Shown here: positions 1 to 64,000 of the stretch, piece after piece | Position numbering within the stretch: the stretch's first letter is position 1 | How the letters are laid out: each line of letters starts with the position of its first letter | Origin: Anaerolineaceae bacterium | GTDB lineage: Bacteria; Chloroflexota; Anaerolineae; Anaerolineales; Anaerolineaceae | Direction of reading: 5' to 3' | Assembly (NCBI GenBank): GCA_030653365.1 | Contig: JAURZL010000008.1 | Location: forward strand, 1 to 64,000 | Length of the DNA stretch: 64,000 bases | Translations under genes and position numbers: made by a program | Notes under the pieces: generated by a model | Seen by the model: the letters and a program-made list of their open reading frames with translations, nothing else | Database searches by the model: none | What the model was told of the DNA's origin: nothing

Positions 1-440
1 CCCCTCCCCCTCGGGTTAAAACCCAAGGTTACCAAATCCAAACCGGTTAAAACCGGTTCACATTTCCATCAACCTACTTCATACACTATGGTGCATTGCA
101 CTTAGGGATTAACTATCATACATCTCATCGCACACAAGGACAACTTCATGTATCCAGGAGTGCATTGCACCTAAGGCTACAACCTTTCTCAACCACTGGC
201 GTACCACAACCACAAGCCATACAATTCTAATCAGCCATATCATGCCCTTGGGTATCAATCCCCCATCACCTCGGGATAAAACCCAAGGTTACCAAATCCA
301 AACCGGTTAAAACCGGTTCCTCTCCACCGCAGGGTGCATCGCTGATGCACCATATAATTTATCCTGCCCTCGGACACAGTGGATAACTCAACTCATGTGG
401 TATATCATCCCCTAGTGGGATAGCATGCCAATTGGGTATT
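1..440. repeat. Intergenic block of dispersed palindromic repeats
   Basis: No gene is visible. The block holds two near-identical copies (9-59 and 269-319) of a 51-base unit containing GGGTTAAAACCC and ACCGGTTAAAACCGGT palindromes. It also holds two copies of the palindrome GTGCATTGCAC (91-101 and 160-170), a GGTGCATCGCTGATGCACC hairpin (331-349), and a variant (233-255) of the TATCATACCCGTGGGTAT family found again near 14.1, 16.3 and 18.6 kb. All are non-coding short palindromes; no terminal structure of a known insertion sequence is seen. Confidence 0.8.
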
Positions 441-455
441 CGTTTATTCGTTCAA

Positions 456-1166
456 TTATTCGTTGACGGCTTCCCTCTGATACAACCAGATCTGATGATC
501 CAGGCTTCTGGGGGTGATAGTGGGATAGTCTTTAGCCAATTCAACACAGGCAGCTGATAACAATTCCTGACATTCCTCCGCGTTTAATTCTCTATGTGCT
601 GCATCAAAGACAAATCTTCTGACCATACGATCAGGTTTGATGGCGTCCTCATTTCCGACCAGCATATAGAAATAACGAGTTGATAAACCACTCGACTGAC
701 CCGGTATTTTAGCTATTTCTGCTTCGAAAAATGGATCTCCCATGACTTTTACAACATCCTGGAGATATTCAGCACCAAATTGATGCACCACTGTAGCGAA
801 TAAATAAACTGCTTCTGACTTCAGAATTCCACTTCGGGAGGAGGTGCGCTGTCTGTTCTGATAGACTTTCTCCGCCATTTCCTGAAAAGTTAATCCTTCA
901 TGGAGTTTTATAAATTCCGATATGGATAGCTGTTCCGTGGTGGGAGCCAGTTCTTTTTCGCGAAGTCTTGTTACACCGAAATAATTACAAAATCGTTTGA
1001 CGGCATTTTCAGTGGAAGTGTAAAGAGCATTAATGGAGAAAACGGCATCAATGATACAGAGGGGCAGGTTGTGGTAGCCGTACTCTTCAGATTGAGTAAG
1101 GTTGGATAGATCGAGTTTGGATTTGCAATGTTTGATGAATGTTTGGATTTCAGGTTTAGTGACCAT
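456..1166 (-). CDS. HhH-GPD-like protein of unknown role
   Basis: A 236-residue, largely helical protein. Residues 154-180 read like the helix-hairpin-helix plus catalytic-aspartate segment of DNA glycosylases: IPGQSSGLSTRYFYMLVG is followed by KPD (177-179), where EndoIII-type enzymes have a PGVG-type hairpin and then a catalytic Asp. The hairpin is degenerate and there is no Fe-S cysteine cluster, so base-excision activity is not certain. It lies last in a leftward gene series behind a STAND ATPase and a Type I restriction system, which suggests a defence or DNA-integrity role. Its stop codon lies inside an inverted repeat that recurs at 11.4 kb. The family call is an inference from motif spacing. 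Confidence 0.5.
   Translation of the reverse strand: MVTKPEIQTFIKHCKSKLDLSNLTQSEEYGYHNLPLCIIDAVFSINALYTSTENAVKRFCNYFGVTRLREKELAPTTEQLSISEFIKLHEGLTFQEMAEKVYQNRQRTSSRSGILKSEAVYLFATVVHQFGAEYLQDVVKVMGDPFFEAEIAKIPGQSSGLSTRYFYMLVGNEDAIKPDRMVRRFVFDAAHRELNAEECQELLSAACVELAKDYPTITPRSLDHQIWLYQREAVNE
457..472. repeat. Left inverted repeat at edge of defence island
   Basis: The reverse strand reads AAGCCGTCAACGAATA. The same 16 bases occur on the forward strand at 11392-11407. Weaker similarity continues outward as spaced ACGAAT words for about 20 more bases in both copies. Together they enclose the leftward block hsdM-hsdS-hsdR, the STAND gene and most of the HhH-like gene. Confidence 0.5.
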
Positions 1167-1214
1167 GAGTTTTTTTTATTATATTAATTGGATTTGAAAA
1201 GAAATATCAAATTC

Positions 1215-4200
1215 CTACTGTAATTCAAAATAAACAACTTTTGAAAAAAACTCATTAATTTGTAATTTAGGATCTATGTAAGTTTCACTCACATAGTTTG
1301 AATCTTCGGTTGATAAAACTGTTATGAAGAATTCTTTTTTCCCAAATCCATTTAAAGATGTACCTAAAGACAAACCACCCTTATCAGTAATAATATAGCG
1401 ATCATGAAATTTATCCACATCCATGTTTGCAAAAATTGATCCATGAACCACAACTAACGTTGATGGAGGATTTTGACTACTGATTTCTAACCAAGCATTG
1501 TTATACTTAGATCGTAATTCCGATCTTATCGATTTAATCAACTCTTTTTCATCATTTATTGTCAATGAATTATTCTTATTTTTTTTATCATATACCTCTA
1601 AAGACGTTAATATTTGAACTTGAATGTCACTTGGAATAATTTTTAGTAACCATAATTGATCAGGATAGAAATATGGATCACAAATTTTTATGAATTCTGA
1701 TGAATTATGCTTAATCCAACTACTTAAAAATTCTATGGCTTGTTGCCTTTGGCCCTCTTTGAATAATTTTTTATTAGTCGATAAACCTTGAAAATTATCA
1801 ATTAAATTATCGGGTATAGTAGAAAAATGGGAAAAATTTTTTCCAAGAAGATCGATCAATTGACAATTTAAAATTAAATGAGAAATTATCTTATATGCTA
1901 AATCGTTTTTCTCCGATTCAGCAGCTTGTCTAATTAGTGTTTCTATAGCCCAATTAAGAACATTTTTGCTTTTATTAAAACTCATTTTTTTTGTTAATAA
2001 AAGCCATTTAAATATTGTTTCATCGGAGCAAGAGACAGCTTTTCCACTTGTGAGTGATTTAAGCATCTTCGTCGATGCGGCACTGATAATTTCATCATCT
2101 AAAAATTGATTTTCCACTAATTTTATCCGGTGAGGTGATTTGGATAAATCATATGAGTTATTAGTTATTTCCAATTTGTAATTAGCTAATTGATTGTCGA
2201 TTTTTTCACTAAGCAGATTAGCAAGATCTTTATCAATTTGATAAGCAGATTGAATTAGAGAGGAAATGATTTGATCTTTTTCAATACCATCCATTGATTG
2301 AGCATAGCTTTTTGCTAATTTATAAGCCTCTAAAACCATAGATGAATTTTTAAGCTTACTGTAAGAATCAGCGATTTGTTCAAGCCTTGAAATTCGATCC
2401 TTTATATTGGTAACTGAACAGATTGATTTATATGCTTCGTCCAATAACTCTCTTGCAAGGGTTGGATTAATTTCTTTGAAAATTACAGCTAATTCACTTA
2501 ATACTAAGACTCTATCCGCAATATTTTCTATTTTCTTGGCTTGGTTAGATATATTATTATATTTTTTGGGTAATTGGTTTTTGGTCTTTTTAGCAGAAAG
2601 ACGTTTTGCTCTTTCAATTTGACCATTAGCAAGAATAAAATATCCTTCATGATAAATATTAAGTGTATCTGGAAGTTTATTTTGAATAATATCTTCGATT
2701 TTTGTTAATATATCTAATTTTTTCCCTTCTGGTAATTTGCACGATTCTGAAGAGATACTTTGACACATTAGGCGACAAATTAAATAAACTTCTTGATCGC
2801 GTGTTGCATATTCTAATAATTTTAGAATTTTATTGGCGATCTGTAAGTCAAAACAAGAAGATGATGGTTGATCGTCTAAAAGATCATTAATGTTAGATTG
2901 TGTTATTAATCTGTAGGAAATTTTTAACCACGTGACATTTTGAATAATATAGGGTAGTTTCTCAACCCAATTTTTAGCTTCTTCAGGGCTAAATTCAAAA
3001 ATTGCTAATGCGATATCAGAAATTATTGAATAGAAAACATCAGATAATGGTAATAAATTTATCCCGGGTAAAATTTTATTGTTTATTAATTCATCAAAAG
3101 TTTTTTTATCACCACTTTTTAACCTAGAAATTGCGAATTGAGAAAATAAAAAAAGCTTTATTTGCAATGCAGGTAAAATTTCAATTGCTTTTAATAAAAG
3201 GTTCCATAAGTTTCTAGAATCCCCAATATTTAAATCAAGATCACCAACTAATCGGCCAGCTAATTTTAAGGTCTCAAAATAAATGACACCAATACTTTCA
3301 TTACTGAGTGTTGATGTATGTTTTATTGATTTGGTGCGTTGGTAAATTTCATCTGCAAATTCTGGGCTACTCTTTGAGACTATTGATATCAAATCATAAC
3401 CACATTCAACTCTCATCCATAAAACATCTATTTTTTCTAAAGAGTCAACAAGATTTTTACACATCAATTCGTTATTTTGTTGGGGGTTAGATTCAGAATT
3501 AGCTAACAAATAAGCGATAAATTTACATTTATGTACCGGATCGATAATAGTTTCAATATAATCTATAAAGAAATTTAATAATTTTGGATTGCTGAAGGAA
3601 TCTAATTCGTTTAATATTAAAACTAATTTAATTAAAGTGTTTTCTTTAACTCGAGTATCAGTAATTTTTGATATTGCTAACTTTATCTGATTTGTATCAA
3701 TATGATTATTATCTAGCCTAATATAAGAAGTAAGAACTTCTTGTATTCCCAAGTCTCTCCGTATAACAGTATTCAACATTTCAGCAAAAGCCAAAGCTAA
3801 ATTAAAATCAACTTTTGCAACTGACCGAATAATATTTTTAGTAACATTAAGTTGATCTGCAGATGCCCCCAAAAGATTTAAAAACCCATCCGATAATTGG
3901 TTTTTTACAGTTGTTATAAAATCTAAATTATCATTAATATTTAATTTATTATAGGTTATTAATATTCTTGATAAACAATAACAATAAATATCGACATCTA
4001 CTATTGACTCGATTAATTGATGATAAATATTTTCTAATTTTTCTAAAGATTCTTGAGGAGAAAATTCGTTTAAAGCTTCAATAAGATTTAATTCAATCCT
4101 AGTTCTCTCTTGTAATGGCGAAGTAGGACATGATAATAAAAAGTTTTCAAACCTTTTTATCAATAATTTCCGTGCAGCTAATTGACAGTTTATCAATGGA

Positions 4201-6152
4201 TCTGATAATTGCCTGAGATTTCTTAATGTAATATTGTAATTAGAATCTGACAATATCAAATTTAGAGCTTCTTCGATTACTAAATGGACGTTTTTATCTG
4301 ATTTATTTTGTATACACCAATGTCTTAATAAGTATTCAGATGATTTGATATTATTGGCTTCTTTCGCTTTGCGAATTATTTCTAATGCAGGTAATTTTGA
4401 AAGCCAAGGCGAATTTAATAATGCAAAATCATGAAGTTCATTGCTTTTTATTTTGTCAACAACAGATTCATTATCTGGTTCTTCAGTTTTCACTGATGCT
4501 AAAAGTGCAACCAATTCTATTGGGCTTTTATTGCTATCCTTCAAATTTGCTTTATCAAGAAGCTCAGCTGCTAAATCTGGTAATAATAAAAATAAATCAG
4601 TTGCAATATTTAAAATATTATCTGGGTAGATTTTATTAGTATCTAAGCTATTAACGAGAAATGTAATTTCATCTAAATTTGATCTTGAAATTGTTATTCC
4701 TTCTTTTTCCATTGACAAATATATTTGAGAAAGCAATCTGATTTTTGTTGATAAAATATTGGAGGTATAGGCAAGTTGCATTGCCTCATCATATTTTTTC
4801 AAAGAAATTAAAGCTTTTACTTCACTAAAACCAATTAAGTCATGATCAAGGTCGTTGATTTGCGAAGTTGCGACAGAGTATTTAAATATTGAATGATCTC
4901 TACTTTCATATGCAAGATCCATAGCATCGCTTAAAAGTTTTTTGACGATTGATAAAGAATTATTTTCTACAGAAATATCTAATAAATATTTTGGAGTATA
5001 AAGCTTATCTAATTCTTCAAAATTTTTATTAATTCTTAAATATTCAGGCAGCAATATTTTTGATTCTTTATTTTCAATATTATTTGAATAGTATTGAACC
5101 AATTTTGAAATAACTTCAATTTTATAATTCTTTAGCTTTTCTTGGGAAATTTGTTTGTAAATATCAGGGAAGAAACTATAGTAGGTCTCATTCACTATTT
5201 TTATAATGTTAGTATTTAAAATAAATTTTTCAACCAAATGGTTTTCTATATTAGTTATTTGAGAAATAGTTTTAATATCTAGTGGGGTTAATGAAAAAGC
5301 CAGGATTGCAAAAATTAGTTTTTCATCTTCATTTGTTGATCCGATTATATTCTTCCATTGAACATCAAATAAAGCCTCTAACTTCGATGGCTCATTTAAG
5401 AGCAGCTCCAAAGATAATTGGCCAGATTGAAGTAATGTTTTAGTTAATGACAAATAACCGGGCAATCCTCCTGAATATTCTTGAATTTGTTTTAGTTTTT
5501 CGTCAGTTAAATTAAGTTCTTCAAGGTATTTACATGTTTCTGTGTATGAAAAACAATGTGGGTCGATTTTTTGATAACTAAATGTTATTGCATTTAATGA
5601 ATTGGTATTTATACTACCTAAAAAGTACAAACCTCGATTTAGATTAGGAAGTGGAAATAAATCGATAATTCTCTCTCCAGGGTTTCCATTAAAAGCTTTT
5701 TCAAGGCCATCAATTACAAAATAACATATTTTACGTTCTTTTGTTACTTTTTCAATTATTCTCTGAGAGAATTTTTCAAAGATGGTTTTCTGTTTTTCGA
5801 TATCTATGAGTAAAATTTCGCTTAAATCTTGGGTGCTGAAGCTATCTATATCTAAATATTCAGCCATCTGATTACACAAACTTGTCAAAAAAGCCGATTG
5901 TCTAATATTCCAAAAATCATCTGAAATAAAATAACTAAAACAACAATCCTTATTAGATTGAACAAATTGATAAAGGTGTGCTGTTTTCCCGGATGCTTTT
6001 GGGCCGGCAATTATTAATCTTGAATTTTCCGGTGAAAATAAATTATTAATTTCTCTAATTTTTGAGTCCAAAAGTATCTCTGGGTGGAAATTCATTTCAG
6101 GTATTGTGAAACTTTTTTCGGTTAAATCAACTTTTTTTGAATCTTTTGACAT
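1215..6152 (-). CDS. Giant STAND-type P-loop ATPase with C-terminal PLD-like motif, candidate antiphage sensor
   Basis: A protein of about 1645 residues. The start is placed at the ATG at 6152, which has GAGG seven bases upstream, rather than the in-frame TTG at 6164. It has a Walker A motif GPKASGKT (about 50-57) and a Walker B-like YFVIDGLEKAF (about 144-154), as in AAA/STAND ATPases. More than 1200 residues of helical repeats of TPR or HEAT type follow. The last 100 residues carry HDRYIITD (H about 1583) followed by G-x-SLN-x-x-G-KK, the pattern of a single PLD/HKD-like half-site in which His and Asp act in phosphodiester cleavage. No N-terminal effector is seen, so the effector may be C-terminal. 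The gene is strikingly AT-rich compared with the adjoining hsdR, which suggests recent transfer. Its place beside a Type I R-M system supports a defence role; the exact family is not recognised. Confidence 0.7.
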   Translation of the reverse strand: MSKDSKKVDLTEKSFTIPEMNFHPEILLDSKIREINNLFSPENSRLIIAGPKASGKTAHLYQFVQSNKDCCFSYFISDDFWNIRQSAFLTSLCNQMAEYLDIDSFSTQDLSEILLIDIEKQKTIFEKFSQRIIEKVTKERKICYFVIDGLEKAFNGNPGERIIDLFPLPNLNRGLYFLGSINTNSLNAITFSYQKIDPHCFSYTETCKYLEELNLTDEKLKQIQEYSGGLPGYLSLTKTLLQSGQLSLELLLNEPSKLEALFDVQWKNIIGSTNEDEKLIFAILAFSLTPLDIKTISQITNIENHLVEKFILNTNIIKIVNETYYSFFPDIYKQISQEKLKNYKIEVISKLVQYYSNNIENKESKILLPEYLRINKNFEELDKLYTPKYLLDISVENNSLSIVKKLLSDAMDLAYESRDHSIFKYSVATSQINDLDHDLIGFSEVKALISLKKYDEAMQLAYTSNILSTKIRLLSQIYLSMEKEGITISRSNLDEITFLVNSLDTNKIYPDNILNIATDLFLLLPDLAAELLDKANLKDSNKSPIELVALLASVKTEEPDNESVVDKIKSNELHDFALLNSPWLSKLPALEIIRKAKEANNIKSSEYLLRHWCIQNKSDKNVHLVIEEALNLILSDSNYNITLRNLRQLSDPLINCQLAARKLLIKRFENFLLSCPTSPLQERTRIELNLIEALNEFSPQESLEKLENIYHQLIESIVDVDIYCYCLSRILITYNKLNINDNLDFITTVKNQLSDGFLNLLGASADQLNVTKNIIRSVAKVDFNLALAFAEMLNTVIRRDLGIQEVLTSYIRLDNNHIDTNQIKLAISKITDTRVKENTLIKLVLILNELDSFSNPKLLNFFIDYIETIIDPVHKCKFIAYLLANSESNPQQNNELMCKNLVDSLEKIDVLWMRVECGYDLISIVSKSSPEFADEIYQRTKSIKHTSTLSNESIGVIYFETLKLAGRLVGDLDLNIGDSRNLWNLLLKAIEILPALQIKLFLFSQFAISRLKSGDKKTFDELINNKILPGINLLPLSDVFYSIISDIALAIFEFSPEEAKNWVEKLPYIIQNVTWLKISYRLITQSNINDLLDDQPSSSCFDLQIANKILKLLEYATRDQEVYLICRLMCQSISSESCKLPEGKKLDILTKIEDIIQNKLPDTLNIYHEGYFILANGQIERAKRLSAKKTKNQLPKKYNNISNQAKKIENIADRVLVLSELAVIFKEINPTLARELLDEAYKSICSVTNIKDRISRLEQIADSYSKLKNSSMVLEAYKLAKSYAQSMDGIEKDQIISSLIQSAYQIDKDLANLLSEKIDNQLANYKLEITNNSYDLSKSPHRIKLVENQFLDDEIISAASTKMLKSLTSGKAVSCSDETIFKWLLLTKKMSFNKSKNVLNWAIETLIRQAAESEKNDLAYKIISHLILNCQLIDLLGKNFSHFSTIPDNLIDNFQGLSTNKKLFKEGQRQQAIEFLSSWIKHNSSEFIKICDPYFYPDQLWLLKIIPSDIQVQILTSLEVYDKKNKNNSLTINDEKELIKSIRSELRSKYNNAWLEISSQNPPSTLVVVHGSIFANMDVDKFHDRYIITDKGGLSLGTSLNGFGKKEFFITVLSTEDSNYVSETYIDPKLQINEFFSKVVYFELQ

Positions 6153-6271
6153 GATAATCCTCAATATAATTATGACATTCCCGCGTGTGATTTTTTAAGA
6201 TGGTTGAACATTTTTATTACGTAAGAAAATTATGGATAAAATTTTGCACAGAGCTATTAACTTTTTGTTCC

Positions 6272-8590
6272 TCACCCTCTCCCCATCCCATACAACTCCA
6301 TCTGAAACCCAATAAACAACTCGCGGATCACCTTCACATCACCCAACATCCTTATAGCATCCGGCAGAGTGAAGTATTTGATCTTCAACAATTCCGGCAG
6401 TTTCTCAACAGCAAGTTCATCCACACCGCTGGTGATGTATTGCGATAGAACGAATTCAATGAATTCTTTTTCATGGAGGGTCAGGGCTTTAAAGATTCGT
6501 GGTTGCGAATGGGCGACACGCACTTCCCTGGAAATGGGTGGGTCGGCGGTGGCGATGTATTTGAGCACGTCGAAGAGGTCGCTATTTTCGGCGTTGATCA
6601 GGTTCTGCAGGGTGGCGAGGGTAGCTTTCCCAAAGCCGGCGTTGGCGAGTCGCTCGAGGAAAGCCTGGCGCGTATTGGGGTTCGACCAGATGCGGCGTAG
6701 TTCTTCCTCATCCCGGAAGAAGCCGGGCAATTCTCCGAAGAGTTTGTGCAGGAATTCTTCCACCGAGATGGGCTTGCCATCGGCATCCCAGAAGGAGGTT
6801 TGCTGCATATACTGGATCTGGCGTTCTTTGCCATCCGCCAGTTTGACGCGTACAATGATTTTTTTGCGTTCGCGTTCGTTCTCATCTTCAACGACGTATA
6901 CTTCCCCTTCGCCCTCCTTCACACCACCTTTCAGTGGTTTGGGTTCTCCTTCCGGGGGCAGGGGATCTCCATCCCATTCCGGGTCGCTGAAATGGTGGTA
7001 AGCACTGACAAAATCGTAGATGGTGAAGAATTGCTTGTCCTCATACAGGCGCGTACCGCGTCCGATGATCTGTTTGAATTCGATCATGGAGTGGATCGGG
7101 CGCATCAATACGATATTGCGCACGTTACGGGCATCCACACCGGTCGAGAGCTTGTGCGAGGTGGTCAGGATGGTCGGGATGGTTTTTTCGTTGTCCTGGA
7201 ACTCGCGCAGGTATTGTTCTCCCAGCTCGCCTTCGTTGGCGGTGACGCGCACACAGTAATGCGGATGGTGAACAGCATTGAGCTGGTTGACAAGGTCGCG
7301 CACTGCCAGGGCATGATCTTGCGAGGCACAGAAGACCAGGGTTTTCTCACGCTGGTTGATGTCGTTCAGGAAGATCTCAACGCGTTTTTTCTCACGGGCT
7401 TTGATCTCGATGATGCGGTTGAAATCAGCTTCCTTGTAAAGCCGCCCGGATTCGATCTCGCCTTCCAGCACCTGATCATCGGAGGTGTAGATGTAGTCAT
7501 CCAGGGTAGTCTGGATGCGTTTGACTTTAAAGGGCGTCAGGAAGCCATCGTTGATACCATCTTTGAGTGAATAGACATACACCGGTTCCCCAAAGTAGCG
7601 GTAGGTATCGATGTTGTCGCTGCGCCGTGGGGTGGCGGTCAAACCCAACTGCACCGCCGGTTCGAAATACTCCATAATCTTGCGCCAGGTAGATTCATCA
7701 TTGGCACCGCCACGGTGGCATTCGTCGATCACGATGAAGTCGAAGAAGTCCCGGGGATACTCACCGAAGTTGTACTGTTCTTCCTCACCGCTCATGAAGG
7801 TCTGGAAGATGGTGAAGAAGATGCTGCCATTGGTGGGTACCCTTCCGAGCTTGGTGATCTGGTTGGGACGGATGCGTACCAGGGCATCCTCCGGGAAGGC
7901 GGAGAAAGTGTTGAAAGCCTGATCGGCAAGGATGTTGCGATCCGCCAGGAAGAGGATGCGCGGGATACGTTTCCCGTTGCGTTGCAAATTCCAGCGAGTC
8001 TGATAGAGCTTCCAAGCAATTTGAAAGGCGATGAAGGTTTTACCGGTCCCGGTGGCCAGGGTGAGCAGGATGCGTTGTTGACCCTCAGCGATGGCTGCCA
8101 TTGTTTTGTTGACCGCGATCTCCTGGTAGTAGCGCAGTTCCTTGGAGCCTCCAACATCTTCATAGGGCACCTGATTGAATTTCTCGAGCCAGTCGTTCTG
8201 CTGAGCGAAGGTCAGATCCCAGAGTTCCTGTGGGGTAGGGAATTTGAGTACATCGCCTTCTGCACCGCTGAGCATGTTGATCTGATAGATGGAATTGCCA
8301 TTGGCAGCGAAGGTGTAAGTGAGCTGCATTTTATGGGCGTAATTCTTGGCCTGGGCAACACCTTCCCCGACCGGGACCTCGTCGCATTTGGCTTCGATGA
8401 TCGCCAGTTTTCGACGGTTGTACTCTACGATATAATCGGCAATCAGTGGTTTTTCGCGACCACGTCCGACCATGATACGACCGGCGTTGATCTGGAATTC
8501 ACGCAGGATGCGGCTGCCGGGCACGACTCCCCAACCCGCAGCACGCAATTGCGGTTCAATTCGTTCGGCTCTGGTATCGGCTTCGTTCAT
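6272..8590 (-). CDS. hsdR: Type I restriction enzyme, R (motor-nuclease) subunit
   Basis: HsdR of 772 residues, about the length of the EcoEI-type subunit. It translocates DNA with ATP and cleaves far from the recognition site. An N-terminal PD-(D/E)xK nuclease is visible as D52 followed by E66-A-K68. The SF2 helicase motor shows ATGTGKT (179-185), a DECH box (289-292) and LTATP (317-321). A long C-terminal domain for binding the M/S subunits follows. GGGGG precedes the ATG at 8590. It lies 142 bases downstream of hsdS in the same direction, so cotranscription is likely. All key motifs are intact and the subunit looks functional. Confidence 0.93.
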   Translation of the reverse strand: MNEADTRAERIEPQLRAAGWGVVPGSRILREFQINAGRIMVGRGREKPLIADYIVEYNRRKLAIIEAKCDEVPVGEGVAQAKNYAHKMQLTYTFAANGNSIYQINMLSGAEGDVLKFPTPQELWDLTFAQQNDWLEKFNQVPYEDVGGSKELRYYQEIAVNKTMAAIAEGQQRILLTLATGTGKTFIAFQIAWKLYQTRWNLQRNGKRIPRILFLADRNILADQAFNTFSAFPEDALVRIRPNQITKLGRVPTNGSIFFTIFQTFMSGEEEQYNFGEYPRDFFDFIVIDECHRGGANDESTWRKIMEYFEPAVQLGLTATPRRSDNIDTYRYFGEPVYVYSLKDGINDGFLTPFKVKRIQTTLDDYIYTSDDQVLEGEIESGRLYKEADFNRIIEIKAREKKRVEIFLNDINQREKTLVFCASQDHALAVRDLVNQLNAVHHPHYCVRVTANEGELGEQYLREFQDNEKTIPTILTTSHKLSTGVDARNVRNIVLMRPIHSMIEFKQIIGRGTRLYEDKQFFTIYDFVSAYHHFSDPEWDGDPLPPEGEPKPLKGGVKEGEGEVYVVEDENERERKKIIVRVKLADGKERQIQYMQQTSFWDADGKPISVEEFLHKLFGELPGFFRDEEELRRIWSNPNTRQAFLERLANAGFGKATLATLQNLINAENSDLFDVLKYIATADPPISREVRVAHSQPRIFKALTLHEKEFIEFVLSQYITSGVDELAVEKLPELLKIKYFTLPDAIRMLGDVKVIRELFIGFQMELYGMGRG

Positions 8591-8732
8591 GGCTGCCCCC
8601 TTATCTTACGGGATCAAATAATTCATTATGGCAGTAGTGAGAATGGGATGATTGAATGGGTGGATATATTAGTGAGAATAACATATTAGGTCTCATATGT
8701 CAGTTTTTTGGGATTTTTGTGATATATCAGCT

Positions 8733-9782
8733 TCATAATTCACCCTGGAAGGCTTTGTGGAGGATGGATTGCTTGAGTTCTTGGAGAAGGGATATTTTTA
8801 TTTTATAAGCTGATACAAGGCTTAGAGTTTGATCTTGTAAATTATCAAGCTTTTCGACGATGCGTTGTTGTTCGGGGAGTGGGGGAAAGTTGGCTTCCAT
8901 AGCATACACATCATTGCGATTTATCCCAGGTTTCACACCTTTAGCTAATTTTTGTAATTGTAAATTTTTTAAAAGATAGAATAAAAATTTCAGATCATAT
9001 TTTGTTTGGTCGAACACAATAAAATATGTAACATCCAATGGCCAAAAAATTTCACTGGTTAAAGTAACTTCCCCTGCCGAGCCTTTCCGCCCAATTATGA
9101 TAGACGGTTGATCAAAATAGAAGCTATCAGTATGATCCTTTATTCCGTTTGCACCATAAACAGGATATTTACCGTCTGTTCTTCGTTTATCAGGAGGTAA
9201 AGGTTTTCCATACTCTAATTTGAGTGCTTCACCTAATTTTTGCGTATACCAATCACCAGTTTGGGAAAAAATATTGTTTATGTAATTATTAAATATTTCT
9301 TGTGATTTTTGAATATTCTTCTCTGTATTCTCAATTGCCTGGTCAATGGCAGCGAAGGATTGGTCGAGGATCTCGACGATGCGTTGTTGTTCAGGGAGTG
9401 GGGGAAAAACAGCTTCAATTGAATATACATCATTCCGATTAATTCCAGGCTTGACCCCTTTTGCAAATTTCTGTAATTGGAGATTGCTCAAAAGGTAAAA
9501 GAGAAATTTAAGGCTATATTTTTCCTGATCAAAAACCACATAATAGGTGACATCAAGAGGCCAGAATTTTTCATCTGTTAAGTTTATTTCTCCTGCAGAA
9601 CCCTTCCTTCCAATAATGATGGATGGTTTGTTATAAAAGTATTTATCCGTGCGGTCTTTTATTCCATTTGCACCATAAACAGGATATTTCCCATCGGATT
9701 TTCTTAGGTTGGGAGGTAAAGGTTTACCGTAATTTAAGGTAATTACCTCACCTAGTTTTTTATGTTCCCAAAACTTTTTCAT
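8733..9782 (-). CDS. hsdS: Type I restriction-modification specificity subunit with duplicated TRDs
   Basis: HsdS of 349 residues, the DNA-recognition subunit that joins two HsdM copies. It consists of two target-recognition domains, each ending in PPLPEQQRIVE and followed by a coiled-coil spacer. The two halves (about 5-133 and 182-310) are identical at about 101 of 129 positions by hand alignment. Ordinary HsdS halves differ in their TRDs, so this predicts a symmetric bipartite target. The gene overlaps hsdM by four bases (ATGA) and has no clear ribosome-binding site, consistent with translational coupling. It is more AT-rich than its hsdM and hsdR partners. Confidence 0.92.
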   Translation of the reverse strand: MKKFWEHKKLGEVITLNYGKPLPPNLRKSDGKYPVYGANGIKDRTDKYFYNKPSIIIGRKGSAGEINLTDEKFWPLDVTYYVVFDQEKYSLKFLFYLLSNLQLQKFAKGVKPGINRNDVYSIEAVFPPLPEQQRIVEILDQSFAAIDQAIENTEKNIQKSQEIFNNYINNIFSQTGDWYTQKLGEALKLEYGKPLPPDKRRTDGKYPVYGANGIKDHTDSFYFDQPSIIIGRKGSAGEVTLTSEIFWPLDVTYFIVFDQTKYDLKFLFYLLKNLQLQKLAKGVKPGINRNDVYAMEANFPPLPEQQRIVEKLDNLQDQTLSLVSAYKIKISLLQELKQSILHKAFQGEL

Positions 9783-11233
9783 AGTAACTTGCTGATCGAA
9801 TCAAGAATTTCGTTGGTTTGCTGGTCCAGAACTTGAATTTCTTTGAGAATTTCCAAAGGATCGCGGTGATTATCTACTTCAGTTTGTTTCGGATTTTTTA
9901 CTGAAAGGTCAAATGTGCCTTTATCAATGTCTTTCATATTCAATGACCAAGAATTCTCAGAATCTGCTTTTGTCCTCTGAAATTCCACAAACTCCGCTAA
10001 ATCCTGCTCATTTAACGGGTTAGTCTTACCAAGATTGCGATCCAGATTCAACTGGTAATACCAGATCTTTTCTGAGGGGGCACCTTTTTCAAAGAACAGC
10101 ACCACGGTTTTGACGCCGGCACCGGTGAAGACCCCACCGGGCAGGTCGAGCACAGTGTGCAAATTGCAGCTGGAGAACAGTTCCTTGCGCAGGCTGATGG
10201 CAGCATTGTCGGTGTTGGAAAGAAAGGTGTTCTTGATAACCACACCAGCGCGTCCTCCGGGTTTGAGGATTTTGATGAAGTGCTGCAGGAAGAGGAAGGC
10301 AGTCTCACCGGTTTTGATGGGGAAGTTGTTCTGCACCTCACCGCGTTCCTTGCCGCCAAAGGGCGGATTGGCGAGTACGATGTGATAGCGATCCTTATCC
10401 TGCAGGTCGCTGACGTTCTCAGCGAGCGTGTTAACATGCTGAATATTGGGTGCTTCGATGCCGTGCAGGATCATGTTCATGATGCCGATGATATACGCCA
10501 GCGATTTCTTCTCTTTGCCATAGAAGGTGCGCGTTTGCAGGGTCTCGATATCGCTAGTGGAGAGGGCACGGCTGTTTTTGAGGTATTCGAAGGCTTCCAC
10601 CAGAAAGCCGGCGGAGCCGACCGCCCCGTCATAGATCGTCTCACCGATCTGTGGAGCAACCACCTTAACGATGGTCTTAATCAGCGGTCGCGGGGTGTAA
10701 TACTCGCCACCGTTGCGTCCGGCATTGCCCATCTTTTTGATCTTTTCCTCGTAGAGATGCGACATCTCGTGTTTTTCAGTCTGAGATTGGAAGCGCAATT
10801 CGTCGACCAGGTTTATCACCCCACGCAGGTTGTAACCACTCTGGACTTTGTTGCGCAGTTCGCTGAAAATTTGACCGATCTTATATTCGATCGTATCGGC
10901 ATTATCGGCGGTGGTTGTGAAGCGCTTGAGGTAAGGAAAGAGCTGGTGCTCAACAAAATCAATCAGATCTGGTCCGGTGAGGGCTTTGTTATGATCGATC
11001 CTGCCATTACCGTTACGTGGTGCTGCCCAGGCTTCCCATTGGAACTCAGGTGCTATGATGGGCTGATATGTTTTGCCCTGCAGCTCGGCTGAGAGTCTCT
11101 TTTCCTTCTCGAGATCGTCGAGATATTTGAGGAAAAGGATCCAGGAAGTCTGCTCCACATAATCGAGTTCACTGCTGCAACCGGCATCCTTCCATAATTG
11201 GTCATCGATGTTTTTAAATGTTTGTTCAAACAA
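9779..11233 (-). CDS. hsdM: Type I N6-adenine DNA methyltransferase, M subunit
   Basis: HsdM of 484 residues; with HsdS it methylates adenine at the recognition site and protects host DNA. The AdoMet motif appears as DGAVGSAGFL (202-211) and the catalytic motif IV as NPPF (289-292). A helical N-terminal domain begins MFEQTFKNIDDQLWKDAG, and GGEYYTPRPL (175-184) is typical of the family. The start is a TTG at 11233 preceded by AGGAG eight bases upstream; no nearer ATG fits. It is the first gene of the leftward hsdM-hsdS-hsdR set. Confidence 0.93.
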   Translation of the reverse strand: MFEQTFKNIDDQLWKDAGCSSELDYVEQTSWILFLKYLDDLEKEKRLSAELQGKTYQPIIAPEFQWEAWAAPRNGNGRIDHNKALTGPDLIDFVEHQLFPYLKRFTTTADNADTIEYKIGQIFSELRNKVQSGYNLRGVINLVDELRFQSQTEKHEMSHLYEEKIKKMGNAGRNGGEYYTPRPLIKTIVKVVAPQIGETIYDGAVGSAGFLVEAFEYLKNSRALSTSDIETLQTRTFYGKEKKSLAYIIGIMNMILHGIEAPNIQHVNTLAENVSDLQDKDRYHIVLANPPFGGKERGEVQNNFPIKTGETAFLFLQHFIKILKPGGRAGVVIKNTFLSNTDNAAISLRKELFSSCNLHTVLDLPGGVFTGAGVKTVVLFFEKGAPSEKIWYYQLNLDRNLGKTNPLNEQDLAEFVEFQRTKADSENSWSLNMKDIDKGTFDLSVKNPKQTEVDNHRDPLEILKEIQVLDQQTNEILDSISKLL

Positions 11234-11295
11234 GGTGAATGCTCCTGGTATGAAAGAATCAGCGAAGCTGTTTAATGAAGGAAAGAGGTAAAGAA

Positions 11296-11354
11296 TTTCC
11301 CACTGATAAAGGGTGAAAGACGAAAATTCCTATTAAGAATTATACAACGGATGG
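11296..11354. repeat. Direct repeat, copy 1, flanking the 11.4-13.3 kb module
   Basis: Holds TTTCCCACTGAT (11296-11307), a 30-base spacer and AATTATACAACGGATGG (11338-11354). The same two words in the same order and orientation recur at 13265-13320 with a 27-base spacer. The second word alone recurs in part near 20597. The rest of the 276-base gap between hsdM and the next gene holds no gene. Confidence 0.6.
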
Positions 11355-11391
11355 GAAGTGTGGAGAGTTTACAGGTGGTTTAGAAATCATA

Positions 11392-11407
11392 AAGCCGTCA
11401 ACGAATA
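11392..11407. repeat. Right inverted repeat at edge of defence island
   Basis: The forward strand reads AAGCCGTCAACGAATA, the exact reverse complement of 457-472. The following bases keep the spaced ACGAAT pattern. It lies upstream of hsdM, at the start of the leftward transcribed island. Confidence 0.5.
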
Positions 11408-11509
11408 CAAAACGAATTATCGAATATTAACATCATAGTCCAACATGAAATAATAAAAAAATTAAAGTTGTGGCTTTCCCATAATGTACAGTGCACTTTT
11501 GCTAGGTTT

Positions 11510-11764
11510 TTAATATGATGTGTGGGATTTAAGTGAACTCACATCCGATTCGAGAGAATCTACCCTATAGGTCAAATCATCCTGTTTTTCCTCTATATTG
11601 CCTATGCGGGTATTATATCCCTTCAAAGCCATAATAGCTTCTACCATAAGTTCTTTCTCACTTAACGCCATAAGCGCATTTTTTTCCGCTTGAATCCGTT
11701 CTCTCTCTATTCGGGCGTGTTCTTCTTTAATCTCGCCAATTTTCCGTTTTATCTTTTTAAACAT
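11510..11764 (-). CDS. Small coiled-coil protein of unknown function
   Basis: An 84-residue, charged, mostly helical protein with no cysteine and no membrane segment. Residues about 10-50 are rich in E, K and R. The C-terminal part (IEEKQDDLTYRVDSLESDVS) shows heptad-like spacing that suggests a coiled coil. GGAGG lies just upstream of the ATG. It lies 26 bases downstream of a small zinc-ribbon gene on the same strand and is probably part of the same three-gene unit, bounded by direct repeats. I recognise no family. Confidence 0.6.
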   Translation of the reverse strand: MFKKIKRKIGEIKEEHARIERERIQAEKNALMALSEKELMVEAIMALKGYNTRIGNIEEKQDDLTYRVDSLESDVSSLKSHTSY

Positions 11765-11790
11765 GACCTGCCTCCACTAATTCATTAAAG

Positions 11791-11985
11791 CTATGCTTTG
11801 GGGCCACCAAATTTTCCCTTGGTTATCAGCATAACGGCAATAGATACAACTAAACCCCCTACTGCCAATGCTCCTTCACCGATCTTTCTGATTTTTCCAT
11901 TCTTACTGTTTTGGCAGTGTGCGCATACGTCGTTCTTGCTATTTTGCGGTATCTCTTTCCCGCACTTAATACAGAATTTACTCAT
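11791..11985 (-). CDS. Small zinc-ribbon membrane protein
   Basis: A 64-residue protein. An upstream in-frame ATG would give 99 residues, but the ATG at 11985 has GGAG at proper spacing and leads straight into the zinc-ribbon. It begins with a CxxC...CxxC ribbon (CIKC, then CAHC), then a short basic segment and one hydrophobic helix (GALAVGGLVVSIAVMLI). It overlaps the end of the upstream zinc-ribbon gene by eight bases, so the two are probably translationally coupled. Its function is unknown; a membrane-tethered accessory of the larger partner is possible. Confidence 0.65.
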   Translation of the reverse strand: MSKFCIKCGKEIPQNSKNDVCAHCQNSKNGKIRKIGEGALAVGGLVVSIAVMLITKGKFGGPKA

Positions 11986-13087
11986 CGTTTTTCTCCTTCT
12001 TGGCTGGCAATATGTCAATAAGCGGTTTCGTACCCTCAATGTCCGGAGGGAGTGCCGCAATCTTTTGCTGAATGTCCGTAAAATTATCAATTAAACCCCT
12101 TTGGTCTGAGCTGCTAAACGAGTTTAAGGCTAATAAGGTATCCCTATCATCAAGCGAGTTTGCGCTAATAAAATCGCTGAATTGCTTCATACTGAGCCTT
12201 GCGGCGTTTTGCTCACCAAGCAAACAATATACGGTGGATTCAACTTGAACGGTTTTGGTGATTGCCAACAGGCTATTAAAGATTTCAGCACTATGCTCAT
12301 CACCACGATTCTGAGATTCTTTATCAATCAAATTCGAGAACCAGTTCTTGTCCTTTCTCTCATCAAAGAAACGCTTTTCGCTTGCAAACGCTCTGAAGAG
12401 AATACACTTGGCATCCGTTGCACTACTCAAAATACTGAGCAGTTTTTCTTGTCTCACCCTCGCGTCGATTATCTGCGCGGCTTGCTGTAACTGCTGCCAT
12501 GCACTCTCGGCTAATGCAAGCCTGTCGTCTTGAAGTTCGCTATGTAGGTTCGCAATACTCCTTTGAACATCGTGTATTTCATTTATCACCTGTGCCAGAG
12601 CAATCTGCGTTTGCAAATCAACAATGGAACGTCCCAAATCCGGTGTTAGTTGAATATCTTTCAAACGCACCTGCGCGACAATGTGCTTCTCGCCGAATAT
12701 AGTGGGCAGGATATCGCCAGACTTATCCGTGAGGAATTTAAAAACACCTTCGTCAATCAGTTTTTGTAGTGCGGGGTTTACTTCCGCTACCTTAATAGTC
12801 TTTGGCAGAATTGCCATGATGGATTGAAAGAATGCTGGCGCAACTCTGGATAAGTTTTCAGCTTGGCCGAAAATGATATTCAGATTATTGTTTTGAATTG
12901 TGCTGATAGGGAAAACCTGGTCAAATTCAGACGCAAGTGATGTGCTTTCCCATTGAATACGCTTAAGAGGATTTTTGTTTGCTACCATCGGTAGGTTTTT
13001 GGCACTACTCCTAAAGCCGCAAAACGGACAGACCGAAGCCTTGTCTGATATTTTTGTTCCGCATTCCGGGCAATACACTAATCCCAT
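11978..13087 (-). CDS. Zinc-ribbon protein of unknown function, first gene of three-gene module
   Basis: A 369-residue protein with GGAGG eleven bases before the ATG. The N-terminus is a four-cysteine zinc ribbon (YCPEC at about 5-9 and CPFC at about 19-22). A mixed domain and long helices rich in Q, E and L follow, with coiled-coil propensity around 160-230. No membrane segment is present, so it is probably cytosolic. It overlaps the next small zinc-ribbon gene by eight bases. I recognise no family beyond the ribbon. The three-gene unit is enclosed by direct repeats and lies next to a defence island, which suggests an accessory origin. Confidence 0.65.
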   Translation of the reverse strand: MGLVYCPECGTKISDKASVCPFCGFRSSAKNLPMVANKNPLKRIQWESTSLASEFDQVFPISTIQNNNLNIIFGQAENLSRVAPAFFQSIMAILPKTIKVAEVNPALQKLIDEGVFKFLTDKSGDILPTIFGEKHIVAQVRLKDIQLTPDLGRSIVDLQTQIALAQVINEIHDVQRSIANLHSELQDDRLALAESAWQQLQQAAQIIDARVRQEKLLSILSSATDAKCILFRAFASEKRFFDERKDKNWFSNLIDKESQNRGDEHSAEIFNSLLAITKTVQVESTVYCLLGEQNAARLSMKQFSDFISANSLDDRDTLLALNSFSSSDQRGLIDNFTDIQQKIAALPPDIEGTKPLIDILPAKKEKNDE

Positions 13088-13264
13088 TTCTGCCCTCCGT
13101 TAGGCGCTCGCCTTAGATTGCGAGTTCTTAAGTTTCGGGGCTTTCGGGTTTGCATCCCAGCAGCATCCCACAATCGTTTTTCTATTTGGTTGCCAATAAT
13201 ATTCATGTATGCTCCAAGAGGATGAAAAAAAATATATATACATACACTTGCTTACAGGTAGAGT

Positions 13265-13320
13265 TTTCCCACTGATTTGGTGCATGTTGACATAATCTTT
13301 AGAAATTATACAACGGATGG
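13265..13320. repeat. Direct repeat, copy 2, flanking the 11.4-13.3 kb module
   Basis: Contains TTTCCCACTGAT (13265-13276) and AATTATACAACGGATGG (13304-13320), matching copy 1 at 11296-11354 in order and orientation. The 13.1-13.4 kb stretch otherwise holds no convincing gene. Confidence 0.6.
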
Positions 13321-13407
13321 AAAGGCGGAAACCAAACCTTTCAAAGATGTTATTTCCTTTCAATTGCGAGTAGGTCACGTTCAGGGTGGGTCGCTGACCC
13401 ACCACTT

Positions 13408-13731
13408 CTAATCCCCTCCCTCATCAAAGTCCACACCTGTACCCTTGGGTATCATAAAATCCCAAAAATCAGATCCAGCTTTCACCCCATCAACAACCGC
13501 GGTCCATCCTGATTCGCCTGGACATAAAAAGCCCCAACCCTTGCCCGTACGATTCGCAAACGAATCTCCGGGCCATACGAGTCCTTCGGTTCTGCACGAA
13601 CGTATCCTTTTTGCAATAATCCAGGCAAATTCAACCGGAAAATTCCCACAAACTGGATAGGGTCCCGGGTGGAACGCCGCCACCATGTATGGGTAAAGCA
13701 TCGGAGAATAAACACAAAAATCAAGCCTCAT
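13408..13731 (-). pseudogene. Possible frameshifted small-gene remnant
   Basis: Two overlapping reverse frames each look protein-like over different halves. One frame (upstream half) reads RLNLPGLLQKGYVRAEP and then SYGPEIRLRIVRA. Another frame (downstream half) reads WTAVVDGVKAGSDFWDFMIP. Joined near 13490-13500 they would give one protein of roughly 80-100 residues. This suggests a decayed or frameshifted gene, but no family was recognised and chance is possible. Confidence 0.25.
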
Positions 13732-14281
13732 GAGTTGTCCGATGCTTTACCCTTACTGGCATCATTCAAAACCCACCTTCGCATTTTCACACCCGCCGGG
13801 GCATTATCGACACGCTGGCATAAATCGGGATCTCTCATTGGAACACCTCCCTAAAATTAGTCCTTGAGTTCTTGAGTTCATGAATTCATGAGATTTATCT
13901 AATTTATCTTAGCACAAATCCAACCCCTGGATTATGAAATCATAGTCCCTCATGAAATCATAAAAATCCCAGTTTGGATTTTTTTAGGTGCTTTGTACGA
14001 TACCTGTCTTGTGGTGTTATTCCGCTGCTTCTCCCCTCCTACGAGTGATCCCAACCATGATCTCCAGGCGTAACCCTTCGGGTCACAAGCAGCGCATCAT
14101 CCAACAGGCAGACCATGCTCTGATTATTTTTTAGCCTTATCATACCCGTGGGTATCCGCCTTGAGCTACGAAGAAACCCGGTCTCCGGTCCCCCGCCCCC
14201 GGCGATCCCCCAATGTACCTGCAATCTAACACGCTTCTATTAGCAGGCTATACAGCCAAAAGGCAACCCATCACAATTCCG
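13732..14281. repeat. Intergenic stretch with dispersed repeats
   Basis: No gene is seen over about 550 bases. It contains a GTAACCCTTCGGGTCACAAG unit (from 14070) and an exact copy of the TATCATACCCGTGGGTAT palindrome (ending at 14155). Overlapping gttcatgaattcatgag-like words lie near 13870-13890. The last bases precede a TATAAT box at 14282-14287 that may serve the DUF5990 gene downstream. Confidence 0.6.
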
Positions 14282-14375
14282 TATAATTAATAATCAGACA
14301 GCGCTACAAAGCCCGATCGAGTATCGAGCGTGGACTTATCAAACTAAGCCGAGTTCAACGATTTGGAGAAACTAC

Positions 14376-14798
14376 ATGGCAGAATTCAAGAAACTCAAGG
14401 TTCGGTTGATTTGCAGAACGATGCCAGTGATTCCACTGGAAGAGGGCACATTTGACGTGGGAATGCAAGACAAGAACCAGTCCGTGCATGCAGGCCAGAA
14501 GCAGAAAGATGGATCGATGTTCTTCGGGTGCGATCTCGAAGCAAGCCTTGATGATTCTTCTGGGAGGCTTTCTTTCCGTGGTCCGTTCGTGCACGGCACT
14601 CCGGAAGCGCGATTTCTCTATCTCAGTTGGAAGCGAAAGGATGCGAGTAGTTCTCCGTGGTTCTGGCGTGTGAAAGTTCCACTCACTGGCATCACCTGGG
14701 AAGACATTTCCTTGGTGAAGCCGAGCGAAGTACTGGAAGCGGACATCACAAACCGTCGTCCACATGCGTCGGATCCAATTACCTGGAGGCGAAGTTGA
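14376..14798 (+). CDS. DUF5990 family protein
   Basis: A 140-residue cytosolic protein with GGAG eight bases before the ATG. The segment FRGPFVHGTPEARFLYLSW (about 67-85) matches what I recall as the hallmark of the DUF5990 family, small proteins of unknown role found across bacteria. A TATAAT at 14282-14287 lies about 90 bases upstream, with no strong -35 box. It stands alone between repeat-rich spacers and shows no operon partner. Confidence 0.7.
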   Translation: MAEFKKLKVRLICRTMPVIPLEEGTFDVGMQDKNQSVHAGQKQKDGSMFFGCDLEASLDDSSGRLSFRGPFVHGTPEARFLYLSWKRKDASSSPWFWRVKVPLTGITWEDISLVKPSEVLEADITNRRPHASDPITWRRS

Positions 14799-15013
14799 GC
14801 AGACGCAGCCTGACACTGCTTGCACGTGGACGGGCGGGGGCTATAGCCCTGCCCGAGGGGATTCAGCCCCAATAGCGAGGTCTTGCTCTGGCTTTTTCCC
14901 GCCAATTCCCCCACCCGCCGGTAACGCCAGTTGTTGAGGGTTTGAGACTCGCCGGAACTACCGAAACAGAACAAGTGAGCAGGATTATTATCAATCCATA
15001 CAAGGAGGCGATT

Positions 15014-15427
15014 ATGGCCGAGATACAAACGAAGGTGAACGACGCGAGCGTCGAAGAATTTTTGAACAAAGTCGAAAACGAGCAAAAGCGCAAGGATAGC
15101 TTTGAAATCCTAAAGATCATGCAGCAGGTCACGAAGGAAGAGCCAAAAATGTGGGGACCTGCCATTATCGGCTTTGGTTCCTATCATTACAGGTATGAGA
15201 GTGGGCGGGAAGGCGATATGCCTCTGCTCGCATTTTCTCCTCGTAAACAGTCCCTCACGCTCTACATTGGGGTTGGCGATGACTCAGACAGCCCACTGCT
15301 CAGGAAACTGGGTAAATATACAACCAGCAAGGTTTGCTTGTATATTAAGAAATTGGCAGATGTGGACAGGAACGTTTTGCAGGAACTGATCGCCGATTCA
15401 TTTGAAAATGCTCCTGGATCTGGGTAG
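15014..15427 (+). CDS. DUF1801 (YdhG-like) family protein
   Basis: A protein of 137 residues. AAGGAGG lies directly before the ATG at 15014, which fixes the start over longer in-frame options. The pattern PKMWGPAIIGFGSYHYRYES...LLAFSPRKQSLTLYI, given here in part, is typical of DUF1801 proteins, a small alpha/beta fold of unknown biochemical role. The ends are complete and the length is normal for the family. It is a single gene, not obviously part of an operon. Confidence 0.85.
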   Translation: MAEIQTKVNDASVEEFLNKVENEQKRKDSFEILKIMQQVTKEEPKMWGPAIIGFGSYHYRYESGREGDMPLLAFSPRKQSLTLYIGVGDDSDSPLLRKLGKYTTSKVCLYIKKLADVDRNVLQELIADSFENAPGSG

Positions 15428-15463
15428 ACTTTCAGTCATCTCATCAATGTCACCTTGAGCAAT

Positions 15464-16012
15464 TTACGGTTTTCGACCGTACACATACACCATTCCAACA
15501 CCATCCGTATTGAAATTCGATGACCAGGTAGAGGGGTCTGAATCCACAATCGTGTAGGTCCCTTTCGGAATGACCTCCATCGGATACACAATCCAATGCG
15601 CGTTGGGGACATTATTCTGACCCGGTAATCCACTGGCTTGCCAGGGTCCGTAGAGGGTGCTGTCCTGCGCTCGTAATGCAATCGTACCGGGTTCCGCGCC
15701 AGTTGCACCATTCCAATGATAGGTGATAATCTGGGTGATCAACCAGGATTTATTGATTTTAAAGACCGCATCGGCTGTGACACCATTATCCACCGCCATG
15801 GTATCCGTCACTTCGAACAACAATTCCTGTCCGCAGGTATCGGGAGTGGCTGTCCTGATGCTTGTATCCTCAATCGGGGTGGGCGGGACGCGTGTTTTTC
15901 GTTCCGGTGTTGATTCCTTGAAATAGACCCAGTCTGATTCAGAACACGCAGGAAGATAAAGGAGGGTTAATACCAGCAAAGAAAAAAACGAAAATTTTAG
16001 AATTCTAGCCAT
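15464..16012 (-). CDS. Secreted lipoprotein of unknown function
   Basis: A 182-residue protein with a type II signal peptide: a hydrophobic stretch at 6-20 and a lipobox LPAC with Cys23. A short Thr/Pro/Arg-rich linker follows, then an all-beta-looking domain (about 60-182) with several Trp residues (SWLITQIITYHWNG, GPWQASGLPG). The mature protein should be lipid-anchored outside the membrane. No catalytic motif is seen. It converges on the upstream DUF1801 gene with only 36 bases between them. Confidence 0.75.
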   Translation of the reverse strand: MARILKFSFFSLLVLTLLYLPACSESDWVYFKESTPERKTRVPPTPIEDTSIRTATPDTCGQELLFEVTDTMAVDNGVTADAVFKINKSWLITQIITYHWNGATGAEPGTIALRAQDSTLYGPWQASGLPGQNNVPNAHWIVYPMEVIPKGTYTIVDSDPSTWSSNFNTDGVGMVYVYGRKP

Positions 16013-16084
16013 AATTTCCTCACAAAAATTGATATTAACAATGTCAGTTGAAATGGGATATTAATATTATATACAGATATCACG

Positions 16085-16376
16085 CATGAAACAGCAAAAT
16101 CCACTTCCGGTGCATTGCTGGTGACCCGAAGGGTTACACTTGGGGATCAACCGGACCTCATCAGGATTGGAAAACTCCTGAAAAACCACAACAGCAGAAG
16201 TGCATTGCACCTTGTTTTTTTAACTCATTTGTCTGTAAACATTATGTATGACTTGACACTTTGAGCCTTATCATACCCGTGGGTATTCGACACCTAACCC
16301 CCAACCCCCAACCCCCAACCCCCAACCCCCTAACCCCCAACCCCTAACCCCCAAATCCCCGTCCCCGGTCCCCGGT
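16085..16376. repeat. Repeat block with C-rich telomere-like tract
   Basis: Contains a reverse copy of the GTAACCCTTCGGG unit (16122-16136), the GTGCATTGCAC palindrome (16200-16210) and an exact TATCATACCCGTGGGTAT copy (ending 16286). From about 16298 to 16376 it holds tandem AACCCCC and TAACCCC repeats ending in CCCCGGTCCCCGG. The reverse strand therefore has many G4-5 runs separated by TT, able in principle to form G-quadruplexes. A TATAAT at 16411-16416 follows, upstream of the next gene. Confidence 0.75.
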
Positions 16377-16545
16377 CATTTCTATTGATAGTTTTCCGCC
16401 AAAAAATTGCTATAATTAAATCATTCTTTGCAATTTTTTCTCCATTTAATCTCATCCAAAATAATACCATCCATCACAGCAATCAATCCGAATTCCATTT
16501 CAATTTATCCGTTTGTCTATTTTTCGAATGATTCCAGAGGTCCAC

Positions 16546-18543
16546 ATGAAAAAACAGGCTGCTTTGCTTTTGGTAATTTGTATGTTATTCTCCGCTTTTT
16601 CGCTGGCGTTTATTGCTCAGCCAGATCTGTCCATGCAAGACAAGGTATGCACCTGGCAGAAGGTGGGCGAAACCCCCAATACCACTGTATCTGGTTCAGC
16701 ATTGGACGCAACAGCTTCTTTAAATGGAAGCAGCGTCACGGTCAGCTATAAAGGCTTGGTTGTGGTGCACACCTGGACGGCACCGCCCAGTGTCCTAACC
16801 CCGGGGGAGGAGTTGTATTTTGAGGTCAGCACGGTCTGGGATCAGGATACCAGCTATAGTCAAAATTCGGTCGGCGGCTTGGATACCTATTTAAATTTTA
16901 ACTTTGTGGACAGAGTGTCCGCGCGCCGAAAAACCATCAATTTTAAAACCGAACCAAGCGGGGCAGTCGAAAATAGCATCACCTGGTCGGTACCGGGAGG
17001 CTCGAAGGAAGGCGCAACCATGGAGATCATTGGCTTCGGTGATTCAGCCGTAGCTGGTGGCAGTGTGCGCTATAAGTATGAGTACCAATGTGTGGTCCCA
17101 ACGCCCATGGAAACTGAAACACCTATTCCCAGCGCAACCCCCGAGGAGACCGCCACACCAATCCCGACGGAAACCCCCATCGTGTGTGAAGAGCAGACAG
17201 AAGAAGACAAACTGCAGAAGATCCTGGCATTGTATTACGAAAGAATTCCGAAGGGGATTGCCTCATCCGGGGAAAAGAATAATATTTTAGATTTTCTGGG
17301 CTATGAAGGCTATGATGAATTTGCCTGTGGTGGCTACCAATCCAAGGTGCTCGCTTTCCTCAATTCGCTCAAATTCAGCAAAGATCCCTGTGAACAGGCA
17401 TTGGTTGAGAAGTGGGAATATGGTCCAATCCAGGCCTGGTGGGGTGGGCATCAGGCTGTGATACTGTATCCCTGGGCAACCAACTGGATGGAAACCGGCA
17501 TTGTCCTCGATCCGTGGATTACACAATTCCCTGCGGATTACAAGGTGAAGGATTGGGCGATCCACTTCAGCGTTGCAGGGCTGGCAGGGGAAGCAGGCAG
17601 GGCGGTCGATTGGACCGTGGATGGGTCCTTCATTGGCATTGGTCCCAGCGAGGTCTATCGGGACACAGCCGCCTATCCACTGTTTAATGGGGATTATATA
17701 GAACCTGGCATGCAAGGACTCACCAAGGAGGAGAACGCCTTTATCAAAACACTGCCGGAAGCGAAGCAGGCGCTGTTTAAGAAATTGTCCAAACAACAGC
17801 AAAAATACTGGCTCTCGTTGAGGCTGGATGGTAAAGACAGTGCTCAGCAGGTGCAGGCGGATTGCCCGTTGGTGCTCTACGTGACGGATGCGGATGGATT
17901 GCGCAGTGGGATTGCCAGCGATGGGGTCTATCACGAGTTAGAGGATGTGCTCTTCAATGTCTTTCCGCTGCAGGATGGGACGACGTATACAGAGTTAATC
18001 TATCCGCTCGATGCTGGCTACAGCCTGGTCATGGAAGGCACCGGGGATGGTCAGGCAATTGTGTTGGTGCAGGATTGGGTGGATTTCGAACGCGATGGTC
18101 AGGGTGTGTCACTCTATCAGCTGTCTGTGACGGAGGGTGCGCTGTATGAGTCGATGGTGGCCAAGGAATCGTTCGTCTGGCAGGGGGGCTCGATTCAACC
18201 CGAGTTATATGAACTGGGATCAGAAGTAGCCTGGATCGATCAACTCCCGGGTCTTGCACAGGTGGGTGATCAGCCGGGCAGCAATGCGCTTCCCAACTGG
18301 TTGCCGGGCTGGCGGGTGCTCTTCCTGGGCGGGTTCGTCGGTCTCATGCTTGGATTGGCCGGATTTGTGGTGTTGGGTGTGCTGCTGGTTCCGGGATTGA
18401 TGGCAAGCCGCAAGGCAAACTTCAATCGCCAGCAGAATACCCACAAAACCAGATGGGTTGTTGCTGTCATCATCCTGATCATTTCATGCCTGGTGATGAT
18501 GTGCAGCGCAGCCAGTCTCTACTCAGGTATTACCGGCAGGTAG
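16546..18543 (+). CDS. Secreted, membrane-anchored protein with putative Cys-His-Asp hydrolase domain
   Basis: A 665-residue protein starting at the ATG at 16546 (AGAGG upstream). It has a signal peptide (1-23), a beta-rich domain (about 35-180) and a Thr/Pro/Glu linker (about 185-213). A domain at about 220-400 carries CGGYQ (Cys261), GGHQAV (His302) and LDPW (Asp322); this order and spacing resemble a papain-like or CHAP-like thiol hydrolase. A further beta-rich region leads to two C-terminal membrane helices (about 590-617 and 637-660). The mature part would face outside. The catalytic role is inferred from residue pattern only. TTGATA (16385-16390) and TATAAT (16411-16416) make a possible promoter with a 20-base spacer. 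Confidence 0.6.
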   Translation: MKKQAALLLVICMLFSAFSLAFIAQPDLSMQDKVCTWQKVGETPNTTVSGSALDATASLNGSSVTVSYKGLVVVHTWTAPPSVLTPGEELYFEVSTVWDQDTSYSQNSVGGLDTYLNFNFVDRVSARRKTINFKTEPSGAVENSITWSVPGGSKEGATMEIIGFGDSAVAGGSVRYKYEYQCVVPTPMETETPIPSATPEETATPIPTETPIVCEEQTEEDKLQKILALYYERIPKGIASSGEKNNILDFLGYEGYDEFACGGYQSKVLAFLNSLKFSKDPCEQALVEKWEYGPIQAWWGGHQAVILYPWATNWMETGIVLDPWITQFPADYKVKDWAIHFSVAGLAGEAGRAVDWTVDGSFIGIGPSEVYRDTAAYPLFNGDYIEPGMQGLTKEENAFIKTLPEAKQALFKKLSKQQQKYWLSLRLDGKDSAQQVQADCPLVLYVTDADGLRSGIASDGVYHELEDVLFNVFPLQDGTTYTELIYPLDAGYSLVMEGTGDGQAIVLVQDWVDFERDGQGVSLYQLSVTEGALYESMVAKESFVWQGGSIQPELYELGSEVAWIDQLPGLAQVGDQPGSNALPNWLPGWRVLFLGGFVGLMLGLAGFVVLGVLLVPGLMASRKANFNRQQNTHKTRWVVAVIILIISCLVMMCSAASLYSGITGR

Positions 18544-18562
18544 GATTGGTTCTGACTTTTTC

Positions 18563-18894
18563 AGCCTTATCATACCCGTGGGTATATCAAACTTCCGGTG
18601 CATTGCACCTGGATATTATTTAGACGAGTAGGGTGGGCATGCCCTCGGACACGGGGGTTGGTAACCCACCACTTCCCCACCACCTCGGGTTAAAACCCAA
18701 GGCTACCAAATCCAAACCCCCAACCCCCAAACCCCAACCCCCAAACCCCAACCCCCAGCCCCCAGTCCCCGGTCTCCCGTCCCCCGTCAATTTCAGGTTC
18801 ATCGCACTTCTGCCAGATTTTTAATCAGACCAGCTTGCAAAATAGTGTAGTGTCCCCATCCCCAAGTGTAACCCTTCGGGCCACAAGCAACGCA
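18563..18894. repeat. Repeat block between the secreted protein and fic
   Basis: Contains an exact TATCATACCCGTGGGTAT copy (ending 18585), GGTGCATTGCACC (18597-18609) and a truncated copy of the 51-base unit from 9-59 (18683-18716). A C-rich AACCCCC tract (about 18715-18786) and a GTAACCCTTCGGG unit (18868-18894) follow. No gene is visible from 18544 to 19317. Confidence 0.75.
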
Positions 18895-19156
18895 CCTTTG
18901 CCAATTTTTGATTTTTTGTAAACAATGGTTCTTGTACTCGGAACGGGTACGTGTACTCGGAACGGGTATCAACCCAGGTTGTTCAAGCAAATAAACCCTT
19001 TCTGATGGCTTCGAAGGTTCTTCGCCTTCCACGGCGTTACAGGTCCTTCGGATCCGGGTGGACATATGGTCAAGCATTGGAAAGTATAATGAAATCTGCA
19101 AAAAATTCAAGCCAATGCTTTGTAATTCGAACTCACCATGGCAATTCCGATAAAAT

Positions 19157-19290
19157 TTAAATGACGCGGTTATCATCTTAATTTTTCGATTTTTAATACA
19201 TGACAGGATTATCATGTATTAATTTTGGAAGATTTAATACATGACACGGTCTTCATGTATTAACTTTAGTGTTTTTAATACATGATAAAC
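19157..19290. repeat. Tandem array of imperfect palindromes, about 41-base period
   Basis: TTAATACATGA occurs at about 19193, 19234 and 19275, exactly 41 bases apart. The first two copies are followed by a near-complementary TCATGTATTAA, forming AATACATGA...TCATGTATT palindromes. A degenerate copy lies near 19157. The array sits just beyond the stop codon of the fic gene and could be a multi-site protein-binding region or the fic transcript end. Confidence 0.7.
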
Positions 19291-19317
19291 TCTTACAATG
19301 ACAGCTTCAAAAAACCA

Positions 19318-20394
19318 TCACCTTCCTTGTAATAATTCGAAGAGTGGTTTGTTTATGTAATAACTGCTACGCCAGAGTTTTTGTTTCTCCAAAAAGCCCG
19401 CATCGGCTAAGGTATCCAAATATCGTGCTGCTGCTGCTCTTTGAACACCAACATCTCGGATCACAAAATCGATTTTTGTGTAAGGATGTTTGAAAAGAGT
19501 GGTTAACAAATCTAGTGAATACACTCTTGGCAGTTGTGTTTTGATCCTTTCCTGATAATCTACCATCAAATTCTTCAATTTGTGAATAGTCTCGATTGTC
19601 TCCGAAGAAGTATTTTCCAGACCCCGCAACATAAACTTTAGCCAGGTTTCCCAATTGTCATCGATCGGATCTTCTCGAAAATGGGCAAGGTACGTGCTTT
19701 TTTCGCGAACAATGAAACGGCTGAGATAAAGAATTGGAAGATCCAACAAACCGTGCTTTACCAGATAGAGTAAATTTAGAATCCGGCCGGTACGACCGTT
19801 TCCGTCATAAAATGGGTGGATTTTTTCAAATTGGTAATGAATCAATGCCATTTTCACCAATGGATCTAATACCTGATTTGAATCTTCGTTAAAAAAGTCA
19901 ATTAGTCGTTCAAGCAATTCCACGATTTGATCATGATCTTGCGGTGGAGTGTAAATTATTTCTCCGGTGGCTTTGTTAACCACATTGGTGCCCGGTTTGA
20001 TTCGAATGCCTGGTCCTGGTTTACCGATTATCAATGTGGTTTGAATGGTTATCAGATCATCCAGGGTGAGTTGTCCTTGAGATTTAATCCGTTCGAAACC
20101 GTGTTTTAACGCTTCAGAATAGCGACTAACTTCCTTTGCAGCTGCATTATTAAACTGTGGAATGTCCAACTCTTGTTTAAACAATTCATCATGTGAGGTA
20201 ATTATATTTTCTAATGCTGAACTGTCTTTTGCCTCTTGCAATGTAAGAGTGTTCAATAATATTTCCTGATTGGGTAGCAGAGGAGCAACGCCTTTGAGTT
20301 CTGCCAATCGGCGGTGAGCCATGATGAGTTGCTTTACCAATTCATCTGTTTGTGCAACCATATCAGGTGGAAAGGCGTATAAATCAGAAATCAT
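19318..20394 (-). CDS. Fic family protein, class II AMPylator-like
   Basis: A 358-residue protein. The core motif HPFYDGNGRTGR (193-204) matches HPFx(D/E)GNGRxxR, used to transfer AMP or another nucleotide moiety from NTPs to target hydroxyl groups. An N-terminal helix carries SSALEN (58-63), matching the inhibitory (S/T)xxxE(G/N) motif, so it is self-inhibited like class II Fic proteins and needs no separate antitoxin. A C-terminal winged-helix segment (about 290-350) resembles DNA-binding domains of this group. It is a single gene on the reverse strand followed by a palindromic array. Its target is unknown. Confidence 0.9.
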   Translation of the reverse strand: MISDLYAFPPDMVAQTDELVKQLIMAHRRLAELKGVAPLLPNQEILLNTLTLQEAKDSSALENIITSHDELFKQELDIPQFNNAAAKEVSRYSEALKHGFERIKSQGQLTLDDLITIQTTLIIGKPGPGIRIKPGTNVVNKATGEIIYTPPQDHDQIVELLERLIDFFNEDSNQVLDPLVKMALIHYQFEKIHPFYDGNGRTGRILNLLYLVKHGLLDLPILYLSRFIVREKSTYLAHFREDPIDDNWETWLKFMLRGLENTSSETIETIHKLKNLMVDYQERIKTQLPRVYSLDLLTTLFKHPYTKIDFVIRDVGVQRAAAARYLDTLADAGFLEKQKLWRSSYYINKPLFELLQGR

Positions 20395-20705
20395 AGGTGT
20401 TCCTTACCCGGATTATACGTTCAATGCTAAGAAAAAAATCAAATCTTGAATTCTTAATCAAGTCGGTGATCCAGCTCGGATTTGATCGTTCCATGAGAAC
20501 TCCTTTTATTAAAGGCTATCACAAACCTGATAGGTCTAAGGAAAAATAAAATGTTTTTCCAAAGGCTGATTGGGTTATTTTGAAAAACCTAATGTGAATT
20601 ATACAACGGAAGGTAAGAGAAAAAGTTTCTTAAGATGTGAAAAATTATTATAATAACAATGTCAACGAACAAACATGATGCAACGCACTTCTGCCGATTT
20701 TCCTG

Positions 20706-20733
20706 AACCTGCTTGAGCAGGTTTGGTTTTTTA
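20706..20733 (+). terminator. Orphan intrinsic terminator
   Basis: AACCTGCT-tg-AGCAGGTT forms an eight-base stem with a two-base loop, followed by TGG and six T residues on the forward strand. No forward gene lies upstream, since fic runs the other way. A TATAAT at 20650-20655 lies 50 bases upstream, leaving room for a very short transcript. A second palindrome CTATGGTTTTAACCATAG follows at 20738-20755. Confidence 0.6.
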
Positions 20734-20737
20734 TAGC

Positions 20738-21020
20738 CTATGGTTTTAACCATAGGTGGACTTCCCCAAGTGTAACCCTTCGGGCCACAAGCAGCGCACT
20801 ATCCAACTGGCATTCCGAGTTTTTGAATTTTCCTTTGAGCTTTCAGCATTGAGCATTGAGCTAATGAATATGCCAAAAACCTGCCAATTTACCCATTTTC
20901 CCCTTAAAACCTGCACATATATACAGGTAGACAGGGTTAAAAAAACTCATTATCATAGAATATAATTTCTAACACCTAACACCTAACACCTAACACCTAA
21001 CACCTAACACCTAACACCTA
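20738..21020. repeat. Intergenic repeats upstream of the GNxNAYKHGFY gene
   Basis: Contains CTATGGTTTTAACCATAG (20738-20755) and a GTAACCCTTCGGG unit (20772-20798). About seven tandem copies of AACACCT lie at about 20971-21020, directly before the ribosome-binding site of the next gene. No gene is seen between fic and 21044. Confidence 0.7.
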
Positions 21021-21043
21021 GCAGCTAACCCCAGGAGAAAAAA

Positions 21044-21517
21044 ATGGACGAAGAATTCGAAAACGAAAATACAGATCTATCCACTGACGAAAAGAAGAAC
21101 AAACGCGGTGCCCCATACGGCAACCAGAATGCCTACAAACATGGTTTTTATGCCCGCCATTTTACCCCGCAGGAAGTGACGGATTTTGAGGAGGTGGAGC
21201 CGCTGGATGTGCTCAATGAGATCGAGCTGGTTCGGGTGTTGATGCGCCGTGTGGTCGAGAGTTTGCAATCAGCCACCACGCATGCCGAGAACCTCGACAC
21301 CCTGCGTGCCATCTGCCTGGGTAACTTCACCCTTTCGCGTCTGATTCGCACCCAATTTCTCAAGCCCAAAGATCCAATGGATAACCTGCGTGGGCTACTC
21401 TGCGAAATGCTTCAAGATATGGATGAAGCGAAGGCCCAGGACGATCAGGAGGAACGTGAGAGGCAGAACGCGAATGGAGACTTCAAATTCGATATGGTTC
21501 CGCCACTCCAGCCATGA
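21044..21517 (+). CDS. Small protein with GNxNAYKHGFY motif
   Basis: A 157-residue protein with AGGAG before the ATG. An acidic N-terminus is followed by RGAPYGNQNAYKHGFYAR (about 21-38), a short motif common in small Chloroflexota proteins and in some phage terminase-small-subunit-like proteins. The middle is helical and the C-terminus acidic. No phage genes lie nearby, so a terminase role is not supported. It probably binds nucleic acid, but that is an inference. It has no operon partner. Confidence 0.6.
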   Translation: MDEEFENENTDLSTDEKKNKRGAPYGNQNAYKHGFYARHFTPQEVTDFEEVEPLDVLNEIELVRVLMRRVVESLQSATTHAENLDTLRAICLGNFTLSRLIRTQFLKPKDPMDNLRGLLCEMLQDMDEAKAQDDQEERERQNANGDFKFDMVPPLQP

Positions 21518-21800
21518 ATCGAATTGTTTCTATTTGTTTCCGAGAAACAAATCGACTTGTTCGATGCGTTTCGATGTGCCCAATGAAATGGAGGGTAATG
21601 GAAACAAATCCGAGCCATGCTCAAAGCTTCCGAAGGATCTGCGAAGTCCTCGGAACGGGGAGACGAAGTGTAAGACTAAAGCTCAACTCTCAACTTTCAA
21701 CTTTTCCGTAGGACCTGCAACGGAGTGGAAGGCTAACAGCCTTTTGCCTTTCAACTGTCGACTTTCAACTGTAGACTGTACACAAAAGGAGATTAATGAA
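21518..21800. other. Non-coding spacer with degenerate CAACTTTCAACT words
   Basis: I see no gene. The stretch contains repeated CAACTCTCAACTTTCAACT-like words (about 21680-21780). A reverse-complement relative (CGAAAGTTGAGAGT) appears near 40875, so it is another dispersed intergenic repeat. A short forward frame reading through here is not protein-like. Confidence 0.5.
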
Positions 21801-22067
21801 TTATGGCTTTTTCAAAGCTTCATCATGCCTGGCGACCACGCGCAACAACAGTGTATCATCCGGCAAACGTTCGTAGGTCAGGCGGTAATTGATATCGACG
21901 CGGGCTTCAAAGATGCCTTTGGTACCCTGGATTGGTTTTGTTTGCAGGGAGGGATGGCGTGGGTTGTCGGCCAGGAGGGTGATCTGGCGGTCAATTTTCT
22001 TGCGAATGGCGGCTGGCAGGTTGCGGTACAGGGAAATGAAGCGCTCAGTTAGCAGGATCTTCGGCAT
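21801..22067 (-). CDS. RelE/ParE-type toxin of a toxin-antitoxin pair
   Basis: An 88-residue protein. The ATG at 22067 is preferred because GGGGG lies five bases upstream; in-frame ATGs at 22070, 22082 and 22088 exist. The pattern PAAIRKKIDRQITLL followed by FEARVDINYRLTYE fits the RelE/ParE fold, whose members are mRNA interferases or gyrase inhibitors. The C-terminus (LLRVVARHDEALK) has the basic/His residues common in this group. The start lies inside the antitoxin gene, as is usual in type II pairs, so the two are translationally coupled. Confidence 0.8.
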   Translation of the reverse strand: MPKILLTERFISLYRNLPAAIRKKIDRQITLLADNPRHPSLQTKPIQGTKGIFEARVDINYRLTYERLPDDTLLLRVVARHDEALKKP

Positions 22068-22371
22068 CATATCCCCCAGCATCTTCATTCAAAAAGCGGA
22101 CAGCATCCTTGCTGGAACCAAACGGGTGGAGTTTATTCTTTTCGATGTCCTGCTGTGCTTCGCGCTCCAACCGCTGCCAGCGCTCTCCCCAGAACCAGGC
22201 TTGATCCGGAGGAATCATTTGCACTCGTTCGACGACCACACGGCCGTTCTCATCGATCAGAAACACCAATTCGTCGCCTTCTTCTGCTCCCAGCAGGTCA
22301 CGGATTTCGCCGGGGACGGTCACTTGCCCTTTGACCCTTAATCGTGATCGATAAAATGTTTTTTCACTCAT
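22045..22371 (-). CDS. SpoVT/AbrB-type antitoxin
   Basis: A 108-residue protein starting at the ATG at 22371 (GGAG six bases upstream). A longer in-frame extension to 22485 would run through the promoter and operator and is rejected. The N-terminus RLRVKGQVTVPGEIRDLLG is a classic AbrB swapped-hairpin DNA-binding domain. The C-terminal part (about 55-108) is probably the toxin-neutralising tail. A perfect inverted repeat directly upstream is the likely autoregulatory operator. It is the first gene of the pair with the RelE/ParE toxin. Confidence 0.88.
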   Translation of the reverse strand: MSEKTFYRSRLRVKGQVTVPGEIRDLLGAEEGDELVFLIDENGRVVVERVQMIPPDQAWFWGERWQRLEREAQQDIEKNKLHPFGSSKDAVRFLNEDAGGYDAEDPAN

Positions 22372-22385
22372 TTCAAACTCCAAAA

Positions 22386-22416
22386 GTAAGAAAATCAAAC
22401 TGTATGATTTTCTTAC
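22386..22416 (-). promoter_or_regulatory. Operator palindrome of the toxin-antitoxin pair
   Basis: GTAAGAAAATCA - 7 bases - TGATTTTCTTAC is a perfect 12-base inverted repeat. It lies between the -10 box and the antitoxin start, covering the expected transcription start. This position suits autorepression by the AbrB-type antitoxin. Confidence 0.85.
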
Positions 22417-22417
22417 C

Positions 22418-22446
22418 ATTATACACGGGAGTGGTATGGGGGACAA
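22418..22446 (-). promoter_or_regulatory. Promoter of the toxin-antitoxin pair
   Basis: On the reverse strand TTGTCC (22446-22441), a 17-base spacer and a perfect TATAAT (22423-22418) form a sigma-70-type promoter. The operator palindrome begins two bases downstream of the -10 box. Confidence 0.8.
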
Positions 22447-22478
22447 TAGTGTATTCGCTGATAAGTAAAAATTAGTCC

Positions 22479-22507
22479 TTGACAAACAAGAACATAAATT
22501 CTATAAT
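22479..22507 (+). promoter_or_regulatory. Consensus sigma-70 promoter upstream of ssb
   Basis: TTGACA (22479-22484), exactly 17 bases, then TATAAT (22502-22507): both boxes match consensus. Expected start is about 22514, giving a leader of roughly 240 bases before ssb. The leader contains C-rich CCCTAA-like repeats and a dispersed repeat at 22688-22719. It is divergent from the toxin-antitoxin promoter 33 bases away. Confidence 0.85.
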
Positions 22508-22687
22508 CAATCAGGAGTTAGAGATCAGGTTTTAGGTGTTAGCTAAACCCTAACCCCCAATCCCTAACCCCTGTACCTTGCACCCTGCAATCCTCTTGCA
22601 TTAACTGAATTTAGTATAGAATTATTAACATAGGAATTCGTTCCTACCAATCATATCAAACCCGAGGTTTCGAGGGTACCAATAACC

Positions 22688-22719
22688 AGCCACGAGCTAT
22701 ATCATGCCCTATGGGCACC
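22688..22719. repeat. Dispersed repeat, copy in ssb leader
   Basis: The reverse strand matches 50959-50990 at about 26 of 32 bases, including exact GGGCATGATATAGCT. It lies in the ssb 5' leader and belongs to the wider TATCATrCCC..GGGTAT family. Confidence 0.6.
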
Positions 22720-22756
22720 AGCTACGAGCTAAATTAGACCAATGGAGGATTTAATC

Positions 22757-23170
22757 ATGTATCAAAAAGTAACAATCGTAGGAAATTTGGGCAAAGATCC
22801 TGAAATGCGCTTCACGCCATCCGGGCAGCCGGTGACCTCATTTCCTGTTGCTACCAATCGTTCGTATACCGGATCGGATGGCCAGCGTGTTAAGGAAACC
22901 GTGTGGTTTCGCGTTTCCGCCTGGGGCAAACAGGCCGAAAACTGCAACAATTTCCTGCACAAAGGCAGCAAGGTGTTAATCGAAGGACGTCTGATGGCTG
23001 ATCCTGCTTCAGGAGGTCCACGAACCTTCAATCGTCAGGATGGGACCACAGGTGCCAGCTTTGAGCTGACCGCTACCACCGTCCAATTCCTGGACAGCCG
23101 CGCGGAGAGTGAGCAGGCTGGCGGTGGCGATGAGGTGGGTACCCTCAGCGACGATGAGATTCCATTCTAA
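22757..23170 (+). CDS. ssb: Single-stranded DNA-binding protein
   Basis: A 137-residue SSB. GGAGG eight bases upstream selects the ATG at 22757 over one five codons earlier. The OB-fold N-terminus MYQKVTIVGNLGKDPEMRF and the segment ETVWFRVSAWGKQAE are typical. The C-terminus ends in DDEIPF, the acidic tip that recruits other DNA-metabolism proteins. It heads a run of closely spaced or overlapping genes (DUF3467, translin, Cas4-like), which suggests it acts with them on single-stranded DNA. It is driven by a consensus promoter about 240 bases upstream. Confidence 0.95.
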   Translation: MYQKVTIVGNLGKDPEMRFTPSGQPVTSFPVATNRSYTGSDGQRVKETVWFRVSAWGKQAENCNNFLHKGSKVLIEGRLMADPASGGPRTFNRQDGTTGASFELTATTVQFLDSRAESEQAGGGDEVGTLSDDEIPF

Positions 23171-23182
23171 AGATCGAATCCC

Positions 23183-23626
23183 ATGAATCAACCCAAACAG
23201 GCAAAACCCGGCATGCCACCCCTGCGCATGCCGGAAAATTTGCAAACCAAATACAGTAATATGGCGCGTATCTCGCATACGCCTTCTGAAATCGTGCTGG
23301 ATTTTGCCCAGATGCTGCCGGGTGTTCATCCGGAAGTGGTCTCCCGCGTTTTGATGTCACCGGTGGCTGCCAAGTTATTCGTCCAGGCACTCAACGAGAA
23401 TGTCGCCCGCTACGAGGCGATGTTTGGCCCGATCAAGCTGCCGGTCGGCTCGAGCGACCTGGCGACCACACTCTTCCGCAATGTCCAACCACCCACACCG
23501 GGCGAGCCACCCCATTTGGAAGAACCTCCAAAGGACGATCCACCTGCTTCGGACGAGCCTTCGCAAGAAGACAAACCACCGCCGGAGGACAAACCGGATA
23601 CACCTCCTTCGGAAGGTGGGGAATGA
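23183..23626 (+). CDS. DUF3467 family protein
   Basis: A 147-residue protein. The conserved core YSNMARISHTPSEIVLDFA (about 30-48), then VSRVLMSPVAAKLFVQAL and a YEAMFGPI segment, match the DUF3467 pattern of small helical or beta proteins of unknown function. The C-terminal 45 residues are low complexity, rich in P, E and D, and probably disordered. It follows ssb by 12 bases and overlaps the translin gene by four bases (ATGA), so it is part of the same operon. Confidence 0.85.
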   Translation: MNQPKQAKPGMPPLRMPENLQTKYSNMARISHTPSEIVLDFAQMLPGVHPEVVSRVLMSPVAAKLFVQALNENVARYEAMFGPIKLPVGSSDLATTLFRNVQPPTPGEPPHLEEPPKDDPPASDEPSQEDKPPPEDKPDTPPSEGGE

Positions 23627-24306
23627 TGGATCGATTTACGCAGTTATCCGAGACGGTGCACAGTGCCTTTGAGGTGCGCAATCAGGCACGTGACAAAGCG
23701 CTGATGCAGACTCGCAAGGTGATCCAGCACGCAGCGCATGCTATCCGGGCGATTCATCGCCTGGAGCTGGACGTGGCGGATGGATTCCTCAACGATGCCC
23801 GCCAGCTGGTGGAGCAGTTGCGGAATGATTTGGGCGAACACCCCGATTTGTTCTACGCCGGCTACACCCAGGACGCGCTCAAGGAGTACGTCGAGGCGCA
23901 TGTCACCTGTGCGTTGATCCGCGGGCAGGAATTACCGCTGCCGGAGGAGCTTGACGTTGCTCCGAATGTGTACCTGAACGGACTGGCAGAGGTGGTTGGC
24001 GAGCTACGACGGCGCTGTCTGGACGTGATGCGCCAGGGTTATTCCGAGGAGGTTGAGCGAATGCTGAACCTGATGGACGAAATCTATGCGCTCTTGATCA
24101 CGATCGACTATCCGGATGCGCTCACCAATGGCTTGCGCCGCCAGACGGATCTGGCACGCGGAATTGTGGAACGCACCCGCGGGGATGTGACCATCAGCCT
24201 GCGTGAGCAGCGTCTGTCGCAATCGATGAAGGAGCTGGCAATTCTGCTGAAAACGGAGGGTTTGAATGACGATCTTACCCCACCGGATATTGAGGAAGAG
24301 GATTGA
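23623..24306 (+). CDS. Translin family protein
   Basis: A protein of 227 residues, all helical, close to the usual translin length. The stretch IDYPDALTNGLRRQTDLA (about 164-181), then R-G-(I/V) and TRGDVT, is the family's most conserved block. Translins form octameric barrels that bind single-stranded RNA or DNA; relatives (TRAX and some archaeal or bacterial forms) cut RNA. I cannot tell whether catalytic acidic residues are complete. It overlaps the DUF3467 gene by ATGA and the Cas4-like N-terminal gene by TTGA, so translation is coupled. Confidence 0.88.
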   Translation: MMDRFTQLSETVHSAFEVRNQARDKALMQTRKVIQHAAHAIRAIHRLELDVADGFLNDARQLVEQLRNDLGEHPDLFYAGYTQDALKEYVEAHVTCALIRGQELPLPEELDVAPNVYLNGLAEVVGELRRRCLDVMRQGYSEEVERMLNLMDEIYALLITIDYPDALTNGLRRQTDLARGIVERTRGDVTISLREQRLSQSMKELAILLKTEGLNDDLTPPDIEEED

Positions 24307-24548
24307 GAAAACGCACCATACGTGCGTCTGAGATCGGTACCTATCTTTATTGCAAACGCGCCTGGTGGTATCAATCACAAGGCGTTGAGTCCGAGAACCA
24401 GCAGGAGATGGCCGGCGGTTCTGCTTATCACCAGACACATGGCAGGTTTGTGCTGCAGGGAATACTGATGCGGCTGCTTGCCTGGGTTGTGCTGGGGGTC
24501 GCGCTGGTATTGCTGGCGGTCTGGCTGACCCAGCGGCTCTTGGGTTAA
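24303..24548 (+). CDS. Cas4-like protein, N-terminal part with membrane helix
   Basis: An 81-residue frame beginning with TTG inside the translin stop (GAGG just upstream). ASEIGTYLYCKRAWWY (Cys17) is the N-terminal iron-sulfur cysteine motif of Cas4/RecB-like nucleases, and GSAYHQTHGR resembles the next conserved G..H motif. A membrane helix (about 52-79) ends the frame. The next gene, in the same frame and only one stop codon plus one codon away, opens with another membrane helix and then carries the nuclease motifs. The two may be one interrupted gene or two subunits. Confidence 0.7.
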   Translation: MRKRTIRASEIGTYLYCKRAWWYQSQGVESENQQEMAGGSAYHQTHGRFVLQGILMRLLAWVVLGVALVLLAVWLTQRLLG

Positions 24549-24551
24549 GCG

Positions 24552-25061
24552 GTGGAAATCGTTGCTCTTCTCCTGCTGGTGGTGGCGCTGGTATTGTTCT
24601 GGCGCAGCCGTCAGGTGCGTCAACAATCGGGATTGCCACCCGGACGGATCATCTATTCCGACCCGAAGCTGTATGGCAAGGCCGAGAAACCCTTTTATGA
24701 TGTCGACACCCAACTGACTGGCAAACCGGATTATCTGGTCAGCCAGGGCATGACGCTGATTCCGGTCGAGGTCAAGAGCCAGTACGCGCCAGCCGAGCCG
24801 TATGCCAGCCATGTTTACCAGCTGCTGGCGTATTGTTACCTGGTGGAACACGCTACCGGTCAACGTCCTCCGCATGGCATTTTACAGTACCGCAACCGCA
24901 CCTTCGCGATTGATTACGGCGATGAACAACAGAAAGCCCTGCTGGTGCTGCTCGAGGAGATGCGCGTGGATGAACGTGCGCGCAGCTGTCCACGCTCGCA
25001 TGAAGAGCCGCTGCGTTGTGCGCGTTGCGGGTTCGCGCATACCTGTGATCAAAAGCTTTAA
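24552..25061 (+). CDS. Cas4-like PD-(D/E)xK nuclease, C-terminal part
   Basis: A 169-residue frame with a GTG start and a weak ribosome-binding site. A membrane helix at 2-18 is followed by GKPDYLV (Asp60), PVEVKS (Glu73, Lys75) and a HVYQLLAYCYL segment (Gln90, Tyr94). These match the Cas4/RecB-type nuclease core. CARCGFAHTC (156-165) gives the C-terminal cysteine cluster expected for a 4Fe-4S site, with the remaining cysteine supplied by the upstream frame. No cas genes or CRISPR array are near. It lies in an operon with ssb and translin, so single-stranded DNA processing at the membrane is likely. Confidence 0.8.
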   Translation: MEIVALLLLVVALVLFWRSRQVRQQSGLPPGRIIYSDPKLYGKAEKPFYDVDTQLTGKPDYLVSQGMTLIPVEVKSQYAPAEPYASHVYQLLAYCYLVEHATGQRPPHGILQYRNRTFAIDYGDEQQKALLVLLEEMRVDERARSCPRSHEEPLRCARCGFAHTCDQKL

Positions 25062-25183
25062 CGGGATGGTGTAGAACCCGCCTGGTTGACCTCCGGTCAT
25101 CTTTCCGGTAAAACCAGTAGGGGAGCAACGGTACCAGGCTAGGGCTGCGCAGTTGCTGAGATTTTTTGATCGGGATGGGAAAT

Positions 25184-26206
25184 ATGAAATTTGACGGGAC
25201 AACACAGGTTGCGATTATCGGTGCCGGACCCACCGGCGTGGAATTGGCGGTTGCACTCACCCAGGCGGGGATCCCTTTTCTGCTCTTCGATGCCGGGCAG
25301 TTGGGGCATACGATCACCTGGTGGCCGAAGCACACACGTTTCTTCAGCACGGCGGAACGGATCGCTATGCCGGGGCTGCCGATGAATGTCTATGATCAGC
25401 AGCACCCCACCAATGACGATTATCTGGCATATCTGCGCGGCGTGGTACAGCAGTTCGGGATTCAGGTGCATGCGTACGAGCCGGTGCAGTCCGTGGTGCG
25501 AACACCGCAAGGTGACTTCCAACTGACGACGACATCAAAAGATATTACCCGGAACTATCAGGCACGCTTTGTGGTACTGGCAACCGGTGGGATGGCAATG
25601 CCACGTCTGCTGGATATCCCGGGGGAGAATCTGCCACATGTCAGTCACTATCTGCACGACCCGCACGAATATTTCCAACAGGAGCTGCTGGTTGTCGGTG
25701 GTCGTAACTCGGCGGTCGAGTACGCGCTGCGCTGCTGGCGGGCAGGGGCACGCGTGACACTCAGCTACCGCAAGCCGGAATTGCGGACCAGCTCGATCAA
25801 GCCAGCGCTGATGCAGGATCTCGAGACGGTGATCCGCGATGGCAAACTACGCTTCTTACCAGGGACAGTCCCGGTTGAAATCACTGCGCAGGAGGTGCGG
25901 CTGGCAAAGACCGATGAACAAGGTCTCGCGCTGGAGGGTGAGATTACCCGGCTGCCGTTTGACTTCGTGCTGTTGTGCACGGGCTATCAGGCGGATATGT
26001 CACTCTTCCGACAGCTGGGAATTGAGCTGCTGGGTGTGGAACAGGCACCGCGCTATGATCCGGCGAGCATGGAAACCAATCTGGAGGGAATCTTTGTGCT
26101 GGGAACAGCAGCGGGCGGTTCGCAAAGCAAGTTCACCCACTTCATTGAGACTTCGCATGTGCATGTGCCCAGGATTGTAGCTGCCATTCAAGCGCGGCTA
26201 AAGTGA
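25184..26206 (+). CDS. ypdA: YpdA-like FAD/NAD(P)-dependent disulfide reductase
   Basis: A 340-residue flavoprotein (ATG at 25184 preferred; 25175 and TTG 25166 are in frame). The FAD-binding GAGPTGVELA (about 14-23) and a second Rossmann motif VVGGRNSAVEYALRCWRAG are present. The context WWPKHTRFFSTAERI and the PGENLPHVSHYLHDPHEY segment follow the YpdA pattern, reductases of bacillithiol disulfide in Firmicutes. No CxxC redox pair is visible, as in YpdA. The substrate in this organism is unknown. About 120 bases separate it from the Cas4-like gene. Confidence 0.8.
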   Translation: MKFDGTTQVAIIGAGPTGVELAVALTQAGIPFLLFDAGQLGHTITWWPKHTRFFSTAERIAMPGLPMNVYDQQHPTNDDYLAYLRGVVQQFGIQVHAYEPVQSVVRTPQGDFQLTTTSKDITRNYQARFVVLATGGMAMPRLLDIPGENLPHVSHYLHDPHEYFQQELLVVGGRNSAVEYALRCWRAGARVTLSYRKPELRTSSIKPALMQDLETVIRDGKLRFLPGTVPVEITAQEVRLAKTDEQGLALEGEITRLPFDFVLLCTGYQADMSLFRQLGIELLGVEQAPRYDPASMETNLEGIFVLGTAAGGSQSKFTHFIETSHVHVPRIVAAIQARLK

Positions 26207-26247
26207 ATTGTTATTAAAGGAAGAACAAGATGTGGCTGCCTGATTCG

Positions 26248-26275
26248 TTGAAAGGAAGTACCGCGCTGGTATAAT
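26248..26275 (+). promoter_or_regulatory. Promoter of nadK, probably leaderless
   Basis: TTGAAA (26248-26253), a 16-base spacer and an extended -10 element TGGTATAAT (box 26270-26275). The start codon at 26284 lies only eight bases past the box and no ribosome-binding site precedes it, so the mRNA should begin at or within two bases of the ATG. Confidence 0.7.
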
Positions 26276-26283
26276 TAATCATT

Positions 26284-27153
26284 ATGGAAAATAACCAACC
26301 CCGCAGATTTGCGATTGCCACTCACCCCTCACAGCCGGATATTGCTGGCAGTGCCAGAGATCTGGCAGAACGTCTGATTGGGTTGGGTGCAGAGCACGCA
26401 GATGTATACACCATCTATCAACCGGAACTGCGCCAGGCAGTCGGTCAGGGTGAGGTTGATGTGTTAATCGCCTTGGGCGGTGATGGCACTATGCTGCGTG
26501 CCGGGCATCTGGTCGCACCAACGGGCGTTCCGGTGCTGGGGATTAATCGTGGCCGCTTCGGTTTCCTGATGGAAATTGGCGAGGAGGATTGCGGCGAACG
26601 CATGCAGCAACTCTTGCAAGGGGACTACCGGCTGGAGAAACGTATGATGTTGCGTAGCGTCCACCGCAGGGGAACCGAGCAGCTTGGGGAGTGGCATGTC
26701 CTCAATGATGTGGTGGTCTGCCGCGGACAATATGTACGCCCGATTCAGGTCAGAGCCAGCCTGGATGGTTACCTGCTGGCCTCCTACGTGGCGGATGGGC
26801 TGATTGCAGCCACAGCCACAGGGTCAACCGCCTATGCACTGGCAGTCAATGGTCCGATCATGCCGCCCGAATTGCGCAATATTCTGATCGTTCCGGTCGC
26901 GCCGCATCTCTCCGTGGATCGTTCGATCATCCTGGCAGAAGGCGCGCATGTGACTCTGACAGTCAACACCAATCATGAAGCCGTCCTGAGCGCTGATGGA
27001 CAGCCACCGGTCATCCTCCGGGATGGGGACGAGGTGGAGGTCTGTGCCAGCGATTATACGATCAACTTTGTGCGCTTCCAGGATAAGGGCTATTTCTATC
27101 GTAATCTTCATAAATATATGGAACAAAACCCCATCGCAGGTACATTGAAATGA
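26284..27153 (+). CDS. nadK: NAD kinase
   Basis: A 289-residue enzyme that phosphorylates NAD to NADP using ATP or polyphosphate. The catalytic LGGDGTMLRA (about 62-71) and the NAD-binding block ATGSTAYALAVNGPIM (about 178-193) are intact. The length is typical. It begins a short operon: it overlaps the B-box membrane gene by ATGA, and recN follows eight bases after that gene. NAD kinase and recN being neighbours is common in bacteria. Confidence 0.95.
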   Translation: MENNQPRRFAIATHPSQPDIAGSARDLAERLIGLGAEHADVYTIYQPELRQAVGQGEVDVLIALGGDGTMLRAGHLVAPTGVPVLGINRGRFGFLMEIGEEDCGERMQQLLQGDYRLEKRMMLRSVHRRGTEQLGEWHVLNDVVVCRGQYVRPIQVRASLDGYLLASYVADGLIAATATGSTAYALAVNGPIMPPELRNILIVPVAPHLSVDRSIILAEGAHVTLTVNTNHEAVLSADGQPPVILRDGDEVEVCASDYTINFVRFQDKGYFYRNLHKYMEQNPIAGTLK

Positions 27154-27668
27154 CGGAATCAAACGGGAACCAACTGTATTGTACATGGCACCCGGAGCGT
27201 GAAACCTACTTGCGCTGTAACCGCTGTGAGAAACCGATGTGCACTGATTGCGCGGTTAAGACGCCCACGGGCTATCGCTGCAAGGAGTGCGTGCGCGGAC
27301 AGCAGAAGATCTTCGAGACCGCCATCTCCCAGGACTATATATTCGGTATCCTGATCGCGCTGGTATTGGGCTATATTGGCGGAATAATTTCGACCCGCAT
27401 TGGCTTCTTTGTGATCTTCCTGGCACCGTTTGCCGGTGGGATTATTGCTGAGGCGGTTCGCAAGGTAATCCAACGCCGGCGTTCCAAGAAGCTTTTTCAG
27501 GCAGTCACGGCTGCAGCTGTGGTGGGTGCGTTGTTCAGCGCCTCCCCTTTGCTGCTGGCGCTTCTGTTTGGATCCGTCAATTTATTCGGCATCATCTGGA
27601 TGGCGGTTTATATTGTATTAATGACCAGCGCGCTTTATTACCGGCTGGCTGGTATTCAGATTCGATAA
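27150..27668 (+). CDS. B-box-type zinc-finger membrane protein
   Basis: A 172-residue protein. The N-terminus reads C-x2-H...C-x2-C...C-x2-C...C-x2-C (CTWHPE, CNRC, CTDC, CKEC), a B-box-like zinc finger. Three or four hydrophobic segments follow (about 64-85, 87-106, 120-142, 145-165). Proteins of this plan are common in Anaerolineae and their role is unknown. It is coupled to nadK by an ATGA overlap and lies eight bases before recN. Confidence 0.75.
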   Translation: MTESNGNQLYCTWHPERETYLRCNRCEKPMCTDCAVKTPTGYRCKECVRGQQKIFETAISQDYIFGILIALVLGYIGGIISTRIGFFVIFLAPFAGGIIAEAVRKVIQRRRSKKLFQAVTAAAVVGALFSASPLLLALLFGSVNLFGIIWMAVYIVLMTSALYYRLAGIQIR

Positions 27669-27675
27669 TCAACCT

Positions 27676-29427
27676 ATGCTTTCCGAACTACACATCACAA
27701 ACTTCGCCATTATCGACCAGCTGGAATTGCATTTCCCGGCTGGATTGGTGATCTTTACCGGCGAGACCGGTGCGGGCAAGTCGATCATTCTGGATGCGAT
27801 TGAAGCCCTGGTGGGTGCACGCGCGGAGACAACCAGCATCCGCGAGGGTGCCGAGCGTGCCAGTCTGGAAGCTGTCTTCCGGCTGGATGAGCATAACCGT
27901 GCTGCGATTAACCAGATTCTGAGCGACGAGGACTTGCTGGACGATCCGGATTTTGTCACACTCGGGCGCGAGATCCGGCGTGAGGGACGAACGGTCGCAC
28001 GCGTGAATGGTCGTGCGGTCAATGTGGGCTTGCTGCGCGAGATCGGCAGTCAGCTGGTGGATATCCACGGGCAGTCCGAGCATCTTTCGCTCTTGAATGT
28101 CAAAAAACATCTCTCCCTGCTCGACCGTTTTGCGGTGACATCCGGGCTGCTGGAGGATTATCAGGGCAGCTACCGCACCTGGCAGGCGATTCGACGTGAA
28201 CTGGATCAACTGCGCAAGCTGGAGCGCGATGCCGACCGACGGATGGAATTGCTGAGCTTTCAAATCGAAGAGATCGAGGCAGCCAAACCAGTTGTGGACG
28301 AAGAGCAGGAGCTCAAAGACGAACGCAATCGCCTTGCAAATGCCGAGAATCTGGCAGATTACGGGCGCACCGCATTGGGTCTGCTGGATGAAGCCAACCC
28401 GGAAATGCCAGGGATCAGCGACCTGGTGGGGCAGGTACTGCACGCTTTGCATGGACTGACACGCATCGATGGCTCACAGGCAAATCTGGCGGAACAGGCG
28501 GATAGTCTGGCAGTATTGGTGAATGAGCTTTCCCGAGACCTGCGTAGCTATCTGGATCAGATCGAATATAATCCAAGGCGGCTGGAAGCTGTGGAAGAGC
28601 GTCTGGAAGTCCTGCGCACCCTGCAGCGAAAGTATGGCGGCAGCATAGAAGCTGTGCTGGCCTATGCGGTCAAAGGCCGCGAGGAACTGGAACAGATCAC
28701 CCACGCCACCGAACGGATCGAAGAATTGAGCGGACAGGAAGAGAAGATTCGCGGGGAATTGCTGCAAAAAGCCTTGCGATTATCGGAACAACGCAAACAC
28801 TCAGCTGCGACATTGTCAGTGGCTGTCGAAAAGGAATTGATGGACCTGAGCATGCAGGGGGCTCGCTTTGAGGTCAGCTTCGCTACACAGCCAGAAGAAA
28901 AAGGTTTGACACTGGAGTCAGGCGAACCAGTACGATTTGATGAGAACGGGATCGACCAGGTCGAGTTTCTGATCGCTCCCAACCCGGGCGAAGGATTGAA
29001 ACCGATGGTCAAGATCGCCTCGGGTGGTGAGACCGCGCGGCTGATGCTGGCACTTAAACGTGTGCTGGCACAGGCTGATGAAGTCCCGACCTTGATCTTC
29101 GATGAGATTGATCAGGGAATTGGCGGCAGGGTTGGCTTTGTGGTCGGCGAGAAGCTCTGGCATCTGGCGCGCAATCATCAGGTTTTGTGCGTGACCCACC
29201 TGCCACAACTGGCTGCCTTTGGCGATCAACACCTACAGGTTTTGAAACAGGTGCAGGATGGCAGAACCCTGACGCTGGTGGAAACATTAGGGTTGGAGGG
29301 CCAGCGTAAGGAACTGGCACAGATGCTGGGGGCGATCAGCGAATCGCATCTGACCACCGCGGATGAAACCCTGCGTACGGCACAGGAGCGCATACGAACT
29401 TCAAGCCCACTCCAGGATACGCGATAG
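27676..29427 (+). CDS. recN: DNA repair protein RecN
   Basis: A 583-residue SMC-like ATPase for double-strand break repair. Walker A GETGAGKS (29-36), two long coiled-coil stretches (about 160-400), the ABC signature SGGETARLML and Walker B LIFDEIDQGIGG are all present. The length is slightly above the usual 550. The stop codon falls inside a small hairpin (CTCCAG...CTGGAG, about 29411-29434) just before the next gene. It is probably cotranscribed with nadK. Confidence 0.96.
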   Translation: MLSELHITNFAIIDQLELHFPAGLVIFTGETGAGKSIILDAIEALVGARAETTSIREGAERASLEAVFRLDEHNRAAINQILSDEDLLDDPDFVTLGREIRREGRTVARVNGRAVNVGLLREIGSQLVDIHGQSEHLSLLNVKKHLSLLDRFAVTSGLLEDYQGSYRTWQAIRRELDQLRKLERDADRRMELLSFQIEEIEAAKPVVDEEQELKDERNRLANAENLADYGRTALGLLDEANPEMPGISDLVGQVLHALHGLTRIDGSQANLAEQADSLAVLVNELSRDLRSYLDQIEYNPRRLEAVEERLEVLRTLQRKYGGSIEAVLAYAVKGREELEQITHATERIEELSGQEEKIRGELLQKALRLSEQRKHSAATLSVAVEKELMDLSMQGARFEVSFATQPEEKGLTLESGEPVRFDENGIDQVEFLIAPNPGEGLKPMVKIASGGETARLMLALKRVLAQADEVPTLIFDEIDQGIGGRVGFVVGEKLWHLARNHQVLCVTHLPQLAAFGDQHLQVLKQVQDGRTLTLVETLGLEGQRKELAQMLGAISESHLTTADETLRTAQERIRTSSPLQDTR

Positions 29428-29439
29428 CGCTGGAGAATC

Positions 29440-32400
29440 ATGTTGCCTGAAAATCGGTTATCCGTACAATTGTTAGGTCAGCCCATGATCTCCTGGGGCA
29501 AACAGCCGATTACCATTCCACGCAAACTGACACGCATTATCATTTACTACCTTGCCTGCCAGAAATCGATGATTGGCCGCTCGGATCTGCTTTTGTTGCT
29601 GTGGCCAGATTCTCCGAATGCGCGACAACAGCTGCGCGATCACCTGAGCAAGCTGAGAACACAATTACCTGAAGCGGATATTCTCGTTACAGATCGTGAC
29701 TGGATTGGAATTGACCATAACAAAGTGAGCTCGGACGTTCTGGTTTTTGAAGATCTGTATGACCAGCTATCTTTGCCGTTTCTGACAATTGAGAACCGGC
29801 CATTACCCGAGGCGATCTTCCAGAAGATGCTGGCAGCGGTGAATATGTGGAAAGCCCCGGCATTCATGTTTGGCGTGGGGGTGCTGGATAGTGAGGAATT
29901 TAATGAATGGATTGCAGACAAGAATCGCAAGCTGTGTTTCAAATGGCTGAGTTTGATGATGCGAATCGCGCAACATTTGATTTTGATGGGTGATCTGGAG
30001 GGATCCCTGACTTGGCTGGAAAAAGTTACTGAGCACGATCAGGATTTCGAATTTCCACATGCGATCTATTCCCGAATGAATACACTCTATCATCTTGGCC
30101 GCCTGACCCAGGCTTATGAGCTTGGTCAGAAGTATGCTGATCATCTCAATACGGATTGGTTCGCTGAATATCGCCTTCCATTTGAGTTGCTTCTGAAAAA
30201 GGTTGAAAAGGAACGCAACCAATCAGTCAATCGGGTTCAAATTCCTTCGCGCTTCAACAATTCGAATACAATCCCTCTGGTTGGCCGGGACGATCTTCTT
30301 GGAGAAATTCAAAAGGCTTATCGGCGCGGGAATATCATTGTCATGTCGGGCGAGACAGGTATGGGAAAAACGCGAATTCTGCATGAATTTGTAAACCGGT
30401 TAACAACGCCTGTGACGATTTTATCGATGGAAGCAATCTATTCTGAACGTGATATTGCGTTACATCCAGTTTTAGAACTTCTGCGCCAGACCATGAGCAT
30501 GAGTGACTGGCAAAAAATCGAGTACTTCTGGATTGCTCAATTAGCCTCATTTTTGCCCGAATTACAGAGTTTGATTGAAAACAGAACCTCCTTGATTGAA
30601 CTGATCGACAACCAGCGTCTCAGCCTTTACGAGGCTTTTCGACAGGTGTTCTTGAATTTGGCGGGAAAACATAAATTACTGGTTACCCTGGAAAATTCAC
30701 AATGGGCAGACATAGAGACACTGCGGTTGCTTGCTTATATGACACAAAGGCAGTTTTTCAGCGAGCACGCAAATCTGTTTATAGTTTCCAATCAGCCGGA
30801 TACGATGCCAACAGTGACCAATTATCATGAGAATTTAAACTGGGTCAATCAGATTGCCTTGATCCGAATACCGCCATTGGATTTTGAAGCAGTTGCCAAT
30901 ATTGGACTTTACCTGCTGCGAACGCCACTATCCGAAGAGCATACGCATCAATTAATGGAAGCAACCGGTGGAAATCCGTTGTTCGTGATTGAGACTCTGC
31001 AAATGATGCTGGAAAATCCGGAGCAGTTGACAAAAAAAGCATGGGATGAGGTTCCAATATCAGGTGTTGTTCAAATTGTCATTCGCGAAAGATTAGGAAA
31101 CCTTTCTCCGGATACCAGACATGTGCTTGGCTGTGCCGCATTATCGGGTCTGGAATTTACCTTTGATTTTGTTCAGGCATTGCTTGATCTTTCAGAGTCA
31201 GCGCTCGTGGTAGCCCTTGATGAATTACACGACAAAGATTTCATTCGAATCATTTCTCAAATGCAACAGCCAATTCGCTATAAATTCAACCAAACCTTTG
31301 TGCGGGATGTGGTTTTACAGGGGCTCAGTCTCACCCAGAAACAGATTCTTCATAAACGACTGGCAAATTATCTGCTTTCTAGGATTGAATTGGAGAGAAC
31401 AGCTGATTTTGTTGCTGAAACCGCTTACCATTTAGGGCAGGCAGGCAATGTCGTTGAAGCATTTCGACATTGGATTGAGGCTGCAAATTTATACTCCGGA
31501 ACAGATGCTAGCCATCATGCGTATAAGGCCTTTGAAAACGCGTTGCAGCTTTCACAAAGTAAAACATTTGAGATCAGCGATCAACAATTATACGATTTAT
31601 GGATCGGTTGGGGTGAATTGGCTGTTAATAATGGAGATTTTAAGTCAGCCAGCGAATATTATCATCGCGCTGTTCAGGAAGGCTTATATCGCAATTCAGA
31701 CATGTTGGTTGGTAGCGGATTGAGTGGGGAAGGGTACCTGTTCTTAATGCGCGGTTTGCCTGGTCAGGCACAACAATATTTGGATCGTGCGACAAATTAT
31801 CTTAAAGAAGGTCCGGTAGTGGATTATATTCGTGCCAGCCTGCGAAAAATGTTCGTTCATTTATATCACTTCGACCTGGTTTCCAGTAAATCCGAGTTTG
31901 AATCGATAATCTGGTTGGAAAATCAGGTGAAAACCAAAAAAGAAAAACTAATACTAGCGAATTTGCTCTCCACTGTTGGATTGAATTATGTTTTGTTAGG
32001 AAAATTTAAAGAAGCGGACATTCAAATTGAAAAAGCCAATCAAATAGCACATCAACTGAAGAAACCATCCATCAGGATGGAAAATGAATTTGCTTTAGCA
32101 CTTGGGAATTATTACCAGGGGTTCTACAAAAAATCCCTGGAACAATTCGGTGTGGCTTTGCAAATCGCAGAATCTACATTTTATTGGCGCTTTGTTTTAG
32201 AAACACTCTCCGTTACCAGTCATGTATATCTGGCGCTTGGAAAAACTTATCAATGTGTTGAAACAATTCAAAAAGGATTTAATCTTGCCAAGGTTTATCA
32301 ATATACCACGATGCATAGTATTCTGATCAATGCTGAAGGGAAATTGCATGCTAATTTTGGAAATTTTAAACAGGCGAGAAATCTTTTTGAAGAAGCGATT

Positions 32401-32955
32401 AAGTTCTCCACGCATTCTCGTAATGAATCGATTAATCGCTTATGGTTATCACTGTGCCAGGGGATGCTGGGTGATTGGGAGAACGGGATAAAGTCAATTG
32501 AACAGGTAGCTTTGGAAGCAGAAAAACGCCATTGGCCACAATTACAAATGGAAGCAAGTTCACGCCTTGGAATGGCTCTTTTTCTAATGGGAGAAACAGA
32601 AGCAGCCTTAAAATTATTGACAGATGTGCGCACAACAGCACTGGAATATGGGTTTGCAGGTGCCGGTACCGCGTATGCCTATGTGCGGGCTCACCAAGCC
32701 TTACGCAGTCAGGAGCTGGAAGTCGCCAGAGAGATGGCAACCTTCATTTTGGACAAAGCCAAACAGGAAGAATCACCCTGGCTGGAATGGCATGCATTGC
32801 AAATTTTCCTTGCGGCGGGTCAAACCGGAAAAGTTAACAATGATAAATTCAAAAACCAAAAAAGGAATGTTCTCCGCACACTCAATCAGTCCAAACCACC
32901 TTCTTTAAATTTACCACTTGACCCTGATCAACCACCCCTTTTTGTTCTGGTGTAG
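29440..32955 (+). CDS. SARP/BTAD-like transcriptional regulator with STAND ATPase and TPR repeats
   Basis: An 1171-residue protein. A winged-helix DNA-binding domain (about 5-100; KLTRIIIYYLACQKS and an SDLLLLLWPD segment) is followed by a BTAD-like helical domain (about 110-265). A STAND/AAA ATPase has VGRDDLL and Walker A GETGMGKT (304-311). TPR-like repeats fill about 640-1130. The Walker B position reads VTLENSQWAD instead of the usual DDhQWAD, so ATP hydrolysis may be altered. It is probably a ligand- or stress-sensing transcription factor; targets are unknown. It starts 12 bases after recN and ends at a strong terminator. Confidence 0.82.
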   Translation: MLPENRLSVQLLGQPMISWGKQPITIPRKLTRIIIYYLACQKSMIGRSDLLLLLWPDSPNARQQLRDHLSKLRTQLPEADILVTDRDWIGIDHNKVSSDVLVFEDLYDQLSLPFLTIENRPLPEAIFQKMLAAVNMWKAPAFMFGVGVLDSEEFNEWIADKNRKLCFKWLSLMMRIAQHLILMGDLEGSLTWLEKVTEHDQDFEFPHAIYSRMNTLYHLGRLTQAYELGQKYADHLNTDWFAEYRLPFELLLKKVEKERNQSVNRVQIPSRFNNSNTIPLVGRDDLLGEIQKAYRRGNIIVMSGETGMGKTRILHEFVNRLTTPVTILSMEAIYSERDIALHPVLELLRQTMSMSDWQKIEYFWIAQLASFLPELQSLIENRTSLIELIDNQRLSLYEAFRQVFLNLAGKHKLLVTLENSQWADIETLRLLAYMTQRQFFSEHANLFIVSNQPDTMPTVTNYHENLNWVNQIALIRIPPLDFEAVANIGLYLLRTPLSEEHTHQLMEATGGNPLFVIETLQMMLENPEQLTKKAWDEVPISGVVQIVIRERLGNLSPDTRHVLGCAALSGLEFTFDFVQALLDLSESALVVALDELHDKDFIRIISQMQQPIRYKFNQTFVRDVVLQGLSLTQKQILHKRLANYLLSRIELERTADFVAETAYHLGQAGNVVEAFRHWIEAANLYSGTDASHHAYKAFENALQLSQSKTFEISDQQLYDLWIGWGELAVNNGDFKSASEYYHRAVQEGLYRNSDMLVGSGLSGEGYLFLMRGLPGQAQQYLDRATNYLKEGPVVDYIRASLRKMFVHLYHFDLVSSKSEFESIIWLENQVKTKKEKLILANLLSTVGLNYVLLGKFKEADIQIEKANQIAHQLKKPSIRMENEFALALGNYYQGFYKKSLEQFGVALQIAESTFYWRFVLETLSVTSHVYLALGKTYQCVETIQKGFNLAKVYQYTTMHSILINAEGKLHANFGNFKQARNLFEEAIKFSTHSRNESINRLWLSLCQGMLGDWENGIKSIEQVALEAEKRHWPQLQMEASSRLGMALFLMGETEAALKLLTDVRTTALEYGFAGAGTAYAYVRAHQALRSQELEVAREMATFILDKAKQEESPWLEWHALQIFLAAGQTGKVNNDKFKNQKRNVLRTLNQSKPPSLNLPLDPDQPPLFVLV

Positions 32956-33072
32956 ACAGCATTAATTTACATCTGATAAAATTTGTCTACGCTTTGTCAA
33001 TGCCAGAACAGTATAACTTACATAGTAAGCGTTTACAAATGGGCATGAGTGGAAGGGGTCTCACGCCGTAAG

Positions 33073-33117
33073 AGGTCGATAGTGTACCGGGGAATTCACT
33101 ATCGACCTGTTTTTTTT
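33073..33117 (+). terminator. Intrinsic terminator between the SARP-like gene and mutS2
   Basis: AGGTCGATAGTG and CACTATCGACCT form a perfect 12-base stem with a 12-base loop, followed by eight T residues on the forward strand. It ends the rightward transcript and abuts the mutS2 stop codon. A weaker effect on the leftward transcript is possible. Confidence 0.93.
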
Positions 33118-35545
33118 AATCACTTTTCAGAAATGATACAGTCACGCCCTCGCCGCCTTCGCGTTCAACGCCGCTTTCCCAATGGTCAATATATTGATTT
33201 TTACTGAGTGATTCTCGAACTACCTGCCGCAGCTTTCCGGTACCCTTGCCATGAATAATGCGCACAAACGGCATACCAGATAGGTAAGCGGATTCGATGA
33301 AGTTTTCCAGGCCATTGAGCGCATCTTCAGCCATCTGGCCGCGCAGATCCAGTTCCATACCTGGGGATGGGTGCATAACGGAAGGGGCTTTATTCTGATT
33401 TTCATCCAGATTCTCGAGTGCTTTCCGCACATTCGAACGTATTTTTGGTTTATCAGTATCAGACACCTGCTTTTTTCCATCACCCGGACGTTGAACATCA
33501 TGAACTGCAGCACGAACACGCAGGTTTCCGATTTGAACCTCAAGCTCATCTTGGGTTATGGCAGTGATTACTGCCTGCATCCCCAATGAACGCACAATGA
33601 CTTTCTCTCCCAGTCGGAGAGGTTGTTCATCAAGAGTTGGAGCACCGGATTTTCGAACAGGCGGTAAATTTACTTCCTCCTGGATATCGGTCACCTTTTC
33701 CTCGATACTCTTCAGGGCGTCCAGCGGTTGACGGGCACGCGCCAACTCCTTTCGCAGATCCAATAGCTCTCGTTGTAATTTTTCAACTTCATATTCTGCA
33801 GATTGACGGGCTTTATCCAGAATTTCAAGGCGTTCATCCTCAATCTGTTCAAGTCGTTCATTCAGTTTGTGTTCGAGTCGGCGGGCTTCACTACGCGACA
33901 TTTCAGCTTTGTGGCGCTCTTTGCGTGAGATACTGCGCTGGCGATGGATCTCGTCCAGCAGGTCTTCTGCTTTGAGTTCGGTTGGGTCAACCATGCTGCG
34001 AGCTTCTTCAATGATCTCTTTGGGCAAACCCAGCCGTTCGCTGATCGCGAGAGCGTTGGAACGACCTGGAAGCCCGATCATTAAGTTATAGGTTGGTTGC
34101 AGGGTGCGTAAATTGAACTCCATGCTGGCGTTGATCAAGCCAGTTGTGTTGTGGGCAAAGGCTTTTAGTTCGGGGTAATGGGTTGCGATCAGGCAGGTGA
34201 TCCGTTGTTTTACCAGATAGGAAAGCAACGCGCGTGCCAGGGCTGATCCTTCCTGTGGATCGGTACCGGAACCTAATTCATCCAGCAATACCAGGCAATG
34301 AGAATTGGCCCTTTTAAGGATACGGGTGATATTGGTGATATGGCCTGAAAAGGTGGAGAGTGATTGTTCGATGGATTGTTCATCACCGATATCAGCAAAG
34401 ACATCATGAAAAACACTTAGCTGTGAGCCTGATTGCACCGGGATATGCATGCCGGATTGCGCCATCAAAGCCAGGAGCCCGACGGTCTTCAAACTGACGG
34501 TTTTACCTCCGGTATTGGGTCCGGTGATCACCACTCCAAAGGTGTGCTGGTCGATTTCCACATCGATTGGAACGACGCTTTTGGGATCAAGCAAAGGGTG
34601 ACGGGCGTGCCGCAGAGCAATCGTGCTGCCCGGTTGTTCTTCGCCGCGTGCTTCAAAATCAACCAGGATAGGTTCGGTGGCATCCAGATCTTCTGCATAT
34701 TTCGCCATCATCAATCCCAGGTCCAGGCGGGCAAGTGTATCGACGATATTACGAATCTGAACAACTTCAGCCCCAATTAGATCACTGAGTTCCAGCAAGA
34801 TCCGCCGGATTTCATCCCGTTCTGCCAGTTGAAGTTCATGCCAGCGATTGTTCAGCTCGACCGTCACGAGTGGTTCTATGAAAATGGTTGCGCCGGAAGA
34901 GGATTGGTCATGGATGATGGCGTTGATACGTCCTTTGAACTCGGAGCGAAGAGGAATAACATAGCGTCCATTGCGCTGAGTAATGATCGTCTCCTGCAAC
35001 ATTTTACTTTTATGGGGGTCAGCTATGATTTGCTGCAATTTTGACATCAATCGATCATGCGCAACTTTGATTTCACTGCGGATGGATGCGAGTTTAGGAG
35101 AAGCATTATCCAAAACCTCCCCGCGTTCCGAGATGACCCGGGAAATTGCTTCAATAATGCCAGGAGGTGGCGGTAATTCCTGTCCCAACTGACCCAGCAA
35201 AGGTAGTTCTTCTGCCTGTTCGATCAGTGTGCGGCTCAAGTCACGCGCAGCTGCCAGGGTATAACGAATACTGAGCAGTTCAGTTGGCTCCAGCATGCCG
35301 TGTTGTGCAGCACGATTGGCCATTGGCCGTATATCACGGCTTCCCCCAATGGTGATGTCTGACTGTGTGCTGAGTAAATGGCGGGTTTCGGTTGTGAATG
35401 CCTGGCGGTCTTTGGCTGCCTGCAGTTCATTACAGGGATGAAGAACGTGTGCCAAATCAGCCGAGGCACTGAAAGCTGCATACGTGCTCAACTTTTCAAG
35501 AACTTTTTCAAATTCAAGGGTGTGAAGTGTTTTTACGTCCATCAT
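33116..35545 (-). CDS. mutS2: MutS2 family endonuclease
   Basis: An 809-residue protein. The ABC-type ATPase has ITGPNTGGKTVSLKT (Walker A) and VLLDELGSGTDPQEG (Walker B). A long coiled coil follows (about 510-620), and a C-terminal Smr domain ends the protein (LDLRGQMAEDAL and IIHGKGTGKLR). MutS2 limits recombination and, in some bacteria, acts on collided ribosomes. There is no mismatch-binding domain, as expected for this branch. A TGGTACACT extended -10-like element (35563-35555 on the reverse strand) is only nine bases from the ATG, suggesting a near-leaderless mRNA. Confidence 0.95.
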   Translation of the reverse strand: MMDVKTLHTLEFEKVLEKLSTYAAFSASADLAHVLHPCNELQAAKDRQAFTTETRHLLSTQSDITIGGSRDIRPMANRAAQHGMLEPTELLSIRYTLAAARDLSRTLIEQAEELPLLGQLGQELPPPPGIIEAISRVISERGEVLDNASPKLASIRSEIKVAHDRLMSKLQQIIADPHKSKMLQETIITQRNGRYVIPLRSEFKGRINAIIHDQSSSGATIFIEPLVTVELNNRWHELQLAERDEIRRILLELSDLIGAEVVQIRNIVDTLARLDLGLMMAKYAEDLDATEPILVDFEARGEEQPGSTIALRHARHPLLDPKSVVPIDVEIDQHTFGVVITGPNTGGKTVSLKTVGLLALMAQSGMHIPVQSGSQLSVFHDVFADIGDEQSIEQSLSTFSGHITNITRILKRANSHCLVLLDELGSGTDPQEGSALARALLSYLVKQRITCLIATHYPELKAFAHNTTGLINASMEFNLRTLQPTYNLMIGLPGRSNALAISERLGLPKEIIEEARSMVDPTELKAEDLLDEIHRQRSISRKERHKAEMSRSEARRLEHKLNERLEQIEDERLEILDKARQSAEYEVEKLQRELLDLRKELARARQPLDALKSIEEKVTDIQEEVNLPPVRKSGAPTLDEQPLRLGEKVIVRSLGMQAVITAITQDELEVQIGNLRVRAAVHDVQRPGDGKKQVSDTDKPKIRSNVRKALENLDENQNKAPSVMHPSPGMELDLRGQMAEDALNGLENFIESAYLSGMPFVRIIHGKGTGKLRQVVRESLSKNQYIDHWESGVEREGGEGVTVSFLKSD

Positions 35546-35793
35546 AACGATGCGAGTGTACCATAAAACACCTTCATTCCCTATAACTTTATTGAAAAAC
35601 CAATCTAATGGCGGGGGAATGTACTGGTCATGAAGATTATTGCCTGATGTGATGAATGTAGCCGGGTAAGTGCTTTTAATTACATGAAATCGCTGGATGT
35701 TATTGTTAAAATGAAAATAGATTACAGAACAAAACTAGGATAATTATTTTTCCATTACTATAATGCTCTGGTAATTTGGAAATAAAGGTGAAG

Positions 35794-36906
35794 ATGGCGA
35801 ATACAGTACAGGAACGAATAGATCCCCTAACTGTACCAGGAACTTTAATGGAAGATCTGGCAGATGGTGTTATACGCTGTTCTGCCTGTGCTCACCGTTG
35901 TTTAATCAAACCCGGTCGCAGGGGTATCTGTCAGGTTCGCTTTAATAAGGAAGGAGAACTGCGGGTACCCTGGGGGTATGTGGCAGCTTTGCAGGTTGAC
36001 CCGGTGGAAAAGAAACCTTTTTCGCATTTCTTCCCAAGTTCGGACGCGTTATCCTTTGGTATGCTGGGGTGCGACTTTCATTGTGATTATTGCCAGAACT
36101 GGTTGACCTCACAGACTATGCGTGATTCAAAAGCGGATATTGGAGTGCAATATATCCGCGAGATTTCTGCTGAGAAGCTGGTGGAGATTGCCCTGGAGAA
36201 TAATGCACCGATTTTGGTATCCACGTACAATGAACCTCTAATTACGACAGAATGGGCTGTAGAAATTTTCAAACGTGGCAAAAAAGCAGGTCTGAATTGT
36301 GCGTACGTTTCGAATGGCAATGCTACCCTGGAAGCGCTGCGGATGTTACAACCTTACCTGGATGCCTATAAAATTGATTTAAAATCGATGCGAGACAAGA
36401 ATTATCGCAAGCTGGGTGGGGTTTTGAAAAATGTCCTTGACACGATCCAGTATGCCAATCAGCTGGGTATCTGGGTGGAGGTAGTGACATTGGTAGTTCC
36501 GGGGTTCAACGATGAACCGGAAGAATTGTGGGATGCAGCACGGTATCTGGCATCGATATCGCCGGATATCCCCTGGCATGTGACAGCTTATCATCCGGAT
36601 TATCGCATGCTGGACAATCCTCACACCCCGGCATCGGCATTGCAGACTGCTGCGGATATTGGTCAGGAAGCCGGATTGAATTATGTGTATGCAGGCAATA
36701 TTCCCGGCAAAGTGGGACCTCTGGAGAACACCTATTGTCCAGGCTGCCAGACTTTGCTGATTTACCGGCGTGGGTATGTGGTTCGGGATTACCGCATTAC
36801 TTCCAAAGGAACCTGCCCTTCATGCGGGATCAAGATCGCAGGACGCTGGACAGATGATCCCGAGTCCGTTCATCTGGGTGGTTGGGGATTACCACGACGA
36901 ATCTAA
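35794..36906 (+). CDS. amrS: AmmeMemoRadiSam system radical SAM enzyme
   Basis: A 370-residue protein (ATG at 35794 with AAAGGTG upstream; an in-frame TTG at 35776 is rejected). The radical SAM motif is C93-x3-C97-x2-C100 within FGMLGCDFHCDYCQNW. An N-terminal cysteine block (CSACAHRC) and a C-terminal zinc ribbon (CPGC, CPSC) are typical of this branch. The family usually travels with AMMECR1 and MEMO proteins; neither is in this window. Its reaction is unknown. It converges on elp3 with 38 bases between the stops. Confidence 0.9.
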   Translation: MANTVQERIDPLTVPGTLMEDLADGVIRCSACAHRCLIKPGRRGICQVRFNKEGELRVPWGYVAALQVDPVEKKPFSHFFPSSDALSFGMLGCDFHCDYCQNWLTSQTMRDSKADIGVQYIREISAEKLVEIALENNAPILVSTYNEPLITTEWAVEIFKRGKKAGLNCAYVSNGNATLEALRMLQPYLDAYKIDLKSMRDKNYRKLGGVLKNVLDTIQYANQLGIWVEVVTLVVPGFNDEPEELWDAARYLASISPDIPWHVTAYHPDYRMLDNPHTPASALQTAADIGQEAGLNYVYAGNIPGKVGPLENTYCPGCQTLLIYRRGYVVRDYRITSKGTCPSCGIKIAGRWTDDPESVHLGGWGLPRRI

Positions 36907-36944
36907 AAGATTGGAAAGCGGTTGGTTTGCGTTGATTCGACCGA

Positions 36945-38558
36945 TTAAACGAGGGGTTTGACCATATAAAGCTCGCCTTTTTCAAAACCGCGAGCCTGAT
37001 AATACTGGCGTGTGCCAATTGCGGCGATAACCGCCAGGTTTTTATAACCTTTTTCACGGGCGATCCGGCTGGCTTCTTCGAGTAATTGCTTCCCCAGGCC
37101 AATATGCTGGGAAGCACCTTCTTTTTCAGCGCCAATTGCAAGTGATTGACCATAAATGTGGACTTCCCGCACTAGCGCAGCATCTTTCAAATCTTTAAAG
37201 TTGAGGTCGGAGGCAGGATGATTTTCGGTTGTGTCCTGGGGCAGAGAGAGACGCAAATAACCGGCGATTTTTCCTTCCGGCGTGCGATAATGGATGAAGT
37301 GTTCCTCAGCATAGACAGGATGGTAGATATGATCTTCCATCGTTAATTCTTCGCTTTGCACCTGTTGTTTCTTGACCTCATTGCAGCGGATACAATTGCA
37401 TTTCTCACCACGTCTGGCAACTTCAGCGAGAACATCCTGGCGCAGGCTGGTGCGTTTGTTACCTTCGATCACATGATGGGAAGGAATATCACGGATCACG
37501 CGGTTGACCCGGCAATAAGGCTGGATCAATGGTTTGACATCCGCAATCAGTTGGATCAATTCTTCCTGCGTATAGGGTTGATATTCGCCATTTTGCCAGT
37601 GGGTGTGCAGCTCAGTGCCTTCCAATAACTGGCAGGGATAAATCTTGATTTCATCCGGGGCAAATCCGTCCTCCCAAAGGCGGGCAAAATCGATCGCATC
37701 TGATTGCACGGTGGCACCCAGCAGGTTTGGCATCCAATGTAACACGATTTTGAAACTGGCAACGCGTAACAATGCGGTGGCAAGTAACGCATCTGCAACC
37801 GTATGTCCGCGTTTGTTCATTGCCAGAACTTGATCATCCAGTGATTGGATCCCGATTTGCACCTTCGTAACACCGAGTTTGCGTAACCATGCAAGCTCTT
37901 TGGGACTAATTTCATCTGGACGGGTTTCAATAACAAGACCGACATTGCGATGAGAAGCAGTTTCATTAATCCGGTGTGCCTCTTCTAGCGTTTCACTATC
38001 GATGCCATTCATGGCATCGAAACAACGTTTGATGAAGTGTTCCTGGTAATCATGTCGGTAAGCGCTCCAGGTACCACCCAGGATCAAAAGTTCGATCTTT
38101 TCGGTTGGGTGGCCGTTGGCTTCATACGAATCAAGGCGCGATTTCACCTGCAAATACGGGTCAAAATCATGTTGAAATGCACGGGCTGCGCCGGGTTCAT
38201 CGATCAGGTAGCTCTTGGGCATACGCACATCGTCCGGGCAGAAGATACATTTTCCAGGGCAGGGATAAGGTTTGGTGAGAACAGTGACGGTGGTAACACC
38301 GGATAGACTGCGAACAGGTTTCATGCGGATGCGTTCCACAAGCAAGGGATCTTCCAATGCCTCCCCCTGCTCTATCTGGCGTTTGTATTCAGCAACCAGA
38401 ATGGACTTGGGAATGTAACCACCCGTAGGAATGGGATGCGAACTTACTGCACTGGCAACGTTTTTTCCCTGCCGAATATCGTTCAGGATCCGGCGGGCAA
38501 GCTCCAGGCGATCAGGTGTTATCTGATAGCGTTTTGTCCATTTCTCGTAATCTCTCAT
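36945..38558 (-). CDS. elp3: Elp3-like tRNA wobble-uridine radical SAM acetyltransferase
   Basis: A protein of about 537 residues (ATG at 38558; in-frame ATGs at 38612 and 38657 are possible, but the longest overlaps the divergent gene). The radical SAM motif CPGKCIFC with C-x3-C-x2-C is followed by PDDVRMPKSYL. The C-terminal half is a GNAT acetyl-CoA-binding domain (GLGKQLLEEASRIA). Elp3 makes cm5U-type modification at tRNA position 34; single-subunit forms occur in archaea and some bacteria. A hairpin AGCGGTTG...CAACCGCT (38572-38596) lies in the leader. It is divergent from a methyltransferase that may act on its product. Confidence 0.92.
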   Translation of the reverse strand: MRDYEKWTKRYQITPDRLELARRILNDIRQGKNVASAVSSHPIPTGGYIPKSILVAEYKRQIEQGEALEDPLLVERIRMKPVRSLSGVTTVTVLTKPYPCPGKCIFCPDDVRMPKSYLIDEPGAARAFQHDFDPYLQVKSRLDSYEANGHPTEKIELLILGGTWSAYRHDYQEHFIKRCFDAMNGIDSETLEEAHRINETASHRNVGLVIETRPDEISPKELAWLRKLGVTKVQIGIQSLDDQVLAMNKRGHTVADALLATALLRVASFKIVLHWMPNLLGATVQSDAIDFARLWEDGFAPDEIKIYPCQLLEGTELHTHWQNGEYQPYTQEELIQLIADVKPLIQPYCRVNRVIRDIPSHHVIEGNKRTSLRQDVLAEVARRGEKCNCIRCNEVKKQQVQSEELTMEDHIYHPVYAEEHFIHYRTPEGKIAGYLRLSLPQDTTENHPASDLNFKDLKDAALVREVHIYGQSLAIGAEKEGASQHIGLGKQLLEEASRIAREKGYKNLAVIAAIGTRQYYQARGFEKGELYMVKPLV

Positions 38559-38640
38559 AACAGTCCAGGCGAGCGGTTGCGTGTGGAACAACCGCTGTAT
38601 TATCCTCTTCATCCTCTGGCAACCAACTTTGATTGGTGTT

Positions 38641-38648
38641 GGTATAAT
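38641..38648 (+). promoter_or_regulatory. Extended -10 promoter of the Trm9-like gene, probably leaderless
   Basis: The extended -10 element TGGTATAAT (box at 38643-38648) is eight bases from the ATG at 38656. No ribosome-binding site is present and no good -35 box is seen. The arrangement matches the nadK promoter. Confidence 0.55.
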
Positions 38649-38655
38649 CATCTGC

Positions 38656-39411
38656 ATGCAAGCAGAAGTAATTCAGCAGCTTTTGGATATTAATTATCAA
38701 TTTTACCAGACATTTGGCGAGGCTTTTGCTGCCACCCGCCGGCGTGTGCAACCCGGCATCCGCCACGTGCTTGAGAAGATCTCACCCAATGGATTCTGGT
38801 TGGATCTGGGTTGTGGGTCCGGCGCTCTGGCGCAGTATTGGGCAAGTGAACAACGTCAGGGTGGATATCATGGGCTGGATTTTTCAGCTGTTTTATTGCA
38901 GGAAGCACGTGATTTGCTGACTGAAATGACAATTCCGTCTGGACTTGAAATACAATTCATGCAAGCTGACCTGCTTACTACTGATTGGATTACGAAATTA
39001 GAGCGCAGAGCCTATGATGGTGTGTTGTGTTTTGCTGCGCTACACCATATTCCCGGATATAAAATCCGATTGGGGTTGGTACAAATGGTGCGTTCTCTTT
39101 TGCCTGAAGGTGGACGATTTATCCATTCCAACTGGCAATTTCATCACAGCCCACGATTGATGGCTCGGGTGCAGCCATGGTCACAGATAGGGGTGGAAGT
39201 GGATTTATTGGAAGACGGTGATACCCTGCTGGATTGGCGCTATGCTTTGCCCGGGCAGAACGAACAGGTTGGTTATCGCTATGTTCATCGGTTCTCAAGT
39301 GTAGAGTTTGAGCAGCTGGCGAAAGAGGGTGGTTTTCAGATTCTAGAAAGCTTTGAGTCGGATGGCGAGGGTGGCCGGTTAGGAATCTACCAGGTCTGGC
39401 AAGCGATTTAA
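38656..39411 (+). CDS. Class I SAM methyltransferase, possibly Trm9/ALKBH8-like tRNA enzyme
   Basis: A 251-residue protein. The AdoMet-binding motif LDLGCGSGALAQYW (about 52-65), a VLCFAALHHI motif IV region and LLPEGGRFI are present. The C-terminal YRYVHRFSSVEFEQLA recalls Trm9/ALKBH8 methyltransferases, which end in a similar H-F...EL segment and methylate cm5U34 to mcm5U34. Divergent placement directly against elp3, which would make the substrate, supports this reading. This is an inference; many class I methyltransferases look alike. Its stop overlaps that of the convergent LuxR-type gene. Confidence 0.65.
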   Translation: MQAEVIQQLLDINYQFYQTFGEAFAATRRRVQPGIRHVLEKISPNGFWLDLGCGSGALAQYWASEQRQGGYHGLDFSAVLLQEARDLLTEMTIPSGLEIQFMQADLLTTDWITKLERRAYDGVLCFAALHHIPGYKIRLGLVQMVRSLLPEGGRFIHSNWQFHHSPRLMARVQPWSQIGVEVDLLEDGDTLLDWRYALPGQNEQVGYRYVHRFSSVEFEQLAKEGGFQILESFESDGEGGRLGIYQVWQAI

Positions 39412-39863
39412 TTTCCACGTTTGCGCATGTGTGGGCGACAATAACCGAGAGCTGTTGCTCGTCCCACCGATTGAGCATTGGTCTCTGCTTTTAATTTTTT
39501 TTTGAGATTGGCAATATGCATGTTAACCGTTCGCAATGAGAGACTTAATTGTGTACCGATTTGCTTTGAGGTTAACCCTTGCGAGAGGAGTTCCAATACT
39601 TCCTTTTCGCGCCGGGTGAGAGCAATATCCATCGGCAAGCTGGCATGTGGATGTTCCTGAGGTTCTTCCAGGCTGACAATCACCCAATTTCCGAGCATCA
39701 CCGCCCGCAGACAATTTTCCTTCAGGTTTTCCAGAAGTTGGGTGGCAGGCGGTGGGGGATTCCATTTGCCATGGTTGATGTTCTCTACAAGCAACACGGC
39801 TGGCTGATCGTCTTCAAGCGTCAGCATAGATTGAGCGTCGAAAATTAATAAAATATGTGTCAT
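39408..39863 (-). CDS. LuxR-type HTH regulator with short N-terminal domain
   Basis: A 151-residue protein. The C-terminal GerE-type helix-turn-helix is clear: TRREKEVLELLSQGLTSKQI and then LSLRTVNMHIANLKKKL (about 78-122). The N-terminal 70 residues lack the phosphoacceptor pocket of a full receiver domain. The start codon lies inside a perfect 12-base inverted repeat and has no ribosome-binding site, which suggests autoregulation and perhaps a leaderless mRNA. Its targets are unknown. Confidence 0.8.
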   Translation of the reverse strand: MTHILLIFDAQSMLTLEDDQPAVLLVENINHGKWNPPPPATQLLENLKENCLRAVMLGNWVIVSLEEPQEHPHASLPMDIALTRREKEVLELLSQGLTSKQIGTQLSLSLRTVNMHIANLKKKLKAETNAQSVGRATALGYCRPHMRKRGN

Positions 39864-39890
39864 AATATAGAATATTAGTTCTATATTATG
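39861..39890. promoter_or_regulatory. Perfect palindrome over the LuxR-type start codon
   Basis: CATAATATAGAA - 6 bases - TTCTATATTATG is a perfect 12-base inverted repeat; its left end is the start codon of the leftward LuxR-type gene. It is a probable operator, or an RNA hairpin limiting translation. The remaining bases to 40160 hold no gene. Confidence 0.75.
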
Positions 39891-40160
39891 ACAAAATTTA
39901 AAGGATGAGTCAAGGGAAAAGAAAAGGTTTCATCCATGATTTAAGCATGCTGGTATAAAAAATGCAACAAAATTGGTAGGTTTTTTGATGAGATCCTGCC
40001 AACTTTGGTTTATTGAGATGATCCAAATTTTCTATGGTAAGATAATTATTAAATTCAGGCATAAAGGCTTTTATTAACAGGATGATCAGATGATTATGGT
40101 TTCATCTTTGATGTGAGATCGATAACATATCCAATTGATAGAGGTTAAAGGATGTGATCC

Positions 40161-40838
40161 GTGAAAAGTAAGATACTGCTGATTGACCAAGATATCCCTT
40201 TACAGACAATGCTGGCAGAGCATCTCGGCAAGCTTTATCGAGTTGTCACGGCGAATAATGGACTGGAAGCGATGCGTAAAGCCTTCAGTGAACACCCACA
40301 TCTGGTGATTATTGATGTAGAGTTACCGGGCATGGATGGGTGGGAAGTGATTGCCCGATTAAGAGAGATTTCCTCCATACCGATTATGATTCTTACGAAA
40401 AAAAGTACAGAAACTGACAAGTTGCGTGGATTTACATTAGGGGTGGATGATTACATCATAAAGCCTTTCAGTTATGCAGAATTGTTGGCACGGATCAACG
40501 CAGTCTTGAATCGCACCCGTCGCGGAACAGGCACATTGGAGAATATCATTATTGTTGATAATCTGATGATTGACTTGAATCGGAGGGAAGTAAGATTGGA
40601 TAGCAAGCTGATCAATTTAACTCCTACAGAATTCAGGTTGTTGGAGATATTGACACGCCGGCATGGAAAAGCGGTTTCTGAGGAAGATTTAACTCGACAG
40701 ATGTGGGGAGAATATCGGCAGGAAGGTTCAACGGTTTTGCGACGCTACGTCTGGTCGTTGCGCAACAAATTGGAGGAGGACCAGGCGAATCCACGCTGGA
40801 TTGTGACTGTGCGGGGATTTGGGTATATGTTGGAGTAG
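40161..40838 (+). CDS. OmpR/PhoB-type response regulator
   Basis: A 225-residue protein with a GTG start after AAAGGATG. The receiver domain (1-118) has LLIDQD, phospho-accepting Asp in VIIDVELPGMDGWEV (about residue 51), a Thr switch in MILTKK and Lys in DDYIIKPFS. The C-terminal winged helix (about 130-225; TPTEFRLLEIL and VTVRGFGYML) is of the OmpR class. No histidine kinase is next to it, so it is an orphan regulator. A GGCTTC...GAAGCC hairpin lies just after the stop but lacks a T run. Confidence 0.92.
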   Translation: MKSKILLIDQDIPLQTMLAEHLGKLYRVVTANNGLEAMRKAFSEHPHLVIIDVELPGMDGWEVIARLREISSIPIMILTKKSTETDKLRGFTLGVDDYIIKPFSYAELLARINAVLNRTRRGTGTLENIIIVDNLMIDLNRREVRLDSKLINLTPTEFRLLEILTRRHGKAVSEEDLTRQMWGEYRQEGSTVLRRYVWSLRNKLEEDQANPRWIVTVRGFGYMLE

Positions 40839-41058
40839 GCTTCAGGCTGGAAGCCAAAGGCTAGGGGGAGAGTGGACAGTCGAAAGTTGAGAGTCAAAAT
40901 TTAGCTAATGGCTCATTGCTGATAGAAAAAAATCCTATTAGCGGGGTGAAAAGGTTCACAACACAGAATAAAAAACTTACCCGAATGGCGGGTGACAGGG
41001 TGGAGATTTGATGGTATCTTGATGGAGTGGAATTCAAATATTAAATTACGGGTGTATC

Positions 41059-41859
41059 ATGTTGAAATTTCGGTATTTGTTTAATAATCCTGACCTGGCG
41101 CATATGTTGGTGAAAAACTGGGAATATGATGAGGATTCAGAAGAGTTATTCCAATATTTTCGGATTTCTGCCAATGCCATTTATCCAATGAAAATCTACG
41201 GAAATATTTGTTATTTGCGCTTCAGCCCGGTTTCGGAAAAATCAGAAGAAAACTTGTTGGCGGAACTGGCGTTTATCGAATACTTGCGGAATCAGCGTTA
41301 TCCTGCCATGGAAGCAATTAAATCTATATCTGGAGATCAATTGGTTAGAAAAGAGACTGACTGGGGTGAATATTATGCATGTGTGTTCAAGCAGGTGGAA
41401 GGGAAACAAATCAGTCAGACGGATTTCAATGACGAAATCATGATTGCATATGGCATTGCTTTGGGAGAATTGCATTCACTTTCAAAGAAATATCAGAATC
41501 CAAGCGTGAAGCGATGGTCGCATAATGATGTGTTTGATTGGATAGAGAAAACACTGACTGGATTGGGATCGGATCAAAAACCAATTCGGGAATTGACATT
41601 GTTGCGGAGTGAATTTGATCAGTTAACAATTAATCAGGAAAATTATGGGCTGATCCATTTTGATTTTGAACCTGATAATGTGTTTTACGATGAAACCAGT
41701 CAGCGATGTAGTGTGATCGATTTCGATGACGCCATGTATCATTGGTATGTTATGGATATTGTGAAGGCATTGGATGCCATTAATGATGAAATGGGTACAG
41801 AAGATTGTTCACTACAGGAAGAAGTGTTTTTGGATGGTTACCGTAGTGTACATAATTGA
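41059..41859 (+). CDS. Aminoglycoside-phosphotransferase-like kinase, frameshifted at the C-terminus
   Basis: A 266-residue frame. The kinase core is visible: GLIHFDFEPDNVFYD (HxD...N) and VIDFDDAMYHWYVMDI. These APH/choline-kinase-like enzymes phosphorylate small molecules; the substrate is unknown. The frame ends abruptly at 41859 after FLDGYRSVHN, while the frame one base over continues with FKQLPLFRRFAKLYQFTRVA up to 42034. Removing one A near 41855 would restore a protein of about 324 residues. The cause may be mutation or a sequencing error. Confidence 0.8.
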   Translation: MLKFRYLFNNPDLAHMLVKNWEYDEDSEELFQYFRISANAIYPMKIYGNICYLRFSPVSEKSEENLLAELAFIEYLRNQRYPAMEAIKSISGDQLVRKETDWGEYYACVFKQVEGKQISQTDFNDEIMIAYGIALGELHSLSKKYQNPSVKRWSHNDVFDWIEKTLTGLGSDQKPIRELTLLRSEFDQLTINQENYGLIHFDFEPDNVFYDETSQRCSVIDFDDAMYHWYVMDIVKALDAINDEMGTEDCSLQEEVFLDGYRSVHN

Positions 41860-42034
41860 TGAGGATGTTTTCAAACAGCTTCCTCTCTTTAGAAGGTTTG
41901 CCAAATTGTATCAATTTACCCGTGTGGCGAGGGCGATCGAGGAACGCTTTGATAATGAACCGGATTGGATGGTTGGACTGAGAGAAAGATTGGAAAGCCT
42001 GTTAACGGAACCCCGGTTGAACTTTGAAGAATAA
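41850..42034 (+). pseudogene. Out-of-frame C-terminal tail of the APH-like kinase
   Basis: This frame reads IDEDVFKQLPLFRRFAKLY and then TRVARAIEE before its stop at 42034. APH-family proteins commonly have a similar helical tail after the IDFDD motif. It has no start of its own with a ribosome-binding site and joins the upstream gene if one base is removed. Confidence 0.7.
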
Positions 42035-42051
42035 ATTAAGTCAGAAGAAAA

Positions 42052-42357
42052 TCAACGTGCCCAGTTGCAATTCGCGATATATGGGCGCAACTCGCTTCTT
42101 ACCCAATCGTATTCTTGTTTTTCCCACATGCTTGAAAAATAAAAATTTGAACCGAATTGATAGGTCAGACACCATTGTCCTTCAGCAATTTGATACTGGT
42201 CTGTCATCACAGGTTTAAGGAAGACTTCATGGGTGACCATCTCAGCCATGAGAAAATTCATGGACTGATCAGCAGTACTGTTAAGTCTCATAGGAATTCT
42301 GGAACAACTGCTTAAGAAAAAAATACTTAGAATGGCAATCCATTTTACTATTTTCAA
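42052..42357 (-). CDS. Tandem lipoprotein, paralogue C
   Basis: A 101-residue protein if started at the TTG at 42357, which has GGAG six bases upstream and then aligns with its two paralogues. It has a signal peptide and lipobox FLSSCS. The conserved frame includes WCLTYQF, a W-x-K/R region and the C-terminus CNWAR, shared by all three tandem copies. The mature protein should be lipid-anchored, with two conserved cysteines that may form a disulfide. The function is unknown. It is the most diverged of the three and directly follows paralogue B. Confidence 0.75.
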   Translation of the reverse strand: MKIVKWIAILSIFFLSSCSRIPMRLNSTADQSMNFLMAEMVTHEVFLKPVMTDQYQIAEGQWCLTYQFGSNFYFSSMWEKQEYDWVRSELRPYIANCNWAR

Positions 42358-42390
42358 ATCACACTCCGCACATTTGATTGATTTTATCAA

Positions 42391-42705
42391 TCAACGTGCC
42401 CAGTTGCAATTTTCTTCATAAGGTAGTAATTCTGTTTTAACCCATTCAGAATTCTGTTTTTGCCACAAAGTGGAGAAATACAGAAGATGGCCGATTTCAT
42501 AGGTGAAACACCATGTATCTTCCGAAACCTGATGTGTATCCAACATGATTGGTTCGAGGTAATTTTCAAATTCAGTTATGTTGGACATTTCGGAACTCAT
42601 GGTTTTCATAGCGCGATCGACCGTTTTCTTAAGTTTCAATGGTGGACCGGAACAGCTACTGAGGAACAAAATACTGATTATCGCAATAATTCTGAAGGCT
42701 CTCAT
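42391..42705 (-). CDS. Tandem lipoprotein, paralogue B
   Basis: A 104-residue protein with signal peptide (about 1-17) and lipobox FLSSCSG. A PPLKLKKTVDRAM segment follows, then TWCFTYE and the C-terminal NCNWAR. It is clearly related to paralogues A and C on either side; B and A share SGPP and LKKT after the lipid-modified cysteine. Extracytoplasmic and lipid-anchored. I recognise no family. Confidence 0.8.
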   Translation of the reverse strand: MRAFRIIAIISILFLSSCSGPPLKLKKTVDRAMKTMSSEMSNITEFENYLEPIMLDTHQVSEDTWCFTYEIGHLLYFSTLWQKQNSEWVKTELLPYEENCNWAR

Positions 42706-42737
42706 TTCACCTGGTTTTCTTTATATGCATTTGATTA

Positions 42738-43052
42738 TTAGCGCACCCAATTACAATCTGTAACAAATGGTCTCAATTCAACCTGTACCCAACCTGATTC
42801 TTCTTTTTGCCAGCGGCTCGCGAAGGATGCTTCATCGGTAACTTCATAAACCAAACACCATTCTGATTCTGATATCTGATGCATATCAATTAATTCAGGT
42901 TCATTGATTTGCGAAAATTCATTTACATTGGATAATTCGGAACTTAATAACTGCGTTGCTCGGACAGCGGTTTTTTTCAAGCTTCCAGGTGGACCGGAAC
43001 AGCCAACTAAAAATAGAATGCTGATAATTAAGGTTAAACTGAAAAGACGCAT
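42738..43052 (-). CDS. Tandem lipoprotein, paralogue A
   Basis: A 104-residue protein with signal peptide and lipobox FLVGCSG. It contains GSLKKTAVRA, EWCLVYEV, a W-Q-K-E segment and ends DCNWVR. It is first in the leftward set of three paralogues, which implies local duplication. No catalytic motif is visible. Gaps of 32 and 33 bases separate the copies, so all three are probably cotranscribed from upstream of 43052. Confidence 0.8.
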   Translation of the reverse strand: MRLFSLTLIISILFLVGCSGPPGSLKKTAVRATQLLSSELSNVNEFSQINEPELIDMHQISESEWCLVYEVTDEASFASRWQKEESGWVQVELRPFVTDCNWVR

Positions 43053-43202
43053 TTTACATACCTTTCACAATGACGAATTTAAAGAAATCAACTTTCATAC
43101 AGCAGGAACTTAACCGATAATTAGATTATAAAACATTATTCCTTCTCAGACCGATGATTTGAGCTATTTCTCACTTCAACATGCATCATCACCAACGCCA
43201 TA

Positions 43203-43232
43203 TTGTTGGATTGGCGGTCTTTACCCTATAAT
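43203..43232 (+). promoter_or_regulatory. Promoter of the CAP-LysM gene
   Basis: TTGTTG (43203-43208), an 18-base spacer and TATAAT (43227-43232). A second TATAAT lies at 43241-43246 without a good -35 box. Confidence 0.5.
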
Positions 43233-43278
43233 GTAGTTGATATAATTCAATCAAGCTGCTACCCATTTGATCATTGAT

Positions 43279-44286
43279 ATGAAAACAAGAAACAAAATTT
43301 CAATCGTATTTATTGCTCTGGTTTTGCTGGTTGCTTTCTTTCCTGCAAGGAAAAGTATCCAGGCACAGCGTGAATCAGCATACGATCTGATTAATTCAGT
43401 CAATGCTTTGCGCACATCGAAAGGTCTCGATCCTTATCAAATCGATTCGGGCTTGATGTCGTATGCACAGCAGCATGCTGATTACATGGCATCCATCCAA
43501 TCTGCCACGCATACACATAGCGATGGAAGCGTTGCCTGGGAGATTGGCATTCAGGAGAATGTTGCTACAGGAACTGAAGGAATTGTTAATGTTTCGATTG
43601 TTGTTTATCAAATCTGGTCTGATTGGATTCACTGGAAAACTATGGTCGATTATGCCAGTGGTGATGTTGGCGCTGGTGTTGCGTTGGGAGCGGATGGTAT
43701 GGTTTACTATGTGCTGAACGTCCGTGCTGGTACTGCTGTCCCAATCACTGTTCCAACCTCAGGGTTAGCGAGTGTCGTACCAATTACTGTTGGTAGTTCC
43801 ACAATCACACCAGACCTGATTGCTATCCTAATTAAAAGTACACCTGCAGCAGACGGCTCTATTGTCCATGTGGTTGATTTTGGACAGTCGTTATGGAGCA
43901 TCGCGATTGCCTATGGTGTAAAGATGGATGATATTCGCCAGCTGAATAATCTGGCAATGGATTCAACCATCATTAATGTTGGACAAAAACTATTGATTTC
44001 CCCAGCCTCAAAAGACACCCTTCTGTCTGAAGATATGGTAACACCGACAATCACAGAGACGGTCGTTTATACGAAGATCCCAATCACCAAATCTCCAACT
44101 ACTATTGCAACAAATACAGCTTCCATCATGCAAACGATGTCACCTACAAGTACTCCTGAAGTCTCAGTTGAGCCTGAGAGTAATAATTTTTTCTATATTT
44201 TGATAACAATCAGTTTGATTGGTTTGTTGTTTGCCATCTTTTTTGGATTTAAGAAAACAGAACCCGAGACGAAGATTGATGAGTAA
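43279..44286 (+). CDS. Secreted CAP-domain and LysM protein with C-terminal anchor
   Basis: A 335-residue protein (ATG at 43279; TTG at 43267 is in frame). A signal peptide (1-24) is followed by a CAP/SCP-like domain (about 28-150; NALRTSKGL, H in ADYMAS and HTHSDG, W-x-W region). A LysM domain (about 195-245; VVDFGQSLWSIAIAYGV and GQKLLI) would bind peptidoglycan. A Thr/Pro/Ser-rich linker leads to a C-terminal membrane helix (about 303-323). It is a cell-surface protein of unknown activity. Confidence 0.88.
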   Translation: MKTRNKISIVFIALVLLVAFFPARKSIQAQRESAYDLINSVNALRTSKGLDPYQIDSGLMSYAQQHADYMASIQSATHTHSDGSVAWEIGIQENVATGTEGIVNVSIVVYQIWSDWIHWKTMVDYASGDVGAGVALGADGMVYYVLNVRAGTAVPITVPTSGLASVVPITVGSSTITPDLIAILIKSTPAADGSIVHVVDFGQSLWSIAIAYGVKMDDIRQLNNLAMDSTIINVGQKLLISPASKDTLLSEDMVTPTITETVVYTKIPITKSPTTIATNTASIMQTMSPTSTPEVSVEPESNNFFYILITISLIGLLFAIFFGFKKTEPETKIDE

Positions 44287-44395
44287 AAGGTAAAAGCATT
44301 CATTAAAAAGTAGAAGAGATTTTTTCTTTTCAACATCCCTGTTTTATTGAGATGGCACAAATTATTCATAAAATTATTGATAAGGAGATGAATTT

Positions 44396-45343
44396 ATGCA
44401 AGAAAAAATTGTTATTATCACTGGTGCCAATTCCGGTATCGGAAAAGCTGCCACTATCCAATTTGCTAAAGCTGGGTATACAGTAGTCATGGCTTGCCGG
44501 AATTTCGAAAAAAGCAGGCAGATGTGGGAAGAAATTACCACCGAGACCGGGAACAAATCGATAGATTTGATGACATTAGATACTTCATCTTCTGACTCAA
44601 TTCGAACATTTGCTACCGCTTTTAAGAATAAATATGAAAAACTGGATATCCTGATACACAATGCAGCTTATTTTAACCACGGTCATCCATACCAATTAAG
44701 TACTGATGGCATCGAATTGACTTTCGCCACCAATTTATTTGGTCCTTATTTATTATCCATGCAGCTGCATGAATCTTTGAAAAAATCAGATGATCCGCGG
44801 ATATTACATGCTGGCAGCAATATTATCAAAAATTTCTTTAATCCAGGACTTAAAATTGATTTTGATCATCTTCGCGAAGAAAACACAACCAAAAAATCAT
44901 TCAGTGTCTATAACAGTTATCGAGATTCAAAAATGGCATTATGGATGCTCACCATGAAATTAGCAGAAGAATTCCAAAATGATGGAATCAAAGTCAATAT
45001 GCTGGAAATTAATGGTGCGAAAATGTCAAAAGAAACCCTTCGGAAGTTTAAACCTCGATTTCGTGTCATTGCTGTTATCCAGAACCTCTTTTTCCCAACA
45101 ACAGAAACTATGGCTGAAAATTATTATGAAATTTGTACATCCGATCGATTCAAAGACACCAATGGAAAACTCTTCAACCACAAACTGGGAATTATGCAGC
45201 CTGCGCAGAATAATCCTGATTTTAAAGCTCAATTTACACAGCTATTTGGGATTGAGGTTTATCCAAATTATGCACACGATCCGGAAACGATTGAAAAGGT
45301 CTGGCAATTATGTGTCGAGTTGACCCAAAACCAGCGCATGTAA
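44396..45343 (+). CDS. Short-chain dehydrogenase/reductase
   Basis: A 315-residue NAD(P)-dependent oxidoreductase with GGAG upstream. The cofactor motif TGANSGIGKAA (about 8-18), the NA-A motif (IHNAAY) and the catalytic YRDSK (Y-x3-K) with an upstream Ser/Asn context are present. It resembles retinol-dehydrogenase-like SDRs in length and order. The substrate is unknown. The downstream GNAT gene starts 34 bases inside it, so the two are coupled. Confidence 0.9.
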   Translation: MQEKIVIITGANSGIGKAATIQFAKAGYTVVMACRNFEKSRQMWEEITTETGNKSIDLMTLDTSSSDSIRTFATAFKNKYEKLDILIHNAAYFNHGHPYQLSTDGIELTFATNLFGPYLLSMQLHESLKKSDDPRILHAGSNIIKNFFNPGLKIDFDHLREENTTKKSFSVYNSYRDSKMALWMLTMKLAEEFQNDGIKVNMLEINGAKMSKETLRKFKPRFRVIAVIQNLFFPTTETMAENYYEICTSDRFKDTNGKLFNHKLGIMQPAQNNPDFKAQFTQLFGIEVYPNYAHDPETIEKVWQLCVELTQNQRM

Positions 45344-45864
45344 CATTAAGAAATGCTGAATATGCCGATCTGGAATCACTATCATCGCTGGCAATCAGGA
45401 CGTATATTGATGCTTTTGGATATTCATTTACCAGGGAAGATTTGGCGGACCATTTACAGAACAATCTCTCACAAAAGAATTTTGAAATAATACTTCAGAA
45501 GGACATTGTTATCCTTGCTGAAACCACAGAAAAAATGGTAGGGTTTATTCAATTTGGAATAACTGGTAATTTTGATGAAAATAAAGCCGATCGTAATTGG
45601 GCAATTCAACGATTGTACGTTCTGAATGATTTTCAGCAACAGGGTATTGGTGGGCTGCTCATGCAGGCAGCCCTGGATGAGATGAAACACCAGAAGGTTA
45701 CGCGTATTTATCTGGATGTTTGGGAGAAGAATCCAGGGGCAATTCGGTTTTACCAACGATATGGTTTTAAAGTCATTCAAAAACGAGATTTTGTTGTCGC
45801 ATCAGGTAAACAGACCAGTCAGGATTTAATTATGGTTTGGGAATCGCCAAATTTCAACCAGTAG
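45310..45864 (+). CDS. GNAT family N-acetyltransferase
   Basis: A 184-residue protein. The acetyl-CoA-binding motif QRLYVLNDFQQQGIGGLLMQAAL (given in part) has the Q/R-x-x-G-x-G/A pattern, followed by NPGAIRFYQRYGF, the typical GNAT C-terminal block. It overlaps the SDR gene by 34 bases. The substrate, a small molecule or protein amine, cannot be told. Confidence 0.9.
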   Translation: MCRVDPKPAHVTLRNAEYADLESLSSLAIRTYIDAFGYSFTREDLADHLQNNLSQKNFEIILQKDIVILAETTEKMVGFIQFGITGNFDENKADRNWAIQRLYVLNDFQQQGIGGLLMQAALDEMKHQKVTRIYLDVWEKNPGAIRFYQRYGFKVIQKRDFVVASGKQTSQDLIMVWESPNFNQ

Positions 45865-46062
45865 AAGAAAAGATGTATGATTGACGGAGATCATACGGAT
45901 AAGATTTACTATCATTTTTGCAAGAATTACCCAAGAGCGTTTGTAATTGAAATAGAATAGATAGGATCTGTTTATTGTTTTTAATAATTTTCCATCTATT
46001 TGTTTTGAAAAACTGATATTACATCGTTTTTAAAAACACACAAATGCATTGATAATTGACAC

Positions 46063-47304
46063 ATGCCGAAAAAAACTAAACTTTATATTTCTGGAAGCAT
46101 CCTTGGTTGGTTGATAATCATTTTCATATCAGCAATCTGGAATCTATCCCAGGCGCGCAACAATCAACATGATATTTATCTGGAGAGTGGGCGTTCCTTG
46201 TTTGACCTGATTGTTACTACACGGGAATGGAATAGCCGTCATGGCGGTGTATATGTCCCGATCACAGAGGACATTCAGCCAAATCCTTACCTGGATATCG
46301 CTAACCGGGATGTTACAACGACAACTGGACAGGAATTGACGCTCATCAATCCTGCTTTTATGACAAGATTGATTTCCCAAATCGCTGAAGAGAATAACAA
46401 TGTCGTATTTCATATAACCAGTCTCAATCCTATTCGCCCGGGAAATTTGCCTGAGGATTGGGAGGGTATTGCCTTGAAACTGTTCGAAGAGGAAGCCAAT
46501 AACGAATATCATGAATATATTCAGACAGAACAGAGCACGTATTTTCGATATATGGCTCCCCTGATCACTGAAACAGCCTGTCTTGCCTGTCATGAAAAGC
46601 AGGGATACAAACTCGGTGAGATTCGCGGGGGAATCAGTATAACTTTCCCGGTTAAAATCACGACACCCTGGATTCTGATTTTCAGTCATGTGTTAATTGG
46701 ATTAATCGGTGGTCTCATAATTTATTGGTTTGGATCAAAATTAAGTGAAAATATCATAGATTTGGAAAGATTATCCAATGTGGATGGGTTGACCCAAATT
46801 TCTAATCGCAGATATTTTGATGATTATGTGAACAGAGAATTCCTGAATAGCAGAAGGAATAAAAATCCTTTGTCAATTGTGATTTGCGATATTGATAATT
46901 TCAAACCTTTCAATGATACATATGGCCATATTGAGGGTGACGAATGTTTGAAAAAAGTTGCCCTTACAATGAGAACGACTATAAAACGACCCACGGATCT
47001 GGTGGCACGATTTGGGGGAGAAGAATTTGGATTCGTATTACCCAATACTAATGCTGAGGGAGCATTGGTGATAGGTAATCTGTTACGTGACAACATAGAA
47101 TCGCTGAAAATTCCTCATAAAGCCAGCGAAGTTAGCAATTTTGTCACGATTAGTATTGGCTTTATTACCTACAAGGGCGAGGATATTAGCCTGAAACAGC
47201 TGCTGGATCTTGTAGATAACGCCATGTATAAAGCAAAGGTTGCAGGAAAAAATAAAGTCGTACAGGACCGGATTCCTGAAGTGACTATCTACCCTATGAT
47301 TTAA
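46063..47304 (+). CDS. Diguanylate cyclase with heme-binding DUF3365-like sensor
   Basis: A 413-residue membrane protein. A first helix (about 8-27), an extracytoplasmic sensor (about 30-200) with a CLACH heme-c motif (173-177) and PF/Y features of the DUF3365/Tll0287-like domain, a second helix (about 204-223), then a GGDEF domain. The active site reads GGEEF (318-322), an accepted functional variant, and RPTD (309-312) forms the RxxD inhibitory site. It should make c-di-GMP in response to a redox, gas or light-linked signal at the heme. No operon partner is seen. Confidence 0.9.
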   Translation: MPKKTKLYISGSILGWLIIIFISAIWNLSQARNNQHDIYLESGRSLFDLIVTTREWNSRHGGVYVPITEDIQPNPYLDIANRDVTTTTGQELTLINPAFMTRLISQIAEENNNVVFHITSLNPIRPGNLPEDWEGIALKLFEEEANNEYHEYIQTEQSTYFRYMAPLITETACLACHEKQGYKLGEIRGGISITFPVKITTPWILIFSHVLIGLIGGLIIYWFGSKLSENIIDLERLSNVDGLTQISNRRYFDDYVNREFLNSRRNKNPLSIVICDIDNFKPFNDTYGHIEGDECLKKVALTMRTTIKRPTDLVARFGGEEFGFVLPNTNAEGALVIGNLLRDNIESLKIPHKASEVSNFVTISIGFITYKGEDISLKQLLDLVDNAMYKAKVAGKNKVVQDRIPEVTIYPMI

Positions 47305-47336
47305 CCTTCAATAAGGTCTTTGGATTAATTAATTAA

Positions 47337-47840
47337 TCAGGGCACATATGGTGGAAGGTCGAGAACCTGACAGGAATTGTTATCGCTACAAGAGACGCGA
47401 ATTTCGAATAGTCTGATTGGGGGCATTTCTTCTTCCGTTGCACCACAGCATGGACCCAATGTAAATTCCGTTCCATCTGTATTGCGGTAAGAAACCTGGA
47501 ACACGAATTCATTTTCAGAAGATTGTTGTATAAGACTAGCACTGTATAGCTGCAGGCACATGAGTCCATTGATTTCACATCCGGATTGTAGCAAGGCTGC
47601 TTTGTTCATTGGATCAATGTCTGGATTGTATCCTTCCAGGACTTCATATGGTCCGCCATAAAGAAAGGCTGCATCTTCATATTTGCCATGGTTGAGGTAA
47701 ACAAAAAAATTGATCAGCTCAAGTTTTGCCTGGGCATTGATCGGTGGGGTTTGATTGGGTAAGGGGACTATTGGTTCAGGTATTGGATTACAGGCAGAAA
47801 GTAGTATCAAAGTAAGAAATATAATAATTTTTGTTTTCAT
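47337..47840 (-). CDS. Secreted lipoprotein of unknown function
   Basis: A 167-residue protein starting at the ATG at 47840. Signal peptide with lipobox LLSACN, a Pro-rich linker (PIPEPIVPLPNQTPP) and a domain of about 130 residues with several cysteines (SGCEINGLMCLQ, GPCC, SCSDNNSC) that may form disulfides. KLELINFFVYLNHGKYEDA is reminiscent of NTF2-like lipoproteins, but this is weak. It converges on the diguanylate cyclase gene. Confidence 0.7.
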   Translation of the reverse strand: MKTKIIIFLTLILLSACNPIPEPIVPLPNQTPPINAQAKLELINFFVYLNHGKYEDAAFLYGGPYEVLEGYNPDIDPMNKAALLQSGCEINGLMCLQLYSASLIQQSSENEFVFQVSYRNTDGTEFTLGPCCGATEEEMPPIRLFEIRVSCSDNNSCQVLDLPPYVP

Positions 47841-47981
47841 AAGTTCCAAAAGTAATCGGTAAAGAAAAGATGTAGTTTTTCCTATTTAATATAACAAAAC
47901 TAAAAACTTCCTTCAACATCTATTTGGCCAGGGTTTTCCCCCCGAATGGCTGGTAATTTGCAAACTTTCAGAGCGAATTTA

Positions 47982-48010
47982 TTGTTTTCTCACAAAGGAT
48001 TTCATATAAT
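47982..48010 (+). promoter_or_regulatory. Promoter of the GyrI-like gene
   Basis: TTGTTT (47982-47987), a 17-base spacer and TATAAT (48005-48010). A second TATAAT lies at 48019-48024. AAAGGAG precedes the start codon. Confidence 0.6.
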
Positions 48011-48056
48011 CTATTTGTTATAATCCCAACCCGATTCGACCAGATAAAGGAGTTTT

Positions 48057-48665
48057 ATGGAAACAATTGATTTAAAGAAAGAATTCAAGCATCTCTACCA
48101 ACCATCTCCCAAAGAAGTTGTTCTTGTAGAGGTACCCGAGATGAATTTCTTAATGGTGGATGGGAAGGGGGATCCGAACAGCAGCCAGGAATATGCTGAA
48201 GCGGTTGAGGTATTATTCCAGGTGTCTTATGCTTTGAAATTTAAGGTCAAGAAGGGCTTGCTGGCGATCGATTATGGGGTGATGCCGTTGGAAGGGCTAT
48301 GGTGGGCAGAGGATATGTCGGTTTTTACTGCCGGGGATAAATCCAACTGGTTGTGGACGATGATGATCATGCAACCAAAGTTTGTAACCAGCGAGATGGT
48401 CGAGTGGGCCATTCAGGAAGTAAAAAAGAAAAAGAATCCCGCAGCGATATCAAAACTAAGATTTGAGGCTTATGCGGAGGGAAAAGCTGCCCAGATCATG
48501 CATATTGGTCCTTTTTCGGAGGAAGGTCCAACAGTGGAAAAAGTGCATCAGTTTATTGATGCCATCGGGGAACGGCGAGGAAACCACCATGAGATTTATC
48601 TGACGGATATTCGTAAAGCAGACCCGGCGAAGTGGAAGACGGTGATCAGGCAGCCGTTTATTTAG
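48057..48665 (+). CDS. GyrI-like small-molecule-binding domain protein
   Basis: A 202-residue cytosolic protein with AAAGGAG upstream. The pattern of VVLVEVPEMNFLMVDGKGDP (in part), LKFKVKKG, PLEGLWW and a C-terminal YLTDIRKADPAKWKTVIRQP matches stand-alone GyrI-like proteins, whose fold binds small molecules or acts as a hydrolase on cyclopropyl compounds in some members. There is no DNA-binding domain. Its stop overlaps the convergent SGNH-like gene by four bases. Confidence 0.85.
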   Translation: METIDLKKEFKHLYQPSPKEVVLVEVPEMNFLMVDGKGDPNSSQEYAEAVEVLFQVSYALKFKVKKGLLAIDYGVMPLEGLWWAEDMSVFTAGDKSNWLWTMMIMQPKFVTSEMVEWAIQEVKKKKNPAAISKLRFEAYAEGKAAQIMHIGPFSEEGPTVEKVHQFIDAIGERRGNHHEIYLTDIRKADPAKWKTVIRQPFI

Positions 48666-49657
48666 TTTAATTGATTCCATATCTGGTTTAGAACTTTGAT
48701 CCCATCTTGCTGGTGGATTTTATATCCTTCTTCGCTGAGAACCATATTATCTTCTTCGTCTATTCCTTTGGAATCTAAATGCTGAACGCTTGCCCAAAAA
48801 TTCCAGACGGGCAGGTCGTACAGGGTTGCCATTTTTACAAGCGTTAGATTAATTCGTTCATCCAATTCACGATTGTCTGCTTTTGTGACGATGATAGGAA
48901 CAATACCGTTTTTCAATAATTTTTCGATAATAATGGTCAAATATCGTTCGTTCCGCGATTCATAATGTGTCCCAACATGAATAAAAACGATACTTGGTCT
49001 GTGGACGCGCAATTCACAATCTAATGGGGATTCATTATCGTTACACTTCCCTTCGAGATTATCATTCCATAATGGCCATAGTAAAGCCCCCTCTGTCGAG
49101 CCAATTCTAACGGTAGGACTATAGCGGTTAAAAGATCCGCGAAAATGCGATACCGTTCCTTGAATGGAAGGACTAAGGGTATTTACATAAGCAGGATTGA
49201 GATCGTATATTCCAAGAAATACTTCAGGCAAGCTATGACAATCGCCTAAAATAGAGAAGGCTTTTGGATTGTTACCGTCTTTTATACCTTGTTGGTACAT
49301 TCTTTTGAGATTGGGTGAAATATGATTGGGAAGGACTGGCCATTCTTTCCATTGTTCAGGAGAGAGATCGAGTATTGTGGTTGTTTCATCTTTTTGTTCT
49401 TCAACTCTGAAGAGTTGTGTTGATGGTTTGGAATTATTATCACGGTAAGGAGTTGGTTCTGGCGTTGATACGATTGATGTTTTTTGGGGTGATGTTTTGG
49501 TAGGGTATGTGACTGAATCTAACTGATTTGGATATGCAAATACCACGGTAATTGCTTTTTTTAAATTTTTTTGCTGAGATCCAAAATTGCGGGTACCAAT
49601 CAATAAAATCAGCATAACAATTAGAAGTGAACATAAAACAATCAGTAATTTTTTCAT
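48662..49657 (-). CDS. Secreted SGNH-hydrolase-like protein
   Basis: A 331-residue protein (ATG at 49657 with AAGGA upstream; a longer in-frame start at 49705 is rejected). Signal anchor at about 2-22, then a Thr/Pro/Ser-rich linker. The domain carries LGDCHSLPE where GDS-type hydrolases have GDS, VFIHVGTH at the position of block III (GxN-like), and a C-terminal LSEEGYKIH where D-x-x-H is expected. The nucleophile Ser appears to be Cys in GDC, so activity is uncertain. It is probably a cell-surface esterase-like protein or a non-catalytic relative. Confidence 0.6.
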   Translation of the reverse strand: MKKLLIVLCSLLIVMLILLIGTRNFGSQQKNLKKAITVVFAYPNQLDSVTYPTKTSPQKTSIVSTPEPTPYRDNNSKPSTQLFRVEEQKDETTTILDLSPEQWKEWPVLPNHISPNLKRMYQQGIKDGNNPKAFSILGDCHSLPEVFLGIYDLNPAYVNTLSPSIQGTVSHFRGSFNRYSPTVRIGSTEGALLWPLWNDNLEGKCNDNESPLDCELRVHRPSIVFIHVGTHYESRNERYLTIIIEKLLKNGIVPIIVTKADNRELDERINLTLVKMATLYDLPVWNFWASVQHLDSKGIDEEDNMVLSEEGYKIHQQDGIKVLNQIWNQLN

Positions 49658-49853
49658 AAATTCCTTGCTGATTTTTATTATATGGTCTATAACAGGCAGG
49701 ATCAATAGCCAGGTAAATAGTTTGAAGGTTACCAGCTCTGATTAAAATGATTTAGGAGATCAACTATAGAAAATCGTTATTAAGAAATCCCCCTTTTTTA
49801 CCTCAGTTGTTATACTAAAAATATCAAATCGGAAGGATTTTTAGGAGAAGCTT

Positions 49854-50246
49854 ATGAATAACCCAATCTCTTCAGAATTCAATATTAATCAAATTGGCCA
49901 GATCGCCATCCCGGTTGGTAATCTGGAGCGAGCGGTGATTTTCTATCGTGATGTATTGGGAATGCGATTTTTGTTCCAGGCGTCTCCAGGTTTGGCGTTT
50001 TTTGATTGTGGTGGGATACGTTTAATGTTGGATGTGCCAGCCAAACAACAGCAGGACCATTACGGTTCGATCATCTATTACAAGGTGGAGAATTTGCCTT
50101 CAGCCTGTGAAACTTTGAAAGCGCGAGGAGTCCACTTGGAACAGGAACCGGATTTTGTGGCGCAGATGCCGGACCACGAATTGTGGATGGCATTCCTTCG
50201 TGATCCGGATGGAAATATGCTGGGGTTGATGTGGGAGAAGAGATAG
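49854..50246 (+). CDS. VOC family (glyoxalase/dioxygenase-like) protein
   Basis: A 130-residue single-domain protein with AGGAG upstream. IGQIAIPVGNLERAVIFYRD and then FLRDPDGNMLGLMWE give the two beta-alpha-beta-beta-beta modules of the VOC fold. Metal ligands are plausible but not assignable by eye. The substrate is unknown. It is a single gene. Confidence 0.85.
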   Translation: MNNPISSEFNINQIGQIAIPVGNLERAVIFYRDVLGMRFLFQASPGLAFFDCGGIRLMLDVPAKQQQDHYGSIIYYKVENLPSACETLKARGVHLEQEPDFVAQMPDHELWMAFLRDPDGNMLGLMWEKR

Positions 50247-50430
50247 CAATTTAGCTGTTTAGCTCTTAAGCTGTTAAGGTTAGTTCATAAGTTCATAAGT
50301 TGAAGAGATGATTATCTTTAATTACCAAGAAATTCTAGATTGAATATTGAATGACATTTAATTGTATTAATTTCAGAAATAACTTTGTTATTGGAGGTTG
50401 AGTAGCATCGTGGTTGAGGAGAATGGACTT

Positions 50431-50952
50431 ATGTTTCGGGTGGTGGCTGGGAAGGATTTGACTCGGGAGGAACGCAAAGAGTTGGTTGTGCTGTGTAATC
50501 TAGCCTATGAGGAAGAAATGGAAGAGATCATCAATCAATTTGAGGATCCAGTACACGTATTGGGGGAATTTCAGGGGAAAATGGTCTGCCATGCTTTATG
50601 GATCACGAGATACCTGCAACCGGAGGGACTACCACCTTTACGATCAGCTTATGTGGAAGCGGTGGCAACCCATCCTGATTTCCAGCACAGGGGTTTTGCC
50701 AGTGCCATCATGCGAAAGTTGGTGGAGGAGATCCAGGAATTCGATATTGCCGGATTATCGCCTTTCAATGTGGATTATTATGCCTGTTTGGGTTGGGAGT
50801 TATGGCGAGGAGCGATGTTCGAACGCACGCAAGCTGGTGTGGTGGCTTCACCAGCTGATGAGCGAGTGATGATTTATCGACTTCCAAGCACTCCAGCTTT
50901 AGATTTGGATTCTGCAATTTCAATTGAATGGAGAGAAGGGGAAGTGTGGTGA
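50431..50952 (+). CDS. GNAT acetyltransferase resembling aminoglycoside 2'-N-acetyltransferases
   Basis: A 173-residue protein; the ATG at 50431 has GAGGAG nine bases upstream (in-frame TTG 50398 and GTG 50410 are alternatives). YVEAVATHPDFQHRGFASAI is the acetyl-CoA motif, and ending in SIEWREGEVW with a preceding Y..LGWELWRG segment resembles the AAC(2')-I family. Whether it modifies aminoglycosides is an inference from this resemblance; relatives also have cell-wall or unknown roles. Confidence 0.75.
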   Translation: MFRVVAGKDLTREERKELVVLCNLAYEEEMEEIINQFEDPVHVLGEFQGKMVCHALWITRYLQPEGLPPLRSAYVEAVATHPDFQHRGFASAIMRKLVEEIQEFDIAGLSPFNVDYYACLGWELWRGAMFERTQAGVVASPADERVMIYRLPSTPALDLDSAISIEWREGEVW

Positions 50953-50958
50953 TTAGCC

Positions 50959-50990
50959 GGTACCCTACGGGCATGATATAGCTTGTAGCT
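50959..50990. repeat. Dispersed repeat, copy after the GNAT gene
   Basis: Matches the reverse strand of 22688-22719 at about 26 of 32 bases, with exact GGGCATGATATAGCT. Followed by alternating GTAGCTCGTAGCTTGTAG words. The surrounding 214-base gap holds no gene. Confidence 0.6.
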
Positions 50991-51166
50991 CGTAGCTTGT
51001 AGGAAAAAAACGACTAGTCCAAAATTATGACTGAAAATTACAGATTAAGTGTTCAGGATCTATTTTTCATTTTTCCTAATAAGTTTTTAGGTATTTGCTT
51101 GTATTGATGATAATCCGGTTGTTGAGAATCCATAATAGTTGATCATGTAATCATTCAAATCTTAGT

Positions 51167-51565
51167 TCAGTTTTTTTCTTTATATTGAATGAAGTCCCAG
51201 CGGTTGCCGTAGAGGTCTTCAAAGATGGCGACGATACCGTAAGACTCTTGCCGGGGTTCTTCGATGAAGTTGAGTCCACGGGCCTTGAGTATTGGGTAGT
51301 CGCGCCAGAAATCATCGGTTTGCAGGAAGAGGAAGACCCTTCCACCGGTCTGATTACCTATCCGACTGATTTGTTCGGGATTTGTGGCTTGCGCTAACAG
51401 AAGGCAGGTGCCGGTGCTTCCAGGGGGAGAAATACGCACCCATCGTTTGCTTGCACCGAGATCAGTATCTTCCACGAGGGTGAAACCGAGAATCTGGGTG
51501 AAGAAAGTAATCGCTTGGTCATAATCGCGAACAATGATTGATACATTGTTGATGTTTTGTTGCAT
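51167..51565 (-). CDS. VOC family protein
   Basis: A 132-residue single-domain protein. NVSIIVRDYDQAITFFTQIL and a C-terminal FEDLYGNRWDFIQ match the VOC fold; the region with EDTDLGASKRWVRISPPGS is common in glyoxalase/bleomycin-resistance-like members. It is not closely similar to the VOC protein at 49.9 kb. Substrate unknown. It runs opposite to its neighbours. Confidence 0.85.
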   Translation of the reverse strand: MQQNINNVSIIVRDYDQAITFFTQILGFTLVEDTDLGASKRWVRISPPGSTGTCLLLAQATNPEQISRIGNQTGGRVFLFLQTDDFWRDYPILKARGLNFIEEPRQESYGIVAIFEDLYGNRWDFIQYKEKN

Positions 51566-51826
51566 GTTATCCTGCCTTTTTCTTTATTGGATATCAGAAT
51601 TATAGCGGATTTGCTTTACCTCTCAAATGATTTCTAACGAAGGAAAGCTTGAAACCTGTACATTCAATTTTTGACACTTTAAGAGATTAATTATGTTTTT
51701 ATGAAAATTAAGGTTAAGGATTTGAAATGGTTGTATGCATTTTGTATTAGTTGTTTGGCTTTTCTTTTGTGCATCTGCTATATAATTAATCATTCTTGGT
51801 ATCAAGCCCATTAAATGTAATTGGAA

Positions 51827-51860
51827 GGTGTTTTTGGCGGGAATTCCCGTCAAAAACACC
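51827..51860. promoter_or_regulatory. Large palindrome upstream of the symporter module
   Basis: GGTGTTTTTG at 51827-51836 and CAAAAACACC at 51851-51860 flank GCGGGAATTCCCGT. The whole 34 bases are self-complementary except for one G-T position. No T run follows, so it is more likely an operator or a leader hairpin than a terminator. A TATAAT lies at 51781-51786. It is 59 bases before the DUF485-like gene. Confidence 0.75.
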
Positions 51861-51919
51861 CTGACCGATAAGATGAAAAGATACTATTCCTGCACCAAAA
51901 TAACACATAAGGAGAGATT

Positions 51920-52222
51920 ATGTTACACGAACCTGCTACCCCTGCGGAAAAAGATCCCGCCGGTCCGTATAAGATGCTTCTGGGTATTCGCATGTTTATT
52001 TTTTATGCCTTGTTTTATGCGGCCTTTGTCTTTATCAACCTGCTCTTCCCTGAATGGATGGGAATAATTGTCTTCATGGGGCTAAATCTGGCAACAGTCT
52101 ATGGGTTTTTATTGATCATTGTTGCCTTGATTGAAGCGCTTATTTATAACTATATGTGCCATAAAAAAGAAGTGGAACTTGCACATACTGAATCCGAATC
52201 ATCCGAATCAGAGCGAGGTTAA
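51920..52222 (+). CDS. DUF485-like small membrane subunit of the symporter
   Basis: A 100-residue protein with AAGGAGAG upstream. Two hydrophobic helices (about 25-45 and 52-77) lie between a charged N-terminus and an acidic tail rich in Ser and Glu. This plan is typical of DUF485/YjcH proteins that precede acetate symporters of the ActP type; DUF4212, another small partner, is a less likely alternative. The gene ends five bases before the symporter and is surely cotranscribed. Confidence 0.8.
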   Translation: MLHEPATPAEKDPAGPYKMLLGIRMFIFYALFYAAFVFINLLFPEWMGIIVFMGLNLATVYGFLLIIVALIEALIYNYMCHKKEVELAHTESESSESERG

Positions 52223-52227
52223 GAGTT

Positions 52228-54123
52228 ATGGCAATTTTAGTTTTTGTCTTATTTGTTGTGTTTGTGATCGGTCTTTCCCTTTATTTAGGAAATAAAGCCA
52301 AAACTTCGAGTGGTTATTACACTGCCGGCGGGAATATTCATTGGGGTGTGAATGGGGTTGCCTTTGCCGGTGATTACCTTTCAGCGGCGTCCTTCCTTGG
52401 AATTTGCGGCATGATTGCGACAGTCGGATATGATGGGTTTTTATACTCCATCGGCTACCTGGCTGGATGGATTGTCGCGTTGTTTGTGGTGGCTGAACCC
52501 CTCAAGCGTTTGGGTAAATATACATTTACGGATGCTTTGGACGCAAACTATAATTCGCGAGGTATCAAATTGGCGGCTGCCATCAGCACGCTGGTTGTTT
52601 CGATCTGTTATTTGATTCCTCAAATGGTTGGGGCGGGTGTGCTGGTAGAACCTTTGTTGGGCATTCCACATGCCTGGGGAGTTTTAATGGTAGGTGCCAT
52701 TGTTATTACCATTGTGGCTACAGCAGGTATGGCATCCACAACTTACGTGCAATTTTTAAAAGGATTTTTATTAATTATTTTCTCCACTGTGCTGGTTGGA
52801 GCTGTAGTTGTTCGTGGTTTAAATACCCAACCTGATCAAGGCGGTAAGGTTGAGTTTTATCATTACACCAGTTTACCAGCTGCCAGAAATGGTGATCAGA
52901 TATCGGTCACAGATGCTGATTGGGATGTAGTTGACAAGGTGGATATCAAAGGTGGATTGGAGTTTGTAAAATTATCTCAGGGCGGTACTGAGACATGGTG
53001 GTTTGTATCAGAAGACGATAATGGGCTGGTACTCAAAGAGACACAGTCGGTGGTAACCAAGGGTGAAGTCAAATGGATTAATGGGGCACCTGCTTCAGAA
53101 GATAATCAATTACGCCAGGTAGGTAATCTGGAGAAAATTGCTGGAAAAACGAATGTAAATACCGGAAAATTGAATGTCTTTTCCTTTTTGGCAGGAATCA
53201 CTGATAAAGAGACTGTCGTACGAACTTGGAAAACTGTAAATTTCTTGGATAATTCTGGAGAAAAAGCTACCGTATATTATCCTTACGATGTTACTGGAGA
53301 CCGTATCATGCGACCCGGTTTAAAGTTCAAAGTGGAAGGCTCATTTTTAGAGCGACTGGACTTTCTCTCCTTGATGCTGGCTCTCTTCATGGGAACGGCT
53401 GCCTTACCACATATTCTGATCCGATATTACACGGTTCCGAACCCTGCTAGTGCGCGTAAATCAACGATTGTGGCAATTGCTGCTATTGGCTTTTTCTATA
53501 TTCTGACTTTGTTTATGGGTCTTGGAGCAATGGTGAATGGCACGATCAATCCAGCTGACAGCAATATGGCAGCTCCTTTGCTCGCCCGCTCGTATGGTCA
53601 ATTGTTGTTTGCCATCATCTCTGCGATTGCATTTGCAACAGTACTGGGTACCGTCAGCGGGTTGATTGTCGCTGCATCCGGGGCAGTAGCGCACGATTTG
53701 TTTGATCGTTTCTTTAAAATCAAAATGGATGATCGTCAGAAAGTGCGGGCTGGAAAGATTTCTGCCTTTGTGATTGGAGGTATTGCCATTCTGCTGGGCA
53801 TCCTGTTTAAGGGGATGAATGTATCCTTCCTGGTGGGGTTGGCTTTCGCTGTGGCTGCTTCTGCTAATCTACCGGCGATCGTTATGTTATTGTTCTGGAA
53901 AAAAACCACTGCCAAAGGTATCGCTGCCTCGATTGTGGTCGGTGTGGTGGTTTCATTGGGTCTGATTGCGTTTTCACCAGAACTATATACCCTCTATGGG
54001 CTCAATCCGCTTGACGCACCAATTCCATTGAATAATCCAGGAATCATATCGATCCCATTGAGCTTTATCACCCTGGTGATTGTCTCGTTACTAACACCAA
54101 AGAAAGATAACGGCGCTGTATAA
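52228..54123 (+). CDS. actP: Sodium:solute symporter, ActP-like acetate permease
   Basis: A 631-residue SSS-family transporter. The N-terminal YYTAGGNIHWGVNGVAFAGDY and LSAASFLGICG are characteristic of cation-acetate symporters. About 13 helices are expected. Residues about 200-380 form a large hydrophilic insertion (DWDVVDKVDIKGG, LRQVGNLEKIAG) between helices, longer than in E. coli ActP. Substrate is probably acetate or another short carboxylate. It follows the DUF485-like subunit and precedes a PHP-to-DUF294 signalling protein, a recurrent partner type for such symporters. Confidence 0.85.
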   Translation: MAILVFVLFVVFVIGLSLYLGNKAKTSSGYYTAGGNIHWGVNGVAFAGDYLSAASFLGICGMIATVGYDGFLYSIGYLAGWIVALFVVAEPLKRLGKYTFTDALDANYNSRGIKLAAAISTLVVSICYLIPQMVGAGVLVEPLLGIPHAWGVLMVGAIVITIVATAGMASTTYVQFLKGFLLIIFSTVLVGAVVVRGLNTQPDQGGKVEFYHYTSLPAARNGDQISVTDADWDVVDKVDIKGGLEFVKLSQGGTETWWFVSEDDNGLVLKETQSVVTKGEVKWINGAPASEDNQLRQVGNLEKIAGKTNVNTGKLNVFSFLAGITDKETVVRTWKTVNFLDNSGEKATVYYPYDVTGDRIMRPGLKFKVEGSFLERLDFLSLMLALFMGTAALPHILIRYYTVPNPASARKSTIVAIAAIGFFYILTLFMGLGAMVNGTINPADSNMAAPLLARSYGQLLFAIISAIAFATVLGTVSGLIVAASGAVAHDLFDRFFKIKMDDRQKVRAGKISAFVIGGIAILLGILFKGMNVSFLVGLAFAVAASANLPAIVMLLFWKKTTAKGIAASIVVGVVVSLGLIAFSPELYTLYGLNPLDAPIPLNNPGIISIPLSFITLVIVSLLTPKKDNGAV

Positions 54124-54131
54124 TAAAAAAT

Positions 54132-54171
54132 AAGAAAGCGGGAGATGACTCATATCCCCTCCTGCTTTCTT
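54132..54171 (+). terminator. Hairpin between the symporter and the PHP-DUF294 gene
   Basis: AAGAAAGCGGGAG (54132-54144) pairs with CTCCTGCTTTCTT (54159-54171) as a 13-base stem with one G-U pair. No long T run follows, so it may be a weak terminator or attenuator that sets downstream expression. It leaves the ATG at 54178 as the likely start; the ATG at 54145 lies in the loop. Confidence 0.6.
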
Positions 54172-54177
54172 TCTCCT

Positions 54178-57100
54178 ATGAACGAAACAATTCTGGTCAA
54201 TTTCCACTGCCATTCGCTCTTCAGCGATGGTGATCAAACTCCGGAGGTCCTGGCGGCCGATCTGGCAGCCAATGGGGTGCGTTATGCAGCGTTAACGGAT
54301 CATGACAGTATTGAAGGATACCAACGATTTCAAGATGCATTGAAAAAACGAGGGGTAACCGGTTTTCCTGGTTTGGAATTGACAACACAATTTCAAGGCA
54401 GGGAAATTCACCTGCTTTGTTATGGGTTCGATCCAAACCACCCTGATCTGGTAACCACACTGGTTTCGATGAGGCAGGCTCGCAACCTGGAAGTATATAG
54501 TATTGCAGATTCAATTCGAAAAATGGGCAATACAACTTCGAATGGTGATTCGGATCAACCTGTCATAAATGCTGCTCCGAGAGGAATCCTGACGGCGAGT
54601 GATGCCATTGACCTGGTTCATAGGGCTGGCGGGAAAGTTTTTCTAGCTCATCCATATTTTTATGAAACCGACTCAGACAATCTTGATGAATTTCTGGCTG
54701 CATTAAAAAAACTTGGTTTGGATGGCCTGGAGGCGATTTATGCCCCCTATTTCAATGACAAACGTGAAATATTACGCCAACTAGCCTACAAGTATGATCT
54801 CCTGATTAGTGCCGGGACTGATTTCCACACGTTAAATGATTCAAGCCTGGTAGGATATGGTATCGAGATTTCTCGGGAGGATTGGGATCATTTTCGAAAA
54901 GCGCTGTTTGCGGGAGGGACGTTTGATATTGAAATGGGGAATGATCGTCAGTTGATATCTCCCGGAGAACAGAGCAATTCCCGAGTTAAACCTCACCAAT
55001 TTCGTAAACGATCGTACCTTATACGGATCTTTTTACCCACATTATTTGCTATCGCCCTTTTTCTTGCCGTAATCTGGGGCATCATGTTGCCTTCTTTTGA
55101 AGAAACTTTGCTCGATCGAAAAAAAGAAATGATCCATGAATTGACCAGTTCTGCCTGGAGCATCCTGGCTTCATATGAACAAGATGAACGAAATGGTTTG
55201 CTCACCCGCGAACAGGCACAATCAATGGCTGTTACACGGATTGAGGCGCTACGATATGGTCCGGAGGGAAAAGATTATTTCTGGATTCAGGATCAGGAAC
55301 CTCGGATGATCATGCACCCCTACAGAAGTGATTTAAACGGTGAGGATTTACGCAGTTTCAGCGATCCACGCGGAGTTGCTATCTTTGTTGAATTCGCTGA
55401 ATTGGTTCGTCGTCAGGGTGAAGGTTATATTGAATATGTCTGGCAATGGAAGGATGATCCCGACCGTCTGGAACCGAAAGAATCATTTGTTAAAGGGTTT
55501 GAACCCTGGGGATGGGTGATTGGCACTGGCATCTATACTGATGATGTGAATGATGAAATTGCCCGGATTGAGCAGAGTCTGATCAATACTTCTTTGACGA
55601 TATCAGGGATTATTGTGGTGTTGCTTTTGTTTGTGTTACAGCAGAGTTTGAGGATTGAGTTTGAGCGCCAGGAAATTCTTGATGAATTACGTGAATCCAC
55701 TGAGCGCTATCATACTTTAATTGAAGCAACCACAGAAGGTACTTTGTTATTTGTTGAGGAACGCTGTCGATATGCCAATCCTACTTTTCTGAATATGACC
55801 GGGTACACAACCCGGCAGCTGGAATTTGTTGATATGGCGGATCTGCTCCCAAAGGAAATGGAAAACAATGCAATTTGGGAACGATTCAAAAGGATGGCCA
55901 GTGATGAACCAGTAGTTGAAGAAGTATTTGAGGGTTTTTTGAAGAAGGCAGATGGCAGTCATTTGGAATGTGTTCTGGCTTTAAATCCAATTCAATTTGC
56001 TGGCCAACGTGGTTTTATTCTTTTGGCTCGCGATATTGCGCGTTCTATAGAAGTCGCCCCTGACCAGGGCGTTATTCATGCCGCACAGGCTGCACCAATC
56101 GGAATCTTTCGTGCGCGGGCAGCCAGAAGAGCTGTTTTTATTGAAATGAACCAGGAAGTACGTTCATTGTTGGCAAATATTAAACATGATCAACCAGCAT
56201 TGGCGGATCTCTTTCTGGATCCTGATGAATATGATGAGTTTTATCAAAACCTGCAATCAAATCGGGTGGTCAAAAATATTACAACCCACATAGAAGACAA
56301 AGATCTTTCAACGAGGATATTGTCTATTTCCGCTCAACTGGTGGAGGATTCTGTCGATCACACCAGTTATATCGATGGCTTGATCGAAGATGTGACGATA
56401 ACCCGTAAGCAGGAGGCTGGTCGTGAGGCGTTGATCCAAAAACTTCAGGCATCGTTGTTATTCTTACATGAGCCAATCTCCAGTTTAGGCCGGGATGCTT
56501 TGGTTTGTGATATGTACTCCAGTATTGAGCAGGTTGCCCGCCAGATGACAGTACGAAAGGTCACCGCAGCTTTGGTCTCAAGTGGATCAGAAACTATCAT
56601 TGGAATAGTCACCGATCACGATCTGCGAGAGCGGGTTTTAGCCGAAAAAGTGCAAATCACCGCACCTATCCATACCATCATGAGTGCACCATTGACCAAA
56701 ATTTCAGAACAGGCATTGATCTATGAGGCATTACTGCGAATGGAAGAATTTGGTGTGCGGCATTTGGCGGTGGAAGATCGTAATGGAAGGATTGTGAGCG
56801 TTATTGACAATAAATCGCTGGTGCAGTTCCAACGCTATGGACCAATCGTGATCAACCGAGAGATTGCCCGGGCGGTGACAACCGAAGAAGTGGCTCAATG
56901 TACCAAACGGGCACCAGCACTGGTAAAAACATTAATTGACAGCAGCACCCGTCCGCGGCATGTCACCTATTTGCTGGCATCCATTTGTGATGCAGTAACG
57001 ATTCGATTGGTGGAATTGGCGATCGAAGAATTGGGTCCACCTCCAATCGCTTTTGCTTTCATAGCGATGGGAAGTCAGGGGCGCCAGGAACAAACTCTTG

Positions 57101-57894
57101 TAACCGACCAGGATAATGGGATTATTTATTCAAACTCGTCGGATGAAAATTCTTCAGCTGTATCTGATTACTTCCTAAAAATGGGCAAGAGAGTCAGCGA
57201 AGGGCTCGATCATGCAGGTTATCCCTATTGCCGCGGTGGCGTTATGGCCAGTAACCCACGTTGGTGCCGGTCTTTGTCTGAATGGCTCTCGGGTTTTCAG
57301 GATTGGGTGAGTAAGTCTGAACCACAGGAGATCATTGACCTGAGTATCTTCTTTGACTTGCGCACAGTTTATGGAGATGTGGATTTGACGCGGGAGTTAC
57401 GGCGTTTCATCCACACAATTGTAGCGGATGATCCTGGATTCATTCATCATTTTGCTAAAAATGCTATCGGGTTCAAACCACCAATGCGGTTGCCGGGGAA
57501 TATCTATGTGGGTGGCGGTTCAACCGAGCATCCGGGCGAGATCAACCTGAAAGATGCGATGGCGCCCATGGTTAATTTTGCAAGGTTGTATGCATTACGA
57601 TACCAGGTTATTCAGACTCACACATTGGAAAGGATTGAGGCATTGTGTGAGCGCAACTTAATTCAAACAACCAGTCGGGATGAGATGATTGCCGCATATG
57701 ACTTTTTGATGCAATTACGGCTGCAATCCCAGGTTGAAGCAATTCAGGCAGGAAAGCACCCTCAAAATAATATTCATCCCGGTAAATTAGGGTATATCCA
57801 ACAGGAATCGATGAAGCAGGCATTTGCACAGATCTCAGCGGTACAAAAGAAAATCGGATATGATTTTTTGGGGGGAGGGAGAGATGGCTTATAA
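54178..57894 (+). CDS. PHP-sCache-PAS-CBS-DUF294 multidomain protein
   Basis: A 1238-residue membrane protein. Domains in order: PHP phosphoesterase (3-260; HCH at 10-12, LTDHDS, GLEL, AGTDFH); membrane helix (about 281-303); extracytoplasmic sCache sensor (about 305-460; GKDYFWIQD and GWVIGTGIY); second helix (about 472-492); two PAS-like domains (about 505-745); a CBS pair (about 770-890); DUF294 nucleotidyltransferase-like domain with MGSQGRQEQT and TDQDNG (about 920-1060); DUF294 C-terminal helical domain. Separate CBS-DUF294 proteins are known beside acetate-type symporters; here they are fused to a sensor and a PHP enzyme. It probably controls transport or a nucleotide signal in response to ligand. 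The start lacks a clear ribosome-binding site. Confidence 0.85.
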   Translation: MNETILVNFHCHSLFSDGDQTPEVLAADLAANGVRYAALTDHDSIEGYQRFQDALKKRGVTGFPGLELTTQFQGREIHLLCYGFDPNHPDLVTTLVSMRQARNLEVYSIADSIRKMGNTTSNGDSDQPVINAAPRGILTASDAIDLVHRAGGKVFLAHPYFYETDSDNLDEFLAALKKLGLDGLEAIYAPYFNDKREILRQLAYKYDLLISAGTDFHTLNDSSLVGYGIEISREDWDHFRKALFAGGTFDIEMGNDRQLISPGEQSNSRVKPHQFRKRSYLIRIFLPTLFAIALFLAVIWGIMLPSFEETLLDRKKEMIHELTSSAWSILASYEQDERNGLLTREQAQSMAVTRIEALRYGPEGKDYFWIQDQEPRMIMHPYRSDLNGEDLRSFSDPRGVAIFVEFAELVRRQGEGYIEYVWQWKDDPDRLEPKESFVKGFEPWGWVIGTGIYTDDVNDEIARIEQSLINTSLTISGIIVVLLLFVLQQSLRIEFERQEILDELRESTERYHTLIEATTEGTLLFVEERCRYANPTFLNMTGYTTRQLEFVDMADLLPKEMENNAIWERFKRMASDEPVVEEVFEGFLKKADGSHLECVLALNPIQFAGQRGFILLARDIARSIEVAPDQGVIHAAQAAPIGIFRARAARRAVFIEMNQEVRSLLANIKHDQPALADLFLDPDEYDEFYQNLQSNRVVKNITTHIEDKDLSTRILSISAQLVEDSVDHTSYIDGLIEDVTITRKQEAGREALIQKLQASLLFLHEPISSLGRDALVCDMYSSIEQVARQMTVRKVTAALVSSGSETIIGIVTDHDLRERVLAEKVQITAPIHTIMSAPLTKISEQALIYEALLRMEEFGVRHLAVEDRNGRIVSVIDNKSLVQFQRYGPIVINREIARAVTTEEVAQCTKRAPALVKTLIDSSTRPRHVTYLLASICDAVTIRLVELAIEELGPPPIAFAFIAMGSQGRQEQTLVTDQDNGIIYSNSSDENSSAVSDYFLKMGKRVSEGLDHAGYPYCRGGVMASNPRWCRSLSEWLSGFQDWVSKSEPQEIIDLSIFFDLRTVYGDVDLTRELRRFIHTIVADDPGFIHHFAKNAIGFKPPMRLPGNIYVGGGSTEHPGEINLKDAMAPMVNFARLYALRYQVIQTHTLERIEALCERNLIQTTSRDEMIAAYDFLMQLRLQSQVEAIQAGKHPQNNIHPGKLGYIQQESMKQAFAQISAVQKKIGYDFLGGGRDGL

Positions 57895-58312
57895 AATGTC
57901 AAAGGATGCAATCATCACACGTTGTGGGTATCGATGTGACCTTTGCCTTGCGTACAAACCGAATGTAATAAAAAACTCTGCCAATCAGCAAAAATTGAGT
58001 GATGGTTGGTTCAAATACTTTGGTTTTCGGATTCCACCAGAAAATATTGTATGTGATGGTTGCATGTCAGACAATCCGAAACTTATCGATATAAGTTGCC
58101 CTGTCAGGCCGTGTGTTTTGAATAAAGGTCATAAAAATTGTGCCGAGTGTTCTGAAATGATCTGTGGAAAATTGAGCGAACGTATAGTAGTTTATGATGA
58201 GTTGCGGACCAGTCTTGGGATCGACATCCCGGAGGATGATTATCAGTGTTTCATTCGTCCATACGAGAATAAGCGGAGGTTGAAAAAGCTAGCAGCTGGT
58301 AACAAAGAATAA
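57884..58312 (+). CDS. DUF3795 family cysteine-rich protein
   Basis: A 142-residue protein starting at the ATG at 57884 (GGGAGG upstream), inside the last codons of the PHP-DUF294 gene. Cysteines are in CGYRCDLC, CDGC, CPVRPC and CAEC, the order typical of DUF3795, probable zinc-binding proteins of unknown role. The 11-base overlap suggests cotranscription, although a functional link to the signalling protein is not evident. Confidence 0.85.
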   Translation: MAYKMSKDAIITRCGYRCDLCLAYKPNVIKNSANQQKLSDGWFKYFGFRIPPENIVCDGCMSDNPKLIDISCPVRPCVLNKGHKNCAECSEMICGKLSERIVVYDELRTSLGIDIPEDDYQCFIRPYENKRRLKKLAAGNKE

Positions 58313-58407
58313 ATTTTTAACTAGGATTTTTATTTTATGAGTGCAGAGAAATCATTCTTTTTGTAGCAGCTGAAAAAATTATGATGATTTCAGAAAAACA
58401 GGAAACC

Positions 58408-59166
58408 ATGGCAAATCGAAGTTATGAGCAACTGGTCGAAGAAGCATTAAAACAGAAATTCTCCGGGTGGGATTTTTCCTGGTTGGACGGACGTTATTAT
58501 GAATCAGAAACATTCTGGAATTATCGCCAGTTGGTATTGGACCGAATGCGTTTGGTGTCCTCGATATTGGACATGGGAACTGGCGGGGGTGAGTTTCTGG
58601 CATCATTATCTGATTTGCCCTTACAAACATATGCAACCGAGTATTATCCACCTAACATACCAATTGCTACTCAGCGTCTCACCCCATTAGGTGTACAGGT
58701 GGTGCCATTAAAGGATGAACATATTTTACCTTTTCAAAATGAAATGTTCGATTTTGTCATCAATCGACATGAATATTACGAATTGTCGGAAGTGTGGCGG
58801 ATTTTGAAACCTGGTGGAATCTTCCTGACACAGCAGGTTGGTCCCCGGAATTGCGTCCAGCTTAATCAATACCTGGGTGCCCCCCTGGATCCCCACACGG
58901 GGAAATGGTCATTGTCCCAGGAAAAACAGGATTTTGTTGATGCTGGCTTTTCTGTGTTGCAATCTCATGAACAGGTTCTGGAAAGTAATTTTTATGATAT
59001 TGGTGCAGTGGTCTTTTATTTAAAAGTAATTGAGTGGCAAATCGAGGATTTCTCTGTCGAAAAATATGAGCAGCGTTTACGGGAAATGCATCAGCTCATT
59101 GAACATCAAGGGGCGTTTTATGCTACTGAACACCGTTTTCTCATCAAAGCAAAAAAACCTCTTTAA
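58408..59166 (+). CDS. Class I SAM-dependent methyltransferase
   Basis: A 252-residue protein (ATG at 58408 with AGGA four bases upstream; 58381 is an alternative adding nine residues). ILDMGTGGGEFLASL is the AdoMet motif, FDFVINRHEYYE the motif IV region and LKPGGIFLTQQVG the post-motif strand. Its substrate is unknown; small methyltransferases of this type are frequent in this organism group. It has no operon partner. Confidence 0.88.
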   Translation: MANRSYEQLVEEALKQKFSGWDFSWLDGRYYESETFWNYRQLVLDRMRLVSSILDMGTGGGEFLASLSDLPLQTYATEYYPPNIPIATQRLTPLGVQVVPLKDEHILPFQNEMFDFVINRHEYYELSEVWRILKPGGIFLTQQVGPRNCVQLNQYLGAPLDPHTGKWSLSQEKQDFVDAGFSVLQSHEQVLESNFYDIGAVVFYLKVIEWQIEDFSVEKYEQRLREMHQLIEHQGAFYATEHRFLIKAKKPL

Positions 59167-59413
59167 CTCCGCTGAATTTTTTTAGAAAATATTACCACTT
59201 GGCAGGTAACAATTGGGGAAAAATGGGAATCACAGACTATACAGGTGATTGAATTTCGGTTTTGTCGTTATAAAATCGTTTTTATTATTGGCAGTAAAAA
59301 ATTAATAAATCTTATCTTATAAGTTGCTATAGATTTTTTCTGCAAGAGATGTATTGCCATCATCTAAACCCAGAATAATTTTCGATGGTCGTTAATGACC
59401 TCGGAGTGTAATA

Positions 59414-60346
59414 ATGCTTAAAACTTGGTCGGGAAAACTTACTTTATTTGCCTTTATAGTATCCACTATTCTTGGTGGCAATAATGCAATTGCAGTTCGA
59501 TTTAGCAATGCTGAAATACCGCCTTTTTTTGGGGCGGCTTTTCGATTTGCTATAGCTGGATTGATACTGTTTTTAATTGTCATTATCAAACGATTACCAT
59601 TGCCTAAAGGACGTACTTTGATTGGAGTCTTAATTTTTGGAGTACTTCAATTTGGTATTGGTTATGCTTTAGGTTATTGGAGCCTTCTAGAGGTATCTGC
59701 TGGATTGTTTCAAGTCATCCTGGCTATCGTTCCACTTTTAACTTATGTATTTGCGATTTTACATCGTCAGGAATCATTCCAATGGAGAATCCTTTTCGGA
59801 GGATTTATTTCCATGGTGGGTGTAGCGATAATATTCCAAGATAGCCTATCAGCTAATGTTCCATTACTTTCTCTATTGGCAATTATATTGACAGCTGCTT
59901 GTTTTGCAGAATCATTAGTTCTCGTCAAATCTTTTCCTGATATCCATCCTATTACTACAAATTCAATCTCAATGATAATGGGATCATTGATACTCTTTGC
60001 ATTTTCAACACTTTCTCGTGAAGTTCCCCATATTCCAAATATGTCAGTTACATTTTTGGCTGTAATCTATCTGATTTTTTTCGGTTCTATCGTTATGTTT
60101 GTGTTGGCTTTATATGTGATTGCAAGATGGAAAGCTTCGGCTTCTTCTTATCAACTTGTTCTTATGCCAATCGTTACAATTCTTTTTTCATCATGGTTAT
60201 CACATGAATCCATATCATTCACTTTTTTATACGGTGGTTTTATAGTACTAGCAGGTGTTTATATTGGATCGATTATGCCCTCTGAATTTATTTGGAGATT
60301 CTTTTTTGATAAAAAGGGTGAGGGAAAGTTGAATAAGGCAGAGTAA
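59414..60346 (+). CDS. EamA/DMT family transporter
   Basis: A 310-residue protein with ten predicted helices in two EamA-like repeats (STILGGNNAIAVRFSNAEIP near the start; SYQLVLMPIVTILFSSWL near the end). Such proteins export or import metabolites or drugs. A cytosolic basic tail (WRFFFDKKGEGKL) ends it. It stands alone; the 247-base gap before it holds no gene. Confidence 0.88.
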   Translation: MLKTWSGKLTLFAFIVSTILGGNNAIAVRFSNAEIPPFFGAAFRFAIAGLILFLIVIIKRLPLPKGRTLIGVLIFGVLQFGIGYALGYWSLLEVSAGLFQVILAIVPLLTYVFAILHRQESFQWRILFGGFISMVGVAIIFQDSLSANVPLLSLLAIILTAACFAESLVLVKSFPDIHPITTNSISMIMGSLILFAFSTLSREVPHIPNMSVTFLAVIYLIFFGSIVMFVLALYVIARWKASASSYQLVLMPIVTILFSSWLSHESISFTFLYGGFIVLAGVYIGSIMPSEFIWRFFFDKKGEGKLNKAE

Positions 60347-60445
60347 AATTTTCCTATACAGGATTTTTTTGCTTATTACACTAATGACTAAAAAAAGATG
60401 ATAATTGAAGTAGAAATTTATGAAAGCGAAAGGATATTCCTTAAC

Positions 60446-60919
60446 ATGAACACAATCCAATCTGAACATTTCACCAAAGCGATGTTGATGTTGTTAAAAG
60501 AGACCTTCGAAGAGGTAGTTAGTATTTACCTGGATAAAGGTACGTCATTGTTTCAAACATTAGCCGGGATTTCAGCGGAAGAAGCCTCAACTCCAGTAGG
60601 TGGAAAATGTGCGACATTGGCTGCGCAGGTCAAACACGTGGCTTTCTATCTGGATGTGGTTTATAACAGTGTGCATAAACCTGATTATCCACAGGTAGAT
60701 TGGAACGAGATCTGGAACAATGTAACAGCAGTTAATGCTGAAGAATGGCAAATCATTCAGACTGAATTGCGCCAGAGTTATGCCAATATTCAGGATCTGG
60801 TGAAAACGACTCCCGCCTGGCCCAGTGAAAGAGAAATCGGTGGAGCAATGGCATTATTAGCCCATAGTGCCTATCATTTAGGAGAGATTCGGCAGGCTTT
60901 GTGTACCCTGCGACCCTGA
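60446..60919 (+). CDS. DinB-like four-helix protein
   Basis: A 157-residue protein starting at the ATG at 60446 (AAAGGA upstream); a longer in-frame start at 60398 is rejected. HVAFYLDVVY and HSAYHLGEIRQAL supply the histidines that usually hold a divalent metal in DinB/YfiT-like proteins. Some members transfer thiols; the role here is unknown. Confidence 0.8.
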   Translation: MNTIQSEHFTKAMLMLLKETFEEVVSIYLDKGTSLFQTLAGISAEEASTPVGGKCATLAAQVKHVAFYLDVVYNSVHKPDYPQVDWNEIWNNVTAVNAEEWQIIQTELRQSYANIQDLVKTTPAWPSEREIGGAMALLAHSAYHLGEIRQALCTLRP

Positions 60920-60947
60920 TCAGGCAGAATGCAATAAAATCGACAAG

Positions 60948-61812
60948 TTACGCAGATAACGCCAGATCGTTTCCTTTACGAATGAAGTAAAAGGCAATCA
61001 CCAAACCAACCAATGCAAGACCGGCACCAAATTCATCAATAATGAATGGGGTAATTTTTTTTTGCAAGGTCAGTGGCGTGAAAATCGCCTGGACAAATAA
61101 ATTGTGGCTGGCATGCAGGATAGCAGCAGTCCACAGACTACCTGATTTGAGACGCAGCCAGGCAAAAGCAAAACTTATTCCCAATACCATAATCGTAAAC
61201 ATGACCCCGGCGTATATTTTTGGAATACCGGGCATGTTGTAATCAGCAAAGAAGATAGCAGGCATATGCCAGACAGCCCAGACAGCGCCACTAATCAGGG
61301 CAACTTTGGGGTAAGTGGTAATCTTAGCCAATTCAGGGACAAAGACTCCACGCCATCCAATTTCTTCTCCTGTAGCGCTTAACAGACTACCAAATAATCC
61401 GATAATACCAGCAACTACACTGAAAATCAAAATCACAATTGTCGGGTTTGAGCTTGTAATTCCGTAAGACTGGGTGATTTCAGATATAAATTCCGGATCT
61501 GGTACTCCTCCAAGTCCGGAAATCCAGGTTATTCCATAGACAACCAGGCAGTAAATTACAGGAAGGAAATAAGCAATTAACAAATATTTTGCTTTTCCTA
61601 ATTTCCAACCCATTCCCCGCAATGTTCGCTCATAAACTAATTGTGTTATGATTCCGGCAAACCCCGGGACCCACATTAAGAGCAGAACAAGGTTACCGCC
61701 ATAGGATTGTAAACTGCCGGATTTGAAGATAAAGTAATAAACGATTGAGGAAAGAATTAGTACAAGAGCTAAAAATAAATAGATTTTTTTTTTGAGGGTT
61801 GGAAGTAGACAT
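60948..61812 (-). pseudogene. CPBP intramembrane protease gene with A10 frameshift
   Basis: The main frame (from ATG 61676) gives 242 residues with GEEIGWRGVF (EExxxR), HMPAIFF and LHASHNLF, the three CPBP/CAAX-protease motifs, and six or more helices. In-frame sequence upstream of 61676 is open and encodes another hydrophobic helix (LALVLILSSIVYYFIF) but has no start codon. An ATG at 61812 lies one base out of frame; a run of ten A on the coding strand (61793-61784) separates them. With nine A the protein would start MSTSNPQKK and run to about 287 residues. The tract may be phase-variable, a mutation or a sequencing error. Confidence 0.8.
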
Positions 61813-61998
61813 TAATTGTTTTATCCTGAAAATAATTTAGTATTTTGAAAAAGAAAATCGAATCACGCAAACATATTATATATATAAATCACTAAACTTT
61901 AAGTATCAATTGTTATGAATATTTCTTTTTCCTGGTATATCCGATAATTAGGACTATAATAGGGAAATATTGCTTAAAAACGCAATAAAGGTCAATAT

Positions 61999-63231
61999 TT
62001 GAAAAAACCAGAAACCAGCGGTTCCTCATTATTCTCACCTTTAAGCATCATACTTGCAGTTGCAGCTATGCTTGTTCTGTTCCCTACGCTTATTATTAAA
62101 GGACCTTCGATCTTTAGTCCTGGACAATTATCTTCACAATCCACACGGGGAAAGGTGTTTGCGGAGGTCAGTTCGCACGCAGAAATCGAGACACAATGTA
62201 AACTCTGCCATCAACCATTGCTATTAAGTCAGAGTGAAAGTTGTCTTAACTGCCATGAGGATATTGACATTCAAGTTGATCAGGAAATTGGTATGCATGG
62301 GTACCTGGCAATAAATACCTCCTGTAGAAATTGTCATTCCGATCACCAGGGGCGTGACTTTGACATGCTTCAAGGTGCATTGAAAAATTTTGACCATAAC
62401 CAGACATCATTTTCACTCACTGGTGAGCATCTACCTCTTACTTGTAAGGAATGTCATACTGAAAATAATTTCCAGATTAGATCTGATTGTTCAACCTGTC
62501 ATCTTGAACCTGAACAACACGCCGGTATGTTCTCATTGGATTGTTCTGAATGTCATACGACACAAGCCTGGACACCGGCTGTGTGGGATTATAATCCATT
62601 TGATCATGAAGAAGTGGGTTTCAGCCTGATACTCCATGAACTGGATTATCAAGGCAATTTAATTGCCTGTATGGATTGCCATCAATCAGACGGAATCGAA
62701 ATTGTCCTACCTTCCTGTCATGAATGTCATGAACAAAATAATCCGGTTTTTATGCAGGAGCATAGTGATTTGTTTGGATTTAATTGCACTGACTGTCACG
62801 ATGGTGTTGATAAAATGAAAAACTTCGAGCATCAAAATGTTTTCGTTCTGGATGGTGCCCATAGCGAACTTGAATGCCTTGCATGCCATGAAAACCAACA
62901 ATTTCGAGAAACCCCGACTGAATGTTCCGCCTGTCATGAAGAACCAGAAATCCACGCTGGTAGTTTTGGGTTGAATTGTGCCAACTGCCATTCGACAGAA
63001 GCCTGGCAGCCTGCTATGTTGATGTCGCATACATTTCCGCTGGACCATGGCGAAGAAGGTGAAATCGAATGTATGGTCTGTCATGTTGACAGCTATACCC
63101 AATATACATGCGAAAGTTGCCACAATTCCCAGGAGAGGGAATTTATTGAGGAACATGAAGATGAAAATATCCCCAGAGAAGAACTGATGGATTGTGTCAC
63201 CTGTCATGAGGATGGAGAAACTCATGACTAA
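61999..63231 (+). CDS. Multiheme c-type cytochrome with 15 CxxCH motifs
   Basis: A 410-residue protein with a TTG start (AAAGG upstream) and an N-terminal signal anchor (about 15-35). I count 15 CxxCH heme-binding motifs spread evenly from about residue 67 to the C-terminus, with additional distal His candidates (EQHAG, EIHAG). Two halves look internally repeated: DCSECHTTQAW versus NCANCHSTEAW, each preceded by H-A-G-M/S-F. It should lie outside the membrane and carry electrons, for example to or from extracellular or nitrogen/sulfur compounds. A second heme protein starts 25 bases downstream. Confidence 0.92.
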   Translation: MKKPETSGSSLFSPLSIILAVAAMLVLFPTLIIKGPSIFSPGQLSSQSTRGKVFAEVSSHAEIETQCKLCHQPLLLSQSESCLNCHEDIDIQVDQEIGMHGYLAINTSCRNCHSDHQGRDFDMLQGALKNFDHNQTSFSLTGEHLPLTCKECHTENNFQIRSDCSTCHLEPEQHAGMFSLDCSECHTTQAWTPAVWDYNPFDHEEVGFSLILHELDYQGNLIACMDCHQSDGIEIVLPSCHECHEQNNPVFMQEHSDLFGFNCTDCHDGVDKMKNFEHQNVFVLDGAHSELECLACHENQQFRETPTECSACHEEPEIHAGSFGLNCANCHSTEAWQPAMLMSHTFPLDHGEEGEIECMVCHVDSYTQYTCESCHNSQEREFIEEHEDENIPREELMDCVTCHEDGETHD

Positions 63232-63255
63232 TCCAATAGAAAGGAGACAGACACC

Positions 63256-64000
63256 ATGCGAAGAAACTACTTAATAGTTACTCTTTCCATATTATTTGTT
63301 TTGTTTGGAATGAGTACAATCGTATTGGCGTTTGTAGAGTTTGCTCCGATCAACGCAGAACAGAAACTCTTCCCTATCCAGGAAAAATTGGAACATTCTC
63401 TGCATGTTTTTTATACCTCACCAACGAGTAAGTCAGCTTATGAATTAAGGTTACTGGAGAAACGTGTACACGACTTGTCGGATGACCAGGAGATAGCGAG
63501 GTTCAATGCCGTTTGGGTTGAATTAGAGCATGTTCTAAATCAATTTGAACACTTACCTGCGGATGCTGAAGGAAATCCCCGAATTCGTTTTGTGAAAATT
63601 CTGGGTGATATTCTAGAAAAAATGGAGCAATTCACTTATCTGGAAGAAACAAATCCAACAAAATTTATGGAAGCATATGAGAGGATTTTTGATCTGAGAA
63701 TGCTTGCATTGGATTCTACTAATCCACTATCGAATCTTAATACTCTCCGAAATGCTTCCCACCAGACTCTCGTGAAAGAAAGCGCTTCACAAAAATTCAC
63801 TACTGCTCAAATCAAAGCCATCCAACCTCACAAGGTCCCGTTTTTACCTGGAAGTGTGGGAGCAGAACACGATTTCTTTCCTCTGATCGGACAACATGCT
63901 GATATCTCCTGTGAAAGTTGTCATGTTAATATGACCTATGCAGGTATCCCAAACCAGTGCGTGGATTGCCATACAGAAGTGCTTCCGAATAATCACTTTG
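63256..64000 (+). CDS. Secreted multiheme protein, cut by the window edge
   Basis: An open frame of 248 residues to the edge, with AAGGAG upstream of the ATG. A signal peptide (about 1-25) is followed by a helical region of about 190 residues without cysteines. Two CxxCH motifs then begin near the edge (CESCH and CVDCH), resembling the first motifs of the upstream cytochrome. More hemes are likely beyond the window. It is cotranscribed with the 15-heme protein and probably forms an electron-transfer complex with it. Confidence 0.85.
   Translation, partial: MRRNYLIVTLSILFVLFGMSTIVLAFVEFAPINAEQKLFPIQEKLEHSLHVFYTSPTSKSAYELRLLEKRVHDLSDDQEIARFNAVWVELEHVLNQFEHLPADAEGNPRIRFVKILGDILEKMEQFTYLEETNPTKFMEAYERIFDLRMLALDSTNPLSNLNTLRNASHQTLVKESASQKFTTAQIKAIQPHKVPFLPGSVGAEHDFFPLIGQHADISCESCHVNMTYAGIPNQCVDCHTEVLPNNHF

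Follow-up and report, generated by a model that had tools for sequence, protein, structure and literature searches.

Why should a gene for a carboxylate symporter be followed by one whose product appears to combine a membrane sensor with two opposed enzymes of nucleotide chemistry? The window, which is the whole stretch of 64,000 nucleotides analysed here from an Anaerolineaceae bacterium, contains three successive ORFs on the plus strand that raise this question. They are separated by gaps of 5 and 21 nt and encode a DUF485-like small membrane protein of 100 aa, a putative symporter partner (51920-52222), an ActP/MctC-like SSF sodium/monocarboxylate symporter of 631 aa (52228-54123) and a fusion protein of 1249 aa (54145-57894). 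The last is composed, in order, of a PHP domain, a transmembrane helix, an sCache_2 domain, a second transmembrane helix, two PAS domains, a CBS pair, a DUF294 nucleotidyltransferase (NTase) and a DUF294_C domain. A Shine-Dalgarno-like AGGAGA lies 5' of the DUF485-like ORF, and at the fusion ORF a GGGAG directly abuts the ATG at 54145; several fusion relatives begin at the residue corresponding to Met12, and translation may accordingly start at 54178 instead. Searches for promoter sites (10 found, 14.6 expected) and terminator sites (5 found, 6.9 expected) were uninformative.

Is the fusion genuine? An earlier note on this DNA had reasoned that its absence from all relatives would suggest an assembly join of two genes. 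The fusion is real: Pfam bears out its domains apart from the second PAS, and a join is ruled out by the recurrence of the full-length form in many separate assemblies. Full-length matches are present in 8 of the 61 genomes searched (G000 included), the other seven at 56-74% identity; in one of these seven (G033) a TAG was flagged in the matched frame, yet a 1244-aa ORF lies at the same place. Altogether, 49 of 84 non-redundant sCache-DUF294 proteins carry the PHP fusion, the window's included, and by record label these 49 span at least eight phyla. On a tree from which one of the 84 was omitted as too short, the distribution of PHP needs one change (support 99), either a gain or a loss. The fusion is not common across Chloroflexota at large: an even draw of 301 genomes from this phylum gave 25 strong DUF294 rows, among which only the window's frame, with 1255 aa, is long enough for the fusion, the remainder measuring 428-687 aa. 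That the architecture had not been seen described also held, as no description was found in the open-access literature searched.

These counts draw on 188 DUF294 genes, 84 with and 104 without sCache, after 11 of 199 had been dropped as more than 95% identical; loci L001-L038 and L119-L141 are not among the 188. DUF294 (PF03445) matches, weak ones included, occurred in 72/198, 37/301 and 77/148 genomes of three surveys, from which rows with E<1e-25 were taken (60/72, 20/25 and 40/58). The genome-contig loci are the best 80 of 382 confirmed ones found via the peptides KDYFWIQ or MIMHPYR, the other 302 lying outside the counts.

What might such a protein sense? The sCache_2 domain (residues ~320-478; 55102-55578; Pfam E=1.3e-35) is probably extracytoplasmic, as the note had it, because it is flanked by two hydrophobic helices, at residues ~289-318 (55009-55098) and ~481-500 (55585-55644), which were placed from the sequence and from model helices 288-349 and 465-528. 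Basic residues precede the first of them, and in the topology that we infer the PHP side is probably cytoplasmic. The sCache fold matches 5g4y (Foldseek TMt 0.90, 1.8 A), and Y378, W380, H391, F414, Y431, W433 and K445 coincide with the seven propionate contacts of PscD, this YWHFYWK pocket being identical in the window protein, 5g4y and 4k08. Six of the positions are conserved in 84/84 sCache-DUF294 proteins and the seventh (W433) in 83/84; the search peptides contain three of the seven residues, leaving unaffected the other four as well as the 8 survey proteins chosen by DUF294 only, all 8 of which have the complete pocket. PscD of P. syringae binds propionate, and also glycolate at 23 uM and acetate at 31 uM (PMC5062169). 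Judged by its pocket residues, the window sCache is likewise predicted to be shaped for acetate-like C2/C3 monocarboxylates. Of the two PAS domains that the note had claimed, the first is recognised by Pfam (PAS_8/PAS_9/PAS, PF13188/PF13426/PF00989; residues 520-631; 55702-56037), whereas the second (residues ~640-749; 56062-56391) goes unseen by Pfam in the window protein and is suggested by the PAS-like alpha/beta order in two structure models, an AlphaFold2 model (block pLDDT 71-88, residues 651-750) and a model of residues 635-1249.

The C-terminal half begins with the CBS pair (residues ~780-894; 56482-56826), which is matched in two stretches by Pfam (E=5.2e-12), by phmmer to other CBS pairs and in fold by 2yzi_A (Foldseek TMt 0.85). 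A natural PHP-fused relative (L105) has no CBS match, so not every member of the group would sense nucleotides through CBS. There follow the DUF294 NTase (residues 922-1061; 56908-57327; Pfam E=1.3e-47; same coordinates in the 301-genome survey) and the GlnD/GlnE-like helical DUF294_C domain (residues 1098-1241; 57436-57867; E=3.4e-35), in order and both over their cut-offs (PF03445, 161.6 bits against 21; PF10335, 121.4 against 22.5). The NTase motif G976-X11-D988-X-D990 reads GSQGRQEQTLVTDQD in the window; G-X11-D-X-D is found in 82/84 proteins of the sCache class and in 99/104 other DUF294 proteins, and with D988 kept in 84/84 and D990 in 82/84 of the former, the active site appears intact. 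Among the best 50 of 1290 Foldseek matches, the three best for the NTase fold are protein AMPylases. The NTase half aligns with DrrA (6yx5_B) at E=2.5e-9 and TMt 0.67, and with both GlnE halves at TMt 0.51 (1v4a) and 0.48 (3k7d). As modelled, it thus resembles protein AMPylases, and by fold match AMP transfer to a protein is a candidate activity; no measured reaction was found for any DUF294 protein in the open-access literature searched.

The PHP domain at the other end (residues ~18-232; 54196-54840) is supported by Pfam, NCBIfam and Foldseek. It exceeds the PF02811 cut-off (E=1.2e-8, 35.9 bits against 26.4) and scores below those of NF041577 (1.7e-36, 125.8 bits against 400) and NF047791 (102.5 bits against 375), and is thus not an equivalog of RNase AM / 3',5'-nucleoside bisphosphate phosphatase. 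RNase AM is among its nearest relatives by phmmer and Foldseek (7ug9, TMt 0.81), and another relative, 2yb1, was solved with AMP and phosphate. The window has H21, H23, D28, H53, E78, H89, H169, D226 and H228, which are taken to be the metal ligands of the PHP family. Seven of these positions are kept in 49/49 fusions and two in 48/49 (one H89D, one H228G), so that the phosphoesterase, described as intact in the note, indeed looks so.

This PHP domain occupies an exchangeable slot, as other phosphoesterases replace it in relatives. Within the sCache class (n=84), 49 proteins have a fused PHP, 2 a PHP in a neighbouring ORF, 1 (L112) a DEDDh exonuclease fused at the same N-terminal position and 18 a neighbouring calcineurin-type (MPE) enzyme, three families being represented (same strand, 13 upstream and 3 downstream; opposite strand, 2 downstream); for 14 none was found. 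Where DUF294 occurs without sCache, a DEDDh exonuclease adjoins it in 69/104 cases, and in 35/104 no phosphoesterase was found nearby. Because the 8 sCache proteins that were found regardless of sCache comprise 2 with MPE-A, 3 with MPE-B, 3 with no partner and 0 with PHP, the PHP share of 49/84 mirrors nearness to the window protein. Partner identity was taken from Pfam, which on representatives found Metallophos in 5/5 and RNase_T in 7/7; regular expressions, loose and incomplete as patterns, found GH[LYH]H in 4/18 MPE and [HN]..(.)[FY]D in 54/83 DEDDh matches, and an intact active site is not claimed for every partner. Of the three MPE profiles, MPE-B and MPE-C were added after viewing partnerless loci, a second look that did not extend to the 35 partnerless loci without sCache. 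A Fisher's test, which takes no account of relatedness, was given no weight. The background of 4 DEDDh, 0 PHP and 0 MPE matches in 1.48 Mb beyond 1.5 kb of the same loci is too low a figure, because the profiles were trained by iteration on those loci; independently, 10 whole genomes, all chosen for holding DUF294, contain 26 RNase_T genes (2.6 per genome). C10 TIM-barrel genes adjoin four partnerless relatives (L083, L089, L090 and L093; PF01261 in the one scanned member, L090), and were not adopted as a further eraser, lying downstream on the other strand in species close in the tree. The partnerless 14/84 and 35/104 proteins were counted against the switch proposed below.

The third element is the symporter. 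ORF2 is an SSF member (PF00474, E=2.9e-70) with a ~160-aa insert at residues ~196-357, and it is the sole SSF gene found in the genome. Its designation as acetate-type is loose, as it exceeds the cut-off of none of the curated ActP, MctC or VC_2705 models (best, MctC in NCBIfam, 435.8 bits against 670; PRK09395 ActP, 387.2 against 750; TIGR02711, 323.1 against 1099.25; TIGR03648, 250.4 against 320.75). ORF1 falls below the curated DUF485 cut-off (PF04341, E=2.3e-5, 24.7 bits against 28), its size and position fit, and a homologue is at the same place in 6/7 related genomes examined, the seventh ending at a contig edge. The linkage of fusion and symporter that the note had drawn is conserved, with an SSF gene within 3 kb of 40/49 PHP fusions and upstream on the same strand in 35/49. 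Among DUF294 proteins without sCache, only 31/104 have an SSF gene within 3 kb, which rules out the symporter as a target common to the whole family.

How might these parts work together? We envision a transmembrane, carboxylate-gated nucleotidylation switch, a reading to which we give an even chance. In this scheme sCache would bind acetate, or a C2/C3 monocarboxylate similar to it, from outside the cell. The second membrane helix, followed by both PAS domains, would relay the signal to the cytoplasmic half, with the CBS pair perhaps contributing adenine-nucleotide information there. The sensor input would set the balance of two opposed enzymes within one polypeptide: the DUF294 NTase as a "writer" that would modify a target with a nucleotide, and the PHP at the N terminus as an "eraser" that would take it off again by hydrolysing the phosphodiester. 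The likeliest target would be a protein at the membrane, either the adjacent DUF485/SSF symporter or an enzyme of carboxylate metabolism, regulated in either direction. The exchangeable slot lends comparative support to the idea that PHP opposes the NTase or, as the note had suggested, undoes its work. More tentatively, and with some doubt, DUF294 proteins may make up a class of reversible nucleotidylation switches that is widespread yet unrecognised, and in which three folds of polymerase proofreading (DEDDh, PHP and calcineurin/Mre11-type) fill the eraser slot, the window protein being a transmembrane form that would convert outside acetate or propionate into nucleotidylation of the neighbouring symporter. 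An RNA or nucleotide target would fit as well, since the familiar substrates of PHP, DEDDh and calcineurin-type enzymes are nucleic acids and nucleotides. RNase Z provides a precedent for a nuclease that acts as a protein de-AMPylase (PMC12663964).

Alternatively, the NTase may extend the 3' end of RNA (or DNA) and the PHP, DEDDh or calcineurin-type partner trim it, in a process akin to polymerase proofreading but under sensor control. DEDD and PHP folds proofread DNA polymerases (PMC5636811) and an Mre11-like fold does so in PolD (PMC10721889), the PHP counts RNase AM among its nearest relatives, and an RNase Y-like ORF precedes a DUF294-DEDDh pair by two genes in some Chloroflexota (L144; identity read from the sequence). 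We consider this unlikely, however, given that the NTase-plus-helical-bundle half resembles protein AMPylases, that the best 50 of 1290 fold matches include no RNA-tailing enzyme, that the Pfam scan of the window proteins, taken to E=1, brought up no family of RNA-binding proteins and that a membrane receptor with symporter linkage would be unusual for RNA processing. It is also conceivable, if quite unlikely, that the PHP is an unrelated housekeeping phosphatase (of pAp, for example) fused by neighbourhood chance, while the NTase alone regulates the symporter. The 14 partnerless sCache proteins would suit this, but two further unrelated phosphoesterase folds fill the slot, one of them fused in L112, and no further PHP, DEDDh or MPE match lies within 3 kb of any of the 49 PHP fusions (flanks being short at contig ends); exchange and exclusivity together disfavour pure chance. 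Very unlikely, in our view, is that the NTase makes a small diffusible messenger which the phosphoesterase degrades. Pairs of writer and degrader are usual for nucleotide messengers, and small nucleotides are substrates of PHP relatives (2yb1, NF041577), but the closest NTase folds among the best 50 of 1290 transfer to protein, and neighbour clustering of the genome-contig loci (best 80 of 382) revealed no receptor or effector gene, besides those for symporters, that recurs widely near PHP fusions. That both enzymes serve merely as binding domains, for instance in gating the symporter, is scarcely credible, as their catalytic residues persist in proteins that by record label come from at least eight phyla.

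How does the proposed switch relate to known systems? The CBS-DUF294 (often cNMP-CBS-DUF294) proteins of acetate loci share the CBS pair, DUF294, DUF294_C and the symporter neighbourhood, as in the Paracoccus denitrificans plasmid locus acs-DUF4212-SSF-DUF294-hypothetical-response regulator-3'-5' exonuclease; unlike the window protein, they are described with no sCache, PAS or PHP, have their exonuclease in a separate gene and lack a membrane sensor in the chain. GlnE and GlnD share the NTase fold and the helical C-terminal domain, and GlnE also the bifunctional logic of attachment and removal proposed here, with two NTase domains, one per direction, whereas Pfam finds one in the window protein. 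GlnD uses an HD domain as eraser and has ACT sensor domains beside its GlnD-type NTase. With a single NTase, with neither HD nor ACT among its Pfam matches up to E=1, and with GlnD_UR_UTase only at E=0.068 over 38 residues, the window protein belongs to neither family. Both are cytosolic and respond to nitrogen signals, whereas the window protein is transmembrane with a predicted carboxylate sensor; neither is known to have PHP, Cache or CBS. Transporter control within a GlnD-type system is exemplified by GlnK-AmtB (PMC10710835). RNase AM shares the PHP fold and metal ligands and is a stand-alone enzyme, unlike the fusion. The sCache_2 sensors PscD and Adeh_3718 have the same fold and an identical seven-residue carboxylate pocket, pocket identity for the chemoreceptor McpP is reported in PMC5062169 and the MctS kinase sensor is similar by sequence (NF052443, 3.2e-22); the output of these four is an MCP or histidine kinase, that of the window protein an NTase/PHP pair. 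Extracellular carboxylate sensing that leads to protein nucleotidylation would, if true, be a new signalling principle beside kinases, chemoreceptors and cyclases. In the fused form, the sensor and the putative writer and eraser belong to a single polypeptide, for which a ligand is predicted and a candidate target is encoded next door, so the reaction of the common, long-unexplained DUF294 family becomes testable with one protein.

Deletion of Pflu5625, a cNMP-CBS-NTase of the CrbS/R regulon, had a negligible effect on acetate growth of P. fluorescens (PMC5715377); we take Pflu5625 to be a DUF294 protein on account of the cAMP-binding, CBS and nucleotidyltransferase domains described for it, and the result was counted against the switch. 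So was the lack of any match to AcsA or acetate kinase in the Anaerolineaceae genome, which leaves Acs-centred acetate assimilation unsupported in this organism and makes growth on acetate an unsafe phenotype for it. The genome holds two ~700-aa Succ_CoA_lig proteins, presumably candidates for ADP-forming acetyl-CoA synthetases.

Three open reading frames lie head to tail on the plus strand, encoding a DUF485-like small membrane protein (51920-52222; PF04341, E=2.3e-5, under the curated cut-off), an SSF symporter (52228-54123; E=2.9e-70) and a protein of 1249 residues (54145-57894) in which Pfam detects PHP, sCache_2, PAS, two CBS, DUF294 and DUF294_C domains. These frames and domains agree with the coordinates and domain list of an earlier note, except that of its two PAS domains Pfam detects one; the second is without a Pfam match here and is seen in two AlphaFold2 models (mean pLDDT 79.2 and 84.0). 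It is doubtful that 54145 is the true start codon, because GGGAG directly abuts it and in several relatives the protein starts at the counterpart of Met12.

Full-length matches to the fusion are present in eight of 61 genomes, the window's own and seven of its 60 relatives (56-74% identity), and DUF485 and SSF genes directly precede it in six of these seven, the seventh beginning at a contig end. An alignment of seven rows (A1; the window protein and six of these relatives) was used for a genome_contigs scan, which confirmed 382 relatives and contributed the best 80 of them, and a further 120 loci were picked by DUF294 alone. Together with the window, they yielded 188 non-redundant DUF294 genes, of which 84 encode an sCache domain and 104 do not. 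PHP is fused in 49 of the 84 sCache proteins, the window protein counted. The possibility, raised in the earlier note, that two genes were joined by the assembly and that all relatives lack the fusion is thus ruled out. By tree label, PHP rows belong to Chloroflexota, Armatimonadota, Omnitrophota, Verrucomicrobiota, Pseudomonadota, Thermodesulfobacteriota, Myxococcota, Spirochaetota, Gemmatimonadota and Acidobacteriota, but single labels may be wrong because most rows stem from metagenome bins. The fusion is rare in an unselected sample: among 301 evenly drawn Chloroflexota genomes, the window's own alone has a DUF294 frame of fusion length. The CBS pair can be lost, as in a PHP fusion of 1130 aa without a CBS match (L105).

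What takes the place of PHP in its absence? PHP-less sCache proteins begin near the first membrane helix, and in 13 of them a gene for a calcineurin-type phosphoesterase lies directly upstream on the same strand. Another calcineurin-type family abuts downstream on the same strand in three, a third lies downstream on the other strand in two, and PHP is encoded in a neighbouring ORF in two. A Bacteroidales protein (L112) has a DEDDh exonuclease fused at the very position of PHP (PF00929, E=1.9e-15). No such phosphoesterase, or eraser, was found in or beside the chain for 14 of the 84 sCache proteins, four of which sit close to the end of a contig; a xylose-isomerase-like TIM-barrel gene lies downstream on the other strand in four partnerless loci (L083, L089, L090 and L093; PF01261 in L090). 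An additional PHP, DEDDh or calcineurin-type match was found within 3 kb of none of the 49 PHP fusions. Among the 104 proteins without sCache, 69 have a DEDDh exonuclease at most 600 nt away (68 on the same strand), and no DEDDh, PHP or calcineurin-type neighbour was found for 35. Chance DEDDh neighbours should be rare, given just 26 RNase_T genes in 10 genomes, DUF294 neighbours themselves among them. On the partner genes, one Pfam scan recovered RNase_T in 6/6 and Metallophos in 3/3, and another Metallophos in 2/2 and RNase_T in L112. Annotated DUF294 and exonuclease genes overlap on a Hymenobacter plasmid, and on a Paracoccus denitrificans plasmid an exonuclease stands in the DUF294 gene row with two genes between. 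Two loci (L258, L259) have the order DUF485-SSF-DUF294-DEDDh-DUF294, with two nucleotidyltransferases around one exonuclease. The sole printed mention found is a table footnote, according to which amtB of Geobacillus/Anoxybacillus seems co-operonic with a DUF294 gene and dnaQ (PMC3412718). We found no description of an exchange of three unrelated erasers in the open-access literature searched.

The nucleotidyltransferase, or writer, carries a G-X11-D-X-D motif, which presumably resembles that of DrrA and GlnE; D988 is retained in 84/84 and D990 in 82/84 sCache-DUF294 proteins. The top fold match of residues 635-1249 is the protein AMPylase DrrA (TMt 0.67). GlnE comes next, one half at TMt 0.51 and the other at 0.48, ahead of CBS pairs; the likeness to DrrA and GlnE is moderate and the identity 11-13%. 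Because the Pfam scan of the window protein shows neither the second nucleotidyltransferase domain of GlnE nor the HD/ACT domains of GlnD, the protein, which would work like these enzymes, belongs to neither family. DUF294_C has been grouped with the C-terminal domains of GlnD and GlnE (PMC3710099).

How might writer and eraser act together? We envision a sensor outside the cell and an attaching and a removing enzyme inside, which together would nucleotidylate a protein reversibly. PHP precedes the first membrane helix and the nucleotidyltransferase follows the second, so that both should lie on one side, and basic residues ahead of the first helix suggest that this side is the cytoplasm. Conceivably, the nucleotidyltransferase instead tails RNA 3' ends and its phosphoesterase partner trims them. 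In favour of this, the three eraser folds are, by the parallel that we draw here, the three that proofread DNA polymerases: PHP and DEDD folds do so (PMC5636811), and PolD has an Mre11-like proofreading site (PMC10721889). Another hint is an RNase Y-like ORF of 510 aa two genes ahead of a DUF294-DEDDh pair (L144). Other, similar Chloroflexota loci also have a frame of 510 aa in this place. Reversible protein nucleotidylation is nevertheless the likely activity by analogy, because the writer's closest folds modify proteins and RNase Z sets a precedent for a nuclease that serves as a de-AMPylase (PMC12663964).

For such nucleotidylation, the symporter is a plausible candidate target in the membrane form only, since SSF genes lie within 3 kb of 40/49 PHP fusions and 10/13 proteins of the MPE-A type (one of the calcineurin-type families), but of just 31/104 proteins without sCache. 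It is the sole SSF protein found in the genome. Relative to ActP/MctC models it has an insert of ~160 residues (~196-357), which may be extracytoplasmic judging by helix count, and 33 of the 40 symporter frames beside PHP fusions are long (at least 610 aa). In two loci (L204, L209), DUF294 adjoins an ORF read as sodium:neurotransmitter-symporter-like, another sodium-coupled transporter type. That CBS-DUF294-type proteins accompany acetate symporters, as the earlier note held, is known, the genes being adjacent or co-regulated (PMC5715377). Pflu5625 of the CrbS/R regulon has cAMP-binding, CBS and nucleotidyltransferase domains, and its deletion had a negligible effect on acetate growth (PMC5715377). 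The membrane-receptor form with PHP, an architecture that the note's author had not seen described, was likewise not found in the open-access literature searched.

The sCache domain matches PscD (5g4y) and Adeh_3718 (4k08) by sequence and has their fold (TMt 0.90 to both, at 1.8 and 1.9 A). In PscD, Tyr90, His103, Tyr143 and Lys156 hydrogen-bond the propionate carboxylate, and Trp92, Trp145 and Phe126 form the pocket walls (PMC5062169). By alignment, with the residue at each PscD position confirmed, all seven are present as Y378, H391, Y431 and K445 and as W380, W433 and F414. Six are invariant in 84/84 sCache-DUF294 proteins and W433 is retained in 83/84, three of the seven positions falling inside peptides used for the relatives scan; all seven are present in 8/8 sCache proteins found through DUF294 alone. 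Other sCache ORFs in the collected loci have the full pocket (L038), six of the seven residues (L239) or two (L082), so that a broader set of proteins shares the pocket, which is not peculiar to the fusions. The ligand predicted from it is a C2/C3 monocarboxylate, but the pocket does not tell acetate, propionate and glycolate apart. Since the genome has no match to AcsA or acetate kinase and two Succ_CoA_lig proteins of ~700 residues, the carboxylate might be released by fermentation, sensed and taken up again, instead of serving as a growth substrate.

Elsewhere in the window, sequence reading names a type I restriction-modification-like gene set on the minus strand (1215-11233; ORFs 6272-8590, 8733-9782 and 9779-11233), followed by a P-loop-containing protein of 1649 aa (1215-6164, minus strand). 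A diguanylate-cyclase-like ORF (46063-47304, plus strand; GGEEF) has a CxxCH-containing region ahead of it, and an ORF at 19318-20394 (minus strand) carries the Fic-type motif HPFYDGNGRTGR, another possible nucleotidylating enzyme.
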